A stretch of 64,000 nt of DNA, taken from the NCBI GenBank assembly GCA_026874595.1, contig CM049306.1:21871019-21935018 (forward strand). The letters are read 5' to 3'. Positions 1 through 64,000 of the stretch are shown piece by piece. This DNA comes from Sipunculus nudus (taxonomy: Eukaryota; Annelida; Sipuncula; Golfingiida; Sipunculidae). The position numbers and the translations under genes were made by a program. The stretch's first letter is position 1. Each line of letters opens with the position of its first letter. The notes under the pieces were generated by a model, which had not been told where the DNA came from, ran no database searches, and worked only from the letters and a program-made list of their open reading frames with translations.

Positions 1-440
1 GGATGAACTTTGTCACATTATAACCTATTCTCGTTTATTACTACCTGCTTGGGTACACCTGTAATTCATAAAATAAAATAAAATCTAAAGGTGAGAAACC
101 TCTACTGGGACTCAACTACGTTGATGTAAGCAGACAAGAGTGGACTGGAAAGAGAATCAATGGTACTTTGTGAAATTACAAAACATGAAGGGGGTATTGA
201 CGTTTCATGTAACAGCAAAGGATCTCCATTAAGTCAGTGAATAATGATGGATTGCACTTACAATGACTTGTGTCTTCAATTGGAATCAATGAAAGGTTTA
301 ATAGAGATAATGTTTAAAACCAGATGCTAGGTTGGCACTAGTCCAGCATTGTCGTTTAATGTCTTGCATAACGTGTTACATGAACACATCATTCCCTAAG
401 TACGATTAAATTAGACGTATATTAGACTAATTCTATCTCC

Positions 441-472
441 TCTCTCTCTTTTTTTCTCTCTCTCTCTCTCTC

Positions 473-527
<55 letters not shown>
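441..527. repeat. Compound microsatellite (CT)n-(CA)n-(TA)n
   Basis: Consecutive CT, CA and TA dinucleotide runs lie about 60 bases before LRP exon A, upstream of its acceptor. The pyrimidine-rich part may have originated from the intron's polypyrimidine tract. Translations across it are artefacts. Confidence 0.97.
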
Positions 528-584
528 TGAATTGGTATATAATAATACATAATATGTTGACCAGGACCATTTTCACCTAAACAG

Positions 585-704
585 GCATATCCACCACATG
601 CAGCGGCTTTACTTGTAATGACGGCAGCTGTCTCCCGGCGGACCGGAAGTGTGACGGCAGAAAAGACTGTCCCAGGGGCGAAGACGAGGAAGGTTGTACT
701 CGCA
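585..704 (+). CDS. LRP-like gene, exon A: LDL-receptor class A repeat
   Basis: This is an internal exon of an LDL-receptor-family gene. Acceptor CACCTAAACAG precedes it and donor GTAAGT follows it. The 120-bp exon is phase 1 at both ends, the arrangement usual for exons that each encode one class A module. The translation contains six cysteines in class A order (TTCSGFTCNDGSCLPADRKC, then CDGRKDC and EDEEGC) and keeps the acidic DGRKD/EDEEG calcium-binding cluster. In the family such modules bind lipoprotein or other ligands outside the cell. No further class A exon is visible in the 584 bases upstream, so the gene begins before the window. The other frames here are shadows. The assignment to the family is firm; which member it is remains open. 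Confidence 0.9.
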
Positions 705-1177
705 GTAAGTCTGACAAAGCTTTGCTGTAGCTGTACGTTGTGAAACTGTTGTTTACGGTAATTGTAACCGTTATAATCAGGGGATATTTTGCCTGGATCT
801 TGAACCTTGTCTAAAATGTTCGAATACACCTGCTAATTATACTTGAAACACAGAAGGCTCGCTTTCCTGGAAAATGCTTTATGACACTTATAAATACTTT
901 TGAATTTTTTTTCTAAAACCTAATCAAAAATAGAAACCAAACCATCTCTCATTAGGCCTAACAAAAATATGCTTTTTATTGTTTATGTATACACATGTGA
1001 AAATATTTTTTTCTATTGTCAATGAAATATACTCCTAGATAAAATCTTCATCAGCTACAACTCCAGGATATAATAGTTTACGTTGTCCATTTTTACTTTA
1101 TAATGCAAAACAATTATGGAAATATAGAAATGGATAGACCAAAATACCGGCAGCCATATTAACTTATTGTCTATTTG

Positions 1178-1395
1178 GGGCCCGGACAGTCGAGGGGGTA
1201 AAACGCTCGGCTCTCTCCGCTGGCAACCCGGGTTCAATCCCCGGCGTGGCTTTGAGAGTGGGTTGAATTTACCCGTCCAAGGCCGGATATTTTACTCCGG
1301 GTTCTCAGGTTTCCTCCACCTCTGAACACTACCGAACGCCACCATATGAGCAATTGCGAGGGCCTCAATTATAATTATTAAATTAATTAAATAAA
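1178..1395 (+). mobile_element. tRNA-derived SINE in LRP intron 1
   Basis: The 5' part looks like a tRNA with RNA polymerase III promoter boxes: an A-box-like segment around 1188-1200 (CAGTCGAGGGGGTAAAACG) and a clear B box GGTTCAATCC at 1231-1240 followed by CCCGGCGTGGC. A conserved-looking body follows (CCGGGTTCTCAGGTTTCCTC at about 1297-1316), then an AT-rich simple tail (ATTATTAAATTAATTAAATAA). This layout of tRNA head, body and short tail is typical of SINEs, which use LINE enzymes to move. A functional tRNA is unlikely because the 5' half does not form a good acceptor stem. Confidence 0.78.
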
Positions 1396-1974
1396 CTATT
1401 TGTATAATTTATGTAAAATAAATATGCTCATACTTTATTATTGTCTATTCATATTTTGGTAAACTGAGCCCAAATACGGTTAAAATGTGTCACATTTTTT
1501 TTTTTTGTTATAAGAAGAAATTGGTTTAAAGGTAATCAGAATAATTGGGGATATCATGGGTGTATGATAAAGAACTTTTCTTTTATATGAATGGAGCAAA
1601 GATCGAATGGAGTAACAAAAAATACCTCTGGCATTGACTGCCTAAATTAAGGAAACCAATGGAATCATGTGGTCAGTGACCACAAACATCCATCAAATTC
1701 TCAGTGGGCACACAGCTGTCACGATCCAACAACCCCGTCCCAGGTCATCTTCAAAACAAAGCCGCAGATGTATACAAATGAATAGCTCCATTATAATATA
1801 TTGATATATGTCAGAATGGGAAAAAAACCTTTGAATTACGAATATATTAGGGTCATACAGATTATCTTCAACATTTAAGGGACCTAACCCAATTGATAGC
1901 GCCCTGATAGGCAACAGACATGTTCCATTAAAAATGGAGAATACAAACCTTGTATATTTCTTTTATGATTCCAG

Positions 1975-2275
1975 ATACGACATGCTCGGATCCCAGCTTC
2001 TGTTCTCACATCTGCAGGACTCTTCCTGACGGGAAATTCAACTGTAGTTGTCGTCCTGGATACCAAGTTGATCCTAAAGATCAGACGAACTGTATCGCAC
2101 GCGGTGAGGGACCGCGTCTCTTGTTCAGTGCCAGGAAGGATATTTTTTCCCTTGAACTGAGGTCGGGCAACGCAAGCATTGTCAAGAGAAACCTGAAAAG
2201 TGCCGTTGGTCTGGGAGTGGATGTGAGGAGAAGCATTCTGTATTGGAGTGATGTCACTGAGGGCACAATTAGCAG
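1975..2275 (+). CDS. LRP-like gene, exon B: EGF-like module and start of YWTD propeller
   Basis: The exon opens after acceptor TTATGATTCCAG and joins exon A in phase 1, completing an Asn codon. It encodes a six-cysteine EGF-like module (TCSDPSFCSHICRTLPDG through DQTNC), then the first beta-propeller strands (LLFSARKDIFSLEL) and the first YWTD-type motif, LYWSDVTEGTISR. EGF followed by propeller is the hallmark of the LDL-receptor family, where the propeller drives acid-dependent ligand release. The proposed donor is AG|GTCTGA, weaker than the others in this gene. The exon leaves in phase 2, which fits the next exon. The open frame runs on into the intron to 2342, but that extension is AT-rich and does not look coding. 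Confidence 0.88.
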
Positions 2276-2799
2276 GTCTGATTATTTAAAAAAGTTACTT
2301 AAATTTTGTTTTACATTCAAAAAGGTTCAATTTTATGCTTGAATAATGTTAAATGTAAAAGTGTTTATAACGTATACTATATATGGCTTTCAAGAACGTA
2401 AATTGAGCGAAATTTCGTATATTATAGACGCTCAGGTTTTGGGGTAAAGCGTTAAATTCTGCCTTTAGGACCTTGAGGATCAAAGTTTGCCTTGTAGCGT
2501 GCATGCAGTCACCGACCATTGCCAGCTGTTTAAGACAAACCGGTCTGTTGTAGGCTTTTTATGGCAACACTGCGCCGACATATATATATACCCCTATATT
2601 TCACTATTATCAAATAATAATATTATTATAAAATTTTTAATCATATTATGATGTGATAATGACATAAAATACTAATTATAAATAAGCCTTCACAATGTGA
2701 CACATTCCTCCCTTCAGGTCGCTGTTAATTAAGATGGGACTCTCCAATAAATTGTCCTTAGCTCCCCTGATTCTTCACATTTTCTTCCTATTGAGAGAA

Positions 2800-2802
<3 letters not shown>

Positions 2803-2870
<68 letters not shown>
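2803..2870. repeat. (AT)n microsatellite, ~34 units
   Basis: Uninterrupted AT run inside the intron between exons B and C. It immediately precedes a possible LTR remnant. Confidence 0.97.
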
Positions 2871-2875
<5 letters not shown>

Positions 2876-3050
2876 ATTTACGGGTTGCAAATTAAAGCAG
2901 ACTGAACTATCTGTCTGATGAAGCGTGCTTTTCTAGCGAAGTTTGGAACGCCGGACATGTGCACCACCAATATACGTTCGAACCCGTGATTGGGCCAATA
3001 TAATCCCCTGAGCAAAATGGTTAAGTATCAATGGGGGGCTCGTCCGGGAT
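2871..3050 (+). mobile_element. Orphan LTR-end remnant with tRNA-Pro-type primer-binding site
   Basis: TGGGGGGCTCGTCCGGGAT at 3032-3050 matches, with one extra G, the tRNA-Pro primer-binding site known from many retroelements. It follows TTAAGTATCA, which ends in CA as an LTR 3' end should. The ~160 bp before it would be LTR sequence. No gag or pol coding follows, so this is a fragment. It resembles the primer site of the Gypsy element at 42336 in core (GGGCTCGTCCGG), but its upstream sequence is not the same LTR family. Confidence 0.5.
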
Positions 3051-3378
3051 GAAATCAAACTTTGGGGACTTCTTTTTGAAGAAATTGGATTTAAGCGCCA
3101 CCTATTAAACTAAAAGGCGTGACTCCCGGCTTTATAATCTCGTGCTTTTACGGAAACGGACTAATATTTTCCGCGAAACACAATGTTTACGTAACAAAAA
3201 TGTGTGTGTGTGTGTTTTGCAGATGTTGTATAATAAAGTTCACCAACACTATATTCCACTTAGAACATTTGACATTGCTGCTGCTAAAAAAAGATGTGAA
3301 ACAATAACATTATGATGCTGTGTATCCTTAGGGAACATATTAAAAAAAATATTTTTTCATTATAAGTCTGAGGTTTAG

Positions 3379-3585
3379 GAACTCGTCAGCCAAGGAACAG
3401 GTACTAGTTCGGGGCCTGGGGACACCTGACGGTCTGGCACTGGACTGGGTCCACCGGAACCTGTATTGGACCGATACAGAGTCTGACAACATCAGTGTCA
3501 TCAATGTTGTATCAAAGAAGAGTTCCGTACTAATCAGTTCCGGTCTCGAAGAGCCCAGAGCAATCGTTGTTGACCCACGTAACGG
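3379..3585 (+). CDS. LRP-like gene, exon C: YWTD propeller blades
   Basis: Translation in the phase set by exon B gives two propeller repeats, including GLGTPDGLALDWVHRNLYWT and EEPRAIVVDPRNG. These are the standard P-x-G/A-[IL]-[AV]-[VL]-D and YWTD signatures. The donor is GG|GTAAGT and the exit phase is 2. Two in-frame acceptors are possible: AG at 3377-3378 (used here) or AG at 3365-3366, which adds four codons. Blade spacing does not clearly decide between them. The exon is flanked upstream by an orphan retroelement primer site and downstream by a hAT-like element, so both introns have been heavily invaded. Confidence 0.88.
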
Positions 3586-3660
3586 GTAAGTGGAATCTGT
3601 CGTTTCAGGGACGGACCTGTGATTTTTGAGAAGGGCATTTTTATGTTTAAAAGTCTGTAT

Positions 3661-3743
3661 CAGTGGCGTATCCAGGATTTGAAAATAGAGGGGGCGCAGC
3701 CCCAAAGTCGGGAAAGGGGGCTGTTCTGCGTCTTTTAAACATG

Positions 3744-3780
<37 letters not shown>

Positions 3781-4005
3781 TATATATTAATACTTTTTTT
3801 CTAAATTATATTGATATTCCACAAAGCCCTATTAGTAGGAAGCAAGCACATTAAAACTTGTTTGAACACACTGCGTGGCTGTTAAATTTTCTCCTACTAA
3901 ACATGTAAAATATTGTTAGCTCGTGCATAATTATTATGATTATTATATGTAATTTCGTAAGGTATCTAGTTCAAGTTGTTTATTATGTTAACCGTGGGAC
4001 CCTCA

Positions 4006-4057
<52 letters not shown>

Positions 4058-5227
4058 GCATTATTTTAACAACAGAAAAATACATGCATCAATAAGTGTA
4101 GTGTTGTAACTTATTTGTAACTTTTAAGTAGAAGATGATGTAAAAAAATTGAAATGGATTAACTATTATATGTCATTGCATCTGTCAAAGGATACTACAT
4201 CTATTTTTCATGTAGAGCTTCTGATAATGAATTCCATAATAAATTTGTAATATATTTTTGCAGAAATTAGGTTCGAACATAGCCATTTGGAGTTAAAAAG
4301 AAATAAAGATAGCCTTACCTGAGGTAATTAAAGTACATAAACACAAGAAATAATAGAAGTGAAAAAATGCTCATTGACTGTTTTTTGCATACCATTTTCA
4401 GGTTTATATTATTATTCAAAATGCAGCTTTCTGACATAAATCCTGGCCATCTAGCTCCAGAGACAGTAGCTGGGTATTTAGAGGTGATTTTATTTACCCC
4501 AGAGTCAAGAAACCGGATGCTTTCATATAGTCTTTTGGTGTATTCCAGGGTAAATTTTAAAATGAGGCATAGCAAGCGTCTAGTGAAAGTACAAATAGCT
4601 TGCATGGATTGTTTAACATTTTTTGGCCATCCACGATCATGTAACAGAACAATCAAATGGGGGTTGGGAGACTTCACTTCTGCACACAAACAAAATAGAA
4701 AAGAGAGACGGTAAAAAATGAGAGAAATGTGTATGTATATAATCCCTCTACTGTTTAGATTTATTTTAGAAATTTTCAAAGTCTGAAACTCTTCAATTTA
4801 CATTACGAACAATATCTTGCTAAGCTTTTGTTCTTTCTTCACAAAATTTCAACAAATACAACAAAACTAAACTAGTTTCTCTTGAGGTCAATAGGAACCT
4901 TAAGAACTGATAATAAATATAAATTATTATATAAGATATATATATGTATATATCTGTATTTACATTACAGACAAGATCTTTCTTGTTTTTCTTCTTTCTT
5001 TTCTGTATGGGAATAACATTACCATAACCGCGCATAGAGAAACGTGAAAATATTTTTTCTACTTAAAACGCCATATTTTATATCTGTGTGTGCATATTCA
5101 ATTGAAATAACATAAAATAAATTTGAGTTAACAAACATAACACTTGCCAGAAGTTGACTGGTATAAGTGTTAGCAGAATTTTAGGGGGGCGCGCGCCCCT
5201 TTGCGCCCCCCTATGAATACGCCCCTG
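3661..5227. mobile_element. hAT-like DNA transposon remnant in LRP intron 3
   Basis: The left end CAGTGGCGTATCCAGG (3661) and the reverse complement of the right end, CAGGGGCGTATTCATAGGGG (ending 5227), form imperfect terminal inverted repeats. Both lead into GGGGGCGCA tracts. CAG-starting ends of this kind are typical of hAT elements. No clear 8-bp target duplication is visible (GTCTGTAT on the left; CTGTGTAT overlapping the right end is 6/8 similar). The interior holds two (TA)n runs (3745-3776, 4008-4055) and a 154-codon minus-strand frame described separately. Confidence 0.5.
4315..4779 (-). other. Open frame inside the hAT-like element, family uncertain
   Basis: This minus-strand 154-codon frame includes PHLIVLLHDRGWPKNVKQ and, near the end, TVSGARWPGFMSESC. 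GWP followed later by an [AR]xxWPGhxxxI..C pattern is reminiscent of the linker and zinc-binding region before retroelement integrases. It is too degenerate to assign, and no catalytic D,D-35-E region is visible. It may be a relic of coding sequence captured by the element. Confidence 0.25.
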
Positions 5228-5579
5228 TGTATACAGTTTACATTGAATTTATATTTCGTTTTTGCATTTCTGTAAAAGTTTGTGTTAGATTCACAAAAGA
5301 TAACCACTCAGACATTATCTAGAACCCATGAGTTTCGAAAGTATATGACAAGATTACGGTTATATTATGTATCACATATGCTATGTGTTTAATGCTGTAT
5401 TTTATAATTATACAAATACGAATATAGGTAATACATTTAAACATCTAGATACATCATGCTTTAAAAACTGAATCGTAAGTCGGAATGTAAGATCATAATC
5501 AAGCATTCGTCTAAGCTAATGTATACATTTAGCTTTAGAAGATAAAACAATTTTAAAATAAAATTCTAAAACTATTTAG

Positions 5580-5695
5580 CTGGATGTACTGGACTGACTG
5601 GGGAACATCGAGGATTGAGAGGGCAGGAATGGACGGATCAGACAGAAAAGTCCTCTTAAACGAGGGCCTGCAGTGGCCAAATGGTCTGACCATCG
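5580..5695 (+). CDS. LRP-like gene, exon D: YWTD propeller blade
   Basis: Acceptor ACTATTTAG and donor GTGAGT bracket a 116-bp exon, entered in phase 2 and left in phase 1. It encodes [20 protein letters not shown] and then [16 protein letters not shown], a nearly canonical LDL-receptor YWTD blade (YWTDWG, IERAxMDGS, WPNGLTID). The first codon is completed from exon C (Gly) and the last is completed by exon E (Asp), so the reading frame runs without a break across three exons. This is the best-conserved blade in the window. Confidence 0.92.
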
Positions 5696-5769
5696 GTGAG
5701 TCATTCACAATCTTCAAGTCTCTCCTACAGGATAAACTGTTACATTTTGTTCTTCATGCATGGAGTTAG

Positions 5770-6092
5770 AAAACGGAATCTCATCAACAGTTTTTACAGT
5801 GCAAAATAAAGATGACGAATATAGTAAACTTACGTAGTAAAGCTACCAGTCCTACTAAATTGTCCTTATTTTCGTAATTATTTCGAAGCTACATATCGTT
5901 GATACCTGAATTCTATTTAAACAGCCCAATGAGTCCTTTCACAGGATTTAAACAGAGGTTATTTAATAGAACACAAGTGTTTTATTTTAGCTACACAACG
6001 CGCCTGGAGCTATTGGTAATTGAAGTGCATATATAAAAACAAAATAAAATTCTACGTTAATCGAGCATTTAAATTTACAAACTTGATTTTAG
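5770..6092 (+). other. LRP intron between exons D and E, no feature seen
   Basis: AT-rich intronic sequence. I see no repeat boundary, ORF or RNA gene that can be supported. Confidence 0.6.
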
Positions 6093-6229
6093 ATTACGGG
6101 TCCAATCAGTTGTTTTGGATCGATGCACGACTTGACGTCATCGGAACGTCAGACTTAGACGGCAACAACCAGCGCAACCTGGTGAACGACCCACTTCTTG
6201 GTCACCCGTTTGCAATCGCTGCTTTTGAG
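6093..6229 (+). CDS. LRP-like gene, exon E: propeller blade with FWID motif
   Basis: Acceptor TTGATTTTAG and donor GTACTT enclose 137 bp (phase 1 in, phase 0 out). The product reads DYGSNQLFWIDARLDVIGTS, then DLDGNNQRNLVND and GHPFAIAAFE. The YWTD motif is varied to FWID, a tolerated variant in family members. The DLDG and HPFAIAxFE signatures place this as the penultimate blade of the six-bladed propeller. Confidence 0.9.
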
Positions 6230-6771
6230 GTACTTATTTTTATAGGGAAAAGAGAATTTTATTAAGGACAAAATGATGTTAAGTATGATATTCACCAATA
6301 GGCCATAATGCATCAATGTGAAAGATATTGCCCATTTATTTATAAATAATGTAAGCTGGGCCTCATTTTGTGATGTGTGCCTTTACATTTCTAGGGGTCA
6401 CTACTTTACTGTACATTTTAAAAATGTAAACGTTGTGTCGTGAAAGGTTGACTTGTGATTTCAATGGCAGACACTTACTGAGGGTAACTCTCTACTGCTA
6501 CGGGCAGTCTAACAGTATTGTACAGGTACAAATTTATAATATATTTGTAACATGTTTGCTATTTTATTACTTGTTTGTGATTTATGTACTTTTGTGATGT
6601 TATTGTACTTTTAAGAGTAATATTTGTGAAAACAATGTGTTTCACACAATACTGACTGGAATATATGTACATCATCGGATAATGAATCAATGGAGGTTAA
6701 TTTGTTTATGTTTCATCATTGAGATTTGTTTTATTCTGACATGGTGAATACAAAGTAAGAGTCTGTTACAG

Positions 6772-6916
6772 GACTATTTATACTGGAGCGACTGGAAGCA
6801 ATCCAAGATCTTCAGGACAAATAAAAGAACGTTATCTTCGATCGACGCCATCACCACTCACATTAGTAATTCTCCAATGGACATAAAGGTCTTCCAAGTC
6901 GCCGCTCAGCCGCCAG
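6772..6916 (+). CDS. LRP-like gene, exon F: last YWTD blade
   Basis: The exon follows acceptor GTCTGTTACAG in phase 0 and ends at donor GTAAGC in phase 1. It encodes DYLYWSDWKQSKIFRTNKRT, then the region ending PMDIKVFQVAAQPP. In family members this segment (D-Y-[IL]-YW[TS]DW ... MDIxV) closes the propeller. It is normally followed by a phase-1 exon encoding an EGF module beginning near NPC and containing NGGC. No such EGF exon was found downstream in the window, so the 3' end of the gene is unresolved: it may lie beyond the satellite, be lost, or use one of the candidate exons described separately. Confidence 0.88.
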
Positions 6917-8137
6917 GTAAGCAGATAAAAATAGAAAAGAAAGGTAGCCTATAAGGCTATAGATTCTGATTTTTATTTTATTTTTTTTTTTTGCTGCATG
7001 TTAAATATAAGTTAATCTGTAAACAAATAAACCCGTAGTTACAGGATATCAGCACAGTAGGTGATGTGCTACTGATATGCTTCTTAAAGCAAAAGTCTCA
7101 TGATACCAATTTGTTTATTATCTAACCAGGATATAGTTTTATATTTAAATGACTCGTCTTCAGACTTACGGTTACTATTTGTTACAAAAGTGCTGCATCC
7201 TACCTGAACTTCCTACCTAAAACATTCATTTAGAGAAACAACAATTTTTCATCTTGTAATATAATTCATTGATGTCTTACACACACACGCAATATATATA
7301 TATATATATATTATGTGTGTGTTAATGAGAAATGGATTATATAGGGCATAATCACCGACGCGATTAGCACAACTGCTATTATTTTATTTGAAGCGAGGGA
7401 CAGGTGTGTACGGAATGGAGGATGTTCAAATCTCTGTCTGCCTTCCCCGACCGGAGGTGCGACTTGCGCATGAGCACCATCCTTTGTTCTTGGTGATGAC
7501 GGGCGTCAATGCAGGAAATCATCTAGGACACAAGAACGTCTTGAATAACATGTCAACTACTTTCTTTTAAATTCTATGTATTGGAGTGTAACAATTATTT
7601 CATTATTAAGATTTTATTTAAATGACATTACATTGAAGTGTTTTTATTTCGGAATGAGTACATTTACGTTATGTATTCTGGGCTGAAATAAGGAAAGAAA
7701 GAAAATTAATATATATATATATTGTCGGGTCTCTGATATATTTGTGCATGCCTCTTCAGCACAATCAGATGTAAGATGTTCATCATCAAGGTAAAATACA
7801 AGATGTACTTTTTTCTTTTAAAAAAAACTTCCGTACAATATATATTCAGTCTCCTTTGCTTCACTGAACAATAAAGCCATGTGAATTGTAAATGTGCCTA
7901 AGACTTCGCTCTACGCTACGGTAAACAAGTTTATCAGTTTACTCTTCATTTAGGGTTTAACAACTTAACCTAATTTGACTGAATTTCCTGTTGTAAGGCA
8001 GAGAGACCGGTCCAGACACCATAAACGTAGCCAAAAGTCGTTCTCTACTTGTGGCTGGTCTTCTAGATTACAATTCCAGACATGATTTTAAACAAAATCC
8101 GCAAAAATCCCTGGCCACCTATCTCCTCTGCCTCCAG
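6917..8137. other. Intron or post-gene region with a GC-richer patch at 7340-7570
   Basis: Mostly AT-rich, with short (TA)n at 7291-7311 and 7711-7723. A GC-richer patch at about 7340-7570 (CTTCCCCGACCGGAGGTGCG, then AGGAAATCATCTAGGACACA) gives a 60-codon frame but has no splice signals. It resembles a transposon remnant more than an exon. Confidence 0.4.
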
Positions 8138-8253
8138 GATGGATCACCGCGAACTTGCCCAGAAATGGCAAACGATACATCAATAAAAGTTCACGTACCA
8201 TGCAAACCTTGTTTGGCTCGTCGGCCTTGCAAGTAATGGATACAAACGACTAG
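8138..8253 (+). CDS. Candidate 3' exon of the LRP-like gene (weak)
   Basis: A strong pyrimidine-rich acceptor (CTCCTCTGCCTCCAG) precedes this open stretch. Joined in phase 1 to exon F, it reads GWITANLPRNGKRYINKSSR and continues to a TAG at 8251-8253. A second frame is also open here, cysteine-rich, with a TAA at 8234-8236. Neither resembles the EGF module expected after a propeller. If real it would give a short secreted tail without a membrane anchor. It could equally be a chance acceptor in an intron. Confidence 0.22.
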
Positions 8254-10960
8254 GTGTGAAAACAAGGATTAACCAATGGTCCTGTTTTCTTTTCCGATAT
8301 ACATTAATCATGACTATAGCCCTTATTTCTTGCTGGTATTGTATAAAATGTACTTTGTTACGCTCTGCCTTGCTGGCAAGTATTTCTCTTATGACCAAAT
8401 TTTGTTGTTAACTTGTTTATTTTTTCTTTTCAATAGCCTGAGTGCTTTCAAGGCCAAACCAAATTTCCCTGTACTTTTAAATTTTTCAGTGACTTCATCT
8501 TGTTGAATTTCACAGGCTTCATCAGTCTTGCATTATTCATGCATAGATAAAATGCTAATTTATTCACATGTGATAGTTTAATATTATTATAAGAATAAAA
8601 AAAATGAATTACAGTATGCACCCATTAGGAGCAAGCCATTGTTTACTTAAAATGTCATTTTATCAGGAATGACGCGTAATTTAGCTGAATTTTGACAAAA
8701 AAATAGCATGTACGTATAGAGTTATCTATATCACACACCCATTCAATTCCAATTTCATCATAAAAAATATTAGTTGAATTAGTACATAACTGAAACACAG
8801 AATATTACTAGAGATTGAATAGCATAAACACTATTGGTTGTTTATTCCTATATGAATTATGATTATGATCGTCCTCCCATTAGAACAGGTTGAGAGCCTG
8901 CCAAGAGGAATACCTCGGGAACCTAAACCAGACAGATTCCTTTTGGAAAGATATATCATCGTATAAAAGTAAGAAAAGTTCGGGTAAACGAGTCAATGCA
9001 ATGGCTTTTGCAAAGTATGAACATATCTAAAAATTATTAAATCTACATATCCAGATAATTCATAGGTTTAGGGACACTGACTACTAGTTTATGTATATTT
9101 CTGGAATTTCACTGAACGAATACTTTATCATAACGCTGAGAATGATTGCACAGGAACCAACAGGATGTCATTAACAGTCAGTAATTTAACTGGTTAAAAT
9201 TACCATCCCGTCTTTACATTTGCATTTGGACAGCCGAGTTGTGCACGAAATGTACTAGTTTTAGGTTTTGTGTTTTCTAATTTAATCTATAACAAATTAC
9301 CCAACGGGCAGAAGTTGAATGATTAATACATTTAAAAAAATATTTTTTGGTCAATTTTCATTATGCAGACTTGAGTCCCTTTCAAACAGTGTATTCAAAG
9401 AATCAACCACAGTAAATTGTCACGAGGTTTCCCAAGCACACATAATACGAAGAATTAAACCAATCTGTTGCACCTGGACTGCAACAATTGACAAGAAAGA
9501 AAAATATATTTCATCTCCATATCACCATTGATTCTGTTTTGGAATAAGGTTCATGCATCACCGTAAAGTATGTAATTCTACATTGGTGTAGTTTTAAGAA
9601 TGCCGGGGTACCAGGATCCCCTAATTAAGGCTTCTATGTATTGTAACACGCTTCAATAACACGGGTTCACCGTGTCAGTTACTAAACAAATGCTGCCCTA
9701 ATGAGCATGAATGGGGATGCCGGTATCTTTATACCTTTTAAATTTAACAGTCTAACAACCAAGGAAGGACATATAACACCAGTTAATTAAACTTGTATTA
9801 GCTATCAAGAAGCTTATTTTTTATGCTTATAAATTAGGAAGTCTGACGAGCGGCTTAGAAAATGACTACTCGAGCTCATTAAACCAGTTGTAAAAACTCC
9901 ATAAATTCTTATTAAAATCAGCAAGGATTACGTTTAATTTAAGAAATTGATAACTAAGATGAGGCGCTCACAGTAAATCCTCCAATTAGGAAAGACAATG
10001 CATATCAAATACCAACCTAAAAAAATACAATTAAAGCAGAATCCTTGCACTTAAGAGTGGATTACTGAATCATGAATTATATCTTGTACAAAATTCTGAA
10101 CCAACGTCTATTTTGCATGGTTCGATTTATATATCATTCCCGGTTTCTGTTCACATTTAATCTCGGTGGAAATTATGGATTATAAAACAAACTTCAATTT
10201 TAAAGAAACTGAATGAAATTTGTTGAGGCGTTTTCTCATCATCGAGCCAGACCAGTATTCAATTCTTATGCTTAAATCTGATTTAAACGTACAACGGAGG
10301 GATATGTGTTTGACCTGATTTTAGTTTGAGTTGTCGTGCTCGCTTTTATCAAATTTATTCTATTATGACAGGTTGCGTTCTTTATTCTCATAACATTATC
10401 TTAATATCAGGTGCACATAGGTATACAAAAAATCCATTATCTGGCGTGTATGAACACGCAAACTCAATGGATTCATCATTTATCGGCTCTACCCTCCAGA
10501 AGGCGATCCCGTATACCAGTTACTCTAATTTTGCAATGGAAAAGAATCCTTTAAAACGCTTCATTGGTCCCGATTACTTCAAGAATATAAGCGTTCCTTT
10601 CGTGGGTGATATCATCAGCGTCCACAAACTTTTATCAAAATGTCATAATTATTTAATAAGTAAAGGGACAAACAGACATAAACACCAAAGAATTAACCAA
10701 CCAACTGTGATTAAGAAGTAAAACCTTAAGGCACAGGTGTTAAGAAACTGTATAGGCTAATAAACGCATCGATATTGCCAGGAATCAAAGTATTTGAGAT
10801 ATTATATTGGTTAATATTTATGTTGAGTTTCATCAAAATCCACCATATTCCTGCTAAGTTATCGCAGAGACACCATTAATATGTGTGGATTTTTTACTAT
10901 AATAAAGCTCGAATTAGTTAATCTATGGGTACCGGACACAGAACACAAGTTTAAAATAAA
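8254..10960. other. AT-rich sequence without a supported gene
   Basis: No splice-bounded exon or transposon boundary can be defended here. The only long frame (10326-10721, 131 codons) has no similarity I recognise and is treated under rejected items. Confidence 0.5.
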
Positions 10961-11830
10961 TATTTTTATTAGCAATGGAGCAGTGGGCCCTACAAAATAC
11001 TTAAACCTTACTTTTTCATGAATAAAGGTTTGCTGTGACCTTGGCCTTTAACCCTCTAAATTATATGGGAGATTCCTACCCCCCCCCCTATATAACACAT
11101 ATATAAAATATGAAAACAATAGGGTGAGTGGAGGTAAAGTTGTAAAGAGTTATTCCAAACCTCAACCTGAGCTGGGTTTGGATCTGTACAAAGTTTCTTC
11201 GTTAAGTACAAATAACTGGTGAAAAAATTAGAATATATGGAAGTTTAAATAGCTGCAACAGGTATTGTAACTGTTCATCAGGGTACTAAGTTTACCTGAA
11301 ATATCTTCATCAGGGATGAAGCAAAGAGCTTTACAAAGACTTGTTCATGAACAACGGGGGCCTGTAACTTGACCTTTGATCCCCCAATCATACAGGGGAT
11401 TCCTATCGACATATGCAATAGATATGTGAACTATGAAAGCAATAGTGTAAATGGTTGCCGAGTTACAGAGAGTTAACAAAAAACTTTAACCTGAGCCGGG
11501 TTGGGATCTGTTCACATTTTTTTTTTTCGTTAATTGCTATTTACAGGCTCAGAAATTAAATATTGGGAAAGTTTAAATAGCTGTGCTGGGTATTATATCT
11601 GAAAATCAGTGTATACTAAGTTTAATTAAAATATCTTCATTGGCAATGGAGAAATGAGCCCAACAATAAAACTTTAACCTAACTCGTTCATGAACAACGG
11701 GGACCTGTGACCTTTTGATCCCCAAGTCATAGGGACATTCCTAACCTCCTATACAATACTTATGTTAAATATGAAAGCAATCGGGTGGTTCCCTTGTTAT
11801 AAAGAGTTAACAAAAACCTATTACCTGGGG
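10961..11830. repeat. Three degenerate ~330-bp tandem repeats
   Basis: The motif GATTCCTA/CATTCCTAAC recurs at about 11070, 11397 and 11727 (spacing about 326 and 330). Each copy continues with 'ATGAAAGCAAT' or a close variant, then an AGAGTTA...CAAA segment and, in two copies, 'CCTGAGC(T/C)GGGTT'. Repeats of this general style are common in bivalve genomes. No coding capacity is evident. Confidence 0.75.
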
Positions 11831-12230
11831 TGTCGACGGATCATGCCGACGACGCCAGGGGTACGGTATTAGCTCTCATGGATTTCGTTCCGGCGAGCTA
11901 AAAAGTGGATAATTTGAGAAGCAATAGGATAAAACCAAGCATACCGAGGAAAACGACACAATCGAATAATTTTACCAAATAAAAATATTATTAGCAGACC
12001 TGTTTCTATGTGAAAGCTCAGATTACTCAATGACATATGATGTTCGGGAGGAAAATGCTCGGCAACAAAAGCAATATACAATGGTGTAATTCAAGGGATA
12101 TGATATAAAATCCATGTTTTTTTATTTTTTTGCAGACAATGGTGGGCGGCTGCAATTTTTATCTGTTGCTTGGTTTGAAATGAAAATATGTATCCTGAAT
12201 CAAAAACGAACGACAGGAGACAGTGGCGGA

Positions 12231-13332
12231 TCCAGGATTTTGCTACTTAGGGGGAACAACTGCCTCAGTGGTATGATTTTGAGGTACTTCACTAAGCATC
12301 TTCATAAAAAAGGAGCCTCGAATGTTGTATAAAAAATAACATGGCCTTATAGCCAGTCTCTTTGTGACCTTAAATAGTGACACTTGTGATAGAAAATATG
12401 TGATAAATGGTTATTTAAATCTTAAATAAATTTAAAATCTAAAATTAGTTAATTCAAAAGAACTTTTATTAAACTCACTATGTCTCACTCAGCAGCATAG
12501 TTAAAATTTAATACATGGCATCACAGGCGCTTGAATTGCATGGTATTAATGTAGGTTTCGATTAAATTTGTTCCTTTGCAGGGTCATTTCCTTATAACTA
12601 TTACTTATCTGACATTTTCTAGCGTATTTCACACTGGATGGCCCATATCTTTATTATCTTCTTAATATTAAGTAAATTAGAAATGTTATTAAAATGACCC
12701 ACATTGTGTCCTCAAATATTTAGCAGCAATTGCAATAGAAATGATTCCCTGCATGAAACGCTTTAATTATGAAAAACTACTATATAAAAAAAAAAAACTG
12801 TTAATGATATTACCAACCTGAATTTACATGAGGTTCCTCCTATCTCATCATGATCTAACAATGAACATGTTTCAGAAATATGAACACCAAACACAGTTTC
12901 AGTCACATGGAGTCACCAGTTCTTCACACATTCGATAATTTAAACACTTCCATATTGAAGCATTTGTTTAACATTTCATTTATTGACTAAATGTATAATA
13001 CTTTCCTTGGTAGGTTTCACTTAGTTTCTTTCAGTATCCTTCCTTGTTTTGAGGCTGAGGGAGACTACTTTACCACCACATCCGAACCTATTATTTATTT
13101 GGACCATATTGTGTTTATAAAATTATATCATTATCAGGGTTGAATCCAGGATTTTGAAAAAAAGGAGGGTCCAACCCAGGAAGTCGTATAAGAACTCTTA
13201 AAAATAGATCCCCAGATCCCGAAAGGGAGGGGCCCAGGCTGAAAAAAAATTGGGTTAAAACCCTGAAAAAAGGTGGTTACGGCCCAAAAGGAGGAGGTCT
13301 GGACCACCCCCCCCCCCCCCGGATCCGCCACT
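12231..13332. mobile_element. hAT-like element pair with CAGTGGCGGATCC ends
   Basis: Left end CAGTGGCGGATCCAGG at 12231 and right end GGATCCGCCACT ending at 13332 are inverted copies of one another. This end is widespread in hAT-like nonautonomous elements. No matching 8-bp target duplication is seen. A shorter nested element may exist: CAGGGTTGAATCCAGG begins near 13136, and TATCATT occurs just before it and just after 13332. A C-run lies at 13303-13320. Confidence 0.5.
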
Positions 13333-14643
13333 TATTATCATTGATTAAACCAAAATATGAACAAACCTTATCCGGATCCAACTATTAGACTGTTGAATGA
13401 AGACGAAATTCAACATCTTTTAGCAACAAACTTTGTTGAATGAAAACAAATTTCTGCATCTTTTAGCAAGGTTTGTGGAAGCTGCACTATCACAGACTTG
13501 GTAATATGACGATGCTGAAACTTTGTACGTGTATTCTCTTGGGCAAACTTCATTTTTTTCTCTAGGAAATATGCCTTCGAACAATAACATTCACCTGTTC
13601 ATGTATTCAGCTTATTCTTGTATACTATCGATATAATGGGTTAGAAATTCCCCAGGAAGAATATATGCCCTTTAAGGTATGAATTGTGCTTCAAATGCTG
13701 ACATTTGCACATGTAACTATATTATAAAACTACATGAAAAAAGTGGCACTATTTCCACAACACTGTAAAGTGCATTGTGCATGCAAGTAAACAATGACGT
13801 ATGCTTTATTTCTGTTTTACTTCATCGGCGAGTACATAGTGGTGATGTGTACACATTTATGTTCACACCTTAGTTATCAATAGTACGGAGGAGGGAGCAT
13901 TTCCATTCGGAAAGGTATTGAGTAATGCAGCCTAAGGTCTGGCGGTCCCTTTACCAAGGGCGGTTTCCAGTCACTTGTATTGATTTGGACCTCTTGAAAA
14001 AAAGAGTGGGTTACTGTCAGAGAGGAGAGAACGTTGGTCAATTATCTCTGTTTTTTATGATAAAAATTACAAAAATAAGTCCGTATGAAGTATGCAAGAC
14101 AGCATCAACCACAAAAAAATGATATAAATCATTAAAATTACGAAAGCTTAAAAAAAGGGGGGGGGCATTTTTCAATGTTTTTCAGTTATTTACAGATAGC
14201 ATGTGACCAAAATGATGTCCCCTTCTCGCATGATCATATAGGAACGTTATCAAAAAAACGTACACAGTTTTGGATTATCAAAAATTTGTGCATCCTTTTA
14301 AATTAAATTTTTTATCTGCGATTTCGTTCTTTCTCGTTCTTTCATTATTTATAACTGAGTAAGACGCTGAACGTAGTGACATAATTTCATTCAAACGCAA
14401 AGTATTAGCAAAGCTAGTAGATATCAGGATGATTTAATATTTATAGAGGTATTTCCTTTGGGTGTCGTTCACACATTATATTTAAAGCCATACTCCAGTG
14501 TCAACAAATTAATTAAAGTAACAGCTTGTATCATTACAAACAAAGATTTCAATGTTCTCAAATATATTTTTTGTGTAATTTTCACACTATGAAACCTTGC
14601 ATGGAAGTAATTTGTATGGATACGACTATATATATATATATAG

Positions 14644-14695
<52 letters not shown>

Positions 14696-16394
14696 GTCAA
14701 TATATTAAATTGAGAGCTGTTTGCATACTTTAAAAAGACATAGTTCAACTGTTGACACATTCTGATTTTGTGTATCATACCAAAAATTAAAATTGCTGTG
14801 AATGTCTGCGTGTGTTATTATGAAATGTTAATTATATTCCTGAACCAGACTACAGTCAAAATTAACTGTAATAGAATGCCCGGACGACAAGGGAAGTGCC
14901 ACGAAAGGAAATCGGCCTGTGGAACACAAGTACAATAATAAAGCATCGCTCTTTGTCAGTTTAGTATAACTGTGGGTTTACTTTGAGTAACTGAATGACC
15001 GTACACATTCCTCAGACTTAATTTATTGTTGTTGTTGCCGCGCATCATTGTTGAAAGGACTGGCATAAAACCATGGTTACCTCTCATAAATAAAGGTAAT
15101 AAACAGAGAAACCTTGATACGTATACAGAATAGAACCAATATATAGATGAATAAAAGATAACATGTTTTGTATCTTATTTCCCTGATACTTGAAAGATCC
15201 TATGTATTAGTTTATTTACCAGTGAAAATCCTGTAATCTAAATAATACAGGCAAGTACAGTGTAATTCTGAAAATTACATTTTCCATTCTTTAAGAAAGT
15301 GTTATTTGAAAATACTTTTTTTTTTTCAAAATGTTTACTTAAGAAATATATTTACTTTCTTCAAAATATATATTGGAATACAATACCATGATGGCTGTCA
15401 TGTTATGCATGAAGTTATTCAGTTCACTCTGTTAGATCGAGTCAGTCCGAAACTGTCGAATTTAACTGTGTCTTGATTCCTAAAGGCAACCACTCGCTAC
15501 CCAATATTGTCGGTAGATTGTAAAGGTAGATTTTCCGAAAAAAATGGGCCAATTTTGTCAACTGATTTAACGTGATCGATACACACGTTGTGTATGAGCC
15601 CTCGTCAGCGATTGTTTGCCCATAAAGTCAATACTAAAATTAAGAAAATGACACTCTATGTGCATGTTTGTGTGATATCTATAAATTCCTGTTTTTAGGA
15701 ATCCAAGACATTGATATGTATGCTTCTGATATGTATAAACAGCTTATACCGTATGATCGTTTTTCATTTGACTGCTACATACAAGAAACGCCAACAGCAG
15801 CAGATATTTTGCGTGATTAGGTTTTAATTATTGTCATAATATGCCGTAGAAGTGTGATGAGCAAATATATATCAGACGATTCTCTAAAATCTATCAGATG
15901 AATATATTTAAATTTTATTAGTGAAAAATCACCAAATATAATGAAAAATCACTGCTTTCAACTCAGTGAATAAAGAGTGTAAGAGATCTGGCCCCATGAA
16001 CGATATTGGGTTTACCTGTAAATATTATTAAACAAGTATTTTGAGTACCCTGGACACGATTCATAGTTTTTTTTCTTCACTCATTTCCCTCACTTTGGGC
16101 CTTACATTTAAATACTCTCTTTACTGTCACCTTTCTTCTTGCTGAAGGAGAGCCAGTGACAATGGCGTCAATGGAGTAATTATATATATATATACCTTTT
16201 ATTGTCTGTGTGACGCATTTCATTTCACATATTTTACAATTGAGTTTAAGGTTTATAAAGAACAATGTATCATGTTTCCAATATAAGGTAATTCTAAAAT
16301 AGTTTTAGATATATAATATTTCATGGTAAACTCAGAAATGGGAATTCTGACCAAACCATAATAAATAAAATCGACCGACTTTGTCGCAACTATT
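13333..16394. other. AT-rich sequence; (TA)n at 14626-14690
   Basis: Contains the long (TA)n run 14626-14690 and unassigned AT-rich DNA. A short cysteine-containing frame near 14870-14936 was examined and rejected as an EGF exon. Confidence 0.5.
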
Positions 16395-16570
16395 GGCTTA
16401 CTACACGATTTCTCTGATAGCCCGATAAAATCGGCCGATTTTCTTTGACAGTGCAAAACCCTAGCGAAGGCGATTTTTTACGCCGACAAAATGACGGGAC
16501 TGAATTGTTCACATGTCGGAATATAGTCGGCCGATGGCATGAATAGGCCGATAAAATCGTGTAGTTATGC
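16395..16570. mobile_element. Short inverted-repeat (MITE-like) element
   Basis: The left end GGCTTACTACACGATTT is matched by the reverse complement of the right end, GGCATAACTACACGATTTTA. Both are followed by CGATAAAATCGG-type palindromes. At 176 bp it is far too short to code for a transposase. The target duplication is unclear (possibly ATT). Confidence 0.5.
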
Positions 16571-16607
16571 CATTGGTTTTAATCGCCTTCATTGTTGAGT
16601 TAAATAT

Positions 16608-17485
16608 TGTTACGGAACCTAATATAAACAGATCACGTATGCGTGACGAACATAAACTTTGTCATGGAGATAAAAAAAAATCAGATTCTGCAACACTAGG
16701 CAGCGTGAAATGTCTAGGGGAATGAATAAAGAAGTCAGTTTTTTTTGTTAACAAATAATTATAATTTATTCTTAAAACAATCCTAACATTACAATACACT
16801 AAATCAATACAATTACACAGTATAATAACAGTATAACAGTTAATCAATACAATTACATAAATAAAGTGTAAAGTACCTGGATACCACCACTGTCACAGCG
16901 ACAAAAGGTCCTTTAAAGCATATAATTCAGATGAACAATTCACATAAATCTACTCAGAGAATAACATGCCAGTTCATTCACAAAATCAATCCTTTGTAAT
17001 CCAAAGTGAAGTTCCTGTCATAATCCCGAAAGCAAACTGAAGACTATATAAGATCCGTCACAAATCCAGAAGAAAATCTTTAACTGCGGCACTTATCGGA
17101 ATAGGTCCCACAAACTGATTTACACGCTTCTGTGTACGCTTGAATATTCTCTCACCTCTCTCTCGGCTCTAAAAGCCTCCTATGTATAACTTCTGACCTC
17201 AAGCCGAGAACTTTCCACTTCCCGAACAATCCAAAGAATCTAACATATTACACAGTACACACGCGTTACAGGAAACATCTAGAACAAGAACGCTGCATTT
17301 GTACATGTCAGGGTTCACACGTGGGCCGACCCAGCTCGGCCAGGCGAGAAGGCCCCAGACTAGCATGACTGCTGTGTTTACACGTCAGACCCCACGCGCG
17401 GGCCTGGCTATGCCGTCAAAGCAACAGACAACGCTAGCGCTGAACAAACACACTGCTGCATACAAGAAAAGAGACATCTATAACA
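16608..17485 (-). mobile_element. Solo LTR of the Gypsy family (copy 1)
   Basis: In minus orientation relative to the 5' LTR at 41450. It begins TGTTACGGAACC and ends CATCTATAACA, the TG...CA termini of that LTR. Shared internal landmarks include GGCAGCGTGAAATGTCTAGG near 16700 and the GC-rich GTGGGCCGACCCAGCTCGGC near 17320. No primer site, polypurine tract or gag/pol lies beside it, so it is probably a solo LTR left by recombination. Flanks AATAT and ATAAT are not a clean duplication. Confidence 0.8.
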
Positions 17486-17489
17486 ATAA

Positions 17490-18120
17490 TCATACGCTCC
17501 CGAGGCAGCGGAAATCTTGCGCTTCTAAAGAATCAACTGATTTTCACGCTGCCAGCTTTGACCGTTTATCATATATTTAGACACCAGATGGCGGTTCGTT
17601 GTCCGCTGAAATTAGCGTGCGTATGATGTGACAAGCAGCCAATCAGATGCCAATAAACAAACACTCGACAGGCATCCTGGCTCCGCCCATTGCTGTGCTT
17701 CAAGCGCCGCTTGATGAGTTTCCGGTCGAATTTAAATTGCTCCCTCTGCATTTTCGCATCATCGATCGATTCGATTATGACATTATGACTGTGTTAGCGT
17801 AGCCATGTATCTGTTGTCTGCAGAACTGAAACAAGCCAGCGAGGTGTGCACGCACGTTTCGTTTGAATTACAGCTCATCGGCCGAGCATCTTATGTGCCC
17901 AAGGCCCTAAGCAAACCACGTCAGGGGCAATTCTCTCTGAGCCTGTGGCCTGTTCAGACGGTTATGCGGGGCGATGAGCTGTCACTCAAAACGAAATAAA
18001 CATGATTGGCTCCGTGTATTCCTCACTTGCCTTTGTCTTCCAGCACAAGGTCTCATCTGATTGGACAAAAATACAGTGCTCCCCTCTGGTGTAGCAATTC
18101 AGGATACGAGGTCATAACAA
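17490..18120. promoter_or_regulatory. GC-richer island with CCAAT and GC boxes
   Basis: This ~630-bp block is visibly richer in G+C and CpG than its flanks. It carries one CCAAT box on the plus strand (near 17639), two on the minus strand (ATTGG near 18005 and 18060) and a CCGCCC GC box near 17683. Such NF-Y and Sp1-type clusters mark promoters in animals. It directly abuts a solo LTR (ends 17485), so an LTR-derived origin was considered, but the sequence is not part of the other two LTR copies. Confidence 0.35.
17805..17999 (+). CDS. Small 64-aa ORF in a GC-richer promoter-like island (uncertain)
   Basis: The ORF begins MYLLSAELKQASEVCTHVSF and ends GDELSLKTK. It uses GC-containing codons unlike the AT-rich surroundings. 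It sits just downstream of a CCAAT box (GCCAATCAG near 17639) and a GC box (CTCCGCCCATTG near 17680). It could be a genuine short protein, a first exon whose donor I cannot place, or chance. I recognise no domain. Confidence 0.25.
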   Translation: MYLLSAELKQASEVCTHVSFELQLIGRASYVPKALSKPRQGQFSLSLWPVQTVMRGDELSLKTK

Positions 18121-18121
18121 A

Positions 18122-18165
18122 CAGCGCCTTACCATATAGGTAGTAGCCCTATAGGTAAAGCGCTG
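18122..18165. repeat. 44-bp near-perfect stem-loop
   Basis: CAGCGCCTTACCATATAGG and CCCTATAGGTAAAGCGCTG form an inverted repeat around a six-base loop. It may be the terminal hairpin of a small transposon or a very short MITE; no larger boundary was identified. Confidence 0.6.
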
Positions 18166-18899
18166 TGTAAAGAGCGTACAATATTCAAAACTTATGTAAG
18201 TCAGTACACTGCATTTATAAAATCTCGAACAGCCTCTTTTATCTTTGGGCGTCCATTCTGTGGCTCCCGTGGCCTCATTGAACGATTCAAATACTGCCCG
18301 TCAAAACTGGATTTTCTTTCACAGTGCCGATTTAGGCTTGGCGTATCACGCTACACGATTTTGTACCGATAGAATAATGTCCTGAGAGGCTGGCTAAAAA
18401 AATAACACATAAATACAGCCAACATTCTGCACACCTTTGTTTTTGATATACAATAAAGCAAACTAGATTTTTCTGGCATTTGCTTCAGAAAATGCATGAA
18501 GCGCCGCATTGATAGCCAATCCAAGAGAAACTGCACATCTCATCGCAATTAAGAGCAAGAAATAGGTAACCTTCAGTGTAATGTGACATTGTGACCAAAG
18601 GTGAAGGTGGCATTGAATGTGGTAACTGGTATATAACGCACTGAACACTGCACAGTTGTGTTTAATTCTGATCAATACGCAGAAGGACAATTAAAATAAT
18701 ACACATAGGCTGGCTGAGAATCATATCTGAACAGGGTCATCTCTTGGTATCGGTATACGTCCTTGGTCACACTGACATAATGTCAATAAATGTATGTTAA
18801 TTAGTTAGATAGTGCAATACAAAAATATGAGAAAAATGACTTGCATGCAAAGTTTTGCCTCAGATAACATTAAAATGATACCAAGTCAGTTCTCAAAAT

Positions 18900-19440
18900 A
18901 GAAGGAGCTTATAATTTCAGCAAATTAAGGTCAAGGTCACCCAAAAAAGGGAGTAATGTGTCGCTGCTTTCCACATAGTTTAAACTGATTCGGATGCATG
19001 TAAACTCTGAAAGTTTTCGCGCTAAGGAGCAAATGATGCTGAAATGACCACTGTAATTTGACCTTAAAAGATAATATCAAGGTCATGACTAAACCAGTTA
19101 CTGTTATAAAACAATGATGATGACTATATAGTTTAGTGAATTGGAGATGTTATTAGTGAAGCTAACAACACTATTAAAGTGATGCTGGTTTATAACAACA
19201 TTATATCGCCTTGCCTTAATTTCAAAATATGGTGATCGTGTTAAAATGGGGCAAATATGACAAATTTCACAAATAAAGGTCAAGGTCACCAAAAAAAATT
19301 AACCAGAGACTCATACATCGATGCCTTCCACCAAAATTGAACCAAATCCAGTGAAATCTCTGAGCAATTTGGCATTAACGAGCAAATGATGCCCTTGTCC
19401 TTGTGATTTTAATGAAAATATTGGGTCACAGTGACAACAT
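18900..19440. repeat. Two ~350-bp degenerate repeats containing AAGGTCAAGGTCAC
   Basis: AAGGTCAAGGTCAC occurs near 18927 and 19276. Each occurrence is followed, after some 100 bases, by GAGCAAATGATGC. The two copies are direct repeats. The AGGTCA half-sites resemble nuclear-receptor sites but are part of the repeat, so regulatory meaning is not implied. Confidence 0.6.
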
Positions 19441-19715
19441 TTCAGAAAAATAGTGTTAGTCCTGTGTATTAAAATTTATACATGTGTGTGTCCCATATTG
19501 TTATGTTATAATGCTTAATTGAGTTCATACCTAGATGTATTATTAATCATATATATGATGAAGAGTACCGCGATTAGTATATATGCTGCTTAACTTGTAC
19601 ATTTCAATTGAAGTAAATATGGTTAAACCAAACCAACAATCAACGCCCGGACGGAACGCATGCATTAATTCTAAGGTCATTAAATGTTTTAAAGATGCCT
19701 GTTCTCTATCAAGCT

Positions 19716-20119
19716 TACCGTTGTTGTCTTTATATTCGCGAGGGTTTCAACATAGCGATATTTGCGAAAGAGGAATTATCGCAAAAATGTAACCATAAAT
19801 AAGAGATCCCATCATCGAAGACACAGCTAGTAGAAAAGGTTAACATTATGATTGACAATATAAGTCGTGTATGTTCAAAGACTTTTATTAAAAATATATC
19901 AGATATTTCAATTGTCTGTCACTAAAGAACATTATTTTTGTAAATAAAGCTTTGTGCACAAAATATTTGATATTATTTATTTCATTAATGATTGTTCTAC
20001 TCTTTGCACAGGTCTTTGTATTCTCAGATCGCGAAAATGGAAATCTGGCAAAAAAAAAACCACGAAAATTAAAAATCGCGAAATGTTAACCCCGCGAGTA
20101 TGAAGCCAAACGCTGTATA
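19716..20119. mobile_element. TA-flanked mariner-like MITE
   Basis: Left TACCGTTGTTGTCTTTATA (leading to TTCGCGAGGG) and the reverse complement of the right end, TACAGCGTTTGGCTTCATAC (leading to TCGCGGGG), are imperfect inverted repeats about 40 bp long. They start at a TA on both sides, as expected for Tc1/mariner insertions. The interior is rich in TCGCGA and AAAATCGCG motifs. It has no coding capacity. Confidence 0.5.
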
Positions 20120-21700
20120 AGGTGTACATGAAATACAGTATTCTCTCCTGGAAATATGAGTGGATGCCAAAATTTCGGTTTGGAATTTATTAAAAGTTTA
20201 GGACGGGTCATTAATAGTTCAGCACCTGCAGTTTGACTTTTTGTTATGGAACTCTTGTTAATGGACTTTTTTAATTAATTCCATTTATTATATATGAATG
20301 TGAACCGATATATATATAAAATGGCAACATACATCAGATATGTTGAGATTTGCGAAATCTATGAAACAAAAGACCCTTTGAAGAGCATATTTCTGCAAAT
20401 ATTTTACTTGCTTCTTCATGTTTTTTGTGTCTAATCTGGCTGAATTTGGATAATTAATGTTAAATTTGTATATGCATTTCTGCTTAATGATGTTTCAAAC
20501 ATATCAAGACATAAGGGTATGCCTCAATCTTAAAATATGCCTTTTGTACCCATAATATCTGAAAAAAATGTCATATTTTTAGAAAAAAAATTAAGATATA
20601 GGGGTACAAAGGTGGCCCAAGAATTTTCAAATGTTACGTGTTCAAAGCCAAATTATATATCATTATAAAGCTAATGTTCTTTCAACTCCATTGATGCCAC
20701 AATTGTGCACTTATAATGTATAATAAGAAAGTTACGGTCCATAAACCAATGAAAAGTCGCACCAGAAAAAAGTTTTCAAATTGAGGACGCGGTTTATAAA
20801 GAATTGATTTTTCCAGGTGTTTGCAGTATTTATATGTTTGGAAACACCTGAAAATGAGTAAAGGCCACCTCAAGGGAGAAAACTAGGGGGTCTCAAAAAT
20901 TCCCTGGGGCGGACAGGTTTTCACTTTCTGGCCCATGGACTATATAACTTGATAAAACCGTGCTTTACTGCTTGAGCGGACGTTGACATATGACACAATA
21001 CAAATAGAACCACAATGAGAGAAACATCTCGCAAGGACTAAAGTACTTCGACGTCAGCAGGCAGCGAACGTTGATGATAAAAAAGAATCAAAGAAAACTG
21101 CGACGGAACAAAACAGGATACCTGTCATGACATTTTTCATTGATTCTTATTATAAGGTTTCAGAATAAATTGGCGGTAATGGATTACGTATGCAATGACA
21201 TTTGCCTTCTTAATAAATCCATTCGAATCACATATCTACGTACAAGATGTAACTTTGAATTTACGATGAATTCATACGGAAGTTTACAAAGTGTACAGTA
21301 TTTTACTTGCATTCCTTTAAACAGGAACTCACTCAGACAGCACATGCACCCCGCCAAAGACTGGATCTGCATCCGGATTGTTGCCGATGAGTCACAACAT
21401 TTCTTCTTCCTAAATTTCTTCCTGTTTTAGCTCTCCAAAAATATCATTAAAAATATTTTTCGGACAAACAGGGAGACAAACATTTACATCTTACACCTTT
21501 TTGACTGATTTTTTTGTGAAGCACTATTGATAAAACCTTGAATAACTATAAAACATTTAATCCTCAGTACTTCTTTAAGTTAAAATTTTCAAAAGTAAAT
21601 ATAAAAAAAAATCTTTAATATAATATATTGAACATCGCTGTGTGTTTTTGCAATCCATATTTCACTTAAACAGCTGCTCTAGTAAAACCAGAGAGATACC
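20120..21700. other. AT-rich sequence with no assignable feature
   Basis: Only short frames shadowing one another are present. I see no splice-bounded exon or transposon boundary. Confidence 0.5.
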
Positions 21701-21709
21701 TGGAGGTGG

Positions 21710-21900
21710 CGTGTTACGTTCCCTATTGTAATAACGTCCCCTATTGTAATTATTATTACATTAGGGTTACAAATGAGCTGTTTCTCAAAACCCCTATCGT
21801 AATAACGTTCACTATTGTTAAAAATTATTACATAAAGGGTTTTATTTGCAACCCTTATTGTAATAAAATGTTTAATAATAAGGGGTTGCGGTTGCAATGG
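21710..21900. repeat. CTATTGTAATAA-motif repeat cluster (copy 1)
   Basis: CCCTATTGTAATAACGT and variants occur at least four times here in direct and inverted orientation. The same motif recurs at 25548-25610 and 29340-29640. It looks like the inverted ends of a short dispersed repeat family. Confidence 0.6.
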
Positions 21901-22230
21901 TTTTTCCACACCAACGTTGGTAAAAAAATGTAAATACTCTGATATTTATTTATACATATATTTTACCAGGATGGCCCATTCAGCATGTTCAGCTGTTTTT
22001 CGATGGGGTCCTGCAAATATCACAGAGAAATATATATTGACAAACATATATACATTACATACTCATATTAAAATAGTACATTGAAAATAAAATAAAATGT
22101 TTAAACAACGATCTAAACATACACATATTTAAAACATATAGATTGCTACATATATATATGACACCAATGTAATCATATACAATTATAAAGGTCGAGTAAC
22201 TAAAATTCTGAGTTTAAAACATGGAAATCG

Positions 22231-24219
22231 TCATAAAAAGGATTTATATAGTTGTTTAAAACGCTTAACATCAGTTACGTGTCTTAAATTATTGGGAAGT
22301 TGATTCCAGTAATGCGGGCCTGAGTAAAGAAAGCTTGATTTAAATCTATCAGTTCTCGGTTTTATGATTGCAAGACTGCCACTGGTCGTGTGTCGTGTAT
22401 TGTATGGGTTACGTGCATATTTGAGACCATTTCTAAAAGTAGGAGGTGCATCACCAAATAAACATTTAAAAACTAAAATATTTACAAAATAGCGATATCT
22501 CTGTTCCACGGTCATCCAACCTAACTGAATTATTAATGATGCTGGAGAAGTATTTATATCGAAGTTTTTTGTAACAATACGGGCAGCTTTATTTTGGAGT
22601 CTCTGGATTTTTGACTTGTACGTTTTCGAGCATCCACCCCAAACAGAAATACAGCAATCAATATGGCTTTGAATAAGAGAATGATATATAAGTTTTAGAG
22701 TTGGTGTTTGAAGAAACTTGCTAAGTCGGTAAAGGACATGTAATTTTGTGATAATTTTATCGTAAATATAATCTACATGATCCTTCCATTTTAAGCGGGA
22801 GTCGACGATTAAACCCAAAAGTTTCGTGTTATTTTCGGGAATTAATGTAACATTATTAATGTTAATGTTTTTGGTAAAATTAGAGTTATGGCTAAATATC
22901 ACAATACTCGATTTAACAGGGTTGATACATAAATGATTTACTCTGAACCATTTTAGGGCCATGTCAATCTTGCTTTGTAAATGGCTGATTGCATTATCGG
23001 CGGAATCAGCACAGGTAAGCAGTGTGATATCGTCAGCATAAAGTATACACTTGTTATTCATATAGCTCGGGAAATCATTCATATAAATAAGAAATAGTAT
23101 AGGCCCTAGTACTGTGCCTTGGGGAGTACCGATGTTTACGGTAGAAGTTTTCGAAATTGAACCACAGGAGGAAACGAACTGGCGCCTGTCGGATAAATAA
23201 GAATTGAACCACGCGAGCTCTACATTTTCTATTCCATACTTCTGGAGTTTTTCGAGCAGTATAGAATGATCGAGGCTATCAAAACCCTTCCTTATGTCCA
23301 TAAAGCACGCAGCTGTAATGTTATTATTATCAAGGTTAGTAAGACATTCATCGACTAGCGTATGTAAGGCTAAATGAGTTGATCGATTTGGTAGGTATGC
23401 GAACTGTTTCTCAGTAAACATTTGATTTTTATTAAGGTGTGCGACAACATGGCATTTTACAAAATGTTCTAAAATTTTTGGGACATGTCCAGTGACGGAA
23501 ATAGGACGATAATTGGTAGGGTCACACTTGATACCAGAACCCTTGTAAATTGGAGTGATACGCGCAGTTTTCCAGTCCTGAGGAACAATGCCAGTTGAAA
23601 GAGAAAGATTAAACAGATGAGCCAAGCATTGAGAAATCACAGATGAAGCTATTTTAAGAAAGAATCCAGACATCCCTAACACATCATCCTTTAATGTTGC
23701 ATCTAATTCCATTAAACGAGAATGGACAAAACGCGTAGAAACACGAGGAAAATAGAACGTTTTTGCAAAAGAATTGATAATAAACGAATTTGTTTCAATT
23801 TTCCCTTGGAAATCTTCGTTTATAAGTTTTCCCACAGAACTAAAGAAATCGTTGAATTTATCACAGTCGATATCAGTATTTGTTTTTTGCGTGTTCTTAT
23901 TTGAAGGGATTACGTGCTTTAGTGCCTTCCAAATTGTACTAGGTTTAGAGACGTTTGAACGAATTAGGTCGGAATAGTATCGAGAGCGATTTTTGCGAAT
24001 TTCACGAGTAACGGTATTACGAAGACGTCTATATTCATTCAAGTCAAAAGCACTGTTTGTCCGTCTTGCTTTTTTATTCGCAAATTCACGTGCATATATT
24101 AAATTTAGTATTTTATCAGTCACCCATCTATTGGAGGTAGATTTTACTCGTCGTTTGTAGGACGGAGCATTATTATTGCAGATTTTTACAAATTCAGATT
24201 GCCACATCTTCCTTGCCAA
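22231..24219 (-). CDS. Reverse transcriptase of a Jockey/CR1-type LINE, frame open
   Basis: A 662-codon frame with the ordered hallmarks of non-LTR reverse transcriptases: DWKTARITPIYKGS (res. ~215-228), NYRPISVT (~236), the finger/palm motif FMDIRKGFDSLDH (~306-318, catalytic Asp 308), GTPQGTVLGPILFLIY (~364-379) and catalytic YADD (394-397). A thumb region follows, then the C-terminal NKAARIVTK segment. It copies its own RNA at a nicked target site. The start shown is the first ATG; the true frame should continue from the endonuclease upstream, which is separated by a frameshift near 24215. Codons are AT-rich like the surroundings. It is recently inserted or retained by chance, and not autonomous here because the endonuclease is broken. 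Confidence 0.92.
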   Translation of the reverse strand: MARKMWQSEFVKICNNNAPSYKRRVKSTSNRWVTDKILNLIYAREFANKKARRTNSAFDLNEYRRLRNTVTREIRKNRSRYYSDLIRSNVSKPSTIWKALKHVIPSNKNTQKTNTDIDCDKFNDFFSSVGKLINEDFQGKIETNSFIINSFAKTFYFPRVSTRFVHSRLMELDATLKDDVLGMSGFFLKIASSVISQCLAHLFNLSLSTGIVPQDWKTARITPIYKGSGIKCDPTNYRPISVTGHVPKILEHFVKCHVVAHLNKNQMFTEKQFAYLPNRSTHLALHTLVDECLTNLDNNNITAACFMDIRKGFDSLDHSILLEKLQKYGIENVELAWFNSYLSDRRQFVSSCGSISKTSTVNIGTPQGTVLGPILFLIYMNDFPSYMNNKCILYADDITLLTCADSADNAISHLQSKIDMALKWFRVNHLCINPVKSSIVIFSHNSNFTKNININNVTLIPENNTKLLGLIVDSRLKWKDHVDYIYDKIITKLHVLYRLSKFLQTPTLKLIYHSLIQSHIDCCISVWGGCSKTYKSKIQRLQNKAARIVTKNFDINTSPASLIIQLGWMTVEQRYRYFVNILVFKCLFGDAPPTFRNGLKYARNPYNTRHTTSGSLAIIKPRTDRFKSSFLYSGPHYWNQLPNNLRHVTDVKRFKQLYKSFL

Positions 24220-25100
24220 ATTCAGTCATGTTAGGAATTAAAGATGACATGAAAAAAGATGAACGTATTTCATGAATGAATTTATCCTTGTTAAAAAGTC
24301 TTAAGTTTCGACAGTGTACATATTTTGGATTCTTCTTTTCATCATTTTGTTTCTTTAAAATTGTTGCCGTTAAAAAGTGATCACTCAGGGTCAACTGGTA
24401 AACTTTAGAACTGTAATGCATTTCAGGATCTGATGTATAAATAAGGTCTATCAATGTTTTTTAATGTTTGGTAACACGAGTAGGTGTAGTAATTAGTTGT
24501 TTTGCTAAATCAAGTTTACTTGATTTTAACCTGTAAGGCTGCAAGTAATCAATATTAAAATCTCCTAACAAAATGACATATTTAGAGATCTTAAAAGCTT
24601 GACCAATAACATCAAGCAAAAACATCAATATATTCACTTGATGCATTCGGAGGCCTGTACACGGATCCTATTAAAATAGTTTTCATTCCGAGAGAAATTT
24701 TCACCCATACACTTTCAATGCTACCAGACACTGGCTGAAATACTTGCGGTTTTAGGGATGTTAAAATATACATAATTACACCTCCGCCATGTCGGTGTCT
24801 ATCGTGTCTAAAATACACATAATGTTCGATAGACACCTTAGAATCAAGTACATGTTTGTCAAGCCAAGACTCGGTTAAAGCTAAAACATGTGGCCTGAAA
24901 CGAAAGCACATTTGGCGAATCTCATCAACTTTTGGTATTAAACTGCGTAAGATGCGCCAGAATTGTACCCTTAGCTTCTAATAAGCTGGGCAACTCATCA
25001 GCTAATGAGTACACGTTATTTATTATCGGAAGCTTTGGGTCGTTATTGAGTACAGTAGGTAGGTTGAATGACGTGGAGTTTTCATCGCTAAACTAACTCA
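24215..25100 (-). pseudogene. Broken AP-endonuclease domain of the same LINE
   Basis: Recognisable pieces lie in shifting frames: RSLIPKVDEIRQ and LALTESWLDKHV (24840-24935), then RHGGGVIMYI and VYRPPNASSEY, then VILLGDFNIDYLQP (the catalytic GDFN motif), then LIDLIYTSDP and LTLSDHFL (the SDH motif). There are at least three lesions: a frameshift upstream of RSLIPK, one near 24640, an in-frame TAA near 24464, and a shift into the RT frame near 24215. The order and spacing match Jockey/CR1 endonucleases. Confidence 0.82.
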
Positions 25101-25547
25101 ATTGATTCTGTACCATTATGATATCACACACAAATCGATGCCTATAGACATGTTGATTGTAATTTGAAAAGTTATAAATATTAATTAAGTACCATCAGTT
25201 CATGAATATTATTATCCCTTGACCATCTTACATTTGTGATAAAAAAACACTTACTGTTACAGTGATGAACTGTTAAATACTGTTGAGAGGGCTGATGAAT
25301 CGCTGCCTTTGCCCGTAAATTAAATTATTATTCATTAAATATTGTTATATATAAATTATATATTTATATATCAAATTATTTATATATCTAAATAAAAATA
25401 AGTCAATTGTGACTGTGAAACGCATTTTCATGGAACCAGAATAACATATGAACAGATAATTTAAAGACAATTATTGCTTTATTCTGGAAATTATTCTTTA
25501 TTTTCATTTTATTCCAAGAACTCTATTGTTATTTGTGCACAATATAC

Positions 25548-25615
25548 CATGATCAATTATTACAATAGGCAAGGTTATTACAATACAGGTTGGACCGGGC
25601 AACCCAAATTGTAAT
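25548..25615. repeat. CTATTGTAATAA-motif repeat (copy 2)
   Basis: ATTATTACAATAGGCAAGG, GTTATTACAATACAGG and AATTGTAATAAGTCC lie within 65 bases, in mixed orientation. They pair with the copy at 21.7 kb on the other side of the LINE. Confidence 0.5.
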
Positions 25616-25639
25616 AAGTCCAATATCCACGGTATTAGA

Positions 25640-26340
25640 CTAGTATGGCGTGTCATTTATAGGGTTGTATGATAATTGTCAGGGGACCTGACGTTGAATT
25701 TCATAAAACGTTTTGTCACTTCAGTATTGGTCAGGACAAGGGTAGTAACAAACAGGTGTTCATACATTTCACTGTCACACCCCTGTTTTGAGTGATCTCC
25801 AGACAGATTGTTAGGTTATTGAGATTGACATATTTGTCTGTCTTGCAATTTGAATGGATCGCTTGAGTTCGGCAGGAGTTCTGAGTTTGGGTTTCCATGG
25901 ACTGAGTTCACCCTGTGGATACCCTAATGTTGGTTCTGATAGATGGTGCTGCTACAGACCTTTCGCTAAATTTCTTCAATAGTGTCAAGGTTAATTTTCC
26001 CATGTGTGTATATTTATATAAATTTCTGCAGGTATCTTCTTCTCCGAAACCGTCAAGCTGAGTTGGTTCGAATGGACACTTTTCGGTGATGTTTGGTCAT
26101 TATTACTTTGTTAACTAATAACAGTCTTCTGTCTGCAAAATGTATCTGCCCTAAAGCTAAAGGCCCATATTGATTTATAAAACCAAGAGAATGACGTCCA
26201 AAATAATCATTCTTCTAATTACTTTCGATGGTTCCACTTGAATGATTTTTTGATAAAATATTGATAGTTTACCGTAATCAAATTACAATAAAACTTTAGC
26301 TATTTGGAGCTGTAACAGCTGACATGGCACGAATTTAAGC
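25640..26340. other. Sequence without an assignable feature
   Basis: No ORF, splice pair or repeat boundary that I can defend. Confidence 0.5.
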
Positions 26341-26357
26341 AAATTTCTTGCTATATT

Positions 26358-26358
<1 letters not shown>

Positions 26359-26445
<87 letters not shown>

Positions 26446-26459
26446 AGAGAGAGAGAATA
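26359..26459. repeat. Compound (TA)n-(GA)n microsatellite
   Basis: About 23 TA units run into a purine (GA)n tract with GAAAGA interruptions. The encoded frame is an artefact. Confidence 0.97.
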
Positions 26460-26649
26460 TATATCCCAAGACAGGGAAAGTTCAGCTACTCAATAGTATA
26501 TACCAGGCGGCTCCTGCAGACACTCATTGATATATCGGTGGAAATGATAGATCGAGATTTATAAAAAAAAAAAGTAACAATCATAGTCAAGTATGATTTA
26601 TTTAAGTACTGATGTCACATTTTGGATAAAGTGGCTCTGGTCAGTGTTT

Positions 26650-26790
26650 GTGTTATTTGCTATCTACACTGGGACTTCGCATGTGACGATGTGGTCATAT
26701 TTGGAATATGAGTCCTGACGTCATAGAGGACGATGACGTCACTCTTCGTGTACGTGCCGTTTCCTTGAAAGGTATCAGTAGATATATGAA
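26650..26790 (+). repeat. CRE-bearing dispersed repeat, copy 1
   Basis: The segment GTGACGAT...GTCATATTTGG...TGACGTCATAGAGGAC...GTGTACGTGCCGTTTCC recurs at 28060-28200 and 28370-28500. It contains two palindromic TGACGTCA sites (26716-26723 and 26734-26741). Confidence 0.7.
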
Positions 26791-27499
26791 ATCATTTTGT
26801 AATGAGAAAGTAAATGACTTAAGCTCCCCGAAACCCCCACCCCCACTGCAGATGGGCCCAAAACCCCAACTTTGGCAAGTTTCGTAGTTAAACTCCAAAA
26901 TTTTCAATATAAGGTCGCTCATAAAATAACAGCACACAAAAAATCCTCTACAATTAGTTAAATTTCCATAAGTGGTTGTGACAGAGAACACCCAAGAAAA
27001 TTACTGTAAATTATGATATTTACGTATGGCCTATGGCAAAACGTGTCTGTCTCTTGGTTATAAAAACGTGTAAGGTTTCACGATTGTCTTTATTTATATA
27101 AAAGGTGTCTGGACTATAAGTCTGAAATGAAAAACAAAGGTGTATGAAATGTCGCTTTTTGTATGTGTATTTTGTGAATAAATTTTTGTGGAGAAAAAAA
27201 GTTTCGGGAGCTTATTTCTTCAAGAGAAACGTGAAAGATTCCTGATTTATAGAATACGGAAAGCGTTTTCAGAGATTTCCTATAAACCTGCACGGTGGCA
27301 TGCATTATTGTATGTGTTGCCTCTGGGTAAAATCCGGAAACTTAAAAAATCGCTACATATAACGATGGTGAGGAATCTCATTTCCTTATTTCTCAATCCG
27401 GGTACTATTTTTATACGCATACCGCATCTCGCATTCCGTACCTAAGAAATCTTAGCTTGAGTCTGCAAATATATTCTACTTTACCTGTTTATTACCGGC

Positions 27500-28510
27500 A
27501 GGGGTTGTGTTTTTGCGGGCGTTTGTTTGTTTGATTGTCTGTTAGCAACATTAGTCAAAAAGTTATTGACGGATTTTGATGAAATCTTCAGGAATTCTCG
27601 GCAATGATCTAAGGGAAAATTGATTAAATTTTGAAACGGATAACGTTCATGATCCAGGAATATTTTAAAGGAAAAACACTGCTTTCCTGACAGTTGCATA
27701 TCAGGGTAATGAGCTGCCTTGGCGCAGTTTTGCGCTCTCTGAGTGCTTTTCTAGTTATTATTATTACTATAGGCTATGTATTTTAGTATATGGACATACA
27801 ATCGTTTTATTAAGGTTAATTACAGGTACATGGGGAGTGTATTGGGAAATTGTTATGTTTTTGGAGAGTGCATGTTTGTCTGTTTATCTCTTTATCTGTT
27901 AGCACGATAACACAAAGAGTCCGAAAATTGATGAACCGTTCAGGATATCACGAAAATGATACAAGGAACATTTGATTAAACTTTGGGAACGATTCAAGCG
28001 GAAACAACCCCACAATGAGTTCTCCTGCTTTATGGGGGGGGGGGGGGGGTGGAGCATATTTGTTCACGCAAATGACGATATGGCCATATTTGGGGTGCGA
28101 ATCTTGACGTCACAGAGGACAATGACTTCACTCCACGTGTACGTGCCGTTTCCCAGAAAGGTGACGGGAAATCAACGTACAGCAGGGGGGCCATGATTGT
28201 TAATTGTTCGTGGTGAACAGATTTGGATGAAATTATCAGGAGAGCTCGGCAATGATACAAGGAGATTAAAGTATGGGGGCGATCCATGCGTAAATAACTA
28301 CAGAGTGAGCTCTAGTATTTTATGACGGGGGGGGGGGGGGGGGTCTATTGCACATTTGTTTACACTGGCACGTATAGTAGGTGACGATCGTCGATACGGT
28401 CATATTTTGAGTGAGTCGTGACGTCATAGAAGACAATGACGTCTTTCCATTTGTACATGCTACATGCCGTTTCCCTGAAAGGTGTCAGTAAATGAACGGA
28501 CAGCAAGAGG
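27500..28510 (+). repeat. Three degenerate copies of a larger repeat carrying G-runs and TGACGTCA
   Basis: Landmarks recur in order. 'GTTAGCA...' with 'GATTTTGATGAAATCTTCAGG' or a variant occurs near 27541, 27899 and 28208. 'GGCAATGAT...AAGG' occurs at 27600 and 28248. A poly-G run sits at 28034-28049 and 28327-28342. The CRE-bearing block is at 28060-28200 and 28370-28500. Periods are near 300 bp. The style is that of bivalve dispersed repeats. Confidence 0.65.
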
Positions 28511-28560
28511 GATACGATTGTTGTTCATTGTTTTTATAGCCCTGGGCCCTGTTGTAATAA

Positions 28561-29144
28561 TGGGGCTGTCCCACTTAGGCGACTCTACAGGCGACCAGGC
28601 TGTCGCCTGTATGGTCGCGTGTAGTCGCCTGAAGTCGCCCCATGACGCGCGACCTCGAAGCTGTCGCCTTTGGATTTTCAAAATGTTCAGAATTCTCAGG
28701 AGACAGCTTTTTGTCGCCAGTGAGCGTAGCTTGTCTTCTACTGGCGTAGGTGCTGTAATAGGCTGTCGCCAGGTGACGCGGGTTGTCGTAGGTCCTGTCG
28801 TAGGCTGTAGCCAGGTGACGCGGGTTGTCGTGTGTGTTGTAACTTGAAACAAGGCCCATCCTAGTGTCCGGCTCCTCACATAGCACATGGTAGAGAATCG
28901 TCGAAGCAAGGTGGACGTAGCAAGAATTCTGGTGTCGTAGGTTGTCGCCAGTGTGGTCGTAGGTTGTCGTAGATGTGGTCGTAGGTTGTCGTCAGTGATT
29001 TTTCTTTGTCGCCGCTACTTTGTCGCCGGTTGTTGCCAGTTTGTCGTAGACTATAGTCGTAGCGGAGGTCCTGTCGCCTGTTTTTCGGCGACCATGAGGC
29101 GACAGCCTGCTCGCCTGTAGAGTCGCCTAAGTAGGAGAGCCCCA
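28561..29144. mobile_element. Fold-back MITE, TAA target duplication, GTCGCC-rich
   Basis: The left end TGGGGCTGTCCCACTTAGGC (28561), continuing GACTCTACAGGCGAC, is mirrored by the reverse complement of the right end, TGGGGCTCTCCTACTTAGGC, continuing GACTCTACAGGCGAG (ending 29144). Inverted repeats extend at least 50 bp. TAA flanks both sides (28558-28560 and 29145-29147), the 3-bp TWA-type duplication made by PIF/Harbinger transposases. The interior is made of repeated GTCGCC and GTCGTAGGTTGTCG motifs and can fold back on itself. The overlapping frames on both strands are a by-product of the repeat. Confidence 0.8.
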
Positions 29145-29200
29145 TAAGAGAGTCAATGACTAAAGCTCCCCAAATCCCCACCCAACTGGGGGCCAAGAAA

Positions 29201-29632
29201 ATCTTATGGATATTTTGTAGTACATGGAGATACATTAAGAACTGTTATTATTTACAGACATTTCAACAGTTGTAAACCATACAACTTTGGCATTTAAATT
29301 AAAATTTAAACACTTTTTTTACTGTTAATGACATATGTAATTAAAGGGTTATTACATAAAGGAAATTTATTACAATAGGGGTTACTCTGACCCAACCACT
29401 ATTGTAATAACGTCGCCTATTGTAATAAAAATTTACGATAGAAAAATCTCATGGATATTTTTGTAGTTCACGGAGACACATTATGAACAGTTATAATTTA
29501 CAGACATTTAAGTATTTGTACACCATATAACTGTGGCATTTTAATAAAAATTAAAATACTTTTTTTACCGTAAATGACATATGTAATTGTCTATTACATA
29601 TAAGAACTTTATTACAATAGGGGTTATCTTTG
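29201..29632. repeat. Two ~245-bp tandem copies ending in TTATTACAATAGGGG
   Basis: ATCTTATGGATATTTTGTAG (29201) and ATCTCATGGATATTTTTGTAG (29446) start direct repeats. They share ACAGACATTT, CTGTGGCATTT or a variant, and TTTATTACAATAGGGGTTA. An inverted CTATTGTAATAACGTCGCC lies between them. Same motif family as 21.7 kb and 25.6 kb. Confidence 0.75.
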
Positions 29633-29764
29633 GTGGATGGTTATCATGTATGTCTATGGAAGTCCATGTATTGAGGTCAGGTTAACCATCACCAGCAGTA
29701 TCTCTGTTACTGCACACAAATGTCCATCTTTAATAACATAGGAGTATAAAGTAGGAGTATATAT

Positions 29765-30588
29765 TGTTACGGAACCTAATATCAACAGATCATGTATGCG
29801 TGATAAACACAAATTTTGTCAGAGAGATAAAAAAATTAGATTCTGTAACACTAGGCAGCGTGAAATGTCTAGGGGAATAAATAAAGAAGTCAGTGTTTTT
29901 TTGTTAACAAATAACTATAATTTATTCTTGAAAACAACCCTAACATTACAATACACTAAATCAATACAATTACACCGTATAACAATGATATAACAACAAA
30001 TCAATTCAATAACACAGTAAAATAAACAAAGTGCACAGTACCTGGATATCACTGTCACAACGATAAGTCCTTTTAAACGTATATGCCGGATGAAAAGTCA
30101 ACACAAATCCTTTCGGAGAATAACAGTCCAATGTAAAGCTCTTGTAACAATCCAGAAAGTAAACTAGGCAGGCAGCATTAAATTGTATAGAGTTAGTAAT
30201 AGTAGAATCCCTGAAATTACTGGATAATCGGACAGGTCCAACAAACTGACATACACACGTCTGTGTCAGCTAGAATCTTCTCTTACCTCTCTCCGCTTTA
30301 AAACACAGTCCCCTCTTCATAACTTCTAACCCTAAGCCGAGAATTTTCCACTTCTCGAACAGTCTAAAGGATCTAACATAAAAGACAGTAAACACGCGTT
30401 ACAGGAATCATCTATATGTCTCTACATACCAGGGTAAACACGTGAGCCCGACCCGGCTCGGCCAGCCGAGAAAGCCCCAAGATAGCATGACAACGAGAGT
30501 TCAACCAGTGCGGATTAAACCGAGAGTGCAACACGCGGCCAGACACGAGTTACGCCCCTGCCACACAATAAAAAGGGCACCTGTAACA
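29765..30588 (-). mobile_element. Solo LTR of the Gypsy family (copy 2)
   Basis: Begins TGTTACGGAACCTAATATCA and ends GGCACCTGTAACA. It is about as long as copies 1 and 3 and colinear with both. ATAT flanks both ends (29761-29764 and 30589-30592), consistent with a 4-bp target duplication. No internal coding sequence adjoins it. Minus orientation relative to the element at 41450. Confidence 0.85.
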
Positions 30589-32750
30589 ATATGAGTACAT
30601 GCCAGGTCATTTGACTCATTGTTGATATGAAAAATCGTTCGACTAACGTCGTTATCCCTTTAGAATGTATTGCAAAAAAAAATGGTGTTTTAAAACTTCC
30701 AGCTTATCTGAAAATATATTATCTGTAGTTTCCATAAAAAACAGCATAACATACCTAAATTGAAAAAATAAGTATAATAGGTTATACTAATTTGAAATAT
30801 ATTTTTAATTAAATGATTTTATATTTCATCAGCTACATTTTAAGATAAACATGTAACTATAGGGACTGTATTAGTAACCAATATTCTGTGTTCTTCTATA
30901 GCTTGGTTTCGTTGAGCCTTTTCAGTTCAAGATGCATTGCAATACGCACGGGAATATAGCGTTTACATGTGTGCTGACGTTATGTCGCATCATTGCCGCG
31001 GCATCATTTCCTTTGAAAGGGCATTAAGGATTATTTGCATGATCGTTAATCAATAATTTCATCTTTTATATTTGATATAAAAACAAAGCAAGCATTATCT
31101 TACCGACAGAGGTGGCAAAAAGATGCATTCGCCGTTTCTGTCTGCGAACTTCTTAATCTCTTTGTCGCCAAAATATTCTTATATTAAAGTGTGAATTTAA
31201 ATACTTTTTAAATACTGAACGGATTGGTGAATTTTAAAGCGGATCTGGATAATGAAAATCGACGTTAGCGGGGTATATGCTCCCAGGGTGTTTTTTCAAC
31301 ATTTAGAGGAGTTACAAAGGCCTTGAGCACATGGAGCTGAAAGTACGGACATGGTTGACCAACATCCAAATATACAGTAATTTTTTCACAGCATATTATG
31401 TAAAATAAGCCTAAAATATTCATGTTTTAACCTGGAAGAAAATTCCATTACAGGTGCAAATTATCAGCTTTTATTTAATTTTTTGCATTTATTGTAAAAA
31501 AAAGTCATAACAGGTCAGATGTTTTGTACATTCACATTTTACATTAATTATTCTGTTATCAACTCCTGCTCCTGATGTTAAGGTATTTTTCCCCGCTATC
31601 ACGATTCTATCAACCCTAACACTGAAATTGTAAAGTTTGAATTAATAATTTAATGAATGAAAACGTAACAATTCAATTTTGGAGTAGATAAAATCATGAT
31701 ACAGGAAAAATAAAAAAAAAAACTTTTTTGAGATATTGTCATTAAGTTTAATATTATTCCATTAAGAAGCAGATTGTTGTTACTGGGGGCTTAAAGTATT
31801 GTGTACCTTTAATTTTTTTTAATTGCTACAAAATCATGTTATACTGATGGACAAGTTAAAATGCTGTCTAAAAATAGTTTAGAATTTAAAGTTTCACAGA
31901 TCATCTAGCTCAAAGTGACTTGGTCAACCGAACGGGGTTAAAGTTTCCTCCCTCAACACGTTAATCACGCGTGCTCCTTTTGATAATGAATGTGAAACTG
32001 TTTGGTTCAGTTGTTCATTGCTCTCAATTGATTTATGTTTTTATTCAGGCATAAAATGGAATTTAAGCAGAAATTCGGAACCAAACTTCAAGCTACAGGT
32101 TCTGACCTTACCTTTTTGATGACCAATCCTAAGATTTGCTAATTGAAAGAAGATCCAGTAAACTTATCGACTCTTCATGTTTCTGTTTCTTTGTGCCCAA
32201 ACACCTTCAAAGGGTATTGCGTGAATTCTTGTTGAATGTTATAGGATTTAAGGGAAGCAATAAGTCAATTAGGTATCATTTGGATAAATTATGAAATGGA
32301 TCAGTTTTCTTTCCGGTTCTAAAATCTAAAACAGAAAAGAGCGTGCTCGTTGAATTTGTGCACCACACAAATCATACTTTCCAATTTTCACACGAGATGG
32401 AACTTTATCCAGGTTCAATAAACAGAACCTAAAAAAACATGCGTTTATTTTACATTGTAGTCACATTCATAACGATGCCCGGCCAAATAAAAAGATTTTT
32501 TGTTAAAGTAGGAATCTAGGACTCCCACCAGACGCCTTTGAAAGTTTGCCCATCTATTGTCTAAGCATCGTTCTTCAATCGGCTGACGCTCTATAACTCG
32601 ACAAAGGCTCCTCGTTTGTCTGTCTGGCCAGTTTGTACCTGTTACATGTCCCTTTTTATATCACTGGAGATGTACGAAAACCCCAGAACACGAAGACGAT
32701 CTAGCAGAATGATCACCCTAACAATCTGTTAAAAAATACTGATCAAGGGG
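30589..32750. other. AT-rich sequence without an assignable feature
   Basis: No open frame longer than chance, no splice-bounded exon and no transposon ends recognised. Confidence 0.5.
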
Positions 32751-32754
32751 CTCG

Positions 32755-33295
32755 TCCCAGTTAACAATGTCTACAATGTCTACAGTGAATAAACATTGTC
32801 CGACGGTAGCATCACAAGCTGTAAAAATACTGATAACAATGTCTACAATGTCTACGGTGATTAACCCATGTCCTACGATAACCCAAAACTGCTATACAAT
32901 ACTGATTAACCAGGCTGGTCCCAGTTAACAATGTCTACAGTGAGCAGACATTGTCCGACGATCACCCCCAACGAGCTGTAAAATCCTGATACGAGGCGCG
33001 AACAGTTAACAATGTCTATACAATGTCTGCAGTGAGTAGACAATGTCCGACGATCATACCAACGAGCTATAAAATACTGACTGACGGGGCTGGTAACAGT
33101 TAACAATGTCTACAATGTCAGCAGTGACTATAAAGAATGTCAAACGGTCATCCCAACAAGTCATTAAATCTTGATTACGAAGCGCGTAACAGTTAACAAT
33201 GTCGACAGGTATGAACAATATCCGACGATCACTCCAACGAGCTATAAAATATTTACTGACGAGGCTCATAAGTTAACAATGTATATAATGCCTAC
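32755..33295. repeat. ~75-bp tandem repeat, about 7 degenerate copies
   Basis: Unit: CAGTTAACAATGTCTACAAT, then a CAGTGA.TA.ACA segment, TTGTCCGACGATCA, and GAGCTATAAAATACTGA. Copies start near 32757, 32838, 32926, 33003, 33098, 33189 and 33269. Minus-strand frames across it are artefacts. Confidence 0.85.
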
Positions 33296-33299
33296 AGTG

Positions 33300-35490
33300 T
33301 GTAAATAAAAGGGCTTGTTTCATTACGTTAAATTTATAGGAAATAAGTGTTTTAATATTATTTGTCCATATTATCCATATTATCATTAATACTTCTTTAT
33401 CATGTTTAATACAAAAACACAAACTATAAAGATCAGTAAATTTCAAACACGAAATACTGCAATATTATTTGCTAATGCATTCAGTAAAATACTTACTTGT
33501 TGTTGACAGTAGTAAAGAACCATTAAATATCAAAGATTTCTTTTTGGGCTTACATATGCAAATATCTTGCGACTTAGAGAATTCCGTATACCACATCACA
33601 AGGTTGCCGTATAGTACTGTTAACTCGACACTTGATCTTCATGCAGTTATAATAAGATGTGTGCAGAAGATATTAATGAAGGATTGATTACTATTCCCAT
33701 AATGACCGTGTTCCGAACTTCTTTCTTTTTGCAGTATGGGAATTTTAATAGTATGTCAACAAGTCATCGAGCGGACATCTCATGGCACGGATCTTGATCT
33801 TTGCATAATAGGCCTACCTGAACATATCTTAATACACGTCTAATGACACGGTAGCACTTCACGGTATGCCTGCCATTATTCCCAACCCATTGAGATGGCA
33901 TAATTATATCAGAAACATAATTTAATTAAAAAAAAAACAGTTTTTGTCACGCTTGCAAAATATCGATATTTGAAAACTGTGTCGTGATATACCAATATAC
34001 CGATATATCATGCACCCCTGGTAAACAATCAACCCAAGAATACTGTAAAAATACTGACCGACGAGTGGCCATAGGGCCAATCCTGGAATTTTTGGTTTTC
34101 ATGCCCCCCCCCCCCCCCCCCCCCTCTATCGTTATTAGGGTTGAAGCCTTTTTCTGTTAAAGTAATTCATAGAGATAATATGTCAGTATATTACCCCTTC
34201 TGGAATAGTGTCCAAAAGGCCTGATATCAGCAATTTTTTAAACTAACCTTGGTGCAGATATTTAGTTACATTAGGCTTCACATTTAGACATTGTTATATG
34301 GAGAAATGTAGAGTGTTAATTTTAATCAGAGAAACCACTTTAGCTTATTTTAGGGTACAAAATCTATTATAAGTATCTTTTTCAAACAATTTTACAACTT
34401 TCAATTTTAAATTTAAGTTTTAAAATATAAGCGAAGCATATAATTTTCAAATCTCTCTGTTATGCTAGGTGTAAACAGTCAAAATAAGTCCTTATCACCA
34501 ATCTGATGTGCTAAATCGAATACAGTTATTTTAGTTTTTCGGCTCATTTCAAGCCTCATACAAAGTTCATACTTTTTAGCTACTTAGTGTTAATAAATGT
34601 GATTACTTGTTTATAATAAGGGTTTTAATCATCTGTTGCGGCCAAACATAACGTAAATTTTTACTTTCGATATACGTGGCACGGGGGATATTTGTTTATC
34701 ATTTCTTTAATTTGACTGAAATGAAATCACATATTAAAATTGTTAGTTTGAACAATGATTTTTTAAATGAAATTAAAAAAAATATTTAAAAAAGTCACGG
34801 AATTTAAGTCGTTCTGGCATTTGAAGAAATAATCCCTGCAGAGTAAGTCAATAACAGCAGTTGTTGTTATTTAGGTTTTATCCTATTTCTGCTTTGTATC
34901 CTTGAACTTGTAGAATTAAGAATTATTTCCATGCTCACATTTTTGGTGTATCTTTGTATATTTTTATCTAAATAAAATATTCCAAGTTTTTGTGACTGAG
35001 GCAATACGTGAGAAAGTTGCCTCCATGTCACTAATACATATATAAACAAAGCTCACCCTTAACGCCCACTTTGTGGCCGGAATACAACTCGGTAGGGACA
35101 CGCTGACGTGTTGTGATTGGGTCTGTTGCAGCGACAGCTTTCATTAGTTCCTGTTTACAAATGCCCCTGCTCCTGTACCACCTGGCCTTATTTCTCATAT
35201 GCCGTGATGTAAGTACTTCTTTCATACCCGAACTGTTCCCGATTCACGGCACTGTACACCTGACAGTGTACGCACCTCTGACATTTAGCTAATTTTGTAT
35301 TACACCAGTCTGGGTATAGAGGAGTTAATTCATTGTACCACACGTTCCTTATGAGTTCATTCTCAATTCTTCCAAATCATCTCGGAAGCTATTACCGCCT
35401 CATGCGTTTCCATGCGAATTGCTCCACGGGAGATCTTATAAAAGGTAACGAATATTTCATTTGTAACAGGATAGTTCGCAACAGAGAACC
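33300..35490. other. AT-rich sequence; C-run at 34105-34123
   Basis: No gene recognised. A long C homopolymer at about 34105-34123 is the only landmark. Confidence 0.5.
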
Positions 35491-35936
35491 TTAAAGGTGC
35501 CCATTCACCTACCTTTTGAATTTATGTGATTTTTGCTTCCTCTGTGTATATATTTATTATCTGAGTGTAATTCTGGTTAAGTTCTTATAAGGATGTATGA
35601 ACTTGATTATCAACAATGTGTTTATAAACACAGCTTTATGGACAAATGGGGAAACATGTAACCTAAGGTGGTAGGTTACATATATGCGGAGTTAGAAAGG
35701 TCTTTGTTGCAAAACGCCATTGGCAAAGCTCTTGCTAATCTGACTTGCCGCCAGATGCCCTTGCTGAAGCTGTTTTGATTATTTTGGCAGATCCCCCATA
35801 TTATAAACACGTTGATATAATCAAAACAAGCAGTTTGCCTGCGGTGATATCCACGTTTTCCGGTCTATTTTTTATAAAAGCTCTAAGAGATTACCTTTAT
35901 CTAATAAAGGTCAGATAGGTGATTGGGACCCTTTAA
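35491..35936. mobile_element. TTAA-flanked piggyBac-like MITE
   Basis: TTAA occurs at both edges (35491-35494 and 35933-35936). Inside, AGGTGCCCATTCACCTAC on the left matches the reverse complement of the right end, AGGGTCCCAATCACCTAT. TTAA duplication is diagnostic of piggyBac-type insertion. At 446 bp there is no transposase. Confidence 0.6.
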
Positions 35937-36589
35937 CGTGGTGTGTACACATTGCATTGACGATGATAAAGGAACCAGGGGAATCCCCCCCCCCCCCCCA
36001 AAGACATTCTTGTTAATCCGAGCATTACAGACGTGTAGTTTGTTTTGCATGTATGCTCAGTTATCATATATTTATACTTAGACGCGGATAAAATAATAGA
36101 AACCATTTGCTCGACTCACTGCTGTTGTGTTGAATCAAGCTGTTCATCCTATCGGGTTAATTGACTGAGTAGCAGCGCTATGCCATAAGAGTTGAGCATT
36201 GAAGATGAAACTTTATTAATTATAAAACACATGTTTAACATCTAAACGTTTCCGAGAATAAGACAGAATGGTAAAATGCCAGACTTTGTTTAATAATTTT
36301 ATTTTGAGGCGGGACAAAGTTCAGAAGGACAAAATGAATAAAGTAATTGAACTACTTTTCGGTTGTTGCGTGTTATCACGCTTTTTTCCACCCTAGGATC
36401 TGAATTAACCAAACCATTGTTTTTTTTGTTTTTTTTTTTGCTGGATAAGTAATCAGCTCCAAAGCAGACAAAATTGAAATTTTTTTTCAAAAATTAAATA
36501 AAATGTAATAATCATGCCCAGCACTACTCGGTAAACATTTGATTAAATATGTAGTCAGCCATGTCATAAAATGAATCCCTAAGCCTTAT

Positions 36590-36845
36590 AAATTGTTACA
36601 ACATTCATCAACCTATGATTTTATTTGTTGCTTCTTAAATGGTTACATCATTCATTATTCCCAGCTTTAATTTATTTTCATTGCTTTTAAAATGGTCACA
36701 ACATTCATTATTCCATGATTTTATTTATTTTCGTTGCTTTTTAAATGGTTACAACGTTCATTATCCCATCCTTTATTTGTTTAATTGCCTTGTAAATGGT
36801 CACAACATTCATTATTCTATGATTTTATTTGTTTTCATTGCTTTT
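36590..36845. repeat. 53-bp minisatellite, left part
   Basis: Degenerate copies of a unit containing TGGTCACAACATTCATTATT and CATGATTTTATTTG, then TTTTCATTGCTTTTTAAA. The same minisatellite resumes at 43479, so the 6.6 kb between the two parts is inserted DNA. Confidence 0.85.
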
Positions 36846-36884
36846 TATATGCATGAAAGCTATACAGAAAAGCACATATAAAAA

Positions 36885-36887
<3 letters not shown>

Positions 36888-36923
<36 letters not shown>
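36888..36923. repeat. (TA)n microsatellite at LINE 3' end
   Basis: About 18 TA units between the minisatellite and the minus-strand LINE 3' region. It could be the simple-repeat tail of that LINE. Confidence 0.9.
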
Positions 36924-36927
<4 letters not shown>

Positions 36928-37204
36928 CAAATCATGCAATCATTACACTGTGCATGTACATATACAAAAGCATTATTACATATATAGGTAAGATATACTT
37001 TGGTATCACTATCACATATGGTGTTACAAGTCTCTGAATGATGATTTTAAAAAGTTCATAATCTGTAAAATGAAAAATTCGCTAGAGATAAAGCAATTAC
37101 CTTATACCTCAGGGACAGGGTTTGCCAACTATTTACTATAAATAAAAATAAATTGGGTGTACTTGTAATATTCATATAATTTATGAAGATATCTCTTCTA
37201 TCCG

Positions 37205-37359
37205 CTCCATAAGTATTCATTTAATAGGAGCCCATTTTTTATATATGTTTTTCCATCTTCCCTCTGCTTAAAGCTATACACTTTTCTATTTCATATATAT
37301 TCTCTATAAAATGTCGGATTCCCTGCTGTAGGTTTCTGTTTATAACATCTACTGACATA
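37205..37359 (-). pseudogene. Final ORF2 piece of the minus-strand LINE
   Basis: Minus-strand reading gives ENIYEIEKCIALSRGKMEKH and then IKNGLLLNEYLW, the kind of basic C-terminal helix found at the end of L1/Tx1 ORF2. Joining it to the segment ending at 39690 restores continuity (MIKRYLYVSRCYKQKP), which shows that 37360-39676 was inserted. Confidence 0.65.
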
Positions 37360-39676
37360 GAAACAAATGGGAAATGATTAAGTATTATATTAGGAAGGAA
37401 ACCATTATATTTGCAAAGAAATCTAAATATGAAACAGATCAGCATTATTATACATTAATGGAGAGATTGAAAACATTAGAAAGTGGAGGAACTAATAATG
37501 AAGAATATTTTGATATAAAAGAGAAGATAAATAATATTGAAATGAAACGAGTAGAAGGGACCATTATTAGAGCTAAAGTTAGATGGAGAGAATATGGAGA
37601 GAGAAGTACAAGATACTTCTACCAATTGGAGAAAAGAAATGGCATAAGGAAACATATTCGGAAATTAAAATAAGAATCAGGCTTTATTGTTACAAGTGAA
37701 AAAGGTATCCTGGATCATTCTAAAAAAATTTATGCTAATCTTTATAAAAGTAAGAGTACAGAATTAAATTCTTTGGAGGCTCGATATTTTTTTGATAATT
37801 CGACCATAACAAAATTGTCAACAGAAGAAAAAGAGCTATGGGAGGGACCAATAACGTTAGGAGAATGTGAAAATATAATTAAAAATTTAAAAAATAATAA
37901 GTCTCCAGGAAATGATGGATTAACTATAGAATTCTATAAATATTTTTGGAACAAAATAGGTCCTTAAGTTATTAACTCGTTTAATAAATCACTTCATTTG
38001 GGGGAAATGTCTCCCTCTCAAAAGCAGTCTGTGATAACACTTATTGATAAAAAAGGTAAAGATAGATTATTAATAAAAAACTTTCTCTTCTAAATAATGA
38101 CTATAAAATTGCATCCAAGGTTATTGCAGAAAGAATAAAGAAAATTCTACCTTCAATTATTAGTTCAGATCAACATGGTTTTATTAAAGGCAGATATATA
38201 GGGGAAGCATTGAGAACAATTTTAGACACAATAGAATATCTTAAGATAATAGATCAACAAGGGATACTTCTCAGTGTGGATTTTGAAAAAGCGTTTGATT
38301 CATTGGAATGGAATTATATGATAGAGGTTTTGAAATTATTTAATTTTGTAGAAAATTTAATATCATGGGTCAAACTTTTTTACACTAACATAAGTTCATG
38401 TATAATGAACAATGGATACTCCTCAGGTTATTTCTTAGTAGAGAGAGGTGTGCGTCAAGGGGATCCACTCTCCCCATATTTTTTTTATTATCTGTATTGA
38501 AATATTAGCAGAGAAAATACGACAGAATAATCAAATTAAAGGTATCCCTTTAAATAACCAGAATATTCTTAAATGCGTACTTTACGCAGATGACTTAACA
38601 GCTCTAATTAAAGATGAAAATTCAGCCATCAAACTCATGAAATTATTATCATCATTCTCTAAAATATCTGGTATTAAAGTAAATGAAGAAAAGTCAGAAG
38701 CAATGCAGATAGGTTCAAAACTAAATTCAAAATTTACTTCAGTTCTGAATTTTAAAGATTGTTTAAAACTGCTTGGTGTTTATATAACAAAAAATAAAAT
38801 AGATATGGATGAAAAGAATATTAAACCAAAACTCCTTGAAGTTAAACAAAATTTGTACATGTGGAGGCTCAGAGATTTGACATTGAGTGGACGAATTTTA
38901 TTATCAAAGTCACTTGGCTATTCAAAATTTCAATATATTGCTTCAGTAATCGACATACCAAAAAATTACATAAGAGAAATAGAAAGAGAGTTATTCAAAT
39001 TTATATGGAAAGGGAAAAGAAAGGGGCGGATAAAACGAAGAACTTTGATGGAAGATTATGACAATGGAGGTCAGAAGATGATAAATGTACAATGTATGAT
39101 AGATGCACAGAAAGTTATGTGGATAAAACGGTATGTGTACGGTGGGTGTAAACAATGGAAAGAAGTGGTAGATTTGATTTTTAAAAGGTATGGTGGACTG
39201 TCATTTCTCCTCCATTGTAATTATTCGGTTACCAGATTACAAAATTTGCAAACCTTTTATTTGGATTTATTGAAAGTATGGGAGGTTATACGTCTTAGAA
39301 CAAGTAGTAAAATAGTATGGAATAATAAAAAATATAATGGTAACTGGAAAACTGTATATAATCAAAATTTTTTGAAAGCAGGTTTGAGGTATATTACAGA
39401 TTTGGTGGATCAAGATAAGAAAATCATTCCCTTTTGAGAGTGGATAAAAAGAGGTTGTAAAACTAAATGGTATATACTCTGGAGAAGCATTATCTCTCAG
39501 ACCAAAACTATGATAAACCAGTTTGACACTCACATAAATATTGAAAATATGGAAAACTTAAATTATTTTGTTAAATTCTCCAGTATATAACTTTCAGAAA
39601 TAAATGCTTAATTTACTTACTCAAACCTGCTGAGGGAAATACCAATAGAAAAGAGCGCTGGAGTCAAGACACATAG
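37360..39676 (+). mobile_element. Plus-strand L1/Tx1 LINE fragment with 14-bp target duplication
   Basis: CATCTACTGACATA is present at 37346-37359 and again at 39677-39690, a perfect 14-bp duplication. The insert is 5'-truncated (starting NKWEMIKYYIRKET). Unexpectedly it also ends inside ORF2 (NTNRKERWSQDT), lacking the last ~170 codons, 3' UTR and tail. See the pseudogene entry for its coding content. Confidence 0.8.
37365..39676 (+). pseudogene. Decayed ORF2 (reverse transcriptase) of the plus-strand LINE
   Basis: Order of motifs: RVEGTIIRAKVRWREYGERS; NNKSPGNDGLTIEFYKYF; DYKIASKVIAERIKKILP; DQHGFIKGRYIGEALRT; SVDFEKAFDSLEWNYM (catalytic Asp); GVRQGDPLSPYFF; CVLYADDLTALI (catalytic YADD); GIKVNEEKSEAMQ; LLGVYITKNKID; and a thumb/connection region to YNQNFLKAGLRYITDLVD. 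Lesions: stop near 37671, stop near 37965, a deletion near 38075 removing the RPIS motif, a frameshift in a T-run near 38480, and a stop at 39436. The catalytic residues are intact but the frame is dead. Spacing is that of L1/Tx1 ORF2. Confidence 0.9.
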
Positions 39677-39690
39677 CATCTACTGACATA

Positions 39691-40507
39691 CAAGTACCGT
39701 TTTATCATCAAAGATAAAGAATTCAACCATTAATGTTCACAGCTACCAAGTAGAACTTTTTCTATGAACACTGTAAACGAAGGGTTTATTGACTTACGTA
39801 GTTTCAATACTTGCAGAATTCCATCCCATATGAGTTTCGAAAAGGTGCAGTCCCATAGTACATGTATCAAAGTTTCCTTCTTATTTTGACAAAATATGCA
39901 ATGAGCACCTTCTACAATATTGATTTTATGTAAGGATTTAAAGGATTATGAAACTGGAAACTTCTTAATCTAACAGATATAGTAGAATAACATATATTAC
40001 GAAATCCTTTGTTTATTTCATCATCAGATTCTAGCATCAGGTCTTTTTTCCATTTAAGAATACTGTTGCTTGGTCTTCTGTATATTCTTTTATTATTTTC
40101 ATATACACTTTTTAAACTGTATTTATCTTTAAAAGAAAGTTACTCAGTCAGTCTTAATATGCCCCAGTTTCAATACCAGTTTCCTCTTTTCATCTGGAAT
40201 TGATGCTAGTATACAATTTTAACTTTAAAAAATCTATATAAACTGAATATTTTTGACAGAATGTTTTGTGGCTCAACCAAAGAGACCTTTTATTCATGTG
40301 ATCATACAGATCTGAAATGTACTTAACTCCTGCATCGTAAAATGTTTTATAAAACATAACTCTATCCTCCCTTTTAATATGTGAGTTAAACCATAAACAT
40401 TGAGACATTATTTCCAGAGTTGTTGTTGGATTAAAGAAATTATATGAACACCACCCTCGATGAACATCTTCCCATAACGGGCATGGCAAGTAGATTTGTT
40501 GAGTCAT
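39691..40507 (-). pseudogene. C-terminal ORF2 segment of the minus-strand LINE
   Basis: Starts CPLWEDVHRGWCSYNFFNPT, passes FYDAGVKYISDLYDHMN and RRPSNSILKWKKDL, and reaches HCIFCQNKKETLIHVLWDCT (CxxC...HxxxxC zinc-binding pattern), then LIWDGILQVLKL. Frameshifts occur near 40195 and 39930 and a stop near 39730. It aligns in order with the C-terminal part of the plus-strand LINE at 39250-39676, so both belong to the same superfamily. It is cut at 39690 by the plus-strand LINE insertion and resumes at 37345. Confidence 0.75.
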
Positions 40508-40549
40508 CCGTTGCTAAGTTACATTTAAATGACAATTCCTTTAGCTTTA

Positions 40550-41165
40550 AATTATCTAGGATAAGTAGTCTGTGCAATTACTTTCCTAAATATTATCCGA
40601 TGTCATTCAAATTTTGGTCAGTGATTGCTGTCATGCTTACCTTGGTTTGGATTTGTTTTGAAGTGTCTGGCTTATGTCCGTCTATCTGTCACTCTGTCTG
40701 TCAATTTGTCAGGTTTTTGTTTCTGGGGGATAACTTCTCTAAATATTATCCGATTTCATTCAAATTTTGGTCAGCAATTGCTCTGATGCATACCTTGGTT
40801 GGGAATAGTTTTGGGGTGTCTGGCTTTTGTCTGTCTGTCACCGTATGTCCGTCTGTCAGGTTTTCGTTTCCCTGCTATAACTTTCCTAAATATTATCCGA
40901 TGTCATTCAAATTTTGGTCAGTGATTGCTGTCATGCTTACCTTGGTTTGGATTTGTTTGAAGTGTCTGGCTTATGTCCGTCTATCTGTCACTCTGTCTGT
41001 CAGTGTGTCAGGTTTTTGTTTCTGTGGGATAACTTCTCTAAATATTATCCGATTTCATTCAAATTTTGGTCTGTGATTGCTCTCATGCATACCCTGGTTG
41101 GGATTTGTTTTGGAGTGTCTGGCTTCTGTCTGTCTGTCTGTCACTCTGTCTGTCCGTACTTTATC
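40550..41165. repeat. ~150-bp tandem repeat, four copies as two ~300-bp dimers
   Basis: CTAAATATTATCCGATGTCA or a close variant starts at about 40586, 40739, 40886 and 41038. Copies 1 and 3 are nearly identical and copies 2 and 4 are similar, so the unit duplicated is a ~300-bp dimer. Each copy contains a (TGTC)n-like stretch. The trailing ATGAAAACCAACAAGATCTC to CTTGTTAAC (to 41228) may be the end of the same element. It lies inside the minus-strand LINE. The frames across it are artefacts. Confidence 0.8.
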
Positions 41166-41169
41166 AAGC

Positions 41170-41445
41170 ATGAAAACCAACAAGATCTCAAATCGGGGGA
41201 CATTAATTCCGCGAATTGGCTTGTTAACAAATGGCGTAATCGCTGTTTTTCTAAATTGATCTTCAGGCCTGAAATAAGTTGAACATCTCTGAATACCTCG
41301 CATGCAGATTTTATGCTTTCAAAATCTGTAACAAACAAAATTTCGTCATGTGCATATTGTGATAACTTAAAGGTACCTGATTTTTATGGGATGCCATGTT
41401 TTGTAATGTATGTTTTTATTTTTTTCTAATAGCAATAGCAAGTAT
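41170..41445 (-). pseudogene. Reverse-transcriptase fragment of the minus-strand LINE
   Basis: Contains KLSQYAHDEILFVTDFESIK, the RT active-site region with YADD degraded to YAHD, followed by SACEVFRD and SGLKINLEK, typical of L1/Tx1 ORF2. An in-frame stop precedes it. It breaks off at the ~150-bp tandem-repeat element on one side and the Gypsy LTR on the other. Confidence 0.75.
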
Positions 41446-41449
41446 ATCT

Positions 41450-42330
41450 TGTTACAGGTGTCTCTTTATTGTGTGCAGCAGTCTTGCATGTGTCTGTGAT
41501 GCGCCATGTAGCATTGTCCGTTGCCATGGGAGACGCGCGAGCCGGGCCGGCCCACGTGTCGGGTCTGACGTGTAGAAACACAGCGCTCATGCTTCACGGA
41601 ACTTTCTGGGCTGGTCGCGCTTTTTGAGCACGTGTCTTGTAATGTTCTTTGGGCGCGTGTGTATTATGTATTGTTGGGATCTTTGGATTTTTCGTGATAT
41701 AGAAGTTTCTAGACTTTGGGGGAGAAGCTATATATTAGGGGCTGCGTTTAGAGCCGAGGGAAGAGATAGAAATATTCCAGCGGACACGGAAGAGTGTGAG
41801 TGAGTTTGTGGACCTTTCCTTTTAATTGCAGCAGTTATAGATCTTCTTCGAAATTTGTAACGGATTTTATTTAGTCTTCAGTTTGCCTTTGGGATCACTA
41901 CCAGAACTTCACTTTTGGATTACAACAGATTGATTTTTTTATTCAATTTGACTATTATTCTCTTAGAAGATTTATGTGAACTGTTCATCTGGATTATAAG
42001 CTTTAAGGGATTATTTTGCTGTGACAGTGGTGGTATCCAGGTACTGTACACTTTATTTATTACACTGTGTATTATTGTATGTGATTGTATTGATTTGCTG
42101 TTGTACTATTGTTATACTGTGTAATTGTATTGATTTAGTGTATTGTAATGTTAGAGATGTTTCAAGAATACATTATAATTATTTGGAGACAAAAACCCAC
42201 TGACTTCTCTATTTATTCCCCTAGACATTTCATGCTGCCTTGTGCTACAGAATCTGAATTTTATTCATCTTCGTAACAAGGTTTATGCTTGTTAAGACTA
42301 CGTGTTCTGTTGTTATTAGGTTCCGTAACA
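41450..42330 (+). mobile_element. 5' LTR of a Gypsy-type retrotransposon (copy 3)
   Basis: Begins TGTTACAGGTGTCTC and ends GGTTCCGTAACA. The same ~880-bp unit, inverted, forms the solo LTRs at 16608 and 29765. A TATA-like TATATATTAGG at about 41730 lies about 30 bases before a likely transcript start. A TTTATTCCCC (near 42211) and the GACATTTCATGCTGCC box are shared with the other copies. It is followed by a primer site and gag, which fixes its orientation. Confidence 0.9.
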
Positions 42331-42335
42331 TAAAA

Positions 42336-42354
42336 TTGCGGGCTCGTCCGGCAA
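42336..42354 (+). other. tRNA-Pro-like primer-binding site
   Basis: TTGCGGGCTCGTCCGGCAA lies five bases after the LTR end. The core GGGCTCGTCCGG matches the 3' end of tRNA-Pro in complement, where reverse transcription of LTR elements starts. The edges differ from the consensus TGGGGGCTCGTCCGGGAT. Confidence 0.6.
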
Positions 42355-42464
42355 GCTTAATAGTTTTGAAAATTTATTGGCCCTTGACCTAGAGACAGTG
42401 TTTACAATACATTGTTAAAAGGATTTATCTCAGTGTTTTTTTGTTATTGTTTTAACATCTTAAC

Positions 42465-43013
42465 ATGACAGATTTCAAACCTGAGACATTTGTTGAAGAT
42501 CCCGACCCTGATCAACTTGAACAGTTGATAAAGGAACAGTTGTTGCGTTTGGGACAACACTAAGGGCTAAGTGTGAAAAAAAGCTTTGAGAAAGCCTGAT
42601 ATCATTGCTAAAATCATGCAAGATCTAGTTAGCAAAGATTTAATTGAAGAGAGTGTATAGTTGAAAGATAAAAAAAATGACAGCCTTGCTAAACAAGTGG
42701 AATTAAAAAAGTTAGAAATGCAACATGAGCTAGCATTAAAACAGAATTAGAAAAACAAAGAGAAGAGAGGGAATTAGAAAAACAAAGAGAAGAGAGGGAA
42801 TTAGAAAAACAATGAGAAAAGAGGGAAGAACATATAAGATTAGAAAGAGAAAGACTAGAAAAAGAAAAAGAAATTGAGTTAAAACGACCGGAGTTAGAAA
42901 GACTTAAACTAAAACATAGTCTAAGTGCTGCCCCAACTCATAGTTTTCATGTTACTAGGCACATTAGACTTGTCCCACCTTTTCAAGAAAAAGAGGTTGA
43001 TAAATATTTCTTA
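42465..43013 (+). pseudogene. Truncated gag of the Gypsy element
   Basis: ATG at 42465 opens MTDFKPETFVEDPDPDQLEQ. A stop follows at 42561, then further pieces (KPDIIAKIMQDLVSKDLIEE), a duplicated lysine/glutamate coiled coil (ELEKQREERELEKQ) and HIRLVPPFQEKEVDKYFL, a conserved gag motif of invertebrate Gypsy elements. Similarity stops at 43013. All of protease, reverse transcriptase, integrase and the 3' LTR are absent. At least three stops or frameshifts show it is dead. Confidence 0.82.
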
Positions 43014-43039
43014 GCTGCGGTTGTTTTACAATTTTCCGC

Positions 43040-43440
43040 TTCACCGATTTCTCCCATCCCCACTGTCCTCAGGTTCCACTCTCTCTGGTATTGCTCTACC
43101 TTATTAACTCTTCTTAGACTTTCAGTTCCATACTTTCAATTTGTGCATCTTTGCTTTTATTTTGCTCTTTAACAAGTTCTAATTCTTATATCAGTTCTAC
43201 TACTTGTCTCCTTTATTCTCTCTGATCCCCTTCAAGTTCACTAACTGTGGTGTCCAGCGTGGTAAGGCCAGTTTCTAGCGTTTGTATTTTTTTATCTTCT
43301 TCTGCTCTGTGCACAGACCTTCCAATTGTGTTTTCAGTTCTTCTTGTTTTTTTCCCAAGATTTGTTTTGCCGTGTCAATTTGCTGGTTTTTCTGCCACTC
43401 CTACAGACTATAATATCTAGGTAGCGGGAGCTCTGAGAAA
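43040..43440 (-). pseudogene. Degenerate coiled-coil ORF1 remnant of the minus-strand LINE
   Basis: Minus-strand translation gives WQKNQQIDTAKQILGKKQEE, then KTQLEGL, and after a frameshift IQTLETGLTTLDTTVSELEG. It is interrupted by several stops. The heptad-like spacing of leucine and isoleucine and the charge pattern resemble ORF1 proteins of L1/Tx1 LINEs, which bind element RNA as trimers. It sits directly downstream of the presumed LINE 5' end. A host coiled-coil relic cannot be excluded. Confidence 0.5.
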
Positions 43441-43478
43441 ACACGTCCTCACTCACTTGTCATGTGACCGGAAGTTCC

Positions 43479-44190
43479 TGTTTTCATTGCTTTTAAAATT
43501 GTTACAACATTCATTACTCATGATTTTATTTGTTTTCATTTCTTTTTAAATGGTCACATCATTCATTATTCAATGCTTTATTTTGTTTCATTGCTTTTTA
43601 AATGGTCACATCATTTATTATTCCATGATTTTATTTGTTTGCCTTGCTTTTTAAATGGACACATCATTCATTATTCCATGATTTTATTTTTTTCTTATTG
43701 TTTTTAAAATGGTCACAACGTTTATCATCCCATCCTTTATTTGTTTTATTGCCTTGTAAATGGTCACAACATTTATTTTCCCATGATTTTATTTGTTTTT
43801 CATTGCTCTTTAAATTGTCACTACGTTCATTATCCCATTGATTTTTGTTTGTTTTCATTGCTTTTCCTAAATGTCACAACATTCACTATATAATTTTTGT
43901 TTGTTTTCATTGCTTTTTAAATGATCACAACGTTCATTATCACATGCTTTTATTTGTTTTCATTGCTTTTTAAATGGTCACAACATTCATTATATGATTT
44001 TATTTGTTTTCAATGTCTTTTAAATGGTCACAACATTCACAAAATGATTTTATTTGTTTTATTGCTTTATAAATGGTCACGGCATTCAAAACCATATGGA
44101 TTTATTTGTTTTCATTACTTTTAATGGTCAAGACATTCATAACCATATGGTTTTATTTGTTTCCTTTGCCTTTTGAATGGTCCCATAATT
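43479..44190. repeat. 53-bp minisatellite, right part (~13 copies)
   Basis: Same unit as at 36590-36845. Spacing of TGGTCACAAC varies from 49 to 57 bp. Open frames across it on both strands are artefacts of the repeat. Confidence 0.92.
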
Positions 44191-44309
44191 CAGTTAAGTC
44201 TCCTGTGGATTAGTTTGTTTTCATCGCAGGACTTTTAAATAAAGATAGTTTTTAAGTTATCTCACAGATGAAATCAATCTCACTCGTGGGTATTTTCGTT
44301 GAATTGCAG

Positions 44310-44432
44310 AATGCGCTGTGAAAGATGGCTTTTACTTAGAGCCACGAGGGAGCAAAATAGAAGATGTAGGAAATGAATTGCCCTCGGCGGTGAAAGTTTT
44401 TGGTGCCCTCGGGTTTCCTAGCCGACTGAGAG
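44310..44432 (+). CDS. Candidate internal exon of unknown function
   Basis: A good acceptor (TTGAATTGCAG) and donor (AGAG|GTACGC) bracket 123 bp that is open in phase 1-1. It encodes CAVKDGFYLEPRGSKIEDVG followed by NELPSAVKVFGALGFPSRLR. Its base composition is higher in GC than the surrounding intron-like DNA, which supports coding. Its entry phase matches the exit phase of the LRP exon F 37 kb upstream on the same strand, so the same gene is possible but unproven. I do not recognise the domain; it does not look like an EGF or class A module. Confidence 0.4.
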
Positions 44433-46410
44433 GTACGCTTACTCTTTGTTTACATGGATGGTAAAAATAACAGTCACGAGAAAAGCGGTGAGTCAAATTT
44501 AAAACGAATCGTATCATTTGTGAAGATACATTGTGTCCTATAAAGGCATTAATATACACGCCGTCCTCGGGCGCCTGGACGTCTGAGGATCCAACAAACT
44601 TTTAGTTTAGCTGATGCATAGTCACTATTTAAGTGATATTCCCGCCACACTTGACACCTTTTATTGTGGGTCTCAGGTCAATTGAATTAGTGATAAGTTA
44701 CTTCCCACCTCTGTATATATACGTTTAACATAATGGTAGGACAAGGACCTTTACCAGTGTAAATTAAATTTTCAATAGCTCCAGGCGTTAGCTAATGGAG
44801 TAGGTCCATGAAACACCAGGAGGGGTAAACTAATGTTTGGAAGAGCTCATTTTTAATATAATTTAAAATGATATGATAAAACATTATATTATATAATGTA
44901 GCATAATTTAATATGATATAATATACTATAATACAATACAATATATCATACTGGCAGAGGCTGTAGGGGCACGCCCCAGAAACTTTTTAGGTAAATTGGA
45001 TAGCAGTAGACGGCATTTTGCGGTTCATTAGCAACAAAATTTAAATTTCAATGTATCATTTTACCATTCATCGATATAAGTAAATAAGTATGGCTAATCG
45101 AATGCGCAAATTAGGGGATAGTGTCGGTGACTTGCTCAACGATTGCATTTTTTTAAATGATAGTATGACAAGATAAAATTATTGTACATTTATTAATGAC
45201 AAATATCCGGGTAATGTAATATGCTACTCCCGAAAGCTATTTGCGTAAGTTACTGAGGCCAGAGTTCCTCTACTATAGCTGGTAACAGATCTAATTATGG
45301 TAATTATTATCTTTTTTTCACGACTCCAGTCTCACTTCACGAGCGATTATTCTTGCTGGGATACTTTGAACACAGCAAGTACATTATCGAGTTTTGCACT
45401 TTTCATTAACATATTTTAAACTTCTTCCTGTAGATAGGGAATGATTATTATATTTTTTTATCAATATTTGGGTCAAATTTTCTCGAGTGGATTTTCTTAG
45501 GTCCTCTTGAGTGAAAAGCGATCGCTTACTTTTTTTTCTTTGTTTTTTACCAGTGTCTGCGCTAGATCTCCAAGATGGCTTATTTTGAAGAGCTGATCTT
45601 AGGGCAAATTATTAGTCATAGGTGAATGCTTTTTTTTTATTTTACTTATACCTTATTTTTAAGGTCGAAGACTCTCTAGCCGTTGCAGATTATCACCAAG
45701 TTCCAACTCTTTTTACCCAATACGTTTAATACGGCTGACTATAAAAATATCTTTGGTCAGACTAATACTCACAGGTAGTAGATTTGTATCTATATTTATG
45801 TTTGGACCTTGACTTACTTTTCAAGCTGCATGACCTATCCGAGCCTTCCGTCTCGGGGGGGGGGGGGGGGGGGGGGCTTGGAGGGGCAGTTAGTGTGGGA
45901 TTGGAGTTGGGAGGGGGAGGCTTCGGTATTGTGTTGGCTCAGGGATTGCAGACATTTTGTTTTATTTCTTCCACCCGGAGAGTATGCGTTCATGCCCGTC
46001 CGTGTGTGGTTTTGGTGTGTGTGTGTGTGTGCAACATAACTCGCGTTATCATGGACGGAATTTCATGAAATCATTAGTGCATTCCAGGATCCACCAAGGA
46101 AGAACCGTATGGATTTCGGTGTTGAACGAGCATCTCCTCCGGATTCCGGAGCATCATCCATGAATATTAACAAATGTACGGTCACTTATGCATGAATCAA
46201 TCTAGTAATAAAGACCAAAAAAAAAGTGAATGATAAGAAGGTCCTGCCTCATCAATGACCCGTCCACCTGTTCAGGTCACGGTCGAGCGTCCAGCAAACC
46301 GGACTGACGGTGTCAACTATGTTCGCAGAGCGTTATTAGCTCAGATGCTAGAAAGTCATCTGAGCTATAGCGATAACTCTTTGTCCGTCGTATGTCCGTC
46401 GTGCCGTCCG
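44433..46410. other. Non-repetitive AT-rich sequence with a 22-G run
   Basis: A G homopolymer of about 22 at 45855-45876 and a (GT)n at 46015-46031 are the landmarks. No exon with convincing splice sites beyond 44432 was found. Confidence 0.5.
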
Positions 46411-46419
46411 GCCGTCCGT

Positions 46420-47780
46420 TAACATTTTACAAATCGTAACCGCTGGACCTAGAAACCTCTTACTGAATACCCATATAGGTAAAAGATCATCTTGAAACCT
46501 GAAATTAAGTGACAGCGGCCTATATTATCCGAGCTATTGTGCTCGAATTGACCCCCAGAATGATTAAACTTTGATATAAAAGCTCAAGTTTCTGAATAAC
46601 TAATACATTGAAACATATGCATGTATATTGATAATGGAGTGTTTCATCAGTTCCCGCAACCGGTGATGCCACCTGTATTTTTATTTTTTTTTTTTTTTTA
46701 TTTTTACAATATTTGAACTTGGTCTGTTAACAGAGCACAAATCATAACCGTTGGACTTGGAATCATTTAACTTGACATCAAGGGAGGTCCATAAGAAATT
46801 TCATTGAAGAGCTGAAATGAGGTCTCCGTTACCCGTACCCTTCGAGTTATGGGGCCCGAAAATACCTCACAGATTAATTAAATTTAATACAAAAGCTCTA
46901 GTATTTGTATAACTAATGCATTGTTCGTCATGATTCTTTGCATGCATATTAATCATGGAGTGTTTCATCAGTTCCAGCAGACTGGTGGCGCGATCTGGAT
47001 TTTTTCGAATGTTTACATATGTTTTCTCTATTTTGGAGAACTACCGTTTCTTTGCAAAACCGCTTCCCAAGCCGGTATTATAGTTTCTCGGAGGTACAAT
47101 TCGAATAGGTTGGAATATTATGATGAGCCGTCACAAAATTAGCGGGGGAATTATTTGGTGACCAACTGGTGGGAAGAATAAACAGCCGAGGACGATAAAT
47201 AATAATAAAATTGAGTTAATTCCAGGACTTACAGTAAGTTTTTGACCACTCTTTGGCTGCTCCATAGCAGTCAATTAGGCCTAGACCTATCGTATTCATT
47301 TCAGGTTCGGCAAAACGTTTAACGCTCGTCAAAATCGCTTTTCAGTCCACAGCCTCGCTTCCGCATCAACGTCGTGCTGACGTTTTCCTTTCCATGCATA
47401 TTGATCATGGAGTGTTTCATCAGGTCCTGCAGAGTGGTGGTACCACCTGTATTTTTTTCTCTTTTTTTTTGAGACCTTTAAATGAAGTGGTCTGGCTGTT
47501 AATAGGGCACAAACCTTAACCATAAGACCTAGTAATTTCTAACTTTACACCCCGGAAGGTGCCAGACATATCGCCCTGGAAACCCGTAATTAGGTCATGG
47601 TGACCTATATTTTGAGTATTAGGGGAGAAAACATGACTTCTAAGCACTCAGTCAGTCCGAAGGGGCACAAATTATATCAATTTGGCATGGCATCCTCATA
47701 CATGATTTTCAGGGAGGTCCATAAATAATCTCCTTGGAAACCTGAAATGATGTTCCTGTGACATATTTTTTTTGCAAGCT
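46420..47780. repeat. Degenerate direct repeats containing TGGAGTGTTTCATCAG
   Basis: TGGAGTGTTTCATCAG occurs near 46635, 46957 and 47407. Each copy is followed by a T-rich run or 'GTGG' segment and preceded or followed by ACAAATCATAACCGTTGGAC-like sequence and an 'AGGTCCATAA' block. Three to four degenerate units with irregular spacing (322-450 bp). Confidence 0.6.
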
Positions 47781-48217
47781 GTGTGAAAGAACATGATTTT
47801 ATTACTCTGTTAGTCATGTGTGCACAAATGGCAGCAGCTCGATGTAGAATAAGATCACTGTATTCTCTATCTTAGATCTAATGGCAAATTGCATGATTTT
47901 GACCACTCTGGCAGTCATTTTCCCATTGTTCAAGGCTCATCGAATTCAGCTGAGCGTCATGGCCCATGGGATACTTGTTGAGATTTGTGCTTCCATGGCG
48001 GAGGCATATATCCATTCGAATGCGCATTCTAGTTGTTGCTTTGTTTCACAATGTCTCGGCTTATACATGCGGTGCAGGTATAAAATGTCTTTAGGCTTGG
48101 TTTCTACTACATAACAGAGAATAACACCCGAATTAATACTCTATCGGAAAATAAGACGAAAGCCTGACTAGAAAGAAGAATCAGCACATCAAGAAAGATC
48201 CTTGGAATAGCACGTTA

Positions 48218-48223
48218 TTTATT
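48218..48223 (-). promoter_or_regulatory. Poly(A) signal AATAAA for the minus-strand terminal exon
   Basis: AATAAA on the minus strand, about 130 bases downstream of the stop codon of the 48354-48606 exon. The position is typical of a short 3' UTR. No stronger alternative signal is seen nearer the stop. Confidence 0.5.
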
Positions 48224-48353
48224 CTTTGTCATTTCATAATAATACAGAGTCCATGAGTCTGTGAAGGGGAGGAGTAATGCGTTTTGTCATCCGACATAAA
48301 AAGAACATGGAGTTTAACAAACAACATCATAATTTAATAAACCTTCATCGACT

Positions 48354-48606
48354 CTAAGAGAGGAATTTCGAAAGCGAACAGGGTACATCCATCTTCTTCG
48401 TTAGAGTAAGCCCTGTCTTCATTTTTAAAGCCTTGTGTGGTCTCGGCTGTGATGGAACACGAGGGATGTTGCATTTGAAGCGCTCTAATATGTTTTGTCC
48501 GCGCCAAGGTGCGAGGTCCTTAGGCTGCTTTGGTTCAGGTGCCGTTGGTTCCTTGTAGGATAAGATTATTCGGTCAAAGGTCATGGAAGGGAAAAGATTC
48601 TGTGCT
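48354..48606 (-). CDS. 3'-terminal exon of an unrecognised gene
   Basis: On the minus strand a pyrimidine-rich acceptor (ATATTTTTTCTACCCACCAG) leads into an open frame of 83 codons ending in a stop. Parts read FDRIILSYKEPTAPEPKQPK, APWRGQNILERFKCNIPR and KALKMKTGLTLTKKMDVPC. The segment is proline- and lysine-rich with balanced codon use, unlike the neighbouring repeats. A canonical AATAAA on the same strand (plus-strand 48218-48223) lies about 130 bases after the stop, as expected of a last exon. The exon is entered with one base completing a split codon. The satellite array begins only about 45 bases upstream of the acceptor, so the previous intron would contain it. I do not recognise the family. 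No transmembrane segment or signal peptide is visible. Confidence 0.55.
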
Positions 48607-48649
48607 CTGGTGGGTAGAAAAAATATTTGCCTCGGTTCCAGTCTGCTTG

Positions 48650-51600
48650 CTTTCAAACACTTAAAAAACATGTTTTATTTATAACGAGAACTAAATTTGA
48701 ATGGTTTAACATGGAGGTATGGAGGGTTTCGTCGAAATTATTCAGGTTTGTCAAACACATTCAGGGATAAGGTAGGAGCGCGTCAGTAAAGACAGTGTCT
48801 GCTTATTCTCAAACACTTAAAAACATGTTTTATTTATAACGAGACCTAAAATTGAATGGTTTAACATGGAGGTATGGAGGGTTTCGTCGAAATTATACAT
48901 GTTAGTCAAACACATTCAGGGATAAGGTAGGAGGGCGTCAGTAAAGACAGTGTCTGCTTATTTTGAAACACTTAAAAACATGTTTTATTTACAACGAGAC
49001 CTTAAATTGAATGGTTTAACATGGAGGTATGGAGGGTTTCGTCGAAATTATACATGTTTGTTAAACACATTCAGGGAAAAGGTAGGAGCGCGTCAGTAAA
49101 GACAGTGTCTGCTTATTCACAAACACTTAAAAACATGTTTTATTTATAACGAGACCTAAAATTGAATGTTTTAACATGGAGGTATGGAGGGTTTCGTCGA
49201 AATTATACATGTTAGTCAAACACATTCAGGGATAAGGTAGGAGGGCGTCAGTAAAGACAGTGTGTGCTTATTCTGAAACACTTAAAAACATGTTAAATTT
49301 ACAACGAGACCTAAAATTGAATGATTTAACATGGAGGTATGGAGGGTTTCGTCGAAATTATACATGTTAGTCAAACACATTCAGGGATATGGTAGGAGGG
49401 CGTCAGTAAAGACAGTGTCTGCTTATTCTGAAACACTTAAAAACATGTTTTATTTACAACGAGACCTAAAATTGAATGGTTTAACATGGAGGTATGGAGG
49501 GTTTCGTCGAAATTATATATGTTTGTTAAACACATTCAGGGATAAGGTAGGAGCGCGTCAGTAAAGACAGTGTCTGCTTATTCACAAACACTTAAAACAT
49601 GTTTTATTTATAACAAGACCTAAAATTGAATGTTTTTACATGGAGGTATGGAGGGTTTCGTCGAAATTATACATGCTTGTCAAACACATTCAGGGATAAG
49701 GTAGGAGGGCGTCAGTAAAGACAGTGTCCGCTTATTCTGAAACACTTAAAAACATGTTTAATTTACAACGAGACCTAAAATTGAATGGTTTAACATTGAG
49801 GTATGGAGGGTTTCGTCGAAATTATACATGTTTGTTAAACACATTCAGGGATAAGGTAGGAGCGCGTCAGCAAAGACAGTGTCTGCTTATTCACAAACAC
49901 TTAAAAACATGTTTTATTTATAACGAGACCTAAAATTGAATGTTTTTACATGGAGGTATGGAGGGTTTCGTCGAAATTATACATGCTTGTTAAACACATT
50001 CAGGGATAAGGTAGGAGGGTGTCAGTAAAGACAGTGTCTGCTTATTCTGAAACACTAAAACACATGTTTTATTTATAACGAGACCTAAAATTGAATGGTT
50101 TAACATGGAGGTATGGAGGGTTTCGTCGAAATTATACATGTTTGTCAAACACATTAAGGGATAAGGTAGGAGCGCGTCAGTAAAGACAGTGTCTGCTTAT
50201 TCTGAAACACTTAAACACATGTTTTATTTATAACGAGACCTAAAATTGAATGGTTTAACCTGGAGCTATGGAGGGTTTCGTCGAAATTATACATGTTTGT
50301 TAAACACATTCAGGGACAAGGTAGGTGCGCGTCAGTAAAGACAGTTTCTACTTATTCTGAAACACTTAAAAAAATGTTTTATTTATAACGAGACTATAAA
50401 TTGAATGGTTTAACATGGAGGTATGGAGGGTTTCGTCGAAATTATACATGTTTGTTAAACACATTCAGGGATAAGGTAGGAGCGCGTCAGTAAAGACAGT
50501 GTCTGCTTATTCTGAAACACTTAAAACAATGTTTTATTTATAACGAGACCTAAAATTGAATGTTTTAACATGGAGGTATGGAGGGTTTCGTCGAAATTAT
50601 ACATGTTTGTTAAACACATTCAGGGATAAGGTAGGAGCGCGTCAGTAAAGACAGTGTCTGCTTATTCTCAAACACTTAAAAAAAATGTTTTATTTATTAT
50701 GAGACCTAAAATTGAATGGTTTAACATTGAGGAATGGAGGGTTTCGTCGAAATTATACATGTTTCTTAAACACATTCAGGGATAAGGTAGGAGCGCGTCA
50801 GTAAAGACAGTGTCTACTTATTCTGAAAACTTGAAAACATGTTTTATTTTTAACGAGACCTAAAATTGAATGGTTTAACATGGAGGTATGAAGGGTTTCG
50901 TCGAAATTATACATGTTTGTTAAACACATTCAGGGATAAGGTAGGAGCGCGTCAGTAAAGACAGATTCTGCTTATTCTGAAACACTTAAAAACATGTTTT
51001 ATTTATAACGAGACTATAAATTGAATGGTTTAACATGGAGGTATGGAGGGTTTCGTCGAAATTATACATGTTTGTTAAACACATTCAGGGATAAGGTAGG
51101 AGCGCGTCAGTAAAGACAGTGTCTGCTTATTCTGAAACACTTAAAAACATGTTTTATTTATAACGAGACCTAAAATTGAATGTTTTAACATGGAGGTATG
51201 GAGGGTTTCGTCGAAATTATACATGTTTCTTAAACACATTCAGGGATAAGGTAGAAGCGCGTCAGTAAAGACAGTGTCTACTTATTCTGAAACACTTAAA
51301 AACATGTTTTATTTTTAACGAGACCTAAAAATGAATGGTTTAACATGGAGGTATGAAGGGTTTCGTCGAAATTATACATGTTTGTTAAACACATTCAGGG
51401 ATAAGGTCCGAGCGCGTCAGTAAAGACAGTGTCTGCTTATTCTGAAACACTTAAAAACATGTTTTATTTATAACGAGACTTAAAATTGAATGGTTTAACA
51501 TGGAGGTATGGAGGGTTTCGTCGAAATTATACATGTTTGTCAAACACATTCAGGGATAAGGTTGGAGCGCGTCAGTAAAGAAAGTGTCTGCTTATTCTCA

Positions 51601-54600
51601 AACACTTAAAAACATGTTTTATTTATAACGAGACCTAAAATTGAATGGTTTAACATGGAGGTATGGAGGGTTTCGTCGAAATTATGCATGTTTGTCAAAC
51701 ACATTCAGGGATAAGGTAGGAGCGCGTCAGTAAAGACAGTGTCTGCTTATTCTGAAACACTTAAAAACATGTGTTATTTATAACGAGACCTCAATTGAAT
51801 GGTTTAACATGGAGATATGGAGGGTTTCGTCGAAATTATACATGTTTGTTAAACACATTCAGGGATAAGGTAGGAGCGCGTCAGTAAAGACAGTGTCTGC
51901 TTATTCACAAACACTTAAAAACATGTTTTATTTATAACGAGACTATAAATTGAATGGTTTAACATGGAGGTATGGAGGGTTTCGTCGAAATTATACATGT
52001 TTGTTAGACACATTCAGGGATAAGGTAGGAGCGCGTCAGTAAAGACAGTGTCTGCTTATTCTGAAACACTTAAATCATGTTTTATTTATAACGAGACCTA
52101 AAATTGAATGGTTTAACATGGAGGAATGGAGGGTTTCGTCGAAATTATACGTGTTTGTTAAACACATTCAGGGATAAGGTAGGAGCGCGTCAGTAAAGAC
52201 AGTGTCTGCTAATTCTCAAACACTTAAAAACATGTTTTATTTATAAGGAGACCTTAAATTGAATGTTTTAACATGGAGGTATGGAGGGTTTCGTCGAAAT
52301 TATACATGTTTCTTAAACACATTCAGGGATAAGGTAGGAGCGCGTCAGTAAAGACAGTGTCTGCTTATTCTCAAACACTTAAAAAAAATGTTTTATTTAT
52401 TATGAGACCTAAAATTGAATGGTTTAACATTGAGGAATGGAGGGTTTCGTCGAAATTATACATGTTTCATAAACACATTCAGGGATAAGGTAGGAGCGCG
52501 TCAGTAAAGACAGTGTCTACTTATTCTGAAAACTTGAAAACATGTTTTATTTTTAACGAGACCTAAAATTGAATGGTTTAACATGGAGGTATGAAGGGTT
52601 TCGTCGAAATTATACATGTTTGTTAAACACATTCAGGGATAAGGTAGGAGCGCGTCAGTAAAGACAGATTCTGCTTATTCTGAAACACTTAAAAACATGT
52701 TTTATTTATAACGAGACTATAAATTGAATGGTTTAACATGGAGGTATGGAGGGTTTCGTCGAAATTATACATGTTTGTTAAACACATTCAGGGATAAGGT
52801 AGGAGCGCGTCAGTAAAGACAGTGTCTGCTTATTCTGAAACACTTAAAAACATGTTTTATTTATAACGAGACCTAAAATTGAATGTTTTAACATGGAGGT
52901 ATGGAGGGTTTCGTCGAAATTATACATGTTTCTTAAACACATTCAGGGATAAGGTAGAAGCGCGTCAGTAAAGACAGTGTCTACTTATTCTGAAACACTT
53001 AAAAACATGTTTTATTTTTAACGAGACCTAAAAATGAATGGTTTAACATGGAGGTATGAAGGGTTTCGTCGAAATTATACATGTTTGTTAAACACATTCA
53101 GGGATAAGGTCCGAGCGCGTCAGTAAAGACAGTGTCTGCTTATTCTGAAACACTTAAAAACATGTTTTATTTATAACGAGACTTAAAATTGAATGGTTTA
53201 ACATGGAGGTATGGAGGGTTTCGTCGAAATTATACATGTTTGTCAAACACATTCAGGGATAAGGTTGGAGCGCGTCAGTAAAGAAAGTGTCTGCTTATTC
53301 TCAAACACTTAAAAACATGTTTTATTTATAACGAGACCTAAAATTGAATGGTTTAACATGGAGGTATGGAGGGTTTCGTCGAAATTATGCATGTTTGTCA
53401 AACACATTCAGGGATAAGGTAGGAGCGCGTCAGTAAAGACAGTGTCTGCTTATTCTGAAACACTTAAAAACATGTGTTATTTATAACGAGACCTCAAATT
53501 GAATGGTTTAACATGGAGATATGGAGGGTTTCGTCGAAATTATACATGTTTGTTAAACACATTCAGGGATAAGGTAGGAGCGCGTCAGTAAAGACAGTGT
53601 CTGCTTATTCACAAACACTTAAAAACATGTTTTATTTATAACGAGACTATAAATTGAATGGTTTAACATGGAGGTATGGAGGGTTTCGTCGAAATTATAC
53701 ATGTTTGTTAGACACATTCAGGGATAAGGTAGGAGCGCGTCAGTAAAGACAGTGTCTGCTTATTCTGAAACACTTAAATCATGTTTTATTTATAACGAGA
53801 CCTAAAATTGAATGGTTTAACATGGAGGAATGGAGGGTTTCGTCGAAATTATACGTGTTTGTTAAACACATTCAGGGATAAGGTAGGAGCGCGTCAGTAA
53901 AGACAGTGTCTGCTAATTCTCAAACACTTAAAAACATGTTTTATTTATAAGGAGACCTTAAATTGAATGTTTTAACATGGAGGTATGGAGGGTTTCGTCG
54001 AAATTATACATGTTTCTTAAACACATTCAGGGATAAGGTAGGAGCGCGTCAGTAAAGACGTGTCTGTTTATTCTCAAACACTTAAAAACATGTTTTATTT
54101 ATAACGAGACTTAAAACTGAATGGTTTAACATGGAGCTATGGAGGGTTTCGTCGAAATTATACATGTTTGTTAAATACATTCAGGAATAAGGTAGGAGCG
54201 CGTCAGTAAAGACAGTGTCTGCTTATTCTGAAACACTTAAACACATGTTTTATTTATAACGAGACCTAAAATTGAATGGTTTAACCTGGAGCTATGGAGG
54301 GTTTCGTCGAAATTATACATGTTTGTTAAACACATTCAGGGACAAGGTAGGTGCGCGTCAGTAAAGACAGTTTCTACTTATTCTGAAACACTTAAAAAAA
54401 TGTTTTATTTATAACGAGACTATAAATTGAATGGTTTAACATGGAGGTATGGAGGGTTTCGTCGAAATTATACATGTTTGTTAAAAACATTCAGGGATAA
54501 GGTAGGAGCGCGTCAGTAAAGACAGTGTCTGCTTATTCTGAAACACTTAAAAACATGTTTTATTTATAACGAGACCTAAAATTGAATGTTTTAACATGGA

Positions 54601-57600
54601 GGTATGGAGGGTTTCGTCGAAATTATACATGTTTGTTTAACACATTCAGGGATAAGGTAGGAGCGCGTCAGTAAAGACAGTGTCTGCTTATTCTCAAACA
54701 CTTAAAAAAAATGTTTTATTTATTATGAGACCTAAAATTGAATGGTTTAACATTGAGGAATGGAGGGTTTCGTCGAAATTATACATGTTTCTTAAACACA
54801 TTCAGGGATAAGGTAGGAGCGCGTCAGTAAAGACAGTGTCTACTTATTCTGAAAACTTGAAAACATGTTTTATTTTTAACGAGACCTAAAATTGAATGGT
54901 TTAACATGGAGGTATGAAGGGTTTCGTCGAAATTATACATGTTTGTTAAACACATTCAGGGATAAGGTAGGAGCGCGTCAGTAAAGACAGATTCTGCTTA
55001 TTCTGAAACACTTAAAAACATGTTTTATTTATAACGAGACTATAAATTGAATGGTTTAACATGGAGGTATGGAGGGTTTCGTCGAAATTATACATGTTTG
55101 TTAAACACATTCAGGGATAAGGTAGGAGCGCGTCAGTAAAGACAGTGTCTGCTTATTCTGAAACACTTAAAAACATGTTTTATTTATAACGAGACCTAAA
55201 ATTGAATGTTTTAACATGGAGGTATGGAGGGTTTCGTCGAAATTATACATGTTTCTTAAACACATTCAGGGATAAGGTAGAAGCGCGTCAGTAAAGACAG
55301 TGTCTACTTATTCTGAAACACTTAAAAAAATGTTTTATTTATAACGAGACTATAAATTGAATGGTTTAACATGGAGGTATGGAGGGTTTCGTCGAAATTA
55401 TACATGTTTGTTAAAAACATTCAGGGATAAGGTAGGAGCGCGTCAGTAAAGACAGTGTCTGCTTATTCTGAAACACTTAAAAACATGTTTTATTTATAAC
55501 GAGACCTAAAATTGAATGTTTTAACATGGAGGTATGGAGGGTTTCGTCGAAATTATACATGTTTGTTTAACACATTCAGGGATAAGGTAGGAGCGCGTCA
55601 GTAAAGACAGTGTCTGCTTATTCTCAAACACTTAAAAAAAATGTTTTATTTATTATGAGACCTAAAATTGAATGGTTTAACATTGAGGAATGGAGGGTTT
55701 CGTCGAAATTATACATGTTTCTTAAACACATTCAGGGATAAGGTAGGAGCGCGTCAGTAAAGACAGTGTCTACTTATTCTGAAACACTTAAACACATGTT
55801 TTATTTATAACGAGACCTAAAATTGAATGGTTTAACCTGGAGCTATGGAGGGTTTCGTCGAAATTATACATGTTTGTTAAACACATTCAGGGACAAGGTA
55901 GGTACGCGTCAGTAAAGACAGTTTCTGCTTATTCTGAAAGACTTAAAAACATGTTTTGTTTATAACGAGACTATAAATTGAATGGTTTAACATGGAGGTA
56001 TGGAGGGTTTCGTCGAAATTATACATGTTTGTTAAACACATTCAGGGATAAGGTCCGAGCGCGTCAGTAAAGACAGTGTCTGCTTATTCTGAAACACTTA
56101 AAAACATGTTTTATTTATAACGAGACCTAAAATTGAATGTTTTAACATGGAGGTATGGAGGGTTTCGTCGAAATTATACATGTTTCTTAAACACATTCAG
56201 GGATAAGGTAGAAGCGCGTCAGTAAAGACAGTGTCTACTTATTCTGAAACACTTAAAAACATGTTTTATTTTTAACGAGACCTAAAAATGAATGGTTTAA
56301 CATGGAGGTATGAAGGGTTTCGTCGAAATTATACATGTTTGTTAAACACATTCAGGGATAAGGTCCGAGCGCGTCAGTAAAGACAGTGTCTGCTTATTCT
56401 GAAACACTTAAAAACATGTTTTATTTATAACGAGACTTAAAATTGAATGGTTTAACATGGAGGTATGGAGGGTTTCGTCGATATTATACATGTTTGTTAA
56501 ACACATTTAGGAATAAGGTAGGAGCGCGTCAGTTAAGACAGTGTCTGCTTATTCTCAAACACTTAAAAACATGTTTTATTTATAACGAGACCTAAAATTG
56601 AATGGTTTAACATGGAGGTATGGAGGGTTTCGTCGAAATTATACATGTTTGTTACACACATTCAGGGGTAAGGTAGGATCGCGTCAGTAAAGACAGTGTC
56701 TGCTTATTCTCAAACACTTAAAAACATGTTTTATTTATAACGCGACCTAAAATTGAATGGTTTAACATGGAGGTATGGAGGGTTTCGTCGAAATTATACA
56801 TGTTTGTCAAACACATTCAGGGATAAGGTTGGAGCGCGTCAGTAAAGAAAGTGTCTGCTTTTTCTCAAACACTTAAAAACATGTTTTATTTATAACGAGA
56901 CCTAAAATTGAATGGTTTAACATGGAGGTATGGAGGGTTTCGTCGAAATTATGCATGTTTGTCAAACACATTCAGGGATAAGGTAGGAGCGCGTCAGTAA
57001 AGACAGTGTCTGCTTATTCTGAAACACTTAAAAACATGTGTTATTTATAACGAGACCTCAAATTGAATGGTTTAACATGGAGATATGGAGGGTTTCGTCG
57101 AAATTATACATGTTTGTTAAACACATTCAGGGATAAGGTAGGAGCGCGTCAGTAAAGACAGTGTCTGCTTATTCACAAACACTTAAAAACATGTTTTATT
57201 TATAACGAGACTATAAATTGAATGGTTTAACATGGAGGTATGGAGGGTTTCGTCGAAATTATACATGTTTGTTAGACACATTCAGGGATAAGGTAGGAGC
57301 GCGTCAGTAAAGACAGTGTCTGCTTATTCTGAAACACTTAAATCATGTTTTATTTATAACGAGACCTAAAATTGAATGGTTTAACATGGAGGAATGGAGG
57401 GTTTCGTCGAAATTATACGTGTTTGTTAAACACATTCAGGGATAAGGTAGGAGCGCGTCAGTAAAGACAGTGTCTGCTAATTCTCAAACACTTAAAAACA
57501 TGTTTTATTTATAAGGAGACCTTAAATTGAATGTTTTAACATGGAGGTATGGAGGGTTTCGTCGAAATGATACATGTTTCTTAAACACATTCAGGGATAA

Positions 57601-60600
57601 GGTAGGAGCGCGTCAGTAAAGACAGTGTCTGTTTATTCTCAAACACTTAAAAACATGTTTTATTTATAACGAGACTTAAAACTGAATGGTTTAACATGGA
57701 GCTATGGAGGGTTTCGTCGAAATTATGCATGTTTGTCAAACACATTCAGGGATAAGGTAGGAGCGCGTCAGTAAAGACAGTGTCTGCTTATTCTGAAACA
57801 CTTAAAAACATGTGTTATTTATAACGAGACCTCAAATTGAATGGTTTAACATGGAGATATGGAGGGTTTCGTCGAAATTATACATGTTTGTTAAACACAT
57901 TCAGGGATAAGGTAGGAGCGCGTCAGTAAAGACAGTGTCTGCTTATTCACAAACACTTAAAAACATGTTTTATTTATAACGAGACTATAAATTGAATGGT
58001 TTAACATGGAGGTATGGAGGGTTTCGTCGAAATTATACATGTTTGTTAGACACATTCAGGGATAAGGTAGGAGCGCGTCAGTAAAGACAGTGTCTGCTTA
58101 TTCTGAAACACTTAAATCATGTTTTATTTATAACGAGACCTAAAATTGAATGGTTTAACATGGAGGAATGGAGGGTTTCGTCGAAATTATACGTGTTTGT
58201 TAAACACATTCAGGGATAAGGTAGGAGCGCGTCAGTAAAGACAGTGTCTGCTAATTCTCAAACACTTAAAAACATGTTTTATTTATAAGGAGACCTTAAA
58301 TTGAATGTTTTAACATGGAGGTATGGAGGGTTTCGTCGAAATTATACATGTTTCTTAAACACATTCAGGGATAAGGTAGGAGCGCGTCAGTAAAGACAGT
58401 GTCTGTTTATTCTCAAACACTTAAAAACATGTTTTATTTATAACGAGACTTAAAATTGAATGGTTTAACATGGAGCTATGGAGGGTTTCGTCGAAATTAT
58501 ACATGTTTGTTAAATATATTCAGGAATAAGGTAGGAGCGCGTCAGTAAAGACAGTGTCTGCTTATTCTGAAACACTTAAACACATGTTTTATTTATAACG
58601 AGACCTAAAATTGAATGGTTTAACCTGGAGCTATGGAGGGTTTCGTCGAAATTATACATGTTTGTTAAACACATTTAGGGACAAGGTAGGTGCGCGTCAG
58701 TAAAGACAGTTTCTACTTATTCTGAAACACTTAAAAAAATGTTTTATTTATAACGAGACTATAAATTGAATGGTTTAACATGGAGGTATGGAGGGTTTCG
58801 TCGAAATTATACATGTTTGTTAAACACATTCAGGGATAAGGTAGGAGCGCGTCAGTAAAGACAGTGTCTGCTTATTCTGAAACACTTAAAAACATGTTTT
58901 ATTTATAACGAGACCTAAAATTGAATGTTTTAACATGGAGGTATGGAGGGTTTCGTCGAAATTATACATGTTTGTTAAACACATTCAGGGATAAGGTAGG
59001 AGCGCGTCAGTAAAGACAGTGTCTGCTTATTCTCAAACACTTAAAAAAAATGTTTTATTTATTATGAGACCTAAAATTGAATGGTTTAACATTGAGGAAT
59101 GGAGGGTTTCGTCGAAATTATACATGTTTCTTAAACACATTCAGGGATAAGGTAGGAGCGCGTCAGTAAAGACAGTGTCTACTTATTCTGAAAACTTGAA
59201 AACATGTTTTATTTTTAACGAGACCTAAAATTGAATGGTTTAACATGGAGGTATGAAGGGTTTCGTCGAAATTATACATGTTTGTTAAACACATTCAGGG
59301 ATAAGGTAGGAGCGCGTCAGTAAAGACAGATTCTGCTTATTCTGAAACACTTAAAAACATGTTTTATTTATAACGAGACTATAAATTGAATGGTTTAACA
59401 TGGAGGTATGGAGGGTTTCGTCGAAATTATACATGTTTGTTAAACACATTCAGGGATAAGGTAGGAGCGCGTCAGTAAAGACAGTGTCTGCTTATTCTGA
59501 AACACTTAAAAACATGTTTTATTTATAACGAGACCTAAAATTGAATGTTTTAACATGGAGGTATGGAGGGTTTCGTCGAAATTATACATGTTTCTTAAAC
59601 ACATTCAGCGATAAGGTAGGAGCGCGTCAGTAAAGACAGTGTCTACTTATTCTGAAACACTTAAAAACATGTTTTATTTTTAACGAGACCTAAAAATGAA
59701 TGGTTTAACATGGAGGTATGAAGGGTTTCGTCGAAATTATACATGTTTGTTAAACACATTCAGGGATAAGGTCCGAGCGCGTCAGTAAAGACAGTGTCTG
59801 CTTATTCTGAAACACTTAAAAACATGTTTTATTTATAACGAGACTTAAAATTGAATGGTTTAACATGGAGGTATGGAGAGTTTCGTCGAAATTATACATG
59901 TTTGTTAAACACATTTAGGAATAAGGTAGGAGCGCGTCAGTTAAGACAGTGTCTGCTTATTCTCAAACACTTAAAAACATGTTTTATTTATAACGAGACC
60001 TAAAATTGAATGGTTTAACATGGAGGTATGGAGGGTTTCGTTGAAATTATACATGTTTGTTACACACATTCAGGGGTAAGGTAGGATCGCGTCAGTAAAG
60101 ACAGTGTCTGCTTATTCTCAAACACTTAAAAACATGTTTTATTTATAACGCGACCTAAAATTGAATGGTTTAACATGGAGGTATGGAGGGTTTCGTCGAA
60201 ATTATACATGTTTGTCAAACACATTCAGGGATAAGGTTGGAGCGCGTCAGTAAAGAAAGTGTCTGCTTATTCTCAAACACTTAAAAACATGTTTTATTTA
60301 TAACGAGACCTAAAATTGAATGGTTTAACATGGAGGTATGGAGGGTTTCGTCGAAATTATGCATGTTTGTCAAACACATTCAGGGATAAGGTAGGAGCGC
60401 GTCAGTAAAGACAGTGTCTGCTTATTCTGAAACACTTAAAAACATATGTTATTTATAACGAGACCTCAAATTGAATGGTTTAACATGGAGATATGGAGGG
60501 TTTCGTCGAAATTATACATGTTTGTTAAACACATTCAGGGATAAGGTAGGAGCGCGTCAGTAAAGACAGTGTCTGCTTATTCACAAACACTTAAAAACAT

Positions 60601-63600
60601 GTTTTATTTATAACGAGACTATAAATTGAATGGTTTAACATGGAGGTATGGAGGCTTTCGTCGAAATTATACATGTATGTTAGACACATTCAGGGATAAG
60701 GTAGGAGCGCGTCAGTAAAGACAGTGTCTGTTTATTCTGAAACACTTAAATCATGTTTTATTTATAACGAGACCTAAAATTGAATGGTTTAACATGGAGG
60801 AATGGAGGGTTTCGTCGAAATTATACGTGTTTGTCAAACACATTCAGGGATAAGGTAGGAGCGCGTCACTAAAGACAGTGTCTGCTAATTCTCAAACACT
60901 TAAAAACATGTTTTATTTGTAAGGAGACCTTAAATTGAATGTTTTAACATGGAGGTATGGAGGGTTTCGTCGAAATTATACATGTTTCTTAAACACATTC
61001 AGGGATAAGGTAGGAGCGCGTCAGTAAAGACAGTGTCTGTTTATTCTCAAACACTTAAAAACATGTTTTATTTATAACGAGACTTAAAATTGAATGGTTT
61101 AACATGGAGGTATGGAGGGTTTCGTCGAAATTATACATGTTTGTTAAATACATTCAGGAATAAGGTAGGAGCGCGTCAGTAAAGACAGTGTCTGCTTATT
61201 GTAAAACACTTAAAAGCATGTTTTATTTATAACGAGACTTAAAATTGAATGGTTTAACATGGAGCTATGGAGGGTTTCGTCGAAATTATACATGTTTGTT
61301 AAACACATTCAGGAATAAGGTAGGAGCGCGTCAGTAAAGACAGTGTCTGCTTATTCTCAAACACTTAAAAGCATGTTTTATTTATAACGAGACCTAAAAT
61401 TGAATGGTTTAACATGGAGGTATGGAGGGTTTCGTCGAAATTATACATGTTTGTTAAACACATTCAGAGATAAGGTAGGAGCGCGTCAGTAAAGACAGTG
61501 TCTGCTTATTCACAAACACCTAAAAACATGTTTTATTTATAACGAGACCTAAAATTGAATGGTTTAACATGGAGATATGGAGGGTTTCGTCGAAATTATA
61601 CATGTTTGTTAAACACATTCAGGGATAAGGTAGGAGCGCGTCAGTACAGACAGTGTCTGCTTATTTTGAAACACTTAAACACATGTTTTATTTATAACGA
61701 GACCTAAAATTGAATGGTTTAACCTGGAGCTATGGAGGGTTTCGTCGAAATTATACATGTTTGTTAAACACATTCAGGGACAAGGTAGGTACGCGTCAGT
61801 AAAGACAGTTTCTGCTTATTCTGAAAGACTTAAAAACATGTTTTGTTTATAACGAGACTATAAATTGAATGGTTTAACATGGAGGTATGGAGGGTTTCGT
61901 CGAAATTATACATGTTTGTTAAACACATTCAGGGATAAGGTAGGAGCGCGTCAGTAAAGAAAGTGTCTGCTTATTCTGAAACACTTAAAAACATGTTTTA
62001 TTTATAACGAGACCTAAAATTGAATGTTTTAACATGGAGGTATGGAGGGTTTCGTCGAAATTATACATGTTTGTTAAACACATTCAGGGATAAGGTAGGA
62101 GCGCGTCAGTAAAGACAGTGTCTGCTTATTCTCAAACACTTAAAAAAAATGTTTTATTTATTATGAGACCTAAAATTGAATGGTTTAACATTGAGGAATG
62201 GAGGGTCACGTCGAAATTATACATGTTTGTTAAACACATTCAGGGATAAGGTAGGAGCGCGTCAGTAAAGACAGATTCTGCTTATTCTGAAACACTTAAA
62301 AACATGTTTTATTTATAACGAGACTATAAATTGAATGGTTTAACATGGAGGTATGGAGAGTTTCGTCGAAATTATACATGTTTGTTAAACACATTCAGGG
62401 ATAAGGTAGGAGCGCGTCAGTAAAGACAGTGTCTGCTTATTCTGAAACACTTAAAAACATGTTTTATTTATAACGAGACCTAAAATTGAATGTTTTAACA
62501 TGGAGGTATGGAGGGTTTCGTCGAAATTATACATGTTTCTTAAACACATTCAGGGATAAGGTAGGAGCGCGTCAGTAAAGACAGTGTCTACTTATTCTGA
62601 AACACTTAAAAACATGTTTTATTTTTAACGAGACCTAAAAATGAATGGTTTAACATGGAGGTATGAAGGGTTTCGTCGAAATTATACATGTTTGTTAAAC
62701 ACATTCAGGGATAAGGTCCGAGCGCGTCAGTAAAGACAGTGTCTGCTTATTCTGAAACACTTAAAAACATGTTTTATTTATAACAAGACTTAAAATTGAA
62801 TGGTTTAACATGGAGGTATGGAGGGTTTCGTCGAAATTATACATGTTTGTTAAACACATTCAGGAATAAGGTAGTAGCGCGTCAGTAAAGACAGTGTCTG
62901 CTTATTCTCAAACACTTAAAAACATGTTTTATTTATAACGAGACCTAAAATTTGAATGGTTTAACATGGAGGTATGGAGGGTTTCGTCGAAATTATACAT
63001 GTTTCTTAAACACATTCAGGGATAAGGTAGGAGCGCGTCAGTAAAGACAGTGTCTGTTTATTCTCAAACACTTAAAAACATGTTTTATTTATAACGAGAC
63101 TTAAAATTGAATGGTTTAACATGGAGCTAGGGAGGGTTTCGTCGAAATTATACATGTTTGTTAAATACATTCAGGAATAAGGTAGGAGCGCGTCAGTAAA
63201 GACAGTGTCTGCTTATTGTAAAACACTTAAAAGCATGTTTTATTTATAACGAGACTTAAAATTGAATGGTTTAACATGGAGCTATGGAGGGTTTCGTCGA
63301 AATTATACATGTTTGTTAAACACATTCAGGAATAAGGTAGGAGCGCGTCAGTAAAGACAGTGTCTGCTTATTCTCAAACACTTAAAAGCATGTTTTATTT
63401 ATAACGAGACCTAAAATTGAATGGTTTAACATGGAGGTATGAGGGTTTCGTCGAAATTATACATGTTTGTTAAACACATTCAGAGATAAGGTAGGAGCGC
63501 GTCAGTAAAGACAGTGTCTGCTTATTCACAAACACCTAAAAACATGTTTTATTTATAACGAGACCTAAAATTGAATGGTTTAACATGGAGATATGGAGGG

Positions 63601-64000
63601 TTTCGTCGAAATTATACATGTTTGTTAAACACATTCAGGGATAAGGTAGGAGCGCGTCAGTAAAGACAATTTCTGCTTATTCTCAAACACTTAAAAACAT
63701 GTTTTATTTATAACGAGACCTAAAATTGAACATGGAAGTATGGAGGGTTTCGTCGAAATTATACATGTTTGTTACACACATTCAGGGATAAGGTAGGAGC
63801 GCGTCAGTAAAGACAGTGTCTGCTTATTATCAAACACTAAAAATATGTTTTATTTATAACGAGACCTAAAATTGAATGATTTAACATGGAGGTACGGAGG
63901 GTTTCGTCGAAATTATACATGTTTGTTAAACACATTCAGGGATAAGGTAGGAGCGCGTCAGTAAAGACAGTGTCTGCTTATTCTCAAACACTTAAAAACA
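48650..64000. repeat. 155-bp satellite DNA, ~99 tandem copies, continues past the window
   Basis: GGGTTTCGTCGAAATTATAC recurs every 155 bases (48726, 48881, 49036, 49191, 49346 and onward to the window end). The monomer contains the palindromes AAAACATGTTTT and TTTCGTCGAAA and the block GGAGCGCGTCAGTAAAGACA. Copies are head to tail and closely alike, with diagnostic variants that recur at multiples of 155. The first ~1.3 kb alternates GGAGCGCG and GGAGGGCG forms, i.e. a dimer pattern. Deeper copies form blocks of about 11 or more monomers. 155 is not a multiple of three, so open frames across it have no coding meaning. Confidence 0.98.

Follow-up and report, generated by a model that had tools for sequence, protein, structure and literature searches.

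In the Willard-type higher-order repeats (HORs) of alpha satellite, the monomers of a unit are 20-40% apart, each monomer type occurs once per unit and the copies of the unit usually differ by less than 5% (PMC11157248). The same source describes a 'cascading' 17mer HOR on human chromosome 3, in which ordered blocks of near-nucleosome-length monomers occur as canonical copies together with deletion and duplication variants, and in which a monomer type is reused. Among invertebrates, satellites of Meloidogyne form HOR arrays whose monomers contain boxes of low variability, and the junctions lie in these conserved boxes (PMC3694981). In addition, bivalves carry tandem arrays of satellites with monomers of 156-166 bp, namely BIV160, Cg170/HindIII and the CvA core (PMC5139131, PMC7492417, PMC5874043). 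Here we describe a 155-bp satellite in a window of 64,000 bp from Sipunculus nudus (contig CM049306.1). The array is a real, well-preserved satellite with low-divergence HOR organisation, and it is ordinary in kind.

The satellite array and its surroundings

Tandem Repeats Finder reported a single array at 48641-64000 (forward strand), with a period of 155 bp and 99.2 copies, and wrap-around alignment to the iterated consensus resolved it into 99 full monomers and a 29-bp partial monomer at the window end, past which the array continues. An earlier note on this DNA had described about 99 uninterrupted monomers at 48650-64000; the number and the period hold, and the start is now placed at 48641. 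Most of the full monomers are 155 bp long (n = 76), the others being 154 bp (n = 14), 156 bp (n = 8) or 147 bp (n = 1), and the biggest irregularity of the array is found in the monomer at 63671, which is shortened by 8 bp. Identity of the 99 full monomers to the consensus averages 96.8% (range 92.3-99.4%), and no foreign insertion was found from 48641 to the window end. A long head-to-tail array of similar monomers such as this one is satellite DNA. No stop-to-stop frame of at least 120 aa lies within the array, and neither Rfam at the gathering threshold nor a tRNA scan (ARAGORN, bacterial code) gave a match across the window.

Searches for relatives of the satellite were negative within their scope. 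Elsewhere in the window, the monomer has only chance-level matches (best E 0.78). Exact strings of 23 and 21 bases gave no match in viral and prokaryotic DNA collections, which may lack entries from the genome of the window itself or from very close ones, and six monomer stretches of 13-15 bases, compared on both strands with paper texts, led to no satellite relative. In monomer length and tandem arrangement, the array resembles the bivalve satellites named above. Two published BIV160 primers, to which the sequence comparison with this satellite was confined, match the monomer at 14/25 and 12/21 positions, no better than shuffles.

The array might also represent the tandem-repeat core of a mobile element of Helitron/Helentron type, like those of oysters, expanded in place. 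Such elements do hold satellite-like repeats, with up to about 90 monomers in C. gigas (PMC10048060), and the published marks of the left flank of Helentrons are a subterminal inverted repeat and, 10-500 bp ahead of the first repeat unit, a microsatellite-like segment (PMC7492417). However, when these marks were sought to the left of the array, the site of the right-flank palindrome being beyond the window, no microsatellite with a unit of 3-8 bases scored in 48140-48640, and two very short ones (CAGT x3.2 and TGGCA x2.2) lie about 950-1000 bp from the array. Nor does 47641-48640 contain a perfect hairpin with arms of 8-12 bp and a loop of 1-12 bases, although published arms can be 7 bp long or imperfect. 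We therefore regard a Helitron or Helentron origin as unlikely.

The rest of the window contains parts of a gene, retroelements and further repeats. Exons of an LRP-family receptor gene lie at 1932-6951 on the forward strand, with Ldl_recept_b matches above the cut-off at 5557-5766 and 6020-6262 and below the cut-off at 6748-6951, EGF-like matches below the cut-off at 1932-2342, and a frame at 3344-3586 that matches LRP2, LRP4 and LRP6 in PDB. A non-LTR-type retroelement at 22231-24977 on the reverse strand has a 664-aa open frame with an RVT_1 match (22231-24225), and the frame upstream of it reads like an endonuclease domain and has no Pfam match. The second reverse-transcriptase region, at 37356-39437 on the forward strand, matches RVT_1 in two frames at 38066-39437, with a frame change near 38.45-38.50 kb, and is followed in opposite orientation by 39736-40513 (reverse strand) with a zf-RVT match below the cut-off. 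One 52-53-bp tandem repeat forms two arrays (36583-36851 and 43479-44227) that are 71-87% alike and about 6.6 kb apart, and a dispersed repeat of roughly 0.7 kb is present in three copies that are 74-79% alike, at 16601-17369, 29758-30491 and, inverted, 41654-42330. Moreover, there is a degenerate tandem array with a period of 72-92 bp at 32711-33303 (ACAATGTCTGCAGTG...), and the region 40569-41157 holds about two copies of a 299-bp unit (94%), within which an offset of 153 bp gives 82%. The match of this 299-bp unit to the satellite is at chance level (E 9.5). Receptor exons, retroelements and tandem repeats of this kind are indicative of an animal genome.

Monomer types and higher-order organisation

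Two monomers diverge by 5.7% on average; the figure for adjacent ones is 5.8%, so that they resemble each other no more than distant ones do. As monomer types we used single-linkage clusters with at most two positions different, which gave 37 clusters, of which 20 contain two or more monomers; with a 5% cut, single, average and complete linkage yield 3, 13 and 20 types, respectively. All 12 marker strings listed in the earlier note are present in the array. TTATTATGAG is present six times, and so is the form with a long A-run, which lies at 50675, 52378, 54701, 55631, 59040 and 62139, 1-3 bases from the positions given before and with the spacings of 11, 15, 6, 22 and 20 monomers exactly as claimed.

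Starting with the eleventh monomer, the types follow a recurrent order, which reads BCDEFCDGHIJKLM, EFCDGHIJKLMN and BCDEFCDCDEB.DG in segments 1-3 and OPQIJKLM.JKLMN, BCDEFCDGOPQIJK.MN and RSTB.D.CDG..NRST.. in segments 4-6, where a dot denotes a unique monomer and the segment breaks were placed by us. Labelled neighbours in this region make 73 transitions, 69 of which belong to kinds that occur two or more times; each of the other four (ME, DC, EB and TB) occurs once. The order leads us to infer a parent unit, 15-17 monomers in length, that reads B-C-D-E-F-C-D-G-(H or O-P-Q)-I-J-K-L-M-N and is varied by deletions, duplications and the fusion of monomers. The fifth segment is the fullest unit, with 17 monomers including one unclassed, and the first two segments point to a 15-monomer form in which H replaces O-P-Q. 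Types C and D are used twice per unit.

Allowing at most three differences per monomer pair, we found 22 overlapping ordered runs of at least three monomers, the longest of 12 and all of them adding up to 120 monomers, whereas in 500 random monomer orders the longest run was at most 4 and the monomers in runs at most 9. The ordered repetition of blocks is far beyond chance. Offsets of 11 monomers (1.70 kb) and 22 monomers (3.41 kb) are both present, as expected from the off-diagonals at about 1.7 and 3.4 kb that had been predicted; the longest run is at lag 28, and lags 54, 45 and 26 gave runs of 7-8 monomers. The 11-monomer block E-F-C-D-G-H-I-J-K-L-M at 50656-52358 is directly abutted by a second copy at 52359-54061 (both forward strand), the two being 99.8% identical with one substitution and two one-base indels in 1704 columns, which bears out the claim that 50676-52379 and 52379-54050 match. 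Also on the forward strand, a 12-monomer block at 53444-55301 recurs at 57782-59640 (lag 28 monomers, 99.6%), and a 10-monomer block at 56078-57626 recurs at 59486-61034 (lag 22 monomers, 99.1%) with 14 substitutions in 1549 columns, so that the repeat spacing of about 3.41 kb reported earlier is real.

The very small number of changes between the adjacent blocks at 50656-52358 and 52359-54061 is also what would be seen if the higher-order pattern were partly an artefact of assembly. However, the other three of the four aligned block pairs have 5, 8 and 14 differences, one of which is an indel, and the blocks recur in differing contexts, unlike the outcome of one mis-join. Because the block copies carry private substitutions, a wholesale duplication in the assembly is argued against, and an artefact in part of the pattern seems improbable to us, the adjacent 11-monomer pair being where one might yet lie.

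Copies within the 22 runs differ by 0.16-1.51%, the upper bound being set by the search threshold, and the monomers within one unit (indices 64-80) are 5.8% apart on average (1.3-9.0%). The array thus consists of ordered units whose copies are far closer to each other than are the monomers within a unit (0.16-1.5% versus 5.8%), which is HOR organisation, and the ordered runs and aligned blocks support the reading in the earlier note of a homogenising satellite with multi-level higher-order repeats. Assignment to the Willard type of alpha-satellite HOR was rejected: the copies do lie within the 5% described for that type (PMC11157248), but the within-unit range of 1.3-9.0% is outside 20-40%, and C and D occur twice in the unit. 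The array is closer to the 'cascading' 17mer HOR in that ordered blocks of near-nucleosome-length monomers occur as canonical copies with deletion and duplication variants and that monomer types, here C and D, are reused. This likeness is one of organisation, with about six partial unit copies here, and the array differs from alpha satellite in its average within-unit divergence of 5.8% as opposed to 20-40%.

Probable exchange between monomers, and homogenisation

Two monomers on the forward strand are fusions of different types with neighbours that fit both parents: the monomer at 57627-57781 is of type N on the left and type I on the right, with its breakpoint in columns 76-100, and that at 62741-62895 is of type H/O on the left and type R on the right, with its breakpoint in columns 76-110. 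A third, at 55923-56077 (forward strand), is a possible mosaic, in which a second parent explains three more differences and the neighbours back the left parent only. Across the array, a second parent gains at least three differences in 3/99 monomers and at least two in 16/99. In a control with column order shuffled 100 times, gains of at least three were seen in a mean of 1.0 monomers and 6/100 shuffles reached 3; this strict count alone is not clearly beyond the control. For gains of at least two, the control had a mean of 7.4 and at most 12 monomers, and none of the 100 shuffles reached 16. Therefore, mosaicism overall exceeds the control.

A template-copying model placed 24 switches, or 34 with a lower switch cost, at scattered phases. 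The three mosaic intervals overlap columns 82-100, where the monomer varies least (for example at 58947-58965, forward strand), and we considered an exchange hot spot there. Of 21 sub-monomer exchange intervals, 9 include the midpoint of these columns (null mean 7.4, P 0.29), and the hot spot was rejected. Since enrichment at columns 82-100 is not significant, the exchange points are scattered, in contrast to the junctions described for Meloidogyne (PMC3694981).

The first 10 monomers (48641-50190, forward strand) form a less homogenised zone with a loose alternation of two types. On average, the nearest monomer is 4.3 differences away in these 10, 0.55 away in the 71 that follow and 2.5 away in the final 18. 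Among the eight edge monomers starting at 48797-49881, the mean distance is 7.2 differences at lag 2 and 10.3 at lag 1 (P 0.044), in the direction of the two-monomer alternation proposed before, but lag 3 is as low (7.0), and the alternation is therefore no more than loosely suggested. Array ends are known to decay, with exceptions (PMC5139131), and the less homogenised left edge agrees with this.

We consider it very probable that the array arose by the repeated copying of an ordered 15-17-monomer unit through unequal exchange, or through conversion or break-induced replication. The unit would have been copied again and again, several monomers at each step, when sister chromatids or homologues were misaligned. 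Such multi-monomer exchange would homogenise the interior and leave the edge more diverse, and the structure of the array would need no sequence-specific function. The earlier note had read the organisation as that of a centromeric or heterochromatic satellite, and a structural role in heterochromatin or the centromere is possible.

Neutral simulations of closed arrays of 99 monomers, with tandem duplication and deletion of segments, came near the real divergence and the real longest run. At settings near the real divergence, however, ordered runs were more extensive, with about 180-640 monomers versus 120. The real array has no near-identical neighbours at lag 1 (0/98) or lag 2 (0/97), whereas their absence at both lags was seen in 0/420 simulated replicates (21 settings of 20), and minimum lengths of 3, 5 or 10 monomers still left near-identical neighbours. 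When the real monomers were put in random order (5000 shuffles), 12% of the orders lacked such neighbours at lag 1 and 1.3% lacked them at both lags. The missing near-identical neighbours hint at exchanges of several monomers at once, within the limits that the small closed model sets to such a conclusion, and the misfit of the simulations may come from their closed 99-monomer arrays.

Conserved features of the monomer and the centromere question

Columns 82-100 are identical in 92/99 full monomers, and their sequence has no other occurrence on the forward strand of the window. They are the longest series of consecutive columns in which no more than two monomers are changed (P 0.031, column shuffling, post hoc) and have 7 distinct variants versus 15.1 expected. 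This stretch, which resembles the low-variability boxes of Meloidogyne satellites, is borderline unusual and could reflect selection on the sequence. There is no sign of general constraint on the monomer, because its 61 invariant columns are below the Poisson expectation of 70.

An 8-bp inverted repeat flanks columns 82-100 on both sides, and one two-monomer stretch folds better than 100/100 shuffles (z -3.8), as would be expected if the monomer acted via a conserved dyad or hairpin, either as a DNA cruciform or as RNA. The outer six pairs of the dyad (57-62 with 117-122) are intact in 97-99 of 99 monomers. However, uncompensated breaks are frequent in the inner arm, with T-C at 63/115 in 19/99 monomers, A-C at 67/111 in 15/99 and C-C at 69/109 in 17/99. 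The fold is suggestive, but a functional hairpin was rejected in view of these changes, and we hold a role via such a structure to be very unlikely.

CpG observed/expected is 1.11 in the array versus 0.78 in the rest of the window, and 20/990 cells are changed in CpG columns versus 464/14355 in other columns. The monomer has five CpGs, four of which are intact in 94-99 of 99 monomers and the other in 86; at the CpG of column 44, TG or CA is found in 8/99 monomers. The ratio of 1.11 and the few changed CpG cells rule against a general decay of CpG.

Copying of an ordered unit by exchange is compatible with a location in a centromere or pericentromere, in which case the HOR pattern would reflect centromere-specific homogenisation. 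The near-nucleosome length of the monomer, the open-ended tandem array of more than 15 kb and its HOR organisation all fit such a location, and repeats near 155 bp are known from centromeres, such as rice CentO (155 bp) and maize CenC (156 bp) (PMC4107277). On the other hand, the edge of the array is about 42 kb from the LRP-like exons, with retroelements between, a distance that neither shows nor excludes a centromere, and no CENP-B-like motif stands above chance. The best match to the CENP-B core in the consensus is 6/9, a value reached by 81% of 500 shuffles, and individual monomers have 6/9 (93/99) or 7/9 (6/99); the best match to the 17-mer is 10/17, reached by 55% of shuffles. These matches are at chance level, and a CENP-B box was accordingly rejected, which is a further difference from alpha satellite. 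A likeness of 10/17 is within the range termed box-like in Meloidogyne (PMC3694981) and by that yardstick alone would pass, but here it is no better than chance. Taken with both sides of this evidence, a centromeric or pericentromeric location is a tentative reading that we find plausible rather than probable.

A more specific form of it, in which the array would be a young invertebrate centromeric HOR, homogenised by several monomers at a time and with a conserved 19-bp box binding an unknown centromere protein unrelated to CENP-B, appears unlikely. Were the array centromeric, early-stage HOR formation would be extended to another lineage. The array preserves variant and fused monomers and its edge in a readable order, from which the steps in the origin of a low-divergence HOR can be read directly.
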